Origin: Cyathus striatus
Lineage: Eukaryota; Basidiomycota; Agaricomycetes; Agaricales; Nidulariaceae
DNA length: 64,000 nucleotides
NCBI GenBank assembly: GCA_025738555.1
Contig: JAOVFP010000011.1
Coordinates: 496,001 to 560,000 of the forward strand
Direction: 5' to 3'
Part shown: positions 1 through 64,000 of the stretch, in pieces
Position numbering within the stretch: position 1 is the stretch's first letter
Layout of the letters: each line of letters starts with the position of its first letter
Made by a program: the position numbers and the translations under genes
The notes under the pieces: model-generated
The model's input: the letters and a program-made list of their open reading frames with translations, nothing else
Databases searched by the model: none
Told to the model about the DNA's origin: nothing

Positions 1-1
1 G

Positions 2-1975
2 AAATCAGTTCGTCGTCAACCAACCAAGTGAGCTATGGTACTGATTGGCTACATACCTGTTACAAAGTTAAAGTGCTTCACAAAGAACCAGCGTTCTGCT
101 GAAGGTCACCAGCTCTTTCATGAATGTATGCGAGAGCTGTTAAAGCCATTACTTGAGGCAGGGTTGAAGGGGATTGACATGGTGTGCGCAGATGGATTTG
201 TGCGAACAATATACCCACTTATTGCAGCATACATTGCGGACTACCCTGAGCAATGCCTCATTGTGTGTTGTCAGGAGAACTCTTGTCCATGCTGTCTTGT
301 CAAGTCTGATAAACGAGGTGATGCCTTGGACCATTCGAAATCATGCGATCCAGCAACAACACTAATGAACTTGTTGAACAAGGCCGTTGGAAAGGACTGT
401 CCAGATTTTGCTGATCAGAATCTCCGACTTATCAATCCATTCTGGAGAGACTTCTTACCTATCTGTGACATATTCCAATGTATTACACCCGATATTCTTC
501 ATCAACTCCACAAAGGGGTATTTAAAGATCATGTCGTCAACTGGGCGATTAAGTCAATGGATGGTAGTCAAGCCGAGAATATCAAAGAAATTGATGATTG
601 CTTCAGAGCAATGACGACTCACCCAACACTTCGGCATTTTAAAAAAGGCATATCTCTCACATCACAGTGGACTGGAACAGAACACAAGAACATGGAGAAA
701 GTGTTCCTAGGCATAGTTGCTGGAGTAACCAATTCCAGGGTTCAAAAAGTTGTTAAAGGCGTTCTGGACTTCATATATTATGCACACTTCGAAACTCACA
801 CAACCGAATCACTCACTGCATTAGATGATGCTTGGGAAGTCATTCATCTTAATAAAGATGTTTTCATCGAGCTTGGGGTTCGAGAACACTTCAATATAAG
901 CAAGCTTCACAATATAAAGCATTATTGTGTTGCAATTCGCTCTCGGGGAACAGCAGATGGTTTCAGTACTGAAGGAACTGAGCGCCTCCATATAGATCTG
1001 GCAAAGAATGGATATAATGTGTCAAATAAGAAGGAATACACATTGCAAATGACAACATGGCTGCAACGTCAAGAATCAATTCATGAGTTTGGAGTGTACT
1101 TACAATGGGCAGTACCAGGTTATGTTATGGAGCTGGCAGAGGATGACGAAGAAAGCAATACAGAAGATCTAAAGGATGAAGTGATCAATGTAACAGAAAA
1201 CGGCAACTCAGAAACAATTGAAGCTAATGGAGTCATACCATATTCAATTGCAAAGTTGGCCCCTTTCCCACATGTCTCTGTATCTCAGATCATTAATGAC
1301 TATGGCGCTGTCGATTTCCTGTGGTATCTCCAACAAGCTCTTGGTGTAACTCATGAGGAGGATACTATTTTCCCAGTTTATAAGCAATTCATGCTTACCC
1401 TGCCTCCAATCTGGAAGTCTCACATCGCAAGATTATAGATGTTGTACATGCTACTCGCCCTCAGCCATCCAAGACCAGTAAAAGTGGATTGATCGAAGCT
1501 ACTAGTGGGCGCTCAAGTACTGTTCTAGTACAGATAAAGGAGTGTGAAAGAAATAAAGGGCCTCTAAATGGTTAGCATTCTGATTGTCGAGTGTGAGCAT
1601 TATTTGACTTACCACTTGTTATAGGACTTCGTGTTGCACAGGTGTGAGTGATCTTCAGGGTGCCCCAGGAGAATGGCAAGTTCTCGCAACCTATGGCTTT
1701 TGTTCACTGGTTTAAAGCCTTTTCTGCCAATCCTATCAAGGACCTTGACATGTTCAAGGTTTCTTTGTCAACTAACACACATGTTCAAAATGCAGGAGTG
1801 ACTCCAATTTCACGTATCATTCGCACCTGCCATCTCCTTCCAGTTTTTGGTGAGAAGATAACTTCTGAGTGGCTCTCACCTGGTGCACTTCAGAACCTTG
1901 AATTATCGTTCTTCCTCAATCCATATATTCGCCATTATGATTTCTACTTCTTTCACTACCAATATAGTTTATTCA
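2..1975 (+). pseudogene. Plavaka-type (CACTA-like) transposase, decayed and cut by the window start
   Basis: Resembles basidiomycete Plavaka transposases, which mobilise CACTA-like DNA transposons. The 467-residue open stretch from position 35 holds the family landmarks: an ADYPEQ segment, a CxxC pair in SCPCCLVK, the PDILHQLHKG block, and a TEGTERLHIDLAK block. The product is not intact. A TGA at 29-31 interrupts the frame just upstream. A frameshift near 1428-1440 moves the frame so that KIIDVVHATRPQPSK follows. A GT-AG intron fits 1571-1624, and another TGA at 1645-1647 falls where relatives have Arg in an RVAQVRVIF-like motif. The C-terminal part (HWFKAF, RIIRTCHLLPVFG, FLNPYI) runs to about 1975. 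The N-terminus lies outside the window. Family assignment rests on remembered motifs, not a search. Confidence 0.85.
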
Positions 1976-2135
1976 GGAAGATTGCGCGTCAAGTAGAAGT
2001 CAGGGGGGTGGGGGTCAGACAAGGAACCAGAAATAGCACTGCTCGAATATGAGCATAAATATCATTACTAGAGCATATGTTGTACAATGATGTAGGTAAT
2101 AATGTATAACTATTAGGGTCAACAGTGAGGAACAT

Positions 2136-2740
2136 ATGAGTACGACAACAATGATTGTGAATACTTGTGCGAAGACAATAGGGGCAGCATGGAAGCAATG
2201 CCTCCAGAGCATGATGACCATGAACACGCAAAAGGGTGGCGGCAGGAGAGGAAGCACGGCAGTGAGTAACGTACACTGGGATAACCAGAGAACGACAAAC
2301 TCGAATATACACAGTGGGTACAATGGCCATGAATGCTAATCCCACTGGAGTACGACCATGAACACATGCAAAACGGCAGCGGTGGGAGGCTGTGGCAGTG
2401 GGGAGAGCCAAACCCAAAGCAGCTCATAGGACGCACAGCTACCCAGATCGTGAATATGTGTGTGAAGGCAATAGGGGCAGCGTGGAAGCAAGGCCTTCAG
2501 AGCATGATGACCATGAACATGCGAAAGGGTGGCGGCAGGAGGGGAAGCACAGCAGTGAGTAACGTATGCTGGGATAACCAGATAACGACGAACTCAAATA
2601 TACACAGTGGGTACAATGGCCATGAATGCTAATCCCACTGGAGTATGACCATAAACACATGCAAAAAGGCAGCGGTGGGAGGCTGCGGCAGTGGGGAGAG
2701 CCAAACCCAAAGTAGCTCATAGGATGCACAGCTACCCACA
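2136..2740. repeat. Tandem duplication, about 293-bp period, two copies
   Basis: Two adjacent copies share landmarks GGGGCAGC (near 2181 and 2474) and CATGAATGCTAATCCCACTG (ending about 293 bases apart), with roughly 90 percent identity by eye. Open frames on both strands here are by-products of the repeat and carry no recognisable domain. It lies directly downstream of the Plavaka relic and could be a subterminal repeat of that element; this is inference. Confidence 0.75.
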
Positions 2741-4489
2741 GGAAGTGATGCGGGCATAAAGTAAGCACAAGCAGTGGGGAGTCAAGCAGGGAACACATCC
2801 CAAAGCTACCGGAAGGGAAGTGCGTACCTTCTGTTTCGCTCACATGGGAAACTGAGGCTAAATGATGAGGATACATACCTTGAATTGAGTGGTTGGACAG
2901 CATAAGTAAGATTTTTGAAACAGAGGAAGCAGGGGGGAACATACATGGAACTCGTGATAGCAGCATTGTTGGGGTAGAATTGAAATTGCCAGTGCAGTGC
3001 CATTTAGGATGTCTACGGGCATGGAAATGTCAGTCCTGCAAATGACATAGAGTATGAAGGAGATATACTCACTTGATGCATTTTTGAGATACAGTGAACT
3101 CGGTAACACGTCTACAGCTAGCGAAGCCAAAAGTGGTGTGTGCACAGTGCAACACAATGATTCTAGTTGTGTATCAATGAGAATAAAAAGGACAGAAAGG
3201 AAGAAATACTTACTGAATTTCAAAAGATACTTCAAGATTGTGTTAGCTCTTGTTGGAGGGTTGGTGGAGAAAGACTGTGAATATGATAGGATTGCCCCCA
3301 TACGTCAGCACAATGTAAGAGATAGCCTGGTTCAAGCATTCCGAGGGGAAGGATCGCTTGTGGTGTGTTAGGGGAATGGGACATCATCCGGGTGTAAGGA
3401 CAGGAGGAGAGGATGGGGTGGAATGAAGGAAGGGATGGTGAAGGGGGGATAGAGGACTGATAAAGAGTTTAGTCTGAGACTACGAAGAAAATGCACAGAC
3501 CACCTAGTCATGCTGTCAATTTTGTAATCAGTCACTACTTGTCACTCACCCATATAACATGTATAGTTACACATAGTGTTCTCAATGATGTATGTAGTGA
3601 TACAAGTTTCAAATACAATGTATGTAGAGTTTATAGATGCAGTGATAGATACATTATTTATGTTGGTCTACCTACATTGAGCTGGTGTTACCTAGCTTTA
3701 CATCGTCACCATAGATCCATATAGCCGTGCGCCAAGTCGGTGTCGGCTATCTAAACTCATGCACAGCTACGTGACTGCATCAGTGTTTCCTGATGGAGCC
3801 ATGGCAATACTAGTTCAACCAGATATTGATGCAACACTTCTACTTGTGCTATGTGGCTCTTGCTTGCCTAAATATTTTCTCTTTGTTATATTACTAGTCA
3901 CTTAGTCTATACTACTGCTTCTAAATTTTGATAATCTGAACACTGTGCTGAAATGGATGAACAACAACTTTTTCAATTGTTTTCTACTTGAGTGCCTTGA
4001 ATGGCCATATCATAAGTAATTTACAGCTGTAAACTGTATAGAAATAACAAATATTTTGTCTGTAGATGTTAAAATACTACCAGCAAGCTATGTGTACCAT
4101 GGTAATTAAGGCACCAGCTCCTACCATATATGGTAATGTATTACTAAATTTGGTAAGTTTGATCATTGATATTGGCCATATAAAGTCATTGGATATGTGT
4201 GGGAAGTGGGTGGCATGTATATGTTCTTGATGATTTGACACAGATTTGACTTGACTTCAAGAAAATAAGCATGGCAGAGTGAATAATAAGTAAACTTTCA
4301 TTTATTTAAAGCACAGATTGCATTATTTATGTCATGTGACCAGTGATATGTAACAACATTTCATCCACTCAACACACCTATGAAATGTTTTTATTGCAGT
4401 TTCTTTGTTCTAAATGACCAGAATATAACTGTAGAAACTCTCTGACAACAGCTTGAACAGGAAATGTCACATGCAATAGTCTTTTAGCA
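2741..4489. other. Gene-poor stretch, no recognisable feature
   Basis: Only short open frames without domain resemblance are present (for example 3054-3371 + and 2858-3301 -), and they overlap one another on opposite strands. No terminal inverted repeat, RNA gene or satellite was seen. The sequence becomes AT-rich after about 3480. Confidence 0.5.
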
Positions 4490-4756
4490 GCCATGTCACT
4501 CCAAGTCCCACTCAACAATTCTGACACAGCATCAATGACACCCCCTCACCTCAACACCCCCTTCCTCCTCCATGGATCATGACGAGAATGGTGTCACTAG
4601 CAAGAGCGGCATCAATACCACATCATCCAGGCTCTCTTTGCATCTCCCCCTCTCAATGCCCCTATCCCCCCACCCCAACTTGCATGGTCCAAGTGTCAAT
4701 CATCATTGATGTTGATGCAGATGGTCCTTGCTCTCCCCCACTATGACACCACATGA
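4490..4756 (+). repeat. C-rich dispersed repeat, left fragment
   Basis: This strongly C-biased stretch matches 16270-16450 in the same orientation. The shared features are a run of C-rich triplets, an ATCA(T/C)GACGA block and a CATC(A/C)AG series. The remainder of the same repeat resumes near 6590, so the copy is interrupted by the material between. Related C-rich sequence occurs at 7650-8400, 16290-17740 and 53080-53280. Frames through it give proline, serine and histidine-rich low-complexity peptides and are not called as genes. Confidence 0.6.
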
Positions 4757-5441
4757 CCATTGGCAACCGGTTACTGCTCATAACCATGTGTCTTCGTGAA
4801 ACCATCTTATGCAACACCCAATTTTGTTTTGTAAATTATACTTGAAAAATGCACTCGTTTGCTCTGAAATTTAACATATACATTATATATTATATGAATT
4901 AAATTGCCGCGGAATTTGAAGGCTCTAGGTTTAGATTTGCACTTTCCACATGAATATCTTTCCAAATGGTGAATTTGGGGTAATTACCACAGAGTGCAAC
5001 ACCGAGCTGAACTAAGGCATGGCATTGATTAATCAAGTAATATTTGTTTGGACCCTATTATGTAAACTAATCATCTAGATTTGATTACTCAGGTAGCAAT
5101 GCACCACACCACCTATGCCTGAATATCTGCCACAGAAACACTTACTATCTCATTCAAAATTCTCCATGTTTTCAATATATTGTGTAGATATTTACATATG
5201 AGTTTTATTAAGCACAATTACATCATAGCTGTCAGATTTAAGGCATCTTGTTTTTCGAATCTGGTGCATTTGAGGTAAGCATTGTGCACTGTAAAGCATT
5301 CTATACAAGATAGAAATATATAATGCATATTATTTTTGCGCAGTTGTATTGAGACATATTACTTGTGTAAAATAGAAAAGAAAAGAACAAAATTGATCAT
5401 GATTTCAATGGGTTACATGCCAAGTTCTTCACACTGTCACA

Positions 5442-6163
5442 GCAGGCTTTTAGCTGTCCAGTTTCAGCTGTCCTTTGGCCTGTCGTTTGATCTGTCCTAT
5501 TTGGCATCATGCACATGTATGTCACACACATCAAACCAAGTTCTGATAGCTTCATAATTGATGGATAAGAGAGACTGCACCGAGCTGGTGCATTTAAAAA
5601 AATGCTGTAATTGTGAGACCATCTAATATTTGACTTGAAAAACAAAGTATGTACTTGCACTCAATGTCTGTATAGTTACCAATGATTGTATGTAGTATTT
5701 AATCCACTTGAGTAATCTTGAGGAATTTTCATCAAATCCTTGATCTGGTCATTCTTGTATCTTATATTCACTTCGTTTGGAATGTATTTTGTACAAAGAG
5801 AAGAAACAAAGGTGAAAATTTGTTCCATATAAATATCTCTTATTAGCACACACATGTAAAAAAATTAATTATGGGGTAATAGATATACTTTTACAGTATA
5901 TTTCAGGAATAGAATGGAAAATGTGAATTTCAAGAGATTAAAATATTTATATACTACTACTTCAAATATTTGGATGGTCTACAGCAATGCATTTTTGAAT
6001 GACAATTTGTTGGTTATCACATGTCAGCTTGGCTTGATTTTGTTCGACTTTGATTATCAATCACTACCTAGTTTGGTATGTGTGACATCATGACTGATGT
6101 CTGAACAGGACAGATCAAATGACAGGCCAAAGGACACCTGGAACTGGACAGCTAAAAGCCTGC
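5442..6163. mobile_element. Small inverted-repeat element (MITE-like)
   Basis: The ends are GCAGGCTTTTAGCTGTCC at 5442 and its reverse complement ending at 6163. Inverted similarity continues inward for about 60 bp with a few mismatches, and weaker similarity runs to about 100 bp. The 722-bp body has no coding frame. No clear target-site duplication was found, so superfamily is unknown. Confidence 0.6.
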
Positions 6164-6414
6164 CATGTGTTGCATCATATGGGAGTGTTGCATCACGTGG
6201 TGAATGACTGTACTTAGTCATTGTAATAGTATGTACTAAGCTTTAAATTAAATACAAAGTACAATAGTGTCAATGTCCTAACCTAACCTCCCTAACCTAA
6301 CCACATTTTCTAACAGTTATTTTAACTAATTACTGTTTTACAATACCCCAAACTTAGCCCAACCTCAATTTTATTAGTAAAAATAGCAATAAAAAAATAA
6401 GACATCACTGGGAA

Positions 6415-6480
6415 TTGAACCCCACTTCGCGCAAAAAACAATCTTTATTGTAGGTCAGCAAACCACTACACCTGTGAGCA
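6415..6480 (-). other. tRNA-like segment (possible tRNA-derived repeat)
   Basis: Read on the minus strand, a GGTTCAATTCCC block resembles the internal B box / T arm of tRNA genes. A TAGTGGTTTGCTGA block at suitable distance upstream resembles an A box. The acceptor stem does not pair, so a functional tRNA is unlikely. It may be a tRNA relic or the head of a SINE. Confidence 0.25.
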
Positions 6481-6559
6481 ATATAAAATTAGGATCAGAA
6501 TGTACTTGAGGCCATCAGCAGATGAACACCTTCCATATTTGGTAAGTTACATGGTGTCA

Positions 6560-6845
6560 TAGTGGGGAGAGCAAGGACCATCATTGATGCACATTGCCAT
6601 GCCCAATCTGTCATCCCAACATCATTCCCCCATCCTCAAGACTTCTAGCATCATCAATGCATGTCACCCAACCTACTCCAACTTTCCCCCCTCAATGTTC
6701 AACCCTCCTCAAGTCCTCGCTGGACATCAACGAGATGTCACTGTGGCCTCAACGAATTTGTTGACACAAGGTAAGTGTCTCACTCCACTTACTGCAACAT
6801 CCCCAGCTACCTTGTGTCCTCACATCACCATCTTGAAGAGGTGAA
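6560..6845 (+). repeat. C-rich dispersed repeat, right fragment
   Basis: Homologous in the same orientation to about 16430-16640. A GCCTCAACGAAT(A/T) block followed by GGTAAGTGTCTC is shared by both copies. It continues the fragment at 4490-4756 after the interruption. The GGTAAGT could be a fossil splice donor, but no protein domain is recognisable. Confidence 0.55.
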
Positions 6846-7544
6846 CTTGTGTTTGAAGGTCCTATGCAAAGAAATGCGAGTTGCTGGCGCGTCCATCCAG
6901 CATAAGGGTTCTAAGGTGATGGAATAAGGTAGTTAGCAATGTATGTGAGAGAAATAACGACGCAAAAACAAAGAGAACTTCAAGTTGAAGTTCTGAGACG
7001 AGAGTGGTTGAGTGAAGTTCGTTTCGACGATTTGAAACGAGTAGAGTATTGCAGGACGATGCAGACAGCGACAGAGAACGATTATGAAATGCTTAAACAG
7101 GAGCTCGAGGTGGCAAACTTCACTGAATTTCGATATACCTAGATGTACAGTTTATATAGAAAAGAAAGAAAGTATATACCTAAAAAGAGCGAACTGAGTG
7201 TAAGTAAGGCCAAGGATAAGATAGGAATTGAATAATTGTTCCAAGGAGCCAAAACACGAGTCTGTTTGGAATGGAATGTAGAGAATGAATTAAAGATAGG
7301 GAAGGAGAAGGGATATGTTGAGATATTGATATGAGGGCAGTTAGATCTTGAAGCGCCACTATTGAGCGGTGTCTCGGTTACTTGAGTCGGTGTTGTAAAC
7401 ATTCCTGTGGTGTTCTTGGTGTCGACTATATAGTTAGCGTTGTGGCGAAGGGGGTGGAAACGGAGAGCGTCGGGGAGCGTGTTGAGGTGGCAGAGACGAT
7501 AGCGTAGACGCGCTGTTTCAAGCTTGATGACGTGAAAGTGTCAC

Positions 7545-8440
7545 GTGACTGTACGCGTTCACAGATCTTGTAGAATCGTTCGTTCCACAGTGCAGGCCGA
7601 ACGCCTGCTCTACAGTCTACAAGGCGTGGACGGACATTTCCACCCGGTCCCCCATTATGTCGTCACGATGAAGACGACGCCAGCGTCCTGCCAACGTCGT
7701 CGACGACACGCCACGTCCCCCCCTCTCCCAGGCTTCTCCTCTCCCCTCTCCCCTCTTCCCCAGCCCTTTCTCCTCCCTTGCTCGTCGTCGTCAACGGCGC
7801 TCTCAACTGCCCCTGCTATCGCCGTCGCCATGCTCCAAATAGCCCCAGCTCTCGCTTGATGGGCCCCAGCACCAAGCACCATCATCACTACCCACTATCA
7901 CCACACCTCGTGCCTCGCCGCGCCGTCTCCCACCTAATCCCCACGACCACGACCATCTCATCTTCGCAACAACCGCCCATAATAACGACGACGGCACCTC
8001 ACCGCTGTCACCCTGTCACTCACTACCACCACCTCTCCTCCTTCTCCCTCATACAAGCATAATGGCATAACTGCCGTTCCGCGCTCGTCTCGCCCACCAC
8101 CGTCGCTACCTCGCATCTCGCCTCGTCTTCTCCCACCACCACCACCATCTTATCACCAGCTCACCTACCATCGTGGCGTGCCGTCTCCTTCCACACCATC
8201 ACCTTGTCACCCACGTCAATTCCACTACCATGCCTTCCACCATGCTTCGAGGGGAGAGGACAGCGAGGGGGCAGGAAGGTGATGGACGAGGAGAGTGGCT
8301 GACAACGGCGACCCACCACCACCACCAGCGCACCTCGCCGCCACCGTTTCCGCTTCCACAACTACCGTCGTCACGTCGAGTCGTGGCTATTTTTTATATT
8401 AGTATAATAGTTATACTCTCAGATATGTACCACTAGGCCA
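7545..8440. repeat. C-rich low-complexity repeat block
   Basis: Strongly C-rich on the + strand with CCACCAC, CGTCG and CATCATC runs, the same compositional family as 16290-17740. All six frames stay open for 60-100 codons because of composition alone, giving Pro/His/Ser-rich peptides on + and Gly/Arg-rich ones on -. No domain is seen and no gene is called. Base composition changes abruptly near 7640 and 8390. Confidence 0.6.
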
Positions 8441-8637
8441 CAATAATTAAAACTATAGACCACATACACTGCAGCTACCTTCGTCGTGAGTGTCTAAGCT
8501 GCTCCCATCATCTCTAGAGTTGTGACATAAAACACAACGTGATGGAAATAACGATGGTACGTACGTAATTAAGTATACCATAAGAACGTCAGAATGAGAA
8601 AAGGTAATCGTGGGTAAGGTAAGAAGGGATACTTCTA

Positions 8638-8914
8638 CTGTAGACTTTCGACCAACTGTTCGCGAGATTTTGGCGTGACGGCCATGAACAGTTGGACCCT
8701 CTGTTCATGGCTCTTTGTAATGTGTGACGAAATGTTTATCTGTTCATGAGAATTTTTGCGAGCAAAGCGAGCCGCCGAAAAATAGACCCTAACCTCTATT
8801 CAAATAGGATATACCACTGTTCAAATTACTCTGTGATGCGTGATTAATGAGACATCTGTTCAAGTTCAAAGCGTCGTGTGATGCGTGATTGAACAGTTGG
8901 TCGAAAGTCTACAG
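8638..8914. mobile_element. MITE 1: TA-flanked palindromic element, 277 bp
   Basis: The ends are perfect inverted repeats beginning CTGTAGACTTTCGACCAACT and running about 24 bp. Flanking TA dinucleotides lie at 8636-8637 and 8915-8916. The paralogous segment near 10721-10740 reads TTCTACACGGAATACATAAG with a single TA at 10726-10727 and no insert, which fixes both ends. A TA target and short length fit a non-autonomous Tc1/mariner-like MITE. There is no coding capacity. The interior contains TGACG/CGTGA motifs shared with MITE 2. Confidence 0.9.
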
Positions 8915-8929
8915 TACACGAAATACATA

Positions 8930-9640
8930 AGTTATGATGTTTGTTGAGAAGCGGAAGGCATAGGAATGCTCGTTTCCCTTTGTCTCCGAGTCCCGCAAAG
9001 ACATCACTATAATTCGGCGGAAATGCTGCTTCTCCATTGTTTTGAATTGTAGCGGACGGAACATAGTAGGAAGCCCTTATCGTATTCGAGTGTGGATGTT
9101 CAGGTGAAAGATCTCTCCGTTTTCGAACAACTTCTCCAGAAAGATTGGAAAGAATCAGTCCCGTAAAATTAGTAGCAGATGTAATACGAGCACCCGCATC
9201 ATGGGATATTCGGTATCCAGTCGCAAATCGAATGGCTCTGGTACTGAATCATTCCCTGCTCTTTTCCAGTTGAAAAACAACGCATTTCGCTTTCGTATTG
9301 TCACAGATCCAGATTTGCGAGTTCGAATAAACCACATTAATAGGCTTATAAATGCTATTCCAGCAATCGCCCCAACTATACCTCCAACTATGCTCCCTAC
9401 CGGTGTAGACGATTTAGAAACTGAAGATTGAGAAGGAAGTGCTAGCGATGTTGTGGACGTCAACAAACTGGTAGAGCCTGCGCTCGACGAGAGAGTGCAT
9501 TGCAGTGTAGCTCCTATCAGTGTTGAAATGCCAAGGCTGGCTGTGTTCATCGTGCTGGAAGTACTTGAGTTGAGACCGCAGAAACGTTTGAACTACTTGT
9601 GGCAGAAGCAGTAAAATCAGTGTTTGTAGGTGTCGACATG
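8930..9640 (-). pseudogene. Decayed copy of the single-pass membrane protein family
   Basis: Read on the minus strand this matches the genes at 10743-11934 and 25234-26345. It keeps an IMSTPTNTDF piece of the N-terminal domain, a Ser/Thr-rich stalk, the glycine-rich helix (VGGIVGAIAGIAFISLLMWF) and an EPFDLR motif in the cytoplasmic part. A frameshift near 9190 breaks the cytoplasmic region, after which SGEVV(R/H)KRRD appears in another frame. The N-terminal exons are shortened. It lies tandem to the intact copy 1 kb away, with MITE 1 just beyond its 3' end, so it is an old member of a local duplication series. Confidence 0.75.
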
Positions 9641-9660
9641 ATAGTTGTTATACGGTGTGG

Positions 9661-10740
9661 AGGAAGATACTAGCTTGGGGATATCTTCTCGACAAAGAAT
9701 ATGCGAGTGGAACGACGTCCGTCGATCCTCCAGTTCTAGTGAGGTACGATTCGAGCTGAAATGGGGGGAAACGAAAACCTGAATTTAAATGAGAGTAGGT
9801 ACGACACTTTAAGTAGCTAACAAATGCGGTATGTATGAGTAAACGACAGTAAGAATGAAATGTGGTACGGTAATGAAAAAAACGAGATTCGCATCGCAGG
9901 CAAACTGCATGCTCTACAACGGCTAAGAATATAATGAGTATTTATACTGTAAGGATTATTGAAAGAAAAAGTCACATTGCCACCATAAATTTTAAGCTAC
10001 ACTTCGCTTGTACAGTATTCCTGATGATATAGCTTCTTAGATTAGATAATACGGACCACGGTCGGGCAGTATGACGACAAGTATCAATGAAGAGATGGGA
10101 TTAGGATGGATATCATATAGGGATCGAAAGCAGTTCTCGTGATATGCATAAATTATATATATTCATAAACATCTATTTTTGTTGCTTGATGAAGGCGCTT
10201 GAACGCTGGGTGGTACAGCTGTACGTTCGGCGTCGTCGAGCTTTCAAATTGATGGCACATGATAATATGTGGTGTTGGAACACACACCGGAGATTCTCTC
10301 GCAGGTACTAATAATATCTGGACGCCCTCGGCTTCTGGTGGATGCGGTATAGATCGATGGATTGCGGAAAAGCAAGAGACGACAGTGTGCAGTGTGTACA
10401 TAGCGCCGAAGTTGTCTGTCTTTTGAATTCTGGATGGGCGTCCCGCGATGGTTGTCAGAAATGCATCATATTGTCAGTTAAAGCAAAATCAATATGCATA
10501 CGAATACTATGAGCCAATCGTGAGGTCGAACATGTTCGATCCTGAACAGCGCTAGGCCGTCAACTTTGCTCGTTGAAGTTCAGATATCCTAATCTACATT
10601 ACCCAACCACATATAATGGCTACGCTCAAATCAGAGAATGGACTTACTAACGGTAGTATATAATCAAATGTACAGCAAGAACGTCAGAAAACCAAAGTTC
10701 TTCATGTTTAAGATCAAAATAATTCTACACGGAATACATA
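9661..10740. other. Intergenic spacer, no confident gene
   Basis: One minus-strand open frame (10153-10401, 82 codons) has fairly ordinary amino-acid composition but no recognisable domain and no visible splice partners. It may be a chance frame. Segments near 10660-10740 match the flank of MITE 1 at 8580-8640 plus 8915-8935, showing that the duplicated block extends a little beyond the gene. Confidence 0.4.
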
Positions 10741-10742
10741 AG

Positions 10743-11934
10743 TTATGGCTTTTGGTGAGAAGAGGTAGGCAGAGGAACAATGGTTTCGCTTGAGCTTCGA
10801 GATCCTGCAAAGACATCACTATAATTCGGCGGAAGTGTCACTTCTACTTCGCTTTGGCTTTCGTGGCCTATAGGACCAGCGTCCAACTCTCGTCGAGGCG
10901 TGGAGGATGGCATATAGTAAGAACCCCTTCTCCCATTCGAGAGTGGAGGTTCCTCCATAGACGGTTCAGCTGAAATATCTCTCCGTTTGTGAACAACTTC
11001 TCCAGACGGATTGGAGTGGGTCATTCCTGTAAAATTGGTGGCAGATAAAACTGGAGTGCTGTTATCGTTAGAATATCTGAAATCTGGTCGTAAATCGAAT
11101 GGCTCTAATATTCTGTCATTTTCTTCTGTTATATCTCGGTTGAAAAGCAAAACATTTTGCTTGTGTATTTCTCCCGATCTGGACTTGCGAGTTCGTACGA
11201 ACCATATTGCTAGGCTTATAATTGCTATTCCAGCAATCGCCCCAACTACACATCCAACTATAACCCCAATTGGGATGAATGATTTCGAGTTTTCCGAAGA
11301 ACTCGACGGTGTGGTAGACGTCGACGAAGTAATAGAGGTGCTCGAGGAGAAACTTTCCTCTGGTAATTTCAAAGTACTTGTCGTTGATGTAAAACTTGAA
11401 CCACCCCGTGAAAGGGTTGAACTAAACGTAGCTGTATCTAAAGGTGATATCTGAGATGCTGTTGGGATTGGTGATGATGGTTCTGATGTTGATGATGTTG
11501 CTTCAGTCGTTTTATTATCCGTCGAAGTCGTCGCTGCAATACTTATGATAAAAGGGTTGTGTTCAACGCCTGAAACAGGATTACCGGCCGATTCTACTGC
11601 TGCAAAGGTGACAACCCTATAGCAAACTTAGCCCCGTTTTATGTCCAAATTTGTTAAATGATCATACCCTGGAGTTACGCTGAATGGAACTTGTATTGTA
11701 ATCGAAGTCATAAAATGTAAATTGACTGGAGATGCCGCAAAATCAGCATTTATTGGTGTCGGCATGATAGTTGCAGTGCTAAGAACATAATGAATGTTCA
11801 TATTTTATGGATTCTGAAGGTACCTACATATAGACCCCAGGGATTGGCGTGGTCGGGTGATTCCAGGTAACAGTAACAGTTCCTCCAGGTGTAACTTCGC
11901 TTGGGCTTACGCCCAGGTTCATCATCTGTGGCAT
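10743..11934 (-). CDS. Single-pass membrane protein with N-terminal Ig-like (TPGGTVTVTW) domain
   Basis: A multi-exon gene read on the minus strand. From an ATG at 11934-11932 the first exon encodes NLGVSPSEVTPGGTVTVTW, resembling the Ser/Thr-rich cell-surface Kre9/Knh1-like fold of basidiomycete wall proteins. A short exon (IMPTPINADFAASP ... ITIQVPFSVTPG) follows. The last long exon carries VVTFAAVESAG, a long Ser/Thr stalk, a single glycine-rich helix (GCVVGAIAGIAIISLAIWF), the basic stop-transfer RTRKSR, and a cytoplasmic tail with EPFDLRPD, SGEVVHKRRD, RRELDAGP and LPPNYSDVF. Introns of about 55-60 nt with GT-AG ends fit. No signal peptide is visible, so an upstream exon may be missing or unrecognised. 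A role at the cell surface is inferred from architecture; function is unknown. Confidence 0.75.
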
Positions 11935-12901
11935 GGTGGTAATATAGGTAGAATCAAGCAGTCTGCTAAAGTTCACTAGTCATTAGCATTTTATTAATTG
12001 TTCAAATTCATGTAAACCGCTCTCACAAAAATGTTCTAAGTGAGCAAAAATGAGCTTCAAGTTCGGCTTTAGGTCTTCCTGGGATACCACTTTCTCTTAG
12101 ACTAGATGATAACAAGGTAGAGCTTTAGGATACTAAATGTTAGGGTTAGGGAGAGAAGGATAAGAGCAGGTTGAATATAGGAATTGAATATAAGCTACTA
12201 TATCTGTTCGCGACCTTCTATCTGTGTTCGACAAATATAGGCAGGGTGGATACCAACAGTGTTCTCAATGTAGTTAAGATGGAACATAGATCGTACGTCG
12301 TATATTAGAGGAGATGGTTAGGCACAGCGTAAACGCTCTTGCGAACCTGTGAATAGTAATGGAATGGGATCTGAACGAGTGCCAGTATTAAGTCATCGGG
12401 CTCAACTTTCATAGGAATTAATTCGATCAAGGCCTATGCGATGTATGTCAACATGCCCGTAATGAATGATGAAGCAAGAAGGAGATGCATACCTGACTAG
12501 TGTAGATGAGGTTCAGTACTGTAGCACTGTGGGTGGGTGGTCGGGAACATATACGTAGGGAATCTGAAGCAAAATAGTGTAGTTGCTCAAGGTCCTACAT
12601 ACTTTTCTTTACTATTATTTGCTTTTTATTCCTACTTTATGTCGGTGGCACTGTCACGTTGAAAACATCTAATGATTAATTAAATCAGCAACAGTTTGTT
12701 CCGTGAATTAAGGAGATCGTAGCCTTCACGACCGGCATCAAAAGTACTATGGTAGAACACAAAACAGTAAAAAATTGAGTGAGTAGGAATCTTTGCCTGT
12801 CGTATTGCATCGTGGACTGGTTGGCTCGGAATCCTTGATTGGACCATCTGCTTTGCCGCTGATGCTGGCTTGTGAGCTCAGGTTTGATTCCAAATCAATT
12901 A

Positions 12902-13176
12902 CTGTATCAATACGACCAAGTGTTCGCCACTTTTCAGCGTGACGGCCATGAACACTTGGACCCTCTGTTCAAAGGGCCATGCCGGGTGTGACAAAAGTTG
13001 TAAGTGTTCATGGGGATCTATGCGAGCGAAGCGAGCGGCCGAAAATTCAACCTTAACCTCAATTTTTTCGCTGTATCACTGTTCAAAATGCTCCGTGACG
13101 CGTGATAAACAGGACATCTGTTCCTGTTCATGACCCTGTGTGACGCGTCACCGAACACTTGGTCGTATTGATACAG
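12902..13176. mobile_element. MITE 2: TA-flanked palindromic element, 275 bp
   Basis: The inverted ends begin CTGTATCAATACGACCAAGT, with TA at 12900-12901 and 13177-13178. The second copy of the duplicated segment has the empty site with one TA at 28867-28868 (CAAATCAATTATTATTAGAG). The interior shares TGACGGCCATGAACA and GACGCGT-type blocks with MITE 1, and the end shares GACCAA.TGTTC. No open frame of interest; the 64-codon frame inside is incidental. Confidence 0.92.
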
Positions 13177-13384
13177 TATTATTAAAGTCAGGCTTGGCTT
13201 GAGACTTGAGTTACGATATAGTACAACTTACAAGCACACATATACTGAGTCAATAGTAATCACAATGTATGTCGCGTTTGATTCTCTGTGTCGTAGGGTT
13301 CCAGGTCTTATGGTAGGGGGGTAGAGTTGAGTTTGGTTCTATTTATGTTTGCACACTGTTTGTACACTATGCTACTGGGATGGG

Positions 13385-13432
13385 GCCCCCCTAAATAGCT
13401 GCGAACGATAGGATGATTTTAGGAGCCTGGAT
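13385..13432. repeat. Relic end of a second hAT-like element
   Basis: The sequence GCGAACGATAGGATGATTTTAGGAGCCTGG resembles the right end of the adjacent element (GATAAGGCTGGTTTTAGGAGCCTG). It therefore looks like a leftover terminal repeat of a related element that landed at the same spot, immediately left of the intact one. Confidence 0.5.
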
Positions 13433-13446
13433 CCTGTATGATCTCC

Positions 13447-14684
13447 CCAGGCTCCTAAAACCAGCCTTATCGCTCGCTCGAATGGCCTACGTGAGATAAG
13501 ATAAAGGGTGTGTACAAATAAACAAACCTAAGACTCTAAGAGGCCAAACTCGCGAGCGATAGGCTGGCAAATTTCGTCTCGGTGTTCTCGGAGACGTGAC
13601 AAAACCTCAAGAGCATGGTCCCGAGAAATACTTCACTTGCAATAAATTCTCAGATTCACACGGCAATAAAATCATTTCTTCATTTCTCGTGCCAGGGTTG
13701 TCTGAATTTGGAAGGTGTCATTTGGGTATCATCTCGTATAGTTTCTGCACAACTCAAGCATAACTACTCAGTACCCAACGCCAACAACTACTTACTGTAT
13801 ATTTAATTTTTATAAATAAATTCGTACTATTGTTGTACTAAGTACCAACCTGAACGGTTGTAAGTGATTCAAATCTAATTCCTTTTTGTTCCTCTGCTCT
13901 GTTATCGCTCCTTCTATGTAAGTAGAGTGTTCATTGCATATCTAGATACCACTGGGTTTGTTATGAAAATATCTTGCCTTTCTATATCACCCTAGTCTCC
14001 AGTTCCGGTGTCTTCTTTATTATTATTATTTATCTGGTTGCAGTTTTGCGCAAGGCAAAGTGATATCCAGTTTTCTTCTTCAAGAGAATGTTGATCTATG
14101 GTTCTAAATTCTAATTTGTTTGAAATTTTTCGCTATAACATGATCTTGAAGCTCTTAGGCTGTTGCTAGGTAGCATGGCCTCTGAAATTGATTAATGTTG
14201 CGCTGGGTTGTTAAAGAGAATACAGCACCCTCCATCCAACCAAATCCATAGTGACGAGAAAAAGTGAAAAAAGGACAGTATTAATTTATAAGTAAACTAT
14301 GCTACTGTATTTATAGTTCAAGATGCAATGTGCATATAAGAAGACTGAAAGGTGAAAGATATCAATCAAGTAATTATCAAATGAGTCAGAAATGCGGCAA
14401 TGCCAGGGTCTCTGATGGAAAGGTGGCCAACTTGCTGAACCCTGACTTCCAGACTGATGAAGAAATGATTTTATTGACGTGTGAATTTAGGAATTTATTG
14501 CAAGCGAAGTATTTCTCGGGACCATGCTCTTGAGGTTTTGTCACGTCTCCGAGAATACCGAGACGAAATTTGCCAGCCTATCGCTCGCAAGTTTGGCCTC
14601 TTAGGTTTGTTTATTTGTACACACCCTTTATCTTATCTCACGTAGGCCATTCGAGCGAGCGATAAGGCTGGTTTTAGGAGCCTG
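13447..14684. mobile_element. hAT-like non-autonomous element with about 190-bp inverted repeats
   Basis: Terminal repeats begin CAGGCTCCTAAAACCAGCC at 13448 and end with the reverse complement at 14684. Inverted similarity extends through blocks at 13500-13640 and 14500-14640 (AGGCCAAACT, GAGACGTGACAAAACCTC, GAGCATGGTCCCGAGAAATA). An 8-bp direct repeat TGATCTCC lies at 13439-13446 and 14685-14692, with one extra C on the left side. An 8-bp duplication and CAGG-type ends fit the hAT superfamily. The interior (about 13650-14490) is AT-rich and has no transposase, so it would depend on a partner. Confidence 0.8.
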
Positions 14685-14810
14685 TGATCTCCCTATCTTT
14701 TTACACTTTCACCTAACCACTCGTCATTTCTTTGTTCTCACTTTGGTCCTCACCCTATCTCACTGTCTATGTCACGTGCAATAGAAATTGTCGAACATGT
14801 CAGTGTCACA

Positions 14811-16287
14811 TACTGATAGACTGGAAGCCGGCCGGTTACGTGCAAGCACGTGATATGAACGATTGAATCGTGTCGATATACCGACCGGTCCAACTCGTCG
14901 ATTTTTAGCGTACTAAACCTTACGCGCAAGGTGTTTCCTTTTTTGGATTTTCGAAGGCTCCCGCACGTTTAAGTTCGTCTCGCAATTACACCTCATTATC
15001 ACTGTTTCTACTTCAACTATCCCTCCTATATGTTCAATAACCAACTGTAACATTACTTTTTCTGAATTAAAGTAAACATAAGATACAAAAATGCTAAACA
15101 AATAAGAGATAAACAGCTAATATGACTGCAATGAGTACTTATGGATTGCTTTGGAAGTGAAAGGTGCACTGGTGAATCCTGACCTGAGTAGAATAGGAAT
15201 TACAATGAGGAGGATGGTATTACTTTACAAAAACACCACATAGCACAAGTCAGTCTGAATGAAAGCAGACAATCTATGTACCTTTGCCTCCAGCAGGCTT
15301 GAATATGGCAGCCACTGCCTCTTCTTACCCTTCTTCTCCCATGGGACATGTCCTTCGTGGTATCCCCTGGCATACTACAAGTACCCTTCTGCTTCTACGT
15401 GGTGTCACACGTAGTATCGTTGTTCTAATGGTTGAATACGAAGCACAGATCTTGTAAGGTTGAATATGCGCGAGTGAGTACCAGTTCTTGCGCGTTGGAG
15501 GTCACTCTCTGTAAAAACGGAAATTTGGGTCAGGGCATTGCCAGGTCATGCCTAGCTCTGAAAAACGACATTTTGGCATGGGTTGAGGATAAATGATCTT
15601 CAAATGACCTGCAGATGACCACACAAATGAGCTGTACCTGTCTGAAGCATGCTTGCGGAGTGTCACAATCTGTGTGCTTCTGTCACAAAATTGTGACACC
15701 GAAAATACAAATTCATGCATAAAAAAGCATCTAGAGTGTTCAATTTTTACTTTCTGTTTGTGAAAATTCACATGTAGATGTTAATGTGTACTGCAAATGA
15801 TCCTATCAAATTAAATTCAATTTTAAATGATATGTATATAATGCAATGATGAAATTGAGGCCATAATATGTAATCAGCATGCTGTAGGCATTTACAGTGC
15901 ATTTGCAAATCATTTATCCCCAACCCATGCCAAAATGTCGTTTTTCAGAGCTAGGCATGACCTGGCAATGCCCTGACTCAAATTTCCGTTTTTACAGAGG
16001 GTCACTTCAGGTCCATTTTGTAATGGGACACCTTGCACAATCAACATCACAACAACCGGAGTGATAGAAGAGGGGAGGAACGAGGGGATGATGGAAAGAT
16101 GAAGGACTGAACAAGAGAGGTGACGCGCGAGAGCCTTCGAAAATCCAAAAAAGGAAACACCTTGCGCGTAAGGTTTAGTACGCTAAAAATCGACGAGTTG
16201 GACCGGTCGGTATATCGACACGATTCAATCGTTCATATCACGTGCTTGCACGTAACCGGCCGGCTTCCGGTCTAACATACTGACACG
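14811..16287. mobile_element. Element with about 150-bp terminal inverted repeats
   Basis: Arms at about 14819-14966 and 16125-16272 are near-perfect reverse complements. They share CCGGCCGGTTACGTGCAAGC, GAATCG, CCGACCGGTCCAACTCGTCG and AAACCTTACGCGCAAGGTGT. Each arm holds its own small palindromes (GCACGTGC-like, CCGGCCGG). The outermost bases are more diverged and no target duplication could be fixed. A 493-bp element is nested inside. No coding gene is recognised in the interior. Confidence 0.7.
15507..15999. mobile_element. Nested MITE with about 92-bp inverted repeats and 7-bp target duplication
   Basis: The ends begin CTCTGTAAAAACGGAAATTT and are inverted repeats of about 92 bp with only two mismatches by eye. 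The direct repeat GGTCACT flanks it at 15500-15506 and 16000-16006. The interior is AT-rich and non-coding. The low arm divergence suggests it is younger than the element it sits in. Superfamily is not certain. Confidence 0.85.
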
Positions 16288-16289
16288 TC

Positions 16290-17740
16290 GGCAATCCCAG
16301 TCCCACCCCCTCACCCCCTTCTTCCTCTGTGCATCACGACGACGACGCTGCTATCAAGAACAGTGTTGACGCCACGTTGTCCAGCCTCCTCAACGCCTCC
16401 TTCTCAACTCCAACCCGTGTGGGCATCAACGTTGCCACGCCCACGTCGACTCTTTCGTCCCCTGTCATCAAGTCCTACAGCGCCATTGACGCGTGTCTGC
16501 AAACCCACTCGAACTTTCCTCTCGAGTCTCCTCAACATCCCCCTCATTCATCAACGAAATATCGCCAAGGCCTCAACGAATAGGTAAGTGTCTCGTTCCA
16601 CTCATCACAACTTCCCCTGCTACCTCATGTTCCAACAGCATCGTCTAAACAAGGTGGACCTAACACCAACGAGAATGCCCACAGCGCCCAACTCCCACGC
16701 CCACATTCATGCCCATAATGACAACCACCGCCATGACACTGGCACCAATGCCAATGCTTACAGCAAGGACGAGGACAGCGCCTGATGACCACAACAAGAA
16801 GTACAGGGGAACGACGAGTGTGGTACATGACAAGAGTGGCAGGAGTGGTCACATAATGAGGGGAGTGAGGACGACAACAGCGCCCACCTAGGCCAGCGCC
16901 TGCAGCCACAGCAGGGAGGAGGAGGACAGCTGGACAAGGAGGGATGTCGAGGGCGGTGCACGGTGGGAGGGGCGGTGGAGGCGGACGCATAGCACCCAAC
17001 TGCACACCTTCTGCAACGGCGCCAGCCCCCAGCCCCTCCTCAACCCACCCTTTCCTTTCAACGTCACCAACGCTGTCAACGGCCCCTGCCACCGCCATTG
17101 CCATCCGTCCAACAACCTCACCACCACTCACGTTCCGCCTTATAGTCCACAACGATGACAACGGCACCCCTTCCCTCCCTCCTCCACTTATTCATGACGA
17201 CAGCGACAACGGTAGCAAGAGCGGCGTCAATAGGACATTGTCCAGACCACTTCAGCCCCTTCCTTGAAGATGACGATGCCGTTGGAAGATCATGCCGACG
17301 TCACCCAGCTCCCCTCCTCCCTCCTCCCCCTGCATCACAGCGGCAACGACGGTGCGTTATCCAGACCCCTCCAGCCCCTTGATTCTTGTGCCACGAAGAC
17401 ACCACTGCCTCTAGCAAGAATGGCGTTGTCGGCATGTCACTTAGCCCCCCTTTATCGCATCCTCATCCACAACAATAATGGCACCCCCTTCCATCCCCCC
17501 CTCCCCTTCTTCACGACGACAATAAAATCGCTGGCAAGGGCGGCGTCGACGGCCTATCATCCAGCCCTCTCCAGCCCTCTATGTCGTGAAGACGACAACT
17601 TCGCTGGTAGGTATATGGCATTGATGGCCCGTCGCTGAACCCCCCTCCTCCCTCCTTTCCCCCCCTGCGCCACAACAACGACGAGCCCGTCATATCACAC
17701 CTTTCCACTACCGTCGCTGCCTCCACGCTACCTGTATATC
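16290..17740. repeat. C-rich dispersed repeat, longest copy (about 1.45 kb)
   Basis: Highly C-rich + strand with repeated CTCCAGCCC, ACGACGAC and CCTCC motifs. Homologous pieces occur at 4490-4756 and 6560-6845. Internal similarity (CATTGTCCAGACC / GTTATCCAGACCCCTCCAGCCC / CATCCAGCCCTCTCCAGCCC) suggests it is built from degenerate tandem units. Open frames on both strands up to 180 codons reflect composition. No start context, splice pattern or domain supports a gene. Confidence 0.6.
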
Positions 17741-18436
17741 GTGCCCCATTTCGTTATTAGTATATGTAGTTTTTACATTAGTATAATTATTTATTTGTAT
17801 ATTAATAATACGGTAATGGCATTTAATGTTATAATCACAGTTTGTGTGAACCTGGGGGGCGTCGGACAGAATTTATAACGATTAAATATAAACTAAGCAC
17901 AGAATCTGTGCAGACATTATCACATTACTTACATTCTGCTCAGATCTGTATGGACTCCTGGGGGGAGTGTAAATGATGTATGTTTATACAAGCCTAGTTC
18001 GTGTCCACCGTCCAATCACTTGATTTATATTCCGTTAAACATATGTTCTAAAAAGTCAGATCTAGTGTCGCTATGTCGTACATGATCATCATGATGAGCA
18101 TCATACTGCAACGATGATCTCTAGAGGGCTACTAAGTATATTTCTACTTGATATGAATTGATGATCCCTGGCGGGTTGACATTATCATAATCCACCTTCT
18201 TAGTTCTGTCAGTTACCACCGCAATGATACATGTAAATGCCTTTTAAGTATACACACCGGACCCGAGCACGTACCCACATATAAAAATAGTACGGGAAAC
18301 GTAACCACCTCAAGTCCTTACTTTACCAAGCCAACTATTAGTCATCCAGATGAAATATATACACATTTATGCTTGCAATATTGGATTCCTTACTACGTCT
18401 AAAATCACATCCCCCCAGCCCTAGAGGCAGGCGGTT

Positions 18437-19480
18437 ATGTCAGATTTCAATCCGGGTCCCACCTCTTGTCCATCCACAGCTCTCGATCGTACGGTAATAC
18501 GGACTTGGGTGGTCGGGGCTATTGTCTCAGGGGTCGGATATGGAATCGTCTGCTTAATCTGCTTTCAATGTGTATTCTTCCTCTCCAAGTCGATGCTCAC
18601 TAGTGACGGGCGACGTACGCGGAACATATTTCTGATATTTTATACCGTAGCTATGCTCGTATTAAGCAGCATGGCTATCGCTGCAAGTGCTGCTACTACC
18701 TGGAACGCGGTTTTGGTTTCAACAGGTTTTCAACTAAAAAATATGGATTTCTTCAATGTGCTGGGCCCTGTGGGATCCGCCTCATTTGTCTTGACCAATT
18801 GGGCTTCTGATGGAATATTAGTAGGTTTTGCACCTTAGCGCAGCATGAATTGACATTGAAGCAACCAACTCAAATGTTCGTTCGAAGATCTGGAGGTCGA
18901 TTGTCATCTACAGAAATTGCGAGAGTATCATATATCAATATGGATGCCGCCCCCTCATATTGGTGTTATTTTGTTACACCTCGGTATGTAATATTTTAAA
19001 TACTTGCTTCCACAGGTACTGACAGGAAACTATAGTTGTTGGAATTGTGTTGATACGAACTGTCTCACATTCAGAATCGGTACTTCAATCTGGTCCAATA
19101 TCCTTTGTTGCAGTCAGCATGTCACTCCATGTCCTAATAACTGCAACGATAGTAGGACGGCTTTCGTACTTCCGTCGCATTTCGATCATCACTCTTGGAA
19201 GTAAGGAAGGCAAGAAGCTTATTAGTATTATTTCCATGCTGTTGGAATCGGGAGCTCTAATCGTCGTAATGGACATAATATATCTGATCCTGTTCACATC
19301 GAGGAGTCTTGGTTTAATTATTCCAATGCAGAGTTTTGTATACGTACAGGTAATTGATTCTATTTGATGCATATGTTTATGAAGAGTTACTGATGGTATA
19401 TTTAGTGCATAGCTCTGTTGATGATAATCCAGCGTGTCGCGCTACAGAGAGTGTGGACAGGAATTGGTAAAGAAGGTTGA
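18437..19480 (+). CDS. Multi-helix (about 7 TM) membrane protein of a family common in Agaricomycetes
   Basis: A four-exon model is fully in frame: 18437-18820, 18888-18983, 19026-19349 and 19406-19480, giving 292 residues. All introns have GT-AG ends (67, 42 and 56 nt). Helices appear at VVGAIVSGVGYGIVCLICF, IFLIFYTVAMLVLSSMAIAA, the TNWASDGI stretch, PLILVLFCYTS, ETIVVGIVLI, ISFVAVSMSLHVLITATIV and LIVVMDIIYLILF. Diagnostic blocks are TNWASDGILIWR followed by IVIYRN, and SMLLESGALI, which match a widespread uncharacterised multi-pass family. Function is unknown; a receptor- or transporter-like role is only a guess from topology. It lacks stops or frameshifts, unlike its neighbours. Confidence 0.82.
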
Positions 19481-19499
19481 AGAACAACTGGATAACGTG

Positions 19500-21390
19500 A
19501 GATCGTATATGGGTAGTACATAATTTTGGAACTATTCTTTTTAAGTGTTGACGCGGTCGGCCACTGTGTGGCAGTATTAGTATATGATCGGTATAGGACT
19601 GCGGTTATAAAAAACTATAGCAAAGAACGTTAATTGAGAATATAAAAGATAGAATAAGACGCACCGACTTTCAACGATCATCGATCACGTGATCTCACCA
19701 AACGCACAGACCACCCAATGCACAGATCCACACATCTCAACGCACTCTGCCATATGAAAAACCTCAATGAACCACTATCGACCATTGTTGCGCCTTCAAC
19801 TCTCACTCGTGATTCGAACAACCTCCAACAGCTCCCGCAAAAATGCAATCATCACCTCGGACCCGTAGACCTGAAGGCGTGGAGGGTTGCTGCGTTTTGG
19901 CGGTGGTGATGCTAGTGATGAAGTGAAATGGGCTGGAGCGTCAGATAAAGATAAAGTGCACAGCTGTAGTTAGAGGTGGGCCAGGGCAAGTCATGCCGTG
20001 GTGTATTTGTACGCGGCACAGTTGCACTAGGTGGGGTTAAGAAGGCATGGCGAATGAAGCCTGAGGGACAGTGGAGAACTGCGGGATCCGCCATTTATCT
20101 ACGCCTTGAACAATGAATACTCCGTTAGGCACGGAAAGGAAGGTAGAGACGCTATAGGCGAGCAATGGTTTGGACGAGAGGAAGACCGATGACGGTCGGG
20201 CATTCGGGATATTGTAAGATGGCCCCCATGTCGGCTCTATCCGGGTGGAACAAAACACTGGCTTGTAAAAACATCAGATTCCCGACGCATGAAGACCGAT
20301 GAGGATCAGAGGAGGGAAGTATGCTTCTCATACTAGCTGGTTTTTCTTGTGGGTATTTTGGCGTTATAGAATCAAATGTTGCCTATAGGAGAGTCAGAAT
20401 CGTAGATGAGAGGGAGGAAAGAGAGAACATACAGTTTCTCCACACTCCCTTTCCCAATAGCTAATCTTCGCACAGGTACTCGGAAACAGGAAGAGAAAGG
20501 GGACAGAGGAGAGATATAGGAAGGAGATGACGACGAGAAACGACAGCAGGCGCTTCGTCAGCCGTCAGTACGTCACGTAGCGTCACAGGGCATCAGCCAA
20601 TCAGGCTGCGTGAACATGAGACCCCGAACGTACTTATAAGTTATGAAGTCATTTTATCCACCAGGGTCATTGAAACCGCTATATTCCCACTACCTTTTAA
20701 GGTAGTGGGTTGTTGGGGAGGTTTGGATTTCCTTATAAGACAATTTGTGGATCGCGTTCGGGATCTCACTTTCTGGCCACCTGATTGGCTGACGACTTTT
20801 CGGGATGCTTTGCGATCGGTTACTGTAACATTAGGGGAGTTCAAAGTTGGCCGTTTTGTAGCGTTACTACCTGTCGCTACGGGCCCATTCGCTACAATCT
20901 TGCCGGAAATCATGATCGGAAATTCAAACGGAGAATTTCAGAGTACTCATGCACTAAGTTTTACCTTTTCCTACCTCTGAATCTCGTTATAAATTTGGAG
21001 GTTGGGTAGATATCACTACGTTCAAACAACATATCTAATAATAATAAAAGATTCATAAGGCAAAAAGATATGGTTAATGTCAGTAGTATCTCAGTGTTAT
21101 CAACTCCGAACTGATCGCCGATCTTTTTCCTTAGAAACGATACAGTGCCGACGGGCACCTCCCTTACACGTCTGAAACTCATGGGAAAAAATTTTGTGCA
21201 TTTTTTTGATATTTTTTCAGGAAGGAAACCTATGAAAAGACGTCGATTTACCATGTCGTCTCATTTTTTCCCACGGTGTATCTATTTGTTTCACCTTTCC
21301 GGCGAGAGGTTACATTTTTGGTGGCATCCCTGGGCAGGGACAGGCAGATAATTCCGTGCACACTCAGGGTTTGCATGTGGAAATCTGATT
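19500..21390. other. Spacer with unassigned short frames
   Basis: Several overlapping frames occur. The 20037-20258 minus frame (73 codons) has an ordinary composition with VQGVDKWRIPQFSTVP, but neither domain nor exon partners are recognised. A perfect short palindrome, CCCACTACC TTTTAA GGTAGTGGG, lies at about 20687-20710. GC content falls after about 20980. No gene can be called with confidence. Confidence 0.35.
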
Positions 21391-21720
21391 CTGAGCGTGA
21401 ATAATATATAAGTGAGCGTGATGAAGTATAAACGTGAGTGTGATAAAATATATAAGTGAGTGTGAAGCAATATACTTATTGCCATAAATATACCTGTCCT
21501 AAATACATACTGTACTACTGAAAATCTTGGGCGTGAGCGTGATAAATACTCCTATTCATGCTCACGCATATTTATCATAACTTGTGCGTGAGTGTGAACA
21601 TGTACAAATATTATATTTAATTTACTAGTTAATTTTTAGTGATCATGGTAAGTATTTATTTTCACACTCACTCTCAAATTCAAGGACTTGGCAGTGGGTG
21701 TGAAGTGTTGAGTGTGAGTG
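21391..21720. repeat. Degenerate GTGAGTGTGA repeats
   Basis: Many variants of GTGAG(C/T)GTGATA spaced by AT-rich ATATATAA stretches occur, including inverted copies (CTCACGC near 21563). The theme resembles the GTGTGACA and GAGCATGA arrays elsewhere in the window. It sits immediately upstream of the wax-synthase relic and may have displaced its 5' half. Confidence 0.5.
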
Positions 21721-21734
21721 TGATTTGTATTTCA

Positions 21735-22343
21735 GAACCAGAGGATTGGCCGACAATATTTGGTGAATGGTCTCAAACCAAGAGTGTCCGGGCATTCTGG
21801 GGGTAAGAACTCGTCTTTCATCTGCTTTTGTGAATGATACTTGACCTGTATGCTAGGAAAAGCTAGCACCAAGGCCTCTGCCGTGTATGTTATTTCATCT
21901 TCATTATATAATTCTTTACTTATTCGACACAGACTATTCAACCACAGTCAAAATATCTTATCAATAACGTGCTCGGTGTAGCACCTAGTTGAACCTTGCA
22001 ATCAAAATATACTCAACTATTCATGTGCTTTCTGCTCTCCGGTGTCTATCATATGACTGCAGACTGGTTCACCATATAAAGTTGCCCTTCCGCTCAGACT
22101 AATATCAAGTTCTTTGTTTCTCAGGCTGCATTTATAATGCTCGAAGACTTCATTATTTTCATTGGTAAGAAGATTAGGACAACCAGAGTTCCGAGTATGT
22201 TGTCATATGCATGGGTTATAGGATGGATGACTGTGAATTTTTCAATGTGGATGGAGACGATGATGTCGGGAGACACTGCTGCATTTACATCTACAATTTC
22301 TGTGATGGAATTGTTGCTGAGCATATTACCTAGTTCTACTTAG
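21735..22343 (+). pseudogene. Wax-synthase-like MBOAT protein, 3' half relic
   Basis: Pieces match the fungal wax synthase domain (membrane-bound O-acyltransferase type) in the expected order. PEDWPTIFGEWSQTKSVRAFWG ends at a GTAAGA donor; TIQPQSKYLINNVLGVAPS follows, then QLFMCFLLSGVYHMTADW, FFVSQAAFIMLEDFI and YAWVIGWMTVNFSMW. The HMTADW His falls where the family's active-site region is expected. In-frame stops TGA at 21990-21992 and TAA at 22077-22079 break it, and no 5' exons are recognisable upstream. Enzymes of this family esterify acyl groups to alcohols in the ER membrane; this copy should be inactive. Confidence 0.68.
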
Positions 22344-22399
22344 TCTCAAACCCAATGTGCCAATATGTAGTGCGACAAAATTTGATGTTATACGGAAGT

Positions 22400-25190
22400 C
22401 GAAATCATCAGGCCGTAGATTTTCTCAATGAACACCGTACTTACTATTCTATATGTTCGTGTAAATGTAACATGAAACTGGAAGCTCGAGCTTAGAATTG
22501 AGGTGGTGTGATTATGTAATGTATACCATATATGGTAATTAATTATTACATAATACATCATGTTTCATTTTTCTGGCCGCCCAGATAAAAATAGAAAAAA
22601 AACTTGCCCAATCAACTTGGGAAGCACATCATCGTTAGAACTAGTCTATCTAATGCCATTAAACGTGTTTCTGAAGTGAAAGGACACGATTAAAAAATGT
22701 AGTTTAAGTTTTACCAAAAATGATCGCTCCCTGCCAAACCAGATGCTGGGAAGTCGCTGATGGCACTGTACAGAAATTAGCGTAGCGTATCGCGTTACGC
22801 CAACTTTGAATTCCCCTATTCTCTGTGTAAGTATCTGTAAGTATTGAAGAATACATTTGTCATCGTCTTTCCCCCTTATCCTTGTTTACGTTCCCAACAC
22901 ATTCTCACCTCTTTTCAACTCCTTCACTGTATAGAGTAGGTGTTCCGCCTGCACTGCAAAACTTCACCAAAAGATAACGCCTTCATATCTAGCCGTGCAC
23001 GCATCAACGCGCTGTTCGCGTTTGATCTTCCCTTCTCACTCACCCTCTCTCGCCGGTTCCCTCCAACACCGACACTTCCACATTGCCACGAACACCGCAA
23101 TTACGCATCAGGAACTCGGGACCGTCGGTATTGCGGGCTACTAAGAGCCACTGAATACCGCAGTTTGTCTTACCGCGGCCGTGTGATCGCTCCAAGTCTC
23201 CAATTCCTTCCTAACTACATGCAATATATTATCTGTTCTGCCTCTGATTCCCCTACACTAGGTCACCCAATCCCCCTGAGGTAGTGGGCGATGCCGCTTG
23301 TCGGCCTTACTTCTCTATTAGTATTATTCGTTGTATCAAGTATACTTTATTACTTATTGGCGACACCTTGTGGCACGAGTGTGAGCACCTTATATTGTTG
23401 GGAGCCAATCGTGATGACATACCACAGTTGCTATGAGCTCCTAACGTCTCGTAATCGCTTCCGAGCTGGAGTAATTTGAGCGTCTGATTGTAAGGCACAT
23501 AATTATTGGCGAGTTTCTCACTGATTTACTGATGTCAAAGGTAAATAACATCTCCATTTACCTGTTATCTTTTAGAAAAGTTTTAATAGTTTCTTGTCTT
23601 GTATACAGGCTCACAGAGAGACGTTTAGTTAACTGCTATGGCATGTCTTCTTAGTCTCCGACGATGCACATGTCGGAAAAATCACAAAAACCATATCAGG
23701 TGCTGACATTTCTGATCGACTTATATGACATGATCAGCTTTGGCGGTGCGCCATATCAGTCCATTTATAAGGTCATATAATTCCTGGTCCGTATTATAAG
23801 TACTGGTTTGTTTCCCACTGGCAAGCATATCCCGCCTCATAAGGTATAATCACTTTTGATATGTTACTCCGTGGAATACATATCAGGTCTTTTTACCTAT
23901 GATTATTTCTTACAAGCTGCCCAAAGGCAAGCTTATCAGAATATATTTAGATTATCTCGGGTATGGCACTCTAGGAAAGCATATCAGGCAATGTCACCTC
24001 TAGGGTAAGCATATCAGATCACATTACCTATGATCATTTCTATCTACTTTACACCAAAGTAACTAGTATGTACGCATGATAGGTCATATTCCCATATGTT
24101 GTTCAGAATAAAAATGTTGCAAAGTGTTATCAACTGTTCGGAGTCCCTAGCCATTTCTAACGCAGTCTCAGAGCTTGAAGTCAGTTCGGACAGACACATA
24201 TGTACTCGGCAAGTATACTACTCGCATCTCATCTGCTGTGAGTACCGACATTTGATTGGAACCTGACAGGACACCAACTCCCGAACCGATTACGTTTTAG
24301 ATTGGATTCCAGACAAATTCCAGCTCCATCCAAGCTCCATCTGTAAAGAACGTGGGTAAACGGTGGGTTACAGTGCTCCACGGCGCCACCTTGCAAAAAT
24401 GCATATAAGGAGACAGGATTGGCTGCATGCATGCCATCCTCGCTCGAGTCTCCCTGCCCTGTGTTCGCTGTCTACTAGTGTTCTGAATATAGTATGTCGA
24501 TGACTACTTACCGAGTTTGAAGTTATATCGTGTCTGACTCATGGTTAAGTAAGTTGTAGCACTTGTGTAGAGTAATGTATAGCTCTCCGTAGTACATATT
24601 ACTTACTAAGTATGTATAGTATACGCTAGCGTACGAGAAATATACTGGTGACTTCTATTGTATAATAAAAGTGAATGTAAACCGCGTACCATTACAGATA
24701 ATGGTAGAATGCTATGGCCATGTTAAAGAGCTGTGTTATTTTCATTGACAATGCCTAACCATTCCCTATATATGCTTTTAACTAAGAAATAGCGGATAAC
24801 TTGATTATTGATCCATATCTCCCTGATCACACCTTATTATAACCGTCGTTGTGATCATTGGATATCGTACTGACCATAAAAAAAATACCGGATAAGTTGA
24901 TTACTGAGCTTTATAACCCCCCCCAAAGAACTGATGGCCTGAAATGACCTGATATGTTCATACCTGGGCAACTATGGTAATCTCGATTTTTCCGACATTT
25001 TTCAACATTGTCACGCTGGTGGCTGTGGGCTTGAATAATCACTTTAAACACCGTCAAACGAGTGGGCATCATATCATGTTTAAGCATAAACGAATACAAA
25101 GTACAAAATCCATCAATTACTGATATCCCATTGATTGTCTGTTTCACTAGTTACCTACATTCAAAACTTGATATCAGCATTGGCCACTAG
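22400..25190. other. AT-rich spacer with degenerate AAGCATATCAG repeats
   Basis: Between about 23690 and 24040 the motif (A)AGC(A/T)TATCAG recurs with variations and a CACCT.TGATCATTTCTA companion, suggesting an old decayed tandem or dispersed repeat. Elsewhere only short frames occur, none with recognisable domains. A small palindrome, TACCATATATGGTA, lies near 22525. Confidence 0.35.
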
Positions 25191-25233
25191 AACAAATTCC
25201 GTACTTCACGTTATGAGGTATAAAACCATTTGG

Positions 25234-26345
25234 TTATGACTTTTGGTTTGAAGTGGAAGGTAGAGGAACAATCGTTTCGCTTGAACTTCGAGATCCTGCA
25301 AAAACATCACTATAATTTGGAGGAAGTGTTGCCTCTCCTTCGCTTCTGCCTTCAAGGCCTATAGGACCGGCATCCAACTCTCGCCGAGGCGCAGGGGATG
25401 GTATATAGTAAGAGCCCCTTCTCCCATTTGTGAGTGGAGGTTGTGCTGCGGATAGTTGTGCTGGAAGGTCTCTTCGTTTATGAACGACTTCTCCAGACGG
25501 ATTGGTGTGAACCATGCCTGTTAAGTTATTGGCAGATAAAACTGGAGTACTGGTAGTGTTGGAATATCCCATATCGGGCCGAAGATCAAATGGCTCTAGT
25601 ATTCTGCCATTCCCTGCTGTTTGTTCCCGGTTGGAAAGCAAAGTATTTTCCTTATGTTTTGTTACCAATCTGGACTTGCGGTACCACAGTCCTATGGTGA
25701 AAAATAATATTCCAGAAATTGCCCCAACTACACACCCAATTATAACCCCAACTGGTATGGATGCTTTAAAGCCATCCGAGGAATTCGACGGTGTGGTTGA
25801 CGTTGCCGAAGTAATAGAGGTGCTCGAGGAGAAAGTGGAAGACGATATCGATGTTAGATCGCTGATGCTCGTTGTTGATGTAGAACCAGAATCGCTGGTT
25901 TGCATAGGTAACGATGCCATACTGGACGCCCCGGTGACTTCATGAGACTCATCCGCATTGATGGTTAAGGTAAACGGGATGTTTTTGACTCCTGGAACAA
26001 TACCATTGAATCCATAAGCTGCAAAACTGACGACCCTCGTATAACAACATTAGTCGAGTCATTTCATACCCATTGTTAAACAACCATACCCTGGAGTTGC
26101 GCTGAATGGCACTTGTAATTCGAGTGTGGATGTTTGAGGTAAAGTGAAAGTTAAAAGCGCGAAATTAATGCTTCCTGGTGTCGGCATGACGCTTACAACA
26201 GTGCTAATTAGAATATAATGAATATTAATTATTTAGGAATTCAGAACAGTGCCTACGTAAAGCTCGAGTTATTCCAGGTGAAAGTAACAGTTTCTCCTGG
26301 TGTAGCTTCACTTGGGCTTACACCTAGGTTCATGGTCTGTGACAT
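25234..26345 (-). CDS. Single-pass membrane protein with N-terminal Ig-like domain, second copy
   Basis: Paralogue of the gene at 10743-11934 with the same exon layout. The first exon starts at an ATG near 26345 (MSQTMNLGVSPSEATPGETV), a middle exon follows, and a long last exon opens VVSFAAYGFNG. The stalk is Ser/Thr-rich, the helix is GVIIGCVVGAISGILFFTIG, followed by WYRKSR. The tail conserves EPFDLRPDMGYSN, SGEVVHKRRD, RRELDAGPIG and LPPNYSDVFAGSRSSSETIV. Tail conservation higher than stalk conservation suggests selection on the cytoplasmic part, which is inference. It is apparently intact, but no signal peptide is seen. Confidence 0.75.
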
Positions 26346-26753
26346 GGTAGTACTATAAGTTGATAATAAAGCAGAGCCGTAGGATGCAAAATGTCAGGGG
26401 AGAGAAAGATGAGAGAATGTTGGAGGCTATTGGAATTGAAAGCAAGCTATATCTGTTTGTGGCCTTCTATCTTAGTTCAATAAATATAGGCAAGGTGTGT
26501 ACCAACAGTGTTCTCAACGTCGTTAAGTTGGTAAATAGATCGTACGTCTTATATTAGAGGGGATTGTTAGGCACAGCGTAAACACTCTTGCGAACATGTG
26601 AGTAGTAATGGAATGAATGGCATTTGAACGAGTGCCAGTTTTAAGTTATCGGGCGCAGAAAAGAAATAGCGACGAAGCTCTGGACACCATTTAATATATC
26701 CAAGGCATTTCAACTTTCACAGGAATTCATCCGATCAAGGCCTGTGCGAAGTA

Positions 26754-27293
26754 CTGTACTAACATAATCAATTCGGCACCCTTCACAGTGCGTTACATCC
26801 CAAACCCATAGATACATTCGGCACTTCAAGGTTTTAGGCGTTACATATTGTAATTTTCGGCATGTCAGGTATTTTTATTGTTACATGTAGCTTTAAAGTT
26901 AAAGTAATGTTGTCTAGCGGATAAATGGTACAGTAAGTAACGTTTCTATGATGAATGTTGCTTGTAGCGTCGTATGACTGGTGGTTCAAATCCCCTTAGC
27001 GTGCAATTATTTTACTTCTTTGAATACCGTAACCAGTCATTGGCCATTTAAGCACAAGCATTGAATGCTTATTCAATCAAGTAATTAAGGCACATCAAAC
27101 TACGCTAACGTTCTACAATAACTTGTACGGTAGTTTAGATAAAATACAGACCTTAAAAATAATACTTTTGGGGGGGGACAAAAATTTTGGGAAAATTCGG
27201 CATTTCTACCACAGATGCGTTACTTACCCTTAAATTTCGGCATACCCAGCAGGTGTGTTATGCGTTACTGCCGAATTGATTGTGTTAGTACAG
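26754..27293. mobile_element. MITE 3: TA-flanked element of 540 bp with tRNA-like core
   Basis: The ends are CTGTACTAACATAATCAATT and its reverse complement, about 25 bp with one mismatch. TA lies at 26752-26753 and 27294-27295. Copy 1 has the empty site GCGATGTATGTCAACATGCC with one TA at 12444-12445. The interior carries TAGCGGATAAATGG and GGTTCAAATCC blocks (about 26930-26995), similar to polymerase III A and B boxes. A cloverleaf does not close well. No coding frame. Confidence 0.9.
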
Positions 27294-27616
27294 TATGTCA
27301 CCAAGCCAATAATAAATGATGGAGCTGGAAGGAGATGTATACCTGTCTAGTCGAGGTTCAGTACTGTAGCACAGTAGGCAGGTGGAGTCGGGAACATTAC
27401 ATATGTAGGGAATCTGAAGCCAAATAGAAGGTCCTATATACTTTTCATTGAATTTTAATTTTCTTTTGATTCCTGTCTTTTGTTGGTGGCACTGCCACGT
27501 TGAAAAGATCTAATGATTAATCAAATCAGCAACAGTTTGATCCATGAATAAGTAACAGAGATCGTCGCCTTCACAACCAGTATCAAAAATGCTATGATAG
27601 AATGCAAAACAGTAAA

Positions 27617-28669
27617 GTACTTAGTTTAGCACAACATAGTATAAATTAAAATATATGTAATTTCACTCACACCACGTATGCTCACTAAGAAGGTGCTCGG
27701 TGGGTAAGACTTGGATGCAAACTGCTTCCGGGCGAAGTAAAGTTAATGAGGAGGTGTCAAAGACTGACATTCACGAAGGGAAACAGCTTAGCGAACACTT
27801 TGATGCGCATTCCTTAATCTCAGACTTAGCACGGGCTTATGACTTCTCACTTCGTGTTGCACTTAGAATCTCAAAGCTCACACAAATACTAAAGCACAAC
27901 GCTAGATGGTATTTCTCGGGGCACAGGAGACTGCCTTCCTCTACTTTACTCTACCTATTAAATATCATACAAAACTATGGCTAGAGGAACTATATAGTTA
28001 ATACAAAAGCAGTAATTGCACATTAGCTAAGCTGTAAAGTAGACATTGTAGACTAGCTACGAGAGTCTGGGATGGACCAGAGTAAATCATGGTTTGACAT
28101 ACATATGAGCACCAAGAACATGTCCATATGGGAAGATAACAAAGTACAATAGAATCTGTCCGCAGGTGAGGCGCTCCATACGAAAGTATGATGCCGCGTG
28201 CTTTGATGCATGGAAATGGGAAACACTGAATCAGCCTGCCGAGAATGCCGGGTCTCAGACCTAGCCAGGCGCCTATGACATGCTGATACACAGCGCTGGT
28301 ACAGCATGATTAGATAGTGGCACTTGCCGTAGGTCTGGTCCTCATGCCTTTTCCTATGACGCGATAACATTGCTTCAATAATCTATTATTAGAATAGACG
28401 CGTGCTTAGCTCGATCTCCGGCCTTACTGGTAATTATTTCTCACCAATGTTGAGAATAAACTCTGACCTCGATGTTTCTATTCTTAGATGCTTTCCTACT
28501 TAGGCTAGTAATGTCCCTTATTAGTGTGGATCGTTCCCATGCTAGCTAACGGTCCAGGACCTCTACCTTAGCTACTAATTACAACCCAGATATATTATAC
28601 CATTTGTAAGTAGCACGTAGAATATAGAAATAATGTTTTTATAGTAGGTAGAAGTATGCTAGGTGTATT
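27617..28669. mobile_element. 1,053-bp insertion with 9-bp direct repeats, class unknown
   Basis: The sequence AACAGTAAA occurs at 27608-27616 and 28670-28678, and once in the empty paralogous site at 12763-12771. Its ends show no terminal inverted repeat by eye. A 94-codon frame at 27700-27984 on + and overlapping minus-strand frames near 28000-28370 have no recognisable domains. A 9-bp duplication could fit MULE-type or other integrases, but class is undetermined. Confidence 0.8.
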
Positions 28670-29105
28670 AACAGTAAAAATTTGAGAGTGAGTAGGAATC
28701 TTCAATAGAGCGAAGTACATACTTTGTACATACTTATTGTATTGCACTGTGGACTGTGGTTGGCTAGGAATCCTAAGATAGGTCCATCTGATTTACTGAA
28801 GATACTGGCCACAACCATCAATTGTGTGCTCAGGGCCTCAGGCCTCAGGCTCGATTCCAAATCAATTATTATTAGAGTCAGACTTGCCTTGAAGCTTGAG
28901 ACTTGAGTTATGATATAGTACAACTTACAAGCACAGATGTACATTTCATGTACGTGTACTGAGACAATAGTAATCACAATGTATGTCATGTTTGATTCTC
29001 TGTGTCATAGGGTTCCAGGTCTTATGATGGGGAGAGTTGAGTTTGGTTCTATTTATGTTTGCACACTGTTTGTACACTATACTACTAGGATCATAGGATG
29101 GGGCC

Positions 29106-29580
29106 AAGGTAGTACGAAACACGACACCTTACACATAGGTATCACACATTACACATTGATTGACACACATTGAAGTTTACACATTATCATGTGCACTGAG
29201 TTTTGTGCTTTGTCATCATAAGAAATAAAACAAATAAAATGGAAATAAAACAAATCCACTAGATAATAAGTTGAAATGTGCTGAAATTATGTAATGAAAA
29301 ATTGAGAAGGAAGTTTTTACTTTTCTGCAACTTGTTCTCTTGAGTTCGTGCATGGTGCCCCCTAGTCGCTCACAAAGCGACCTCAATTATCTTCACAAGG
29401 TTCCCAAACATGTTATAATTGAGTTTTGTAACTTCGTAAGCATTCAGTGTTGCATTTCATTATACAATTGACTGATTAATTGATATTCAGGTCCATCAGA
29501 AAGACTACATTGCAAGTAACCCCGCTATTTTTGGCAACAATGATTGGGTAGATGTCCCAGACCTTCGGAAGTTCAAGCAC
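29106..29580. other. Spacer, possible orphan exon near 29490
   Basis: Downstream of the duplication break the sequence is AT-rich. At 29491 an acceptor-like TGATATTCAG is followed by an open stretch reading VHQKDYIASNPAIFGNNDW and VDVPDLRKFKHFML, which looks protein-coding in composition. No partner exon or family was recognised; it could be the tail of a decayed transposon gene. Confidence 0.3.
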
Positions 29581-29990
29581 TTTATGCTCGCCCCCTGTTA
29601 CACGTGGAATACACGTGAATTCCACCTGTACATGTGTACTTCACATGTACTTCATATGTACTACACTTCACCTCAAATGTATTCAAATTAGCAAATTTTG
29701 TACACATGAAGTACACATGTAGTGCACATGTAGGGGTGAAATATCAAAATTCCACATGGAATTGCAAAGTGAAGTTCACACAGTAATTTACACTCCCCCA
29801 AGAGGTCTGTACGGATCTGTACGGAATCCGCACAGAATCCGAAAATTCCGTACGGATCCGTGTGGATTCCGTGCGGATCCGTACAGATCCGTACAGACCT
29901 GTATAGATACCATACAGAATTTATATAGTAGCTATTATTATTATTAGAGGTGATTATTCTATATGGATTCCATACATATTCTGCATGGAT
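29580..29990. repeat. Palindrome-rich GTACACATG and TCTGTACGGATCC repeats
   Basis: The first part has many CACATGTAC/GTACATGTG variants. From 29787 a block starting TTTACACTCCCCCAAGAG carries repeated self-complementary TCCGTACGGATCC-like motifs. The same block occurs inverted at about 55430-56030, and a fragment lies at 17940-17985. This copy provides the empty site for MITE 4 (single TA at 29977-29978). Confidence 0.7.
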
Positions 29991-30149
29991 TCTGTGTGGA
30001 TTTATGCATTGCTGCCTTGTCACACATGTCAAGTGTAACCCTAGGTGAAAAGTGTCACACTATACAAAATCCATGATACACTCAATATATAGTATCATTC
30101 TCAATGCATAGTATCACACTTATTGCATAGTGTTATGCTTAATGTATAG

Positions 30150-30700
30150 TGTCACACTCAACACTTAGTGTCACACTCAACACTTAGTGTCACACTCAAC
30201 ACTTAGTGTCACACTCAACACTTAGTGTCACACTCAACACTTAGTGTCACACTCAACACTTAGTGTCACACTCAACACTTAGTGTCACACTCAACACTTA
30301 GTGTCACACTCAACACTTAGTGTCACACTCAACACTTAGTGTCACACTCAACACTTAGTGTCACACTCAACACTTAGTGTCACACTCAACACTTAGTGTC
30401 ACACTCAACACTTAGTGTCACACTCAACACTTAGTGTCACACTCAACACTTAGTGTCACACTCAACACTTAGTGTCACACTCAACACTTAGTGTCACACT
30501 CAACACTTAGTGTCACACTCAACACTTAGTGTCACACTCAACACTTAGTGTCACACTCAACACTTAGTGTCACACTCAACACTTAGTGTCACACTCAACA
30601 CTTAGTGTCACACTCAACACTTAGTGTCACACTCAACACTTAGTGTCACACTCAACACCTAGTGTCACACTCAACACCTAGTATCACACTCAACACCTAG
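30150..30700. repeat. Satellite array, 19-bp unit (about 28 copies)
   Basis: Near-perfect head-to-tail copies of TAGTGTCACACTCAACACT run from about 30155 to 30690, with decayed copies on both sides (CACTTATTGCATAG, CAACACCTAG). Units are almost identical, implying recent amplification or homogenisation. There are no spacers between units, so it is not a CRISPR. Confidence 0.95.
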
Positions 30701-30819
30701 TGTCACGCTTATAGTGTCACATTTAATGTATAGTGTCACACTCAACACCTAGTATCACACTCAACACCTAGTGTCATGCTTAATGCAGAGTGTCACATGC
30801 AAGGAAATAAGTATAATAA

Positions 30820-31040
30820 AATTCTGTACAGATTCTGTACAGAATCTGTACAGAATTTTCAGGTCTGTAATGCGGAATTCTGAGGAATTCTGCATAATCC
30901 ATATGGAATTTTCGGAATCTGTGCGGAATCTGTACAGACCCAAAAAAACCTCTGCCAAAATGAAAAAATCTGTGCAGATTCCGCATGGACTCCGAAAATT
31001 CCATATGGATTCCGCATGGATCTGTACAGAACACATGGCT
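30820..31040. repeat. TCTGTACAG / TTCCGCATGGA repeats between the two satellites
   Basis: Dense short palindromic motifs (TTCTGTACAGAATCTGTACA, CCATATGGA, TCCGCATGGA) form the centre of the 29.6-32.4 kb structure. They are of the same style as those at 29790-29985 and 55870-56020. Open frames on both strands simply translate the repeats. Confidence 0.7.
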
Positions 31041-31309
31041 AAGTGTAAAGAGTTCAGTTCACAGGGAATACACATGTACTAGTTACACTTGTACACTACA
31101 CATTGTAGTTACTTATAATACACTTACTCATCACTACCACAACAAAAATGAATGTTTTAGCATAATGACACAAAGGATTGTCACAATGTCACACTTGTAG
31201 TTATGACACTTTTCCCACAGTCATTCATCACATTGTCACACTTGTCTCACCATATCACAGTTGTCACACACTGTAACAACTGCAACATGGTGGGATGACT
31301 GTGACATGA

Positions 31310-32060
31310 CAGGACATGTGTGACACTGTGCATTACGTGTGACAAATGTGTATTGAGTGTGACAAGTATGTGTTAAGTGTGACAAGTGTGCATTGAGTGT
31401 AACACTGTATTGACACTATGTATTGAGTGTGACACATGACACCATGGGTCAAGTGTGACAAGTGTGTGACAAGTGTGACACCATGTGTTGAGTGTGACAA
31501 GTATGTATTGAGTGTAATACAATGCATCAAGTGTGACACCATGCATCAAGTGTGATACTGTGCACCAAGTGTGATACTGTGCACCAAGTCTGATACCATG
31601 TGTCACATGTGACACAGTGTGTCAAGTGTGACACTATGCATCAAGTGTGACACCACGCATCAAGTGTGACACCATGCATCAAGTGTGACACCATGCATCA
31701 AGTGTGATACTGTGCATCAAGTGTGACACAGTGCATTAAGTGTGACACAGTGCATTAAGTGTGACACCATGCGTCAAGTGTGACACCATGCGTCAAGTGT
31801 GACACCGTGCATCAAGTGTGACACCATGTGTCAAGTGTGACAACATGCATCAAATGTGGCACAGTGCATCAAGTGTGACACTGTGCGTCAAGTGTGACAC
31901 TGTGCATCAAGTGTGACACTATGCATCAAGTGTGACACCGTGCATCAAGTGTGACACCATGCATCAAGTGTGACACCATGCATTAAGCGTGACACTGTGC
32001 ATCAAGCGTGACACTGTGCACCAAGTCTGATACATGCATCAAGTGTAACATGGTGGGATG
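31310..32060. repeat. Second satellite array, 19-bp unit, inverted relative to the first
   Basis: The unit AAGTGTGACACCATGCATC, repeated about 35-40 times with variation, is read on the + strand. Its reverse complement keeps the GTGTCACAC core and unit length of the array at 30150-30700, so the two arrays appear to be inverted relatives. This array is much more heterogeneous than the first. Confidence 0.9.
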
Positions 32061-32209
32061 ACTGTAACATAAGAGACAAGTGTGATAACATGTGACACTG
32101 ATACTATGGGACAAGTGTGACAACTGCAATAACTTCAAGAATGGCAGGAAATGATATACATGGAGGGTGGGAACAGAGGGGAATGACACATGTGAAGGGT
32201 GGGAATAGC

Positions 32210-32430
32210 AAGAAACAATATAAAAAAAGTACACATGAAGTACATCTTAAGTACACCTTTCAACTGTTATTTTCATCAAGTTATAAGAAAGGTGGAATCC
32301 ATGTGTACTCCACATGGTTCCATGTGAATTACACATGAAAAATGTGTACTTTTTTCCAGATATGTGGATTCCATGTGGACTTCACATGGAAATGTGTACT
32401 ACACATGGAGTACACATGTATAGGTGGGTG
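32210..32430. repeat. GTACACATG-type repeats closing the inverted structure
   Basis: Repeated TCCATGTG(G/T)ACTTCACATGGA and GTACACATG motifs occur, matching in style the left side at 29600-29720. Together with the inverted satellites this makes a large imperfect inverted-repeat structure of about 2.8 kb directly upstream of the MULE-like gene. Confidence 0.6.
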
Positions 32431-32439
32431 TGTGGAAAG

Positions 32440-35400
32440 TACTGGGAAGTTCATCAATAACTGGGACAGGGTGAGCACACCTTTGACAATTTTGTTTCCC
32501 AGGCTGTCAGTACCACCTGTAGTGTCACATGCACATGTCAAACATGAACCATTGGAGTTGTATGGGTTGTTCAAATCACCGAGTCTAGATCTTGTGAAGT
32601 TGGAGCCAATACATGATGACTTCATTGATCTATGTGGATCCAGCCCCCCTCCAAGCTCAAGCCCAGCTCCTACTGCTTTTATCCGAATGCGTAATACTCG
32701 AGAGAATGAGTGCAATGTCATCGAAATCCTAGACTCCGAAGATGAAATGGGGATTGAGGTTATGGACTCTTCCGATATTGAGCATGGTACGTTCTTTATA
32801 GTGTTATATTTAATCCAATCACTGAGAGAAAGTAGATAACAATGGTTTTTGCTCCTCTGATAGAAGTGGGGGCCTCACATTTGATTTGGATGTTGAGAGT
32901 GGTGAGTCATTCATATTAATAGAGCCAATTGACTTTGTGCTAACAGAGACTATGTAGATGCCAAAGAATTCAGTTTAGATGAGGTAGAAAGTGATGCCGG
33001 TGAGATTGTACATATTTAGAATTGAATGAACTTCATGCTAACCAAAAATAGATCCCAAGGAATTCAAATTTGATGTGCATATGCTATCAGATGAGTGCTC
33101 AGACAGTGATAGTGATATCGACTATCATTCATCTCCAACCATCTGGTTAGATGATGGTGTTGAGACTGTCAAAATAATAACCGGCCTCACATCAATTACA
33201 ACAAGAGTCAAGGTTCTTGCCATTGAGTACTTGAAAGGAGTCCCTACAGCCTGGCCTATCCCTCATCAGCCAACGGCATATGTACTTGATCTCAGTGACA
33301 AGAAGTACAGATATAAAGATAAAAACAGTCAACTTCTTTCAGTGGATGTGATTATTAAGGACAAGGTGCACTGTATTTAGTGTAATGAGTCTAGGTGCTT
33401 GCTAACAGTTCGTAATCTACAGGACAGAGATTCATGGGCCGGCACCAGTGGCCAGAAAGATTCCTCAGCAAAAGTTTTCAATATTCTCGGACTCCAGGAT
33501 GTTGTGTGCCGCCGTTCTCATATCAAATGTCAAGGTATTTGGGCTTGCAATCACGTTGATTCTCAGCTCCTCAAGGTTACCCGGCACAGGTTGGATCCGA
33601 ATGCAAACAAGCTGCTTATTGGCACACAAATTGAGGCCCGAAAAGAAGAAGTGAGATTAGTATTAAAAGAAACAACCATGTAAGGTTCTCACATAACCAT
33701 CACTTCTTTTGTTAATTATTATTAGGTTTTTTCATGTAATTCATTCAGAATGGAAATGCGAGGTTAAAGGATCTTACAGCATGGTTTGCTGCTATGGGGT
33801 CCCTGTTATGAAGAAACTAAAAGTGGTAAGGTTAATCCTTCTCTCGCTTTTACATACTTATCAGTTTCACAGTCTACAGTCAAAGAACGGTACTTTATTG
33901 GCTGCAGTGAATGGAAAAGAAATACTCGTCATAAAGCTGTATCACTTCCTGATTATGTCAGTGAAGAAATGCTAGCTTCGTTGTTTCATACTGGGCGTAT
34001 TTCATTATCAGGTGCATATGATACTGCAGAGTGCCTGCACATTGTTTCTTCAAGGATAGGTGGCCATTTGAAACACTGCTGTGCATGTTGTACTTTTATT
34101 CTGACATTTATACATCTAATACATCACTGTAGCATATGCCCATGTTATTAATGGAAAAGCGGTGCAGGGTGAGATGAAGAAACACATTTGCAATGCCTAC
34201 CGAACAATATATGTTCCTGAGGACAAGTCCAAGTGAATGGCTGTCATTGCCCATAATTCCTCTTTTCCACACACTCATCCTTTAGCTATCGATTCAAAGC
34301 TCTCACACGAAAGTAAGAAGCTCTATACACAGTTAGTTAAGGATGCAGGTCTCTGGGGCTTATCAGTTCAAATGGTTGATAATGGTGTGCACTATATTGT
34401 CTATTAAATGGTTTTGTCCTTAACTCACATGTAAACAGCGAGTTCTACCAAGCTAACATTGGATAGCAAGACTCCTGGACTTCACGATAATGCACTTATG
34501 GATCACCGGCGAAAGAAGGATATAATTAGAAAAGTAAAGGTTGAACATGCACCATATGGCCTCAATTATCTCAGTAAGTGCACTGTAATCACATTAGTAC
34601 TACATCTAATTATTATTCACAGGTATATGCAACCTTAATGATAAGGAGTCAAAGCTTCCTATTAGCCAACGTTATATTCATGTGGTTCGCTCAGTTGGGT
34701 CACACAAGATGGTGCTAACATTTGATGCATACCTCTTGTCCCTCATTCATGAGGTCACCTCGTTTGAAGTCGATCACACCTTCAAGCGTGTCCTGGAGTA
34801 CAACAAGTGGGAGATTGTGATATACAGTCCAGCAGTTCAGCAAGGTTCACCTCAGATAAGAGTGGATCGGATCACTGTAAATATGGTACAACCTGATTTA
34901 CTTAACAATTAGAATAGATATTAAAATATGTTATCTGACCAATGTGTGAGCAAATCTAGAATATGTGCAAGAATAGGAAAACTGACCGATCCACGCAACA
35001 TATTTACAATAAGATCCATGACCTCATCCATTCCTAGGCCAATCGGAAAATTTTCGGAGGCTCGGTTCATGTTGCACAGGTAAAATCAGCACGAAACAAT
35101 TGGAACAATAAGTAGATGTATAACCCAATTTAGAATTTTCTAACGCATCTGACACATTACATATTTTATGGCATATTCTAATTGTTACAAAAATCGGGAT
35201 GTACCATATTTACATGAACCCGATTTAGGCCTGTCTGAGGTGGTTTGTCATTACCATTTACAGCCCTCAGAGTCTAATGAACCATCCAGCAATTACCATT
35301 GGCTGTGTATACACTAACGGACACAGCCAATCATTCTACAAGCAGCTCTTTGATGTGTTTCAAGATGTGGTAAAAGAGGTAACCTCTAAACCCATGCATT

Positions 35401-36445
35401 TCAAGGCGCTAACTCCAGGCGGTAATTTGTTGTGCATGAATGCTGATATGGAGGCTGCGCAATCACTGGGCTTTGGTGAATCTTTTCTTGCTACCAATGT
35501 TCCGGAATACAGTGGCATACCGGCAACAGATGAGGTTGTTTCAGTTTTGCCATATATTCTAAAGACGTGTCATGTTCATGTCAAGCGGTAAGTCCCAGCA
35601 CTGCAGAACTTGGCAAGTGATTATCACTGATAAATGATTCATAGGGCTATCTTGGACTTCAAGCCTTTGGTCTCATGTGATGACTACAACACCATCTTTA
35701 ACTTTATCAAGTTGGAACCAGAAGAGCTCCCTGCATTCGACAAGTTCATTGATGATTTAAACATACCGAAAATTAAAAGTGAGTATTGTTGATCTTGTTC
35801 TATTTAATTTCAAGTTGTTGATTCTACTGTTTCACAGATTGGTGGTTGCATAAGTGCCAGAGTAAATGGATTCTTCCAACTGTATTACAGAGTATGTCAA
35901 ATATTCATCCTGATGAATGGAAGACTACGCCAACAACTACAAATGTGGGAGACTGGATGAAAAGTAGGACTGGCATAAAGATGCCATTACTCGAGGCCAT
36001 TAAAAAGTAAGCCCTATACTCCTGATACCTCCAGTAGCGCTTTCTCACTCATACTTCTATTAGAACTGAACCATTTGATCGCGGTGTGTCTTTTGAAGTT
36101 AAGAACGCTCACGATACTGCAATCACCATCAGCAGAAGCAACTTGTGCATGCACCACATTGTATGGGATGTCAAATGTGCAGCGAGTGCAGCAAAGAAGA
36201 CATCTATGTTGATTATGAAAGAAGATGAAGTTTCCGAGATTACTTGAGAAATTGACTTGTTAATGAATGACCATAAGGAAAAAGAAGAATGCTTGAAGAG
36301 CCTTTGAATCAGGCTTCGTGATGTGAAAGGTACAACTTTGAAGTCAAAGCAAATAACACATGGCGATTCAAGTGGGAGAGTAAAGACCCCAAAGACTTAT
36401 CATGGGATAGCTCGAGTGGTAGCAGCTCCTTATATAGCCAGTGGT
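32440..36445 (+). pseudogene. MULE-like transposase, multi-exon, decayed
   Basis: A many-exon gene read from short exons joined by GT-AG introns. Landmarks in order: an acidic N-terminus with LDSEDE; the 33054-33365 exon; 33421-33680 with CNHVDSQLL; FIGCSEWKRNTRHKAVSLPD near 33890; ECLHIVSSRIGGHLKHC; AVIAHNSSFPHTHP; PISQRYIHVVRSVG; VTSFEVDHTFKRVL; then AITIGCVYTN, TPGGNLLCMNADMEAAQ and EYSGIP (35281-35588). The FEVDHTFKR Asp and the CMNADMEAA Asp sit where a DDE catalytic core is expected in MULE-like proteins. TGA stops at 34234-34236, 36245-36247 and 36305-36307 disable it. The family is abundant in Agaricomycetes. Element ends were not found; the palindromic array at 29.6-32.4 kb may be its left end. 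Confidence 0.72.
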
Positions 36446-36449
36446 ATGT

Positions 36450-37799
36450 GATTCTTACTTGTTGAACGTTACTGCTGTTAAAAGGGCAAAGAGGGTGACT
36501 AGGGAGTAATAGCTATGAAACTACGTAAAGGTCATCACTTACTCTTGCTAACAATCAAGCAGTGGGCGAGTCCAGGGAATATCTTCAGAATACACAAGGT
36601 GATTCTGGGCAAGGGAGGGATGAACACACTACAATATTCACTTGTAATCTATAATGCTTGTAATCACTAATAATAAACTAAGCTTCTTTGAGGTCCTGGG
36701 AGGGCTTAGATCACACTGGGTTTTTACACTCAGAAATTGAATAGATTATCACGAATACACTAAATAGCACTGATAGTGGAAGGAATCGATACAGGATTGC
36801 TTGGTTCTACATGAGCAGGTTTGTGAGTCTTATATACTACTGGAAAAGCGGAGTTCTTAGGTACTGTAAAGGTACTGTACAGGTATAGCAGATGTCTAGA
36901 TAAGGTAATTAACTACGATGCTGGGCGGAGGGACATGTGCGAAGGTTTGGATAGGAGAGCATTGGACTTAACTCCTCAAAAGGGGCGGGCATGCATGATA
37001 ATAGAGACACACTTATTGGCTGATGCACATGTCTTAGATGCCCTGTCGCATCGCAGGCCTAAAGATAGAACCATTGGCAACCACGGCTTCGGGTATATGG
37101 TCTGTTCGCTTCGATTGGTAGATCAGGGTGAGATCTCATTTGCAAGATGCTGAGGACTGATCTGGGTTGAGTCCAGAGTAGCGGCAATGGCTGTTGGTGC
37201 TTGATAGGTGCCTTGATGCTGTTGGCTTCTTTGGGTAAGTTGCACTGCCGGAACCATCCTGTGACCCAGATGTGTCGCATTACCACGTGCTTATGGTGGA
37301 TCAAGTGCTGCTGGGGTTCTATATACATGCTTTCCTGCTAATCCCTTATTATAATCACTATTGCTTTTAGATCTGTTCACTATGTCCTTGGTGGTGGTGA
37401 CTATAAATAGCATGATCGTTGGCAGTTCAGACCTCACTCCAATGCTTAGGTAATCCAATTGTGATCGCAAGTGAGTGATTTATATTATGTTGATATCACA
37501 AAAATTATGCTTATATATGTTGTATGTCCGTCAGGTGTATTAATGTATTTTGAGATCAGATCTCACATTCAAATGTATTTTGCAATTGCACACAGTAAAC
37601 TTTCCCTTATACTATTTATAGATTAGCTGTGAAATCATGATGTCACATACTCAGGAATAAAAATACATGGTGTGAACATTCTATTGCCTTTAAATCTCCA
37701 CATGCCTCATTCCTCTTTCTCTCCCTTACCACTATCATCACCACTCATCCACCCACATCCACTCAGATCAGAGCTTATCACAACTCACTACAACATACT
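36450..37799. other. Spacer between MULE relic and gene B
   Basis: Two overlapping opposite-strand frames (36935-37153 + and 37059-37328 -) show no domain. A region of higher GC (about 36900-37330) inside AT-rich flanks could be an LTR-like or other insert, but no terminal repeats were fixed. Confidence 0.3.
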
Positions 37800-38188
37800 A
37801 TGCCTCATCACAGATCTACTAGGAACAAATCCACCAACATTAATGCCACTACAGCCAGTGGCAATACTGACAATCCACCAGAACCTTCAAATACTTGCAA
37901 GTGCACTGTCTCTTCCACTGAAGATACTACTCAACCTGCTAAAAAGAAGGGCAAAAAGGAGAGTACTGTAGAAGAAGAATCTGAGGGAAACAGTGCTAAG
38001 AAGAGGAAAGGAAAGAAGGGAAGAGGACAGTATGTAATAATTCAGTTATAAAATCGCATTTTAATCATTTTTAATTTTCTTTTCAGTAAATCTGCAACAC
38101 AGCATATTGCTGAAGATGCTAGTGCCAGCTCACCAGTTAAGTTGACAAGGGCTGAACAAAATATCATTGATGATGGCACCTCTGTTGC
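37800..38188 (+). pseudogene. Gene B fragment 1: N-terminal low-complexity exons of a CxC5/CxC6 gene
   Basis: Exon 1 (37800-38029, MPHHRSTRNKS start, Lys/Glu/Thr-rich) joins exon 2 across a 57-nt GT-AG intron at 38030-38086. Exon 2 ends inside ...IIDDGTSVA, where element A is inserted. Removing element A together with one copy of its 10-bp target duplication continues directly as APPKQICNVVV at 45086 in the same frame. The polar, disordered character matches the downstream fragment. Confidence 0.75.
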
Positions 38189-38199
38189 AGTATGTTGCA

Positions 38200-38570
38200 C
38201 TCTCCCACAGTTATCAATGGACTCTCACTGGACTCTCACCAGACTATTGAGAGTCTCACTGGACTATCGAGACTTCAGTGAGTCTCTCACTACACTATCA
38301 GTAGTCTCAGTGAGACTATTCTCACTGTATTCTCACTGTACTCTCACTGTACTCTCACTTTTAAAACTGCTGTCAACCTCAAATTTGTATAATCTCACTG
38401 TACTCTCACTGTACTCTCACTGTATTCTCACTGTACTCTCACTGTATTCTCACTGTACTCTCACTGTACTCTCACTGTAATTTCAGTTTCTAAATGCTTT
38501 CCAACCTCAAATATGCATATTCTTACTATAATCTCACTGTACTCTCACTGTATTATCAATTTTGAAGCTG
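38200..38570. repeat. Subterminal CTCTCACTGTA repeats of element A (left)
   Basis: The core (T)CTCACTGTA repeats about 20 times with interspersed CTCACTGGACTCTC variants. The opposite end of element A (44790-45050) and the left part of element C (58440-58660) carry the same CTCACTGGA/TCTC theme. Such subterminal arrays are typical transposase-binding regions; that role is inferred. Confidence 0.8.
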
Positions 38571-38949
38571 CTGTCAATATCAGATATGTATATAAAGTGA
38601 AATATATACATCTTGTTGGAGAGTTTCTAAAGTGATCTTATAACTTATCACTACAATACAACAAATAGTTATCACATTCAGCTATATAGTTGTGATATAA
38701 GTCCATGCATTTGATATAACCCATCAGAGGTGCAATAAAAAATTAAAACAAGATAATAAATGTGAATATGTCCATGCTCTTAACATAACAAGTCAGTGGA
38801 GCAGATAAAGTTTGTATTTAAAAATGGGAATTGAGGGAAGTGAGTCATATCAAAGGTGGAAATGAAGTAATAGAAGGAAAGAACTACATAGAAGTGGGAG
38901 AACATAACTGAAGGGGCTGAAATACAAAAATCAAAAAAATACAAAGTAC

Positions 38950-41900
38950 TTAGACATCAATATCCAATCCATAATCTGCTATTCCTTCATCTTCTTCTCT
39001 GTCATATTCATCTGCTGCTTCCTCTCTGTCATATATATCTTCTGCTTCCTCTTCTGCTTCCTCTTCCTCTTCCACATCAGAATTATCAGATTCATCTTCT
39101 ATAATATCTTCATCATCTTGAGTACTATCATTCCTTTCAAGTTGCTTCTTAATAACCTTTTGTGTATGAATAAATAGAAGTGCATGTATGGTCCAGTTGA
39201 AGTTAATAACAGTCATTCTGTTAAGCATGTTCTGAAACCCTCCAAGCCATGCATTTAATTGCTCACAAGCCTGTATGGAAGTATTAAATAAAGTTATACA
39301 TATACTAATATGAAATTCTTCTTACCTGATTATTGAAGGCTCTTTTATAATGTGGTCTTCCATGAATATCATTTTCCACTACAACTAAGTTGGGTGCAGA
39401 CCCATTTAAAGGTGCTGGGTTGCACCATTTACGACATGTATAATCAGTTGTTCTATGGTTAACATAATGATATGAATCAACAATAAATCTAGTTGTTAGA
39501 CTCCAAATTCTCCATGCACCATTTAGCACAGCATTTTTTAGCACTACACATGCTTTGTCAATACAGACATAGCTTGGACAAGATTCAAGAGTTGGATAGA
39601 CATGATCTAAAAATCTCATAATATTTCCAGGTCCTTCAGATTTTGTAAACTTGGTCCATGCAATAACTGCTCCACATGGTGCACATAATGTCTCAACACA
39701 GTAAAATCGAGGAGCAATAAAGTAATGATTTCGCTCCTCATGTGGTGCAGGAGCATCATCATGAGGCATTACTTGCCGGTTTATACGAGGAAGCCAATCT
39801 ACTCATTCCTCTTCACTTCTTCGAATAAGTCTTCTTATTCCTAGAAGTGTTTGCTGACCAAATCTTACAAGATGGTTGCACCATCGTGACTGATGATTAA
39901 TACATGTTTTAGAGTTTTGTTCTTTGGGGTTGTTACATGATTTTATATGACATATGTGACCACGCATAGCTTGATGATACATACAGAATACACCTGTTCT
40001 TTCATTTTCTAAACTATTATCACAGTTCTCATATGCACAATGTCTTGGGCCCATAATTATCCCATCCATAACAACCATATTTACTATTGGTTTCTCAGCT
40101 TGATTTGATTGACTTGTATTTAGTACATTATTAGATGATTCATTGGATGATTCACTTGACAGTTTATTGTCAATATCCATATCATTGGTTGTACTGTTGG
40201 TTTGTTGAATTTGTTGCCGAGAAAGTGCTCTAGCTTCAATTTCCTCTCTCATTGATTGTTCAGCATCTTCACTCTGTAAAATTGGAACTGTTTGATTTTC
40301 ATCAATTCCAGCTACTGCAGCTGGAGTATCATCAGTTATTCTATCTGGAGTACTTTTATAGTCATGTGTACATTCACTACATGAATGATCTTTAGCACAT
40401 GCAATAATTCCTTCCTGTCCAAGTATTTTAAATGCTTTTCTAGTTAACTCTTGTATGTCACGCTCATCAGATGTTATAACAAGTGTTTTATCATTATATG
40501 TTGCTACCTGTCTTACACTTTCAGAAATAAATGCCTGCCAAGTCTGTCTACGAGACAGATTAAATGCTGATTCTCTAAAGCATTCATTCCAAAATTCTGC
40601 AAATGCAGCTGTAGATGCATGAAAATGATAAATTCCTTGAAGAACTGCATTTGTATAGCATCTGTCTGCCCAGACTTGCTGTCCAAGCTTTACATATTTT
40701 GCAGAGTTCTTTAATCCTTTTATCCGTGTGCCATTTGTATGTTTTACACTTTTATGATCTGCATAGTAAAATGAATTACAATGCTTGCATTTCCCTTTCA
40801 GAACATAGGCACTGCTGTAAGGATGCATTCTTTTTATAAGTGTTACACATGAAACATCTCGTTTGCAGACTTCTTGGTAAAGTGGTACCCCATCACATGA
40901 TGGTGTTGAGAAAGTATAACGGCTTGGACAAATAGTAAAGACTGGTTCAATTTCCATAGTTTTTACAGCATTTAAAGGATGACCTTTTATAATTGGATCT
41001 AGTGCTAAAATTACTGCAAATAAATCAAGTTTTGAGCCCAATGAATTTATTTTCTGTATATTGGTTAAATTTCCAGCAGCAGCAGATTCATCTTCAGTAA
41101 ATAGATAATTAATCTTATCATTTATATCTCTTTGTAGAACTCTAATAAAAGCATTAATCCAACTTGTTGTAGGTTTTTTATATGCTTGTTTTTGACATCC
41201 ATGGAGATTCAATAGATCTGTGTTATTTATTAATGTGAATAACAGTTTGAGTACCACTGCTAGTGTAATGTCTGTATGGAAGTTGCTGGTGATAAATTCA
41301 GAAAAACCTGAAAATTTTATTTCTGGAAATGGATCTTGCACTGGAGAAGATGCCCATGCTTTTGGAATGCATGATATAAAGGCATAAAATGTGAAAAGCC
41401 AAATAAAAGAGTGCCAGAAACTACAGAATTTTAAGTTAGCTTATTATCCTTGCAGAATTAAACAAACACATCAAGAGATATGTATTTGAATTATAGTACA
41501 AGGAAAAACTGTTCAAGTTTATAATGTACATGTTGAATACTTGTTGAAAGTATAACTAAATCATAATACAAATTGCTCTATGTTGTACTTGTTGAAAATA
41601 CAACATTGAGATAAATAGTAATGAAAGTAAAACAAGTATACAATGGAAAAATTCAAGTCCATACTGTTGAAGTAAAATATAGTACATATCTTGCATGCTT
41701 GTTGAAAGAATGTAAGATAAATAACAATTAATACAGAACTTACAGTCCATACTGTTGAAAGTAGGACCTAAGTTGAAAAAGAAATATTGTACAAGTGCTA
41801 CATACTTGTTGAAAGTATGTATACACATAATGGATAAAACACTGACACTAAATGTAAACAAAAAGAAAGTTAAATGAAAATCTTACAGGTCTCTGCTCTT

Positions 41901-42976
41901 CTTTCTCTTTCCATCCTTCCGTTTCTCCTTCTCCTTCTCCTTTCCTTTAGTTTGTTCTCTTGCTCTTTCTTTTCCCTTTCCTTTCCCCTTGTCTTTGCTT
42001 TTCACATTGTTAGAAATCTCCTCATCTTCTGAAGTCTCTCTTGCATTTTTCTTAGCAGCCTTCTGCTGTTTCTCAATCTTATTAAGAATTGTCTTTAACA
42101 TATCTTGAGTTTGTGACTTTCCTCTCCAAACCTCATAATCAGAGATGCCCTCTTTTCCCTGAAGCCAAAGCTCCATTTGAGGATAAAGATGAAGTCTTAC
42201 AAATACACCCTTCCACCTGTAGTATGCTGGTACTGACATAAATATTGGTGCAATGACATATATACCAGGTAATTTTCCTTTCCATTTTCCACCAGAAATT
42301 AATGATGGAAGTTGCTTAATAATATTTTCAATGAATAATCATTTGGCATAGTTCACATGTATATTCACAACACCATGATCACGTAAAGCACTAGGAATCT
42401 TAAATAGATCAATTAACTTTTGCTGATCTGTGCTTGATTCCCTTAACTTAGAGGTGGAAGGTGTTGAAGTATCCACATTGGAATCTGATGGAACACTAGA
42501 TATATTTGATGTTTTTGTTGTACCAAAACCATCCTAAATTCCAGTTAAGTTATGTACTAGTTCTGAAATGAATTGTGACTTACAAGTAAAATCTTGCAAT
42601 ATGTATTTTTATTTATATCTAAGTTCCATTCTACTTGCTGGTTTGTATCATTTAATAACTCTGAATATTGGCCAGTAAAATTCCATCCTTCACTTTCCCA
42701 TAAAAATATATATGGATTGGATGCTTCAATCAACTTATACTTTTGCCCAATATATTTCAAAATCTTAGATAGAAGGACTTGAATTTCAATTTTTTGAAAT
42801 GAAAATATTGGATCAGGAGCTGAGAAATCATTGTAAATATGTAGAGCTCCAGTGGATAAAATTGCATTAGATGCAATCTCTGATGTTGTATCACTATCTC
42901 CCATATTATAATTATTTCCAATTGCATTCTGGCGACTGTGTCCACCAGTGATCTTTGAGGCACCTTGAAGATCCAT
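38950..42976 (-). pseudogene. CxC5/CxC6 cysteine-cluster protein of element A (possible transposase)
   Basis: Exons on the minus strand: 42976-42584 (MDLQGASK start), then 42534-41883 (first intron 50 nt), whose product ends in a Lys/Glu-rich tail. The main exon follows from about 41341 to 39326, then 39270-38950. Within the 512-residue stretch of the main exon, CxC5-like features are C138...C149, a CKHC knuckle at 185-188 and HSCSEC at 319-324. CxC6-like features are C435/C440/C453/H456 and C464/H465/C469/C480/H483. Downstream come CAPCGAVIAWTKF, CIDKAC, VDSYHYVNHR, CRKWCNPAP and CEQLNAWLGG, then a tail of Glu/Asp runs. The Asp residues in CIDKAC and VDSYHY are candidate metal ligands. In-frame TGA codons at 42341-42339 and 39805-39803 interrupt it. 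Whether the first two exons are spliced to the CxC5 exon or form a separate gene is unresolved. Confidence 0.78.
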
Positions 42977-43213
42977 AGATATATCGTGATGGGGGGGAAA
43001 GGGAAGGAACTTGACAACACAGGTGCTTCTATATAATATATACAGCGAGACATCACAAGGTTCAATTTATAAATAGCATATGGCAAGAAATCATTCAAGT
43101 TTCCATATAGGTCCTGCTGTTCTCGTCAACTGACAATTGTCAGGACAAAAATACCACAGGACCAAAAGGAAACATCTGCCGAAGCAGAGAATAACCAAAA
43201 ATTCTCCCACACA

Positions 43214-44150
43214 TCAAAGTGTATGCAGGACAAATATATTGCGGCGCAACAAGAACAGCACACGGCACAATGAGAACATGGAGAAGGGGGGGGGAGTATG
43301 CGCATACAGGGAGGGAGAGAACAGGACATGACACAGCGCAATGGGAATCAGCATAACGGGAACACAGCAAGGGGTACAAGAAAATGAGAGGGGAGGAAGG
43401 TGCACAGTATAATGACAACACAGTGAGGGTAGGGGGGTACGCGCAGATGAGGGGGGAGGATGGTGTACGGCATAATGAAAACACAGCAAGAGAGGGGAGG
43501 GGTATGTGAAAACGGAGGGGGAGAGAACAGCACATAGCGGAACGAGAACACAGCGGATGGGGTACATGCAGATGAGAGGAGAACGATGCACAGTGTAACG
43601 AGAACACCACGATGAGGGGGGGGGTACGTGCAAGCGAGGGGGGATGGTGCACGGCGTAACGAGAACACAACAATGGGAGGTATGTGCAGACGAGGGGGTA
43701 TGCACCAACAAGGGGAGGACGATGCATAGCATAATGAGAACACCATGGCGAGGGGGGGTGGGGTACATGCCAGCAAGGGGGGATGGTGCACAGTGTAATG
43801 AGAACACAACAATGGGAGGTACGTGCAGACGAGGGGAGGACGATGCATAGAATAAGAACACCACGGCGAGGGGGGGGGGACGTGCCAGCGAGGGGGGATG
43901 GTGCATGGCGTAACGAGAACACAATGAAGGGGGGTATGTGCAGACGAGGGAGGTACACGCCAATGAGGGGAGAACAATATGCAGCGTAACAAGAACACCA
44001 CGGCGAGGGGGGGTATGTGCCAGCGAGGGGGGAGGACGGTGCACAGTGTCATGAGAACTCGGCGAGGGTGGGTACACGCAGATGAGGGGGGATGGTGCAC
44101 AGTGTAACAGAAAACAGCGAGGCAGGATGCATGCAGATGAGGGGGGGGAG
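43214..44150. repeat. Minisatellite of element A (about 65-75 bp units)
   Basis: Repeated units contain GGTGCACAG(C/T)GTAA(C/T)GAGAACA, GGGGGTACGTGCAGA or GCCAGCGAGGGG, and runs of G. The same array occurs inverted in element C at about 59290-60240. Long open frames on the minus strand (up to 330 codons, with CSRYAVHHPP-type periodic peptides) are translations of the repeat and are not called as genes. Confidence 0.85.
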
Positions 44151-45085
44151 GACATTGCACAGCGCAACGAGAACATAACCACGGCCATCGATACAAGAAA
44201 TGCACAGTGTTTGTGCTACACAACAGAATCGCACACACATATATCGGCATATGTTGTCCCAGCAAAGACATGCCCCTGCTGCTACAAGACAGAATCGCCC
44301 ACGCATGTCCCGGCATATGGTGTCCGTCGAAGATATGCATCAGGTGCTAAAAAAAAAACAGCGCGAGAGCGAATGAAACATAAAAAAAAACTTACATTGT
44401 CACCCTATCACACAACCCTCAACCCTCCATCACGCTTGTGGTGTACGACACTGCGGGATGACGGAAGGAGCGGAATGAAAAGGCATAAAGCGAGGCCAGG
44501 GAAAAGGTGGGAAAGGGCGAAGGGAGAAAGAGAGGGGAAGAGTGAGTAACGAGTCCGGAAAACTCCACCAAACCCAAATACCATGCACAGACCATCTGCG
44601 CACGGACCATGTCACATGACCATTACGCTAAAAGCCGAAATGATATCTGAAACACGCACAGACCAAGTCACGTGGTATTTGCGCACGGACCATTCACACG
44701 GTCATGTGACCGCTTTGGTGTGGAGAGATCTTATGAAATGTTGTGTGGGAATTTGTGACAACAGAGTTAAGTGTCAGAGACTGTACTGAGAGTCCAGTGA
44801 CTTATTCTCACTAGATTCTCATTGGACTCTCTGAGATTCATCTCATTATAGTATCACTAGACTCTACGAGACTCTCACCCAATGAGAATTTGCTGAGATT
44901 TTAGTGAGATGAAAATTGTTCATTTTCTCAGTGTAGTCTCACCAATGTCTCACTAATATCTCTCCACACTCTCAGATATACCACTAAAGTTAACCTGGAT
45001 TCTCACTGGAGTATCAGAGAATCTCATGAGAATCTCACTGGATTCTACTAAGACTGTGGGTCAGTGTAATGACCTCCTCTGTTGC

Positions 45086-47696
45086 CCCTCCTAAGCAAAT
45101 TTGTAATGTGGTTGTGAGTTTGCTTCCTGCTAGCCAGGCTCCAATTGCTACTAGTGGTCGTATCCATCACTCTGAGGTACTTGATAATGAAAGTACAGAA
45201 AGTGAGAATGCAAATGAAGATACTAGTGCTGGTGAAAATGCCAGTAATAATCCCTCTGATGATCGTGGCAGTGAAATTGAAGAAGTTAGCTCTAAGCACA
45301 ACAAGAGCAATGAGGATACTGGTAACCAGACCAGTAAGGACACTCACAACAAAAACAGTGAGGATACTGGTAATCAGACTAGCAAAGATACTTGCAACAA
45401 GAGCAATGAGGATACTGGTAATCAGACCAGCAAATATACTCACAACAAGAGCAATGAGGATACTGGTGACCAGACCAGCAAGGATGCTCACAACAAGAGC
45501 AGTGAGAATACTGGTAATCAGACCAGTAAGGATACTCAGAAGGATGTGCCCAATATTGAAAGTCTAAGTGAGCATGAAAATACAGATAACTATATAAGTG
45601 ATGTTCACATGGCATCTCCACCAAAGAAAGAGACTTACAATCTACAAGGATCCTCTTGTGTAACTGGTAAGTATCTTATTTCTCTAATATATAATAAAAA
45701 ATAACAAGCTATTTAGGTGGATTTATGTGCCATCATGCACAGGGTAATGTCTATAACAGTGCTGACTTTCTTGAAATTGAGAAGCAGTCAACATATCTAG
45801 AACATGTCAAAGGAATTATATACCTTTACATTTCAAAGCTAGATCCAACAGATTTGAAAGTTATAAACATGAACTCAATGACTTTTATTAAGATCCCTAT
45901 TTCAGTAAACTCAATGGAACCTGTTATGAAAGGACTAGCAAAGAAATATAATCCTATTGCTGATTCTAATAAGTGGTTTTATATTGTTGATAATGACAGC
46001 CCACATTGGCGTCTTTTGGGTAACTTTGAATGTGCCATTGAGGAAAATGAGGAATTTACATGGATTCAGCAAGGAAATTATGTTATACATGTATTACACA
46101 CAGCTGGATTAAGTAAGGAACATTATGTAATTAGCAGCTATTGTTTATCCCCTGTGGTCACAAAGAATACTTGATTTCATGAAGTTCCCAGTTTATTTCC
46201 ACACAACAAAATGTCAAGAAGTTAAATTATGAATGTATAGAGTATATATATTCATTTATAAATACATTTATTCTGCGAAAAATCTCAGAAAAGTTCCCAG
46301 ACTTTCAGTCAAGATTTCTACATCTTGACTGACAATCTCAAGTTCTAGAGAGTGTTCAGTGACAAGTACAGTGATCAAATCTTCACTGATAAACATAGGA
46401 AGATTTCCTGTCCATTATTTAACTGAATATAGATGTATTTGAGTTCAATTCTACATAGATTAACTCTTGTAAATGTTGTGAATATATAATATTTGAGAAT
46501 TTCTAGATAAAAACACTACAAATAGCACTTGCAACCAAGCTTTTATGGTTGCCAAAAGTTCTTTCATGTAAAAGCTTTGTTATATCTGTATCTGATCACT
46601 TTTTATCATGGAAAGTCCCTTTTTCAAAGAAGAAAAGCATTATTCTCTTTTCATAAAAATCAAGTATGCTTTTCTCTAACTATAGTACACTGCAGATATG
46701 ACTTTTTAAGAGTTTTTTATAACCCAAACACCATTTTAGCATTAATTAGTATTCACTGGAATAGATTTTGCAACTGTTACCACTGATTGAGACCCCACAT
46801 AACTTCAGATTGCCAACAGACATGCAAAAATCATAATTAAATTTCTGCACACTATATTGAGGCTTCTTCATGATATAAGCTAGTTCTAACTGCATATACA
46901 TACACTAAACAATCATAACTACACATATGTATAATTATTTGGGGAGAGAACTATTGGAAACTTCATGAAATTCATGTATTTGTCACCAGTATATAGTATA
47001 AACAAGGGCCTCTGATTACATAATATTCCTTACTTAATCCAGCCATGTGTATGTGTAAGTGTTATTTTTATGTATCTTTACAGCTCCAAACTCAACTATA
47101 CAAATAGTCTTCTTTTCATCCTTCAGGTCAAGAAGAGTCAACACTAATTGCAGTTCAGTCTCACTCTGCATCTCTTTCTACTTGCAATCGATCTGTATCA
47201 ATGGCTCCATCTGCTGTAACAGAAGCTGCTGCTGAGCCTCAAGTAATTGCTGCTCGTCTTGGTGTCAGTGCAGATGAACTTAGCTGCACTTTTGAGGATG
47301 GAATTAGAGGCCAATATAAGAAGTACTTGCTGGCTCTTAAGTATCTTGATATATATAACTCAATGGCAAGGAACAACCAATGGCAAGGAAAAGCACTAAG
47401 AAAGAAGGAAATTGTTGATATTTTCCTGTCCTATTCATACTTTCAGTCCAATCACTCAAAGCTTTTTACAAAGCTATCAAATTATTCTCATTTAATGAAA
47501 TGGATGGAGGGAAAAGATGATGCTCCATCTGACATGGAAGCATGGGGATATGAAAAGACCCAAAAATATACATTTGAGGACCTTAAGACATTTTATGAGA
47601 ATGGAGGGACACTTGATCCTGACAGAGCAGTAAGAAAGAAAGTAAAGGGAAAGGGAAAGGGAAAAGTTAAAAGTAAACAGGAGGAGTCAGATGATG

Positions 47697-47728
<32 letters not shown>

Positions 47729-48724
47729 AATGATAATGATAATGAGGATGAGGATGAGGATGAGGATGAGGATGAGGATGATGATGAGGAGGAGGAAATG
47801 GAGAAGAATAAGAATAAGAATAATAAGGGAAAGAACAAGCAAATGGAGAAAGGAAAGGATAAAGGGAAGGGTAAAGGTAAAGAAAAGGATAAGGAAGTTA
47901 AGAAGGCTTCTAAGAAGAAAGCTAAAGAGTAAGCTTATTTTATCTTGAATGAATCTTTTTTTCATTTTTAAAATGTAGTATAAAATTTGAGATCTTTGTA
48001 TTCTATTTCATATGCCAAATTCTTATGCATGTATTCCTTCAAAAAAAAGTGTCTTGTATAGTTTTGTAACTGGATGTTCCATTCTAATGGAATTTGTTCT
48101 TATTTTTACAACACTTTGGAGATTTAAAGATTGGATGAATTTTAAGAATACAACTAAAAATTTGCACATATGGATTATTTTAATAATGTTCCCAGGAGTA
48201 TCAGCAAACATGCAGCCCTTTCCTGATATATCATTTAAAACTTTTAGCAAATTTATCAGTAATAATTATAGTTCAGAAATCTCCTTATCAACAGCCTTAG
48301 TAATACTATTTACAGTTACACACAACTGTGACTTATTAAGTCTTCATGCACAGCAGTACAATCCTAGATATCCTCAGGAGAATAATGTATAAATGACTGC
48401 TTGGATGCTTACCTTATCTCAAGCTTTACAAGAACAACTTGGAGAGAGATGTAACAAATTGTTTAAAGGTGAACCTGGTGACCAAGCAGATACTACTTTG
48501 GCACTGAGCTTGGATAAATTAATGAAGACTCTAAAGCTTAATCCATGTGAATCATCTGGCAAATTTAAAGGAAACTTAAATTTAGTATCTCATAAAGAGA
48601 TTTCACCATCATTTGTTATTTGTCCTGTAACTGCTGTATGTCAAACAAATATATGCCCTCCATTAGCATTGCACTTATCAGCAAGTATAAGAGATATTCC
48701 TCAAGTTACTTTAATTCAGGGTAC
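45086..48724 (+). pseudogene. Gene B fragment 2: disordered region, N-domain, acidic/basic tail and start of CxC5
   Basis: After the element A junction the frame runs to 45666 with repeated NEDTGNQTSKDTHNK-type units. A GT-AG intron (45667-45716) leads to an exon whose KKYNPIADSNKWFYIVDND aligns with KYKLIEASNPYIFLW of element A. A probable long intron (46113-47126) precedes an exon (47127-47928) with a GAT-repeat-coded Asp/Glu run and Lys-rich tail. From about 48196, MQPFPDISFKTFSKFI aligns with MQDPFPEIKFSGFSEFI of element A, continuing to VTLIQG. A TAA at 48389-48391 interrupts it. The frame is then split by the insertion at 48725. Confidence 0.75.
47685..47800. repeat. GAT/GAG trinucleotide microsatellite inside gene B
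   Basis: A run of GATGAT... shifting to GATAAT and GATGAG repeats encodes an Asp/Glu-rich segment in gene B. Frames on the opposite strand (poly-Ser or poly-Ile/Leu) are artefacts of this repeat. Confidence 0.9.
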
Positions 48725-49831
48725 TGATACGCATGTAAATAGAAAGCAATGTACCTAATTTAAAAATTCTTTATATCTCGACTTCGAGATACCAGTACCT
48801 AGCGTGTCGAGTGAGGAAACAGCGGGGAGGGGCTGAGTTCCCGCGCCGCCTCCCATAATTAAACAAGGGATAAATCAAAACCTATTAAAAAACATAACTC
48901 CGCGTTAGTACTGGTTTAAAACCCCTTTAAAAACAAATAAAATACATATCACTTTTACCTTTAAAAACACGACGTTGTACTCTGTACATGAATACCAAGA
49001 AACCAAGAACTAAACTAATGAGGACAAAGTCAATACGACACACAGTGTGGAGTACAGATAAACACGATGACTTACTAAAATCCCTGAGACCCTGAAACCC
49101 TGAGACAAGTGAGACAGAGAGAGAGAGCGCACGAGAAAGGGGGAAGGGAAGCAAGAATGGAAAGAGAACGAGTACCCTAACGGTCAGGAGTTCACGCGGA
49201 AGCGGAAACCCGACCCGAGAGGCCGACATAAATGAAATTGATATGAATGGATGACGCTGCCGCATCGGCTGATTACCCGATTAGGAAGGTAACCGATGGG
49301 ATGCTCAAATGGGCGCGCGTTGCAGAAAGGGAGCGCGCTGGGTTATGCGCACGATTGGCTGACCGCCGCCTGGGCGCTGACGACGCGCTATCTTACACAT
49401 AGGCCAGGGAAACACTGGAGATCAATTATAAATTTATTACTACGCAATTTGTAAGTAAGTAGATAAGAAAAGGTATATAGATGAGCGAGGAGGGAATGAA
49501 ACGGCAGGAACTGCCAGGCATTCTTCCCTCCCATAGACAGGGTGTGTAAAGACGAGAATCAGATATAGTTACGAGACGTTTTGATACCAAGAAATACGTA
49601 CCGCGATACCGAATTAAAATCTGAACTTGACTTTGAATACTTTGACGCGAGAACAAAAATAGCCTAAGTTTAACTTGTCTATTTTTAACTTGATCTAAAT
49701 TTGGACTTGAACACAATTGCGCCCCTCGAACTTACTGACTTCGCACCTCGGGATTTAAAGTTGATTATTATATTTGGGATTTACATTCTAAGTATTTAAT
49801 AAACTAACTACTCTCGTCGCGTGACTCAACA
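48725..49831. mobile_element. LTR-like insertion (probable solo LTR) in gene B
   Basis: Starts TGATACGCATG and ends GACTCAACA, with a GTACTGA direct repeat at 48721-48727 and 49832-49838. Taking TG...CA as ends leaves a 4-bp GTAC duplication. Removing it joins LIQG to TETIKNVQVLTGVCNKC in frame, with exactly the spacing of LIKRMHPYSSAYVLKGKC in element A. It has no coding genes and a GC-rich middle (48800-49400), fitting a solo LTR of about 1.1 kb; other classes are not excluded. Confidence 0.72.
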
Positions 49832-49835
49832 GTAC

Positions 49836-50325
49836 TGAAACAATAAAAAATGTTCAAGTACTTACAGGAGTCTGCAATAAATGTAAAACACAATACTCAG
49901 CTGATAGAGAGAAAGTTTCAATTCCTAATAAAAAAAGTACTTGAGTTTACCTCAATTCTGCAAAGTATGTTAAAGTGGGACAGTCACTGTGGGTGGACAG
50001 AATATTTTCAAATGCAGCTGTCAAAGCAATCTATAGCTTTCATGCATCAGCTGCTGCTTACACTCAATTTTGGAATAATAGCTTTTCTGATGAACAAAGC
50101 ATCACCCGCAGACATATTTGGCAGGCATTCATTCAAGAAACTGTTAGAGCCTTAGCTGCTGCATGAGGCATAAATTTGGAAGTTGAAGATGGTCTTTCAA
50201 TTGATAATCTGATAATCTTACACATGAAGCTTATTCTTTACTTGGTGATAATGGAATCATTCAATCTGCTGATAAGCACACTTGTGCTGAGTGTACACAT
50301 GTCTACCAAGACAGATCTAATGTCA
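49836..50325 (+). pseudogene. Gene B fragment 3: middle of the CxC5 region
   Basis: Continues the CxC5 domain: VLTGVCNKCKTQYSAD, LNSAKYVKVGQSLWVDR, AIYSFHASAAAYTQFW, ITRRHIWQAFIQETVR, then HTCAECTHVYQDRSNV. It aligns residue for residue with element A (CKHC to CNKC, SECTHDY to AECTHVY). Small frame changes and a TGA in the region after 49940 make it non-functional. It ends where the foldback element is inserted. Confidence 0.8.
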
Positions 50326-50444
50326 TAAGTGTCAGCCAATTTGATCACAAATTGCTCAGGAAAAATGAGTGCTAGTGATCCTGATTCTCCACCAAAAAAA
50401 AGAGTGCCATTTTTATAAGGCATATTCAGTAAATGTAATGGAGT

Positions 50445-50895
50445 GGTGATCATTGGCACTCATTTATGTATTGCTATTGACAACTAGGGGATTATATTAG
50501 TATAGTATGAGGACACTCAAAAGTGATCATTTTAAGAATATTAGAAGGTGATCATTGGCACTCATTTATGTATTGTTGTTGATTACTAGGGAATTATATT
50601 AGTATAGTATGAGGACACTCAAAAGTGATCATTTTAAGAATATTAGAAGGTGATCATTGGCACTCATTTATGTATTGTTGTTGATTACTAGGGAATTATA
50701 TTAGTATAGTATGGAGGCACTCAAAAGTGATCATTTTGAGAGCATTAGGAGGTGATCATTGGCACTCATTTATGTATTATGGTTTATTACTAGGGGATAG
50801 TATTAGTATAGAATAAGGGCATTCAAAAGTGATCATTTAATGAATATTAGGAGGTGATCATTGGCACTCATTTATGTATTGCTATTACTGATTAC
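50445..50895. repeat. 102-bp tandem repeat, left foldback arm
   Basis: GGTGATCATTGGCACTCATT starts recur at 50445, 50547, 50649, 50751 and 50853, an exact 102-bp period. Inverted copies make up 52340-52476 and 53698-54010 in the right arm. Confidence 0.95.
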
Positions 50896-51372
50896 TAGTT
50901 GATCTGCGCTTCGCATTTGTCACATACTTCCTGCGTGTCACGTTGGTCACACATATTCCTGCGCCTCATATTTTCCCGCACACATATTCCCGCGCTTCGT
51001 ATTTGTCACATATTTCCTGCGTGTCACATCCGTCACATATATTCCCGCGCTTCGCATTTGTCACATACTTCTTGCGTGTCACATCCGTCACATATGTTCC
51101 CGCGCTTCACATCTGTCACATATTTCCTTCGCGTCACGTTCGTCACATATATTCCCACGCATCACATTTGTCACATTCTTCCCGCGCGTCACGTTCGTCA
51201 CACATTTGTTACAATTTTCACGCGTGTCACGTCTGTCACAATTCTGTCACGCTTTAGCGCGTTTGTCACGCTTTGTATGCGTGTCACGCGTCACGTTTGT
51301 CACGTTCTTTATGAGCGTTACGCTTTTATGCATGTCACACGTGTCACGTCTTTGAGGTGCGTCATGCCGTGA
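50896..51372. repeat. GTCAC-rich satellite, left foldback arm
   Basis: Units of about 55 bp (two half-units) pair a TTTGTCACATACTTCC half with a CGTCACATATATTCCCGCGC half. The reverse-complement array at 51643-52330 is longer (about 690 bp), so unit number differs between arms. Overlapping frames up to 222 codons here are repeat translations. Confidence 0.9.
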
Positions 51373-51642
51373 CAATCTGCATGCATGTCACACTTTTCAC
51401 ATGTTATATATGTCATTTTTAAAAAATGCATCATGTATTTTTCATGCATGTCACATTTTTCAAGTGCATTACAACTTTTTCACAAATATCATGCTTTCCA
51501 ATCACATTAGATTTTTTATCTCTACCACTATTCAAGTTGTCATGAGAGTGGAGTAAGTATTTAATGGTATGGAGTAAATTATATATGCAGAGGAAACAAT
51601 ATGTACTTGTAGAATTGAAGATTGTAATATGGAAAATAACAA

Positions 51643-52330
51643 TTAAAAGTTATAGAAGTGTGGTAGTGACATGCATAAAAGCGTAACGCTCATAAAGAAC
51701 GTGACAAACGTGACGCGTGACGCGCATACAAAGCGTGACAAACGCGCTAAAGCGTGACAGAATTGTGACAGACGTGACACGCGTGAAAATTGTAACAAAT
51801 GTGTGACGAACGTGACGCGCGGGAAGAATGTGACAAATGTGATGCGTGGGAATATATGTGACGAACGTGACGCGAAGGAAATATGTGACAGATGTGAAGC
51901 GCGGGAACATATGTGACGGATGTGACACGCAAGAAGTATGTGACAAATGCGAAGCGCGGGAATATATGTGACGGATGTGACACGCAAGAAGTATGTGACA
52001 AATGCGAAGCGCGGGAATATATGTGACGGATGTGACACGCAGGAAATATGTGACAAATACGAAGCGCGGGAATATGTGTGACAAACGTGACGCGCGTGAA
52101 GTACGTGACAAATATGAAGCGCGGGAATATGTGTGACGAACGTGACGCGCGTGAAGTACGTGACAGATGTGATGCGCGGGAAAAACACGAGGCGCGGGAA
52201 TATATGTGACCAACGTGACACGCGTGAAGTACGTGACAAATGCGATGCGCGGGAAAATATGAGGCGTGGGAATATGTGTGACCAACGTGACACGCGGGAA
52301 GTATGTGACAAATGCGAAGCGCAGATCTAC
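51643..52330. repeat. GTCAC-rich satellite, right foldback arm
   Basis: Reverse complement of the left arm satellite, with AATATATGTGACGGATGTGA and GAAGCGCGGG units and extra copies. The outermost unit (TAGATCTGCGCTTCGC read in reverse) matches the left arm start near 50900. Confidence 0.9.
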
Positions 52331-52476
52331 TAGTAATCAGTAATAGCAATACATAAATGAGTGCCAATGATCACCTCCTAATATTCATTAAATGATCACT
52401 TTTGAGTGCCCTTATTCTATACTAATACTATCCCCTAGTAATAAACCATAATACATAAATGAGTGCCAATGATCAC

Positions 52477-53697
52477 CCCCAGTGAAAAATCAGTCTAGTG
52501 AGTTCAAGTGACACCTAGTGAGATATAGGTTTCAGACCCCATCTAGCGCTGTTGATGAAAACCTTGATGGTCCTAGAAACAAGTTCTTGGCATATATGAA
52601 TCAGCATAGTGCGGGAAAAAGTTCAGTCAAGTGAAATCTAAGAATACCTAGGGAGATCAAGCGCATTCGAGTGCCAATGGAATGGAGCAAAGGGTGTTGA
52701 TGAATTTGGAAAATTTTAATGCAAATCCATCATTTCCTTCCCCAATATAACGGTGGCTTATTCGCAGAACACGGCTTGCTGTTCCTTTTCCCCCAACTAC
52801 TACCTCGCTCTCTCTCATTCTGCCAGCAATGCACTGAAGCCACCTTTTTAAGCCTCTGCATGTCTCTTACGGTGTTCAGGTGGATATTGGATATGTTGGT
52901 AAGTACAGTCACTATACTGTATCTGGTCACGGACTAACCAACCTAACATTAACAGTGGATTTTACTAAACGCTTGCGCAGTGGTGCGCAGCGCATCACTT
53001 CAACACCTCAAAAGGTAGCTCAATCGCAATATGTGTCAACACATGTTACCACACGTTCCAGTACATGGTGGCTGGCATTCACCCACATCATCCCTCCTCC
53101 CACCTGCGTCGCAACGACGATGACGCCACCCACCCATCCCACCACCTCATCGCAGCAATGATGCCACCACACCCAGCTACCCTCCTCATCCCTCTTCTCT
53201 CCTGCGTCGCGACAAAGACGACGATGCCACATCACCCAGCCCCCCCTCATCTCACCTCTCTCCCTGCGTTGTGACGATGACAAAGAGAATTTGGGATGGG
53301 GACGCTTCTGTATGTGGTATTCAAATGTCTATAGAGGTAGCCGCATGCATAGTAATTTACATTAGGTTTACATGCTGTATCTGTAATCTGTAGATATATT
53401 CTCAATATATGTCATTTTTTGCTCTGCAATCCTAGTAGTGTGAACATAAGAATCCAATTTGCACCTAGATTGAGATGAAGAAGTCCATAGATGTTGCTAT
53501 AATGGACTATGACTCACTAGAGAAGATATCTATGGAAAATATATCATTTTCTGCACTTGTGACTAGGCTAGATGAGCTTCGATGTCACTAGAAAAAACAT
53601 CTAGGTATTCTCATTTTTATATGCACATCTAGTCACAGCTAGGCTCTAGATTTCGCTAGGTTACACATGATGTCCCTAGATGGACTTCTCACTGGGG
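52477..53697. mobile_element. 1,221-bp TIR element nested in the foldback arm
   Basis: The ends are CCCCAGTGAAAAATCAGTCT and the complement of CCCCAGTGAGAAGTCCATCT; over 22 bp they match at 18 positions. The 5-bp duplication ATCAC lies at 52472-52476 and 53698-53702. The opposite arm has the uninterrupted sequence at about 50740-50762 (AGCATTAGGAGGTGATCATT), proving the insertion. Interior: many CTAGNGA/CATCTAG motifs near both ends and a C-rich segment (53080-53280) related to the dispersed C-rich repeat. No transposase. Confidence 0.92.
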
Positions 53698-54130
53698 ATC
53701 ACCTCCTAATGCTCTCAAAATGATCACTTTTGAGTGCCTCCATACTATACTAATATAATTCCCTAGTAATCAACAACAATACATAAATGAGTGCCAATGA
53801 TCACCTTCTAATATTCTTAAAATGATCACTTTTGAGTGTCCCCATACTATACTAATATAATTCCCTAGTAATCAACAACAATACATAAATGAGTGCCAAT
53901 GATCACCTTCTAATATTCTTAAAATGATCACTTTTGAGTGTCCTCATACTATACTAATATAATCCCCTAGTTGTCAATAGCAATACATAAATGAGTGCCA
54001 ATGATCACCACTCCATTACATTTACTGAATATGCCTTATAAAAATGGCACTCTTTTTTTTGGTGGAGAATCAGGATCACTAGCACTCATTTTTCCTGAGC
54101 AATTTGTGATCAAATTGGCTGACACCACTC

Positions 54131-55333
54131 CTAATGTGACATCAGAAGTTGACTCTGCTGGTGTGGTAGGAATTGATGAAAACTGATCAGTTCCTGATCT
54201 TGTACAATCAGAAAGTACCCAGTAAGATATGAATTCTGTAAATGTACAAGCAGCAGTAGCAGACATGGAAAATAATGATTCTACAATAAATGAGAATGAG
54301 TATGCACCTGTAAAAATGGTGGTACTGGATGGTATTATAATGGGCCCAACACACTGTGCATTTGAAGGGTGTACAAGTGAGTTGCATAATAGCCTTTTAT
54401 GGTGCATGCTGTCATATTCAAGGTTGCACTAATATGAAAAAGCAAGGTACACAGGCTTGTAATGATCACCAAGCTGAGTGGAAAAGATTTCAATCAACTC
54501 GTCATTCTTCTTATCAAGCTGGTGTAAGGAGAATGCTTCACTGCCCAGGAGAACAGAATGAATGGAGTACAGTTAGACCAAGAAAGTCCCAGCCACATGA
54601 TGAACCACAACAATCAGCAAATAGAAAAATAAAAAACTACTTTACTCCAGGCAAATACTACTGTGTTGAGACAATATGTGCACCTTGTGGAGTGGTTATT
54701 GCCTGGACAAAATTTGAGGATGCTGAATCACCATACAATATCATGAAGTTTCTTGAGGAGGTATTCCCTACTGAAGAATCTAGACCAGATTATGTATGTA
54801 TTGATAAGACATGCTTGGTTCTAAGATATCTTCATGAAGATCAAAGAGAGCAGTGGAATACATGGAAAAAAACTACAAGGTTTAGTGTGGACAGCTATCA
54901 TTACACAGGATACAGAGTTTCAGATTATCTCTGCAGAATATTTTGTAATCCTGCACCATTAGATGGATCAGCTCCAAATCTGGTGATTACTGACTTTGAT
55001 AAGAATGGACATCCATATTTTAAAAGAGCTTTTAATACACAGGTAAGAGCATATATAATAATGATATAAAATGTTTTAATAACTACTTTTTAATAATAGG
55101 CATGTGAACAGCTCAATGCTTGGCTTGGTGGCTTTGAATTGATTTTTTTTAAAATGGCACCACATAACTTTGATTGGTTTCTGCATGCCATGTTATTTTA
55201 TCATAGCAAACATGTTATACAAAGGCAGGAAAAAAGAAAGAGACAGGAAGCTACTGATATTGAAGTGCAAGGTGATGTAGTAGATGATGATGATGATGAT
55301 GATAGTGTTCCAGCTGATGATATTGTTCTTTAA
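54131..55333 (+). pseudogene. Gene B fragment 4: CxC6 region and C-terminal domain
   Basis: Follows the foldback element. VVGIDEN is followed by TGA (54184-54186) and TAA (54223-54225), then VVLDGIIMGPTHCAFEGC begins the CxC6 cluster. A frameshift near 54390 moves the frame to CCHIQGCTNMKKQGTQACNDH. The conserved C-terminal part is intact: CVETICAPCGVVIAWTKFED, CIDKTCLVL, FSVDSYHYTGYRVSDYLC, RIFCNPAPLDGSAPNL. An intron (about 55043-55100) leads to ACEQLNAWLGGFEL and a short acidic tail ending at 55333. It aligns throughout with element A at moderate divergence, so B is an older, separate lineage. Confidence 0.82.
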
Positions 55334-55429
55334 AAAAATACATACATAGTTTTACATTTTAGACAACTATAGGTAGAAATAATTATGAATTAACAGTTTT
55401 TGTAGTGTTCATTGAGATTTTAAACAGGA

Positions 55430-56030
55430 AAATTAAAGTATTAAACAGATCTTACAGATTCTGCATAAATCCACACAGAATCCATGCAGAATACTGGAGA
55501 CTTTCGACCGATTGTTCGGTCACGCGTCACGCAGGGCCTCCGAACAGAACAATTTAGTCCGGTTGTCACGCATCACAGGCAGCCGCGAACAAAGGTTCTG
55601 TGAAACTAAAAGACTGATTTTTTTTCCAAAAAACTTCAATTATTTTTCACAAAATACAAGTGCTCTGTTACATTAGAATGGTCTAATTTCTCTTCAAAGT
55701 CTTCCTAGATTGTAGAAATTTTTTATGATCACCGTGAGATGTGAACAAATTTTATGCTAGTCACGCTTCAAACCGGGAGGTGAACAGAACAATGAATGAA
55801 CTTTTGTGTCACGCTGAAAAATCGCCGAACAATCGGTCGAAAGTCTCCAGTATGTATGGAATGTGCACAGAATTATCACCTATAATAATAAAAATAGCCA
55901 CTATATAAATTCTGTATGGTATCTATACAGGTCTGTATGGGTCTGTACGGATCCGCACAGAATCTGTACAGATCTGTATGGAATTTTCGGATTCTGTGTG
56001 TATTCCATACAGATCTCTTGGGGGAGTGTA
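55430..56030. repeat. TCTGTACAG-rich repeat, inverted relative to 29787-30010
   Basis: Reverse complement of the block at 29787-30010, sharing the TTGGGGGAGTGTAAATTAC end, GGATCCGCACAGAATCTGTA core and TATAATAATAAAAATAGC AT-rich part. It is interrupted by MITE 4. It directly follows the 3' end of gene B. Confidence 0.8.
55494..55850. mobile_element. MITE 4: TA-flanked palindromic element, 357 bp
   Basis: The inverted ends CTGGAGACTTTCGACCGATT run about 26 bp perfectly, with TA at 55492-55493 and 55851-55852. The empty site is the related repeat copy at 29971-29985, where TTCCATACATATTCTGCATG has one TA at 29977-29978. It is related to MITEs 1 and 2 by GACTTTCGACC and TGTTCGG ends and TCACGC motifs near the ends. 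Confidence 0.92.
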
Positions 56031-56079
56031 AATTACTGAAATAATTCGAGTTTCACCTGCTGGGAGTTACATATGAAGT

Positions 56080-57330
56080 TCCATACACATACTCTTACCT
56101 CAATTGTTGTATCTAACTACACACTGAGGTAAGAGCTTTCATATCTTTATTCTTACTATGCCTAGATTACTTAGATATATTTACTCACTTTGCATGTGTC
56201 TAGGTAATTAAGTTGTCATATCTAACTACACACTGAGATATATTTACTTACTATGCATGTGTCTAGGGGATTCATATTCTACAATATACAGAGATATAGA
56301 CAGAAATTGAGAGTGTTGAGCAGCATTTGATACTTTGAGATGATAATTAATGACTGTGGGAAATATTGAAGTGAACTACAAGTGAGCAGATCACACATGA
56401 ATAGTGCAATAGTAAGTGTTTTTTTTTATATGATTAAATTTGGTATAATAGATAAATAAATACATTCAATGATATGAATAACATAAGATTACAGAACTAT
56501 CCAAAAAAAACAGTAGTATTGGGAATTTTGCCTGCTGGGAGTTACAGTGGGAAGCAAATTTCACTTTGGCAGGCTTTTTCCCTATCAGAACTTCATATGC
56601 TCAAGGTGTGAGCATGCATGCTCACTCCATGCACAAGATTTCATTTCATGCACAGGGTTGAAGGTTTATGCACAGGGTCTATACCTTCATGCACAGGGTC
56701 TAAATTTACATGCTCAAGGTCAATTCTGTCACACTCAAGGTTCATTAATTCATGCTCAAGTGTTTTAACATCACACTCACAGGTTTCATTGTATTAAATA
56801 CTATATATGTATTGTAGCATTACTGTGAATGTAAATACATATTCACATTCACACATTTTACTTAAATACCAAGTGTGATAGGTGTGTGCATGAATATATG
56901 TTTTCATTCAGGTTTAACTCATGTAAATTGCACTTGAGACTGCACTGTGTAGTAGCTGTTGAACATGGGAACACTGGTATGGGTGGCAGGTACCACCATT
57001 TCAGTCAGTATGGGGTGTAATTTAATACCTCAGCAAACATTCCAGTGGTTATGGACTTGTTTGAACATGAGTGTGAGCATGGATATAATATATATTCACA
57101 TTCATGTTCATTCCCTACTAAAATTGTTTGAATGTGAGCATGAGCATGAAATCAATTCATGCTCATGCTCACTCTATTAAAATTTACTTAAACATAAGTG
57201 TGAGCAGGGATATAGATATAATACATATCCATGCTTACACTCACCTCCTATTAACATTCTATTAATATTGTTTGAACATGAGCATGAGCATGAAATTGAT
57301 TCAAGTTCATGCTAACTCTATTAAAATTCA
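56080..57330. repeat. Assorted degenerate tandem repeats
   Basis: A direct duplication of about 110 bp (TATCTAACTACACACTGAG... TGCATGTGTCTAGG) lies at 56110-56270. Then CATGCACAGGGT(C/T)TA and CATGCTCAAGGT repeats occur at 56600-56790, and GAGCATGAGCATGAAAT units in both orientations at 57050-57330. No gene is recognised; frames here translate the repeats. Confidence 0.6.
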
Positions 57331-57336
57331 CTTGAG

Positions 57337-58000
57337 TGTCATGACCGTGCCCCTAGCCTGACTTGGCAGCGGAGTACGAGAGAGTGACTGTGGAGAAGCG
57401 AGGGGTGAGTGTAAGACAAAAGCGGAGAATGATAACTCAGGGGGTAGGACTTCGGCTTCAGCTTATGTGCTGCGCCCCTGAGATTCCCGGTCCTGGATTT
57501 CGGAGTAAGGGCAAGCCCTTCGGAGAAGACGAGAGACGGAAGACGAGAGTTGTAACTCAAGTCAGACGAAAGGGTGAGGACGTAGTTCAATACGAAACTA
57601 AAGACTAAAGTACAAATCGAGTACTACTTAAATACTAGAGACTCGGAGTAAGTAAAGGCCGCTGGCCTTGGCCAGCGGAGAAGTACGGTCAGGGTAGGCG
57701 TACGTAGAATGAAGACTATAACTAATTAAACATAATAAAACACGTCAGAGAAGTGAGCGCGTATGGCGGTGTAAAGTAAAACTGATAGTGGCACACTTAA
57801 GAATGATAAGTGACTCACTATGAGATGTATACTACATTACTGAGGGAATAGCTCAGTAGAACGGAAGAAAGGAAACAAGAGTAATCTATGTACAGTAATC
57901 AGTATGTAATACTAAGAGTGTAATCAAAGTCTGGAGTAAACAAAGGGAAAGGCGGAGTAAGAGCATAGGGGTCCAGAGGTAGGCGATACGGGATATGACA
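57337..58000. mobile_element. Solo LTR, 664 bp
   Basis: Begins TGTCATGACCGTGCC and ends GGATATGACA (TG...CA with short inverted TGTCAT/ATGACA). A perfect 5-bp duplication TTGAG lies at 57332-57336 and 58001-58005, and it interrupts the GAGCATGAGCATG repeat. No gag/pol remains, so it is best explained as a solo LTR left by recombination between two LTRs. Confidence 0.85.
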
Positions 58001-58009
58001 TTGAGCATG

Positions 58010-58430
58010 AGCATTGTCATTTAAGATTAAGTTAATCTAAGGTGCTAACAGGAATCGACTTTGTTTGTGTTACAACACCTGAGTGTCAGGAAATATTTAG
58101 TGAGGATATTCTTGGAAATTTAATGGGTGATCTTGTACAGCAAGAGCTGTATGATTTGTATAGAACTGAGTTTGAAGGATATTGTACAGCAAAGGCTGTA
58201 TACAATGTCAAGTATAATGAAAGGGGTATAGTACACACTATAGACCTAATGCTATTTATAATGTGTATGTTGTATAGATCAATGTTAAACTTGCTTAGAA
58301 CTTGACCTATGATCTGCTTATTATTCTGTTACTGTTACTCTGACTGTGACTGTGACTTCTGACTAATACTGTGACTGTTACTGATCTGTTTACTGTTGCT
58401 GATACTGATACTATTTCTGACTGGACTGGT
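58010..58430 (+). other. Short frame of unknown nature and CTGTGACTG repeats
   Basis: An open frame at 58042-58305 (87 codons) contains FVCVTTPECQEIFSEDIL and a doubled TTGTACAGCAAGAGCTGTAT-like motif. No domain is recognised and it may be chance. From 58330 to 58430 CTG(A/T)TACTG and TGACTGTGAC repeats lead into element C. Confidence 0.3.
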
Positions 58431-59020
58431 CTGATACTCCAGTGAGAATCCAGGTTAATTTTAGTGGTATTTCAGAGAGTGTAGAGAGATATTAGTGAGA
58501 CATTGGTGAGACTACATCGAGAAAATGAACAATTTTCATCTCACTAAAATTCTCATTGGGTGAGAGTCTCATAGAGTCCAGTGATACTATAGTGAGATGA
58601 ATCTTAGAGAGTCCAATGAGAATCTACTGAGAGTAAGTCACTGGACTCTCAGTACAGTCTCTGACAACCTCTCTTGTCACAAATTCCCACACAACATATG
58701 ATAAGATCTCTCCGCATCGAAGCGGTCACGTGACCGTGTGAATGGTCCGTGCGCAACGATCACGTGTCAGGGTCTGTGCGCTTTTCACATGTCATTTCGG
58801 CTTTTGCTGTAACGGTCACGTGGCATGGTCTGTGTGCAGATGGTCTGTGCGTGGTATTCGAGTTTGGTGGAATTATTTGGACTTGTTACTTGCTTCTCCC
58901 CTCTCTTCCTCCCCTTTCTTCCCCCTTCGCCCTTTCCCGCTTTTTTCCCTGGCCCCGCTATTTGCTTTTTAGTCCCGTTCGTTCCGTCGTCCTGCAGCGT
59001 CGTACACTACAAGCATGATG

Positions 59021-59051
<31 letters not shown>

Positions 59052-59289
59052 GGTTGCGTGATAGGGCGACAACGTATGTTTTTTTTTACGTTTCATTCGC
59101 TCTCTCGCGTTGTTTTTTTTTAGCAGATGTATATATTCAACAGGATACCATGTGCCGGTACGTGTGAGGGTGATTCTGTCATACAACGGCAGGCGTGTAT
59201 CTTCACCGGCACAGCATATGCCGGTATATGCGTGTGCAATTCTGTCGTGTAGCGCAAATGCTGCACGTTTCATGTGTCGATGGCCATGG

Positions 59290-60240
59290 TTGGTCCCACC
59301 CTCGCCGTATTCTCGTTACGCTGCACACCGTCCTCCCCCTCTTTGGCGCGTCCCCCCTTGCCGTGTTCTCTTTACGTTGTGCACCAACCCCCCTCATCTG
59401 CGCGTAACCCCCTTGCTATGTTCTCGTTATGCCGTTACCATCCCCCTTGTCTGTGTGTACCCACCCTAGCTGTGGTCTCGTTACGCTGTGCAAGGTTCTC
59501 CCTCGTTGGCACATACCCCTCTTCGCCATGTTCTCCTTATGTCGTGCACGACCCCCCTCATCTGCGCATAACCCCCTTGCTATGTTCTCGTTATGCCGTC
59601 ACCATCCCCCCTCACCTGCACGTACCCACCTCGCCGTGTTCTCATTACGTCGTGCACCACCCCCCTCATCTGCACATAACCACCATTGCTGTGGTCTTGT
59701 TATGCTGTGTGCGGTTCTCCCCCCTTGTTGGCACGTACCCCTCTTCGCCATGTTCTCCTTTTGTCGTGCACCATTCCCCTTCATCTGCGTGTAACCCCCT
59801 CGTTATGTTCTCGTTACGCCGTCACCATCCCCCCCTCGCCTGCATGTACCCACCTCGCCATGTTCTCGTTACGTCGTGCACCACCCCCTTGTCTGTGCGT
59901 ACCCACCCTCGCTGTGGTCTCGTTACTCTGTGCACGGTTCTCCCCTCTCGTTGGCATGTACCCCTCTTCGCCGTGTTCTCATTACGCCGTCACCATCCCT
60001 CTTCACCTGCACGTACCCACCCTTGCTGTATTTTCGTTACACTGTGCACTGTTCTCCCCTCATCTGTGCTTAACCCCCCATCGCCGTGTTCTCGTTATGC
60101 CATGTACCATACTCCCCCTTTGTTGGCATGTACCCCCATCACTGTTCTCGTTGTACTGTATATACCCCTCCTTATTGTATGTCCTCCCCCCCTGTCTGTG
60201 TTTACTCCCCCATACTGTATTCTTGTTGTGCTGTGCGACG
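59290..60240. repeat. Minisatellite of element C
   Basis: Inverted counterpart of 43214-44150: units of GTTCTCGTTACGCCGT / GCACC.(T)CCCCCTC / GCGTACCC. Open frames of up to 327 codons (CSRYAV-type periodic peptides) are repeat artefacts. Five TTGAGGG units lie just outside at 59025-59056. Confidence 0.85.
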
Positions 60241-60522
60241 TGCACTTCGGTGCATGAGATATATTAGTCCTACTTACACTTTTGTGTGTGGGTAGAATGC
60301 AAGGTTATTCTCTGCTTCGGCAGATGTTTCCTTTTGGTCCTGTGGTATTTTTGTCCTGACAATTGTCAGTTGACGAGAACAGCAGGACCTATATGGAAAC
60401 TTGAATGATTTCTTGCTATATGCTATTTATAAATTGAACCTTGTGATGTCTCGCTGTATATATTATATAGAAGCACCTGTGTTGTCAAGTTCCTTCCCTT
60501 TCCCCCCCATCACGATATATCT

Positions 60523-63500
60523 ATGGATCTTCAAGGTGCCTCAAAGATCACTGGTGGACACAGTCGCCAGAATGCAATTGGAAATAATTATAATATGGGA
60601 GATAGTGATACAACATCAGAGATTGCATCTAATGCAATTTTATCCACTGGAGCTCTACATATTTACAATGATTTCTCAGCTCCTGATCCAATATTTTCAT
60701 TTCAAAAAATTGAAATTCAAGTCCTTCTATCTAAGATTTTGAAATATATTGGGCAAAAGTATAAGTTGATTGAAGCATCCAATCCATATATATTTTTATG
60801 GGAAAGTGAAGGATGGAATTTTACTGGCCAATATTCAGAGTTATTAAATGATACAAACCAGCAAGTAGAATGGAACTTAGATATAAATAAAAATACATAT
60901 TGCAAGATTTTACTTGTAAGTCACAATTCATTTCAGAACTAGTACATAACTTAACTGGAATTTAGGATGGTTTTGGTACAACAAAAACATCAAATATATC
61001 TAGTGTTCCATCAGATTCCAATGTGGATACTTCAACACCTTCCACCTCTAAGTTAAGGGAATCAAGCACAGATCAGCAAAAGTTAATTGATCTATTTAAG
61101 ATTCCTAGTGCTTTACGTGATCATGGTGTTGTGAATATACATGTGAACTATGCCAAATGATTATTCATTGAAAATATTATTAAGCAACTTCCATCATTAA
61201 TTTCTGGTGGAAAATGGAAAGGAAAATTACCTGGTATATATGTCATTGCACCAATATTTATGTCAGTACCAGCATACTACAGGTGGAAGGGTGTATTTGT
61301 AAGACTTCATCTTTATCCTCAAATGGAGCTTTGGCTTCAGGGAAAAGAGGGCATCTCTGATTATGAGGTTTGGAGAGGAAAGTCACAAACTCAAGATATG
61401 TTAAAGACAATTCTTAATAAGATTGAGAAACAGCAGAAGGCTGCTAAGAAAAATGCAAGAGAGACTTCAGAAGATGAGGAGATTTCTAACAATGTGAAAA
61501 GCAAAGACAAGGGGAAAGGAAAGGGAAAAGAAAGAGCAAGAGAACAAACTAAAGGAAAGGAGAAGGAGAAGGAGAAACGGAAGGATGGAAAGAGAAAGAA
61601 GAGCAGAGACCTGTAAGATTTTCATTTAACTTTCTTTTTGTTTACATTTAGTGTCAGTGTTTTATCCATTATGTGTATACATACTTTCAACAAGTATGTA
61701 GCACTTGTACAATATTTCTTTTTCAACTTAGGTCCTACTTTCAACAGTATGGACTGTAAGTTCTGTATTAATTGTTATTTATCTTACATTCTTTCAACAA
61801 GCATGCAAGATATGTACTATATTTTACTTCAACAGTATGGACTTGAATTTTTCCATTGTATACTTGTTTTACTTTCATTACTATTTATCTCAATGTTGTA
61901 TTTTCAACAAGTACAACATAGAGCAATTTGTATTATGATTTAGTTATACTTTCAACAAGTATTCAACATGTACATTATAAACTTGAACAGTTTTTCCTTG
62001 TACTATAATTCAAATACATATCTCTTGATGTGTTTGTTTAATTCTGCAAGGATAATAAGCTAACTTAAAATTCTGTAGTTTCTGGCACTCTTTTATTTGG
62101 CTTTTCACATTTTATGCCTTTATATCATGCATTCCAAAAGCATGGGCATCTTCTCCAGTGCAAGATCCATTTCCAGAAATAAAATTTTCAGGTTTTTCTG
62201 AATTTATCACCAGCAACTTCCATACAGACATTACACTAGCAGTGGTACTCAAACTGTTATTCACATTAATAAATAACACAGATCTATTGAATCTCCATGG
62301 ATGTCAAAAACAAGCATATAAAAAACCTACAACAAGTTGGATTAATGCTTTTATTAGAGTTCTACAAAGAGATATAAATGATAAGATTAATTATCTATTT
62401 ACTGAAGATGAATCTGCTGCTGCTGGAAATTTAACCAATATACAGAAAATAAATTCATTGGGCTCAAAACTTGATTTATTTGCAGTAATTTTAGCACTAG
62501 ATCCAATTATAAAAGGTCATCCTTTAAATGCTGTAAAAACTATGGAAATTGAACCAGTCTTTACTATTTGTCCAAGCCGTTATACTTTCTCAACACCATC
62601 ATGTGATGGGGTACCACTTTACCAAGAAGTCTGCAAACGAGATGTTTCATGTGTAACACTTATAAAAAGAATGCATCCTTACAGCAGTGCCTATGTTCTG
62701 AAAGGGAAATGCAAGCATTGTAATTCATTTTACTATGCAGATCATAAAAGTGTAAAACATACAAATGGCACACGGATAAAAGGATTAAAGAACTCTGCAA
62801 AATATGTAAAGCTTGGACAGCAAGTCTGGGCAGACAGATGCTATACAAATGCAGTTCTTCAAGGAATTTATCATTTTCATGCATCTACAGCTGCATTTGC
62901 AGAATTTTGGAATGAATGCTTTAGAGAATCAGCATTTAATCTGTCTCGTAGACAGACTTGGCAGGCATTTATTTCTGAAAGTGTAAGACAGGTAGCAACA
63001 TATAATGATAAAACACTTGTTATAACATCTGATGAGCGTGACATACAAGAGTTAACTAGAAAAGCATTTAAAATACTTGGACAGGAAGGAATTATTGCAT
63101 GTGCTAAAGATCATTCATGTAGTGAATGTACACATGACTATAAAAGTACTCCAGATAGAATAACTGATGATACTCCAGCTGCAGTAGCTGGAATTGATGA
63201 AAATCAAACAGTTCCAATTTTACAGAGTGAAGATGCTGAACAATCAATGAGAGAGGAAATTGAAGCTAGAGCACTTTCTCGGCAACAAATTCAACAAACC
63301 AACAGTACAACCAATGATATGGATATTGACAATAAACTGTCAAGTGAATCATCCAATGAATCATCTAATAATGTACTAAATACAAGTCAATCAAATCAAG
63401 CTGAGAAACCAATAGTAAATATGGTTGTTATGGATGGGATAATTATGGGCCCAAGACATTGTGCATATGAGAACTGTGATAATAGTTTAGAAAATGAAAG

Positions 63501-64000
63501 AACAGGTGTATTCTGTATGTATCATCAAGCTATGCGTGGTCACATATGTCATATAAAATCATGTAACAACCCCAAAGAACAAAACTCTAAAACATGTATT
63601 AATCATCAGTCACGATGGTGCAACCATCTTGTAAGATTTGGTCAGCAAACACTTCTAGGAATAAGAAGACTTATTCGAAGAAGTGAAGAGGAATGAGTAG
63701 ATTGGCTTCCTCGTATAAACCGGCAAGTAATGCCTCATGATGATGCTCCTGCACCACATGAGGAGCGAAATCATTACTTTATTGCTCCTCGATTTTACTG
63801 TGTTGAGACATTATGTGCACCATGTGGAGCAGTTATTGCATGGACCAAGTTTACAAAATCTGAAGGACCTGGAAATATTATGAGATTTTTAGATCATGTC
63901 TATCCAACTCTTGAATCTTGTCCAAGCTATGTCTGTATTGACAAAGCATGTGTAGTGCTAAAAAATGCTGTGCTAAATGGTGCATGGAGAATTTGGAGTC
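60523..64000 (+). pseudogene. CxC5/CxC6 protein of element C, truncated by window end
   Basis: Exons 60523-60915 and 60966-61616 (intron 50 nt) encode the N-terminal domain with the Lys/Glu-rich tail. A 512-codon stretch at 62158-63696 with CxC5 and CxC6 clusters follows, continuing past a TGA (63694-63696) through VDWLPRINRQVMPHDD and CVETLCAPCGAVIAWTKF to the window edge. The predicted peptides are identical to element A over all shared frames, including the TGA at 61158-61160. A donor-like GTAAG at 61613 sits at the end of the Lys-rich tail, as it does in gene B (47929), so splicing of the two parts is possible. Confidence 0.8.

Follow-up and report, generated by a model that had tools for sequence, protein, structure and literature searches.

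A probable cut-and-paste transposon of Cyathus striatus with 8-bp target duplications, and its CxC5/CxC6 protein as a candidate KDZ-linked DDE transposase

In Pfam, CxC5 and CxC6 figure as cysteine clusters "associated" with KDZ (Kyakuja-Dileera-Zisupton) transposases. According to PMC12730594, Zisupton and a Dileera element make target duplications of 8 bp, as do hAT elements; those of Kyakuja, which lacks inverted repeats, are 7 bp long, and those of the EnSpm/Transib/Plavaka (CMCT) clade 2-5 bp. Our literature search yielded a single paper on a CxC5/CxC6 insert: PMC7641404 reports that poMSH4 of a sporeless Pleurotus ostreatus is interrupted by 6,792 bp of inserted DNA encoding a 739-aa CxC5/CxC6 ORF, and that this insert has an exact inverted copy 23 kb away. 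No KDZ transposon turned up near CxC5/CxC6 ORFs in that study, and its authors suggest an involvement of Copia. In the literature searched we found no paper giving the CxC5/CxC6 protein a transposase role; the founding KDZ paper lay outside this search and may say more.

Here we analysed a 64,000-nucleotide stretch of Cyathus striatus DNA (the window), which contains an insertion, element A, encoding a CxC5/CxC6 protein. If this protein is a transposase, a large multicopy family gains an enzyme, exact ends and a duplication size, which would make it recognisable to annotation pipelines, and the natural mutation behind sporeless oyster mushrooms could be tested as an instance of ordinary cut-and-paste transposition.

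Ends, target duplication and host of element A

Element A occupies 38188-45076 (6,889 bp, genes on the minus strand) and reads 5'-CAGTATGTTG...ATGACCTC-3', with ends common to 15 further copies. A first-pass annotation made from the letters alone had proposed aligning genomic copies, with differing ends as an outcome that would speak against its reading. We located the ends in 20 further stretches of the 107-Mb genome (24 contigs), at loci hand-picked from match lists, and the same base-exact ends recur throughout the copies examined. Both ends are present at 16 of the 21 loci (these 20 and the window), which form the basis of the duplication count; L035, L036, L038, L039 and L040, where one end is missing or incomplete in the stretch, were left out. 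With the ends read as C|AGTATGTTG and GACCT|C (C|AGTATG...GACCT|C), an 8-bp duplication flanks 13 of the 16 copies, perfect in 12 and with seven of eight bases in one; the three copies without it are L026, which has lost its 3' end, L031 and L034. Each of the eight positions agrees in 12-13 of the 13 copies, while the adjoining outer base agrees in only 4 of these copies on each side, which is near chance.

In the window the duplication is CTCTGTTG, at 38180-38187 on the left and 45077-45084 on the right (no strand assigned). The 10-mer CCTCTGTTGC had been taken for the duplication and is indeed repeated, at 38179-38188 and 45076-45085; the duplicated length is nevertheless 8 bp, and it looks like 10 bp here because both adjoining bases agree by chance. 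This length derives from the comparison of the 16 copies, the empty sites of this locus being compatible with either 8 or 10 bp. Apart from this, at offset +9, one base beyond the adjoining one, the two sides match in 8 of the 13 copies.

The flanks of element A are contiguous in all four paralogues examined (L048-L051), which are 97-99% identical to the window over 220 bp of the left flank and 95-97% over 200 bp of the right. By its ends and its empty sites, element A is a real transposon with base-exact termini and an 8-bp target duplication. Imperfect terminal inverted repeats lie at 38188-38212 (plus strand) and 45052-45076 (minus strand), with 16 of 25 bases matching between left and right (5e-5 by shuffling). 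Subterminal repeats had also been reported from the letters and are borne out: in the window copy, the left 450 bp contain 15 instances of TCTCACTG, the right 450 bp two and the middle none. Its frequency at the left end ranges from 1 to 16 per copy among 15 copies counted, and the TCTCACTG-rich tract at 38210-38570 (plus strand) is a plausible transposase binding region.

Element A had been placed inside another CxC5/CxC6 gene, but the gene struck is an accessory gene of an older, related element, element B, whose own CxC5/CxC6 frame begins some 3 kb further downstream. The remnant of element B covers 37542-56038 (plus strand), truncated on the left at about 37542 and ending on the right at 56038 (...GAGTGTAAATTACTG). 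Its interrupted accessory gene, the product of which has no Pfam match, is split into a left part at 37800-38187 (plus strand; MPHHRSTRN...) and a right part at 45077-46174 (plus strand), and is followed by a second accessory frame at 47108-47932 (plus strand), similar to the lysine-rich one in element A. In single-pair BLASTP comparisons, the last exon of the interrupted gene and the 47108-47932 frame resemble accessory frames from intact copies of element A at 1e-5 and 3e-9. The CxC5/CxC6 transposase gene of element B, approximately at 48192-55330 (plus strand), is broken by further insertions, and paralogues L053 and L054 reveal the other inserts in this copy of element B. An intact copy of element B (C6:1511627-1520394, 8,768 bp) is flanked by a perfect 8-bp duplication, CCATTTTC, and its ends resemble those of element A: CAGTAATTTACACTC against CAGTATGTTGCACTC at one end, and GAGCTCTTTACACTGAGCCA against GAGGTCATTACACTGACCCA at the other.

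An inverted near-copy at 60259-64000, continuing to the equivalent of 65938, is 99.8% identical to 37560-43239, and beyond this tract similarity drops to 82%. We rejected the idea that element A had inserted here a second time, independently: the near-copy takes in 628 bp of sequence flanking element A and is therefore a duplicated or converted tract.

Coding content of element A and its copies

The main open part of the CxC5/CxC6 frame of element A lies at 39326-41440 (minus strand). The two domains recognised from the letters were retrieved by Pfam profiles, CxC5 (PF18718) at 40577-40945 (minus strand, 8.5e-20) and CxC6 (PF18721) at 39881-40072 (minus strand, 3.3e-18); CxC6 is predicted to interrupt the catalytic fold between its strands 1 and 2. 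The frame and its homologues indicate a 55-nt GT-AG intron at 39271-39325 (minus strand), ahead of a last exon at 38950-39270 (minus strand). The remains of the accessory gene or genes lie at 41883-43066 (minus strand). In the window copy the transposase frame is broken by a TGA at 39803-39805, where other copies are open (711-834 aa), and the accessory frame by a TGA at 42339-42341; a 1.1-kb internal deletion at 42985/42986 corresponds to 1,114 bp present in L021. Judged by its reading frames, the window copy of element A is dead.

Six copies of 8.0-8.2 kb (L023, L024, L025, L028, L030 and L037) keep an open CxC5/CxC6 frame of 711-834 aa, with accessory frames upstream on the same strand that are rich in lysine and acidic residues and have no informative Pfam match. 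Between open copies of two subfamilies dN/dS is 0.20-0.28, while the values of damaged copies are higher and scattered, up to 1.84; on these ratios, the open frames are under purifying selection. L023 and L024 show zero synonymous differences over 668 codons and sit in different targets, so that movement is recent. A CxC5/CxC6 gene spanning all three putative catalytic positions is found in 12 of the 16 copies. The gene-less copies are L022, an internal deletion with another insert, and L032, L033 and L034, which consist of end regions only; three of these four carry perfect duplications and have thus moved, presumably in trans.

The absence of a visible KDZ domain, noted at first reading, was confirmed: up to E 10 the Pfam KDZ profile matches none of the 44 CxC5/CxC6 members examined, the best hit of a KDZ profile among 1074 ORFs (at least 40 aa) of the 16 copies reaches only E 0.61, and the ORF of L028 has no Pfam KDZ match. 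The CxC5/CxC6 protein likewise keeps its place as the only candidate enzyme found, since another transposase was not seen in the copies scanned. Genome-wide there are 877 candidate places for this protein, 80 of which were scored, with 98 matches listed. Named homologues come from mushroom-forming fungi such as Pleurotus, Amanita and Cyathus; a 740-aa protein of P. ostreatus (P0019) is 61% identical across 97% of the core query.

Putative catalytic residues and predicted fold

Two Asp-containing motifs had been singled out at first reading, and one of them stands. CIDKAC carries the putative second catalytic Asp (D591 in P0019; codon 39557-39559, minus strand), while VDSYHYVNHR is not supported as the site of a catalytic Asp: the first one is more likely the D of VVMDGIIMG (D419; codon 40064-40066, minus strand). 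The invariant E of CVETIC was also considered as first catalytic residue and was dropped for D419 after the structure models. The putative catalytic Glu (ACEQLNAW, E671; codon 39262-39264) sits behind the intron, in the last exon. By motif match, D-x2-C after the second D, then H-x3-H and E, are invariant columns in alignments A1 and A2. A1 comprises 44 of 120 CxC5/CxC6 proteins among the matches listed, longer than 600 aa and with an [AV]CEQ motif; A2 comprises 25 of 39 proteins and A3 40 of 120 among the matches listed. Rows of A1 and A4 were chosen partly for the CEQ motif and, since A1 was selected by [AV]CEQ, residues were recounted over all 120 proteins. The third acidic position is backed by fewer sequences, as 38 of these have a gap there and four another letter; the gaps are probably gene models that end at the preceding intron.

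Structure prediction, run twice on CxC5/CxC6 proteins and built on shallow alignments of 44 and 47 rows, gives them an integrase-like, RNase-H-like core, which is the fold that the first-pass annotation had proposed to look for. Of the three outcomes which that annotation had listed against its reading (differing ends, a bona fide transposase in full-length elements, another fold), none came about in the copies and models examined. Foldseek alone gave no hit as good as E 0.001, and its best matches (3.7e-3 and 3.0e-2) are both to a phage terminase nuclease, which is RNase-H-like. The VIA tables are re-alignments of Foldseek's own picks, and the absence of hAT or RAG structures from the 50 matches listed (VIA, Foldseek) has no bearing on such kinship. 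In the models, the RNase-H-like DDE core is shared with retroviral integrases and with the Tn5 and ISCth4 transposases, although sequence similarity to these is undetectable; a sequence search of solved structures retrieved only three unrelated channel sequences (E 0.095). The protein is thus predicted to combine the two marks of a DDE enzyme, an RNase-H-like fold and the residues D, D and E.

Relation to KDZ and CxC4, and the likely mode of transposition

Direct comparison of CxC5/CxC6 with KDZ was not significant by hhalign (P 0.14-0.19), and in HMM searches reversed sequences did equally well. Elsewhere in the genome, at L052 and L055, the Pfam KDZ profile (PF18758) has a weak match (30.1 bits, cut-off 26.6), which led us to the CxC4 family. 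Searches between CxC5/CxC6 and CxC4 cores retrieved 28 of 120 sequences both ways at E 0.01 (reversed, 0 of 120); when the limit was relaxed to E 1 they retrieved 101 and 119 of the 120 (reversed, 1 and 4), these being counts of related and therefore not independent sequences. The hhalign alignment of the two cores spans 117 columns and keeps D-x2-C, H-x3-H and E in register (P 0.0038, or 0.0064 when query and template swap places; 0.38 for the reversed control). CxC4 and KDZ align with P 0.0013, and full-length profiles perform more weakly (P 0.14 for CxC5/CxC6 with CxC4, 0.022 for CxC4 with KDZ). Among 120 CxC4 proteins, the KDZ core profile retrieved one at E 0.01 and 27 at E 1 (reversed, 0 and 1), the CxC4 profile against KDZ proteins gave no gain over reversed sequences (best 0.055, reversed 0.035), and a merged CxC5/CxC6 and CxC4 profile reached 0.017 against KDZ (reversed 0.072). 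The main ground for the step from CxC4 to KDZ is the Pfam KDZ profile, which matches 29 of 40 CxC4 members (best 5e-6), the first member lying under the curated cut-off.

We read these profile comparisons as pointing to one superfamily of CxC5/CxC6, CxC4 and KDZ, with CxC4 in the middle. The proposal of an undescribed family was therefore half right: Pfam KDZ misses the CxC5/CxC6 core, but CxC4 proteins connect this core with the KDZ superfamily, and the lineage appears diverged and KDZ-linked and not without relatives.

Altogether, the CxC5/CxC6 protein is very probably the transposase of element A, and we are confident in the fuller reading that element A is a cut-and-paste transposon moved by its own CxC5/CxC6 DDE transposase, of a lineage that would be a diverged KDZ relative via CxC4. 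The ends, 8-bp duplications, empty sites, open constrained frames and conserved residues are all seen in the sequence, and the fold is a prediction; catalysis, DNA recognition and the roles of CxC5, CxC6 and the accessory proteins are inferred. The protein would be an RNase-H-like DDE enzyme with CxC5 in its N-terminal part and the CxC6 zinc cluster between strands 1 and 2, and its helical and zinc-binding regions would most likely recognise the subterminal repeats. It would cut the CAGTA...CTC ends and join them to target positions separated by 8 bp, which would yield the 8-bp duplications; the accessory lysine-rich proteins are encoded beside it. A wider version is possible and we put it forward tentatively: CxC5/CxC6 as a DDE superfamily of its own, sister to CxC4 and KDZ, with an unusual CxC6-in-fold architecture, a second treble of conserved H and C residues before the last helix and a conserved, operon-like accessory block. 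It would make up a major and mostly unannotated class of mobile DNA in mushroom-forming fungi, and would have caused the sporeless mutation of the oyster mushroom.

Movement in trans by canonical CxC2-KDZ transposases, with the CxC5/CxC6 protein as an accessory DNA-binding factor, is unlikely. The genome does contain many Pfam KDZ matches (159 among those listed), the Pfam label of both domains reads "associated with KDZ transposases" and short gene-less copies have moved; against this, a KDZ gene was seen in none of the 16 copies, and the CxC5/CxC6 protein has a predicted integrase-like core of its own, with conserved acidic residues, in a frame under purifying selection. Typical hAT elements make 8-bp duplications and begin with 5'-CAG, and the element A family has both features; a hAT-like origin of the CxC5/CxC6 proteins is nonetheless very unlikely, as no hAT family appears among Pfam matches of the 44 members up to E 10, the order D-x2-C, H-x3-H, E follows KDZ and CxC4, and the profiles link to CxC4. 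Copia duplications usually measure about 5 bp. Carriage by a Copia retrotransposon, proposed for the related Pleurotus insert from a co-localisation with Copia elements (PMC7641404), is hardly credible for an element with CAGTA...CTC ends, 8-bp duplications, conserved subterminal and imperfect inverted repeats, and both ends retained in internally deleted short copies.

The closest known systems include KDZ elements, CxC4 proteins and the poMSH4 insert. CxC4 (PF18717), annotated as KDZ-associated, has the same core (C..., D-x2-C, ID/VD-x2-H-x3-H, N-[TS]-x2-x-E), but its N-terminal cysteine domain is a different one, its listed domains include neither CxC5 nor CxC6, and the stretch from H-x3-H to E is shorter. 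The 2-5 bp duplications of the EnSpm/Transib/Plavaka (CMCT) clade differ from the 8 bp found here. As described in PMC7641404, the poMSH4 insert also carries a CxC5/CxC6 ORF. With KDZ elements, the family shares cysteine clusters, D-x2-C after the second Asp, H-x3-H and then E, as well as the 8-bp duplication, seen in 13 of 16 copies and one subfamily-B copy and given for Zisupton and the Dileera element Zisupton-1_PGr in PMC12730594; unlike KDZ, the CxC5/CxC6 protein is predicted to have CxC6 inside its catalytic fold, and C-x3-C follows its H-x3-H.

Lysine-rich frames and their possible splicing

The lysine-rich accessory frames beside the transposase gene end at 41883 in element A (the CxC5/CxC6 transposon) and at 47932 in element B (the older element hosting it), and in both the stop codon overlaps a donor-like GTAAG sequence. 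This overlap raises the possibility that the lysine-rich frame is spliced to the transposase exon in both elements; the reading frame was not kept with the simple acceptors checked by eye.

Internal repeats and inserts

Element A contains a G-rich, minisatellite-like region (43250-44170) of imperfect repeats with a unit of about 55-60 bp, which recurs in other copies and there gives long spurious ORFs. One further copy, L022 (C21:1046450-1053430), has a perfect 8-bp duplication while the transposase is absent, and it carries a 2.8-kb insert and an internal deletion. Element B holds a foldback-like insert with long inverted arms (50324-54130; 7-bp duplication CTAATGT), two small MITE-like inserts with inverted ends and TA duplications (46097-47049 and 55494-55850), and an insert of about 1.1 kb (48731-49831) with near-identical GTACTG-type sequence on both sides.

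An inverted near-copy

An inverted near-copy of 37560-43239, 99.8% identical, was observed at 60259-64000, extending to the equivalent of 65938 in L035, one of the further genomic stretches compared. It takes in 628 bp of the element B sequence that borders element A, and the right half joined to it is a different sequence, 82% similar. The tract is therefore a product of duplication or conversion. It is reminiscent of the exact inverted copy near the Pleurotus ostreatus gene poMSH4, as described in PMC7641404.
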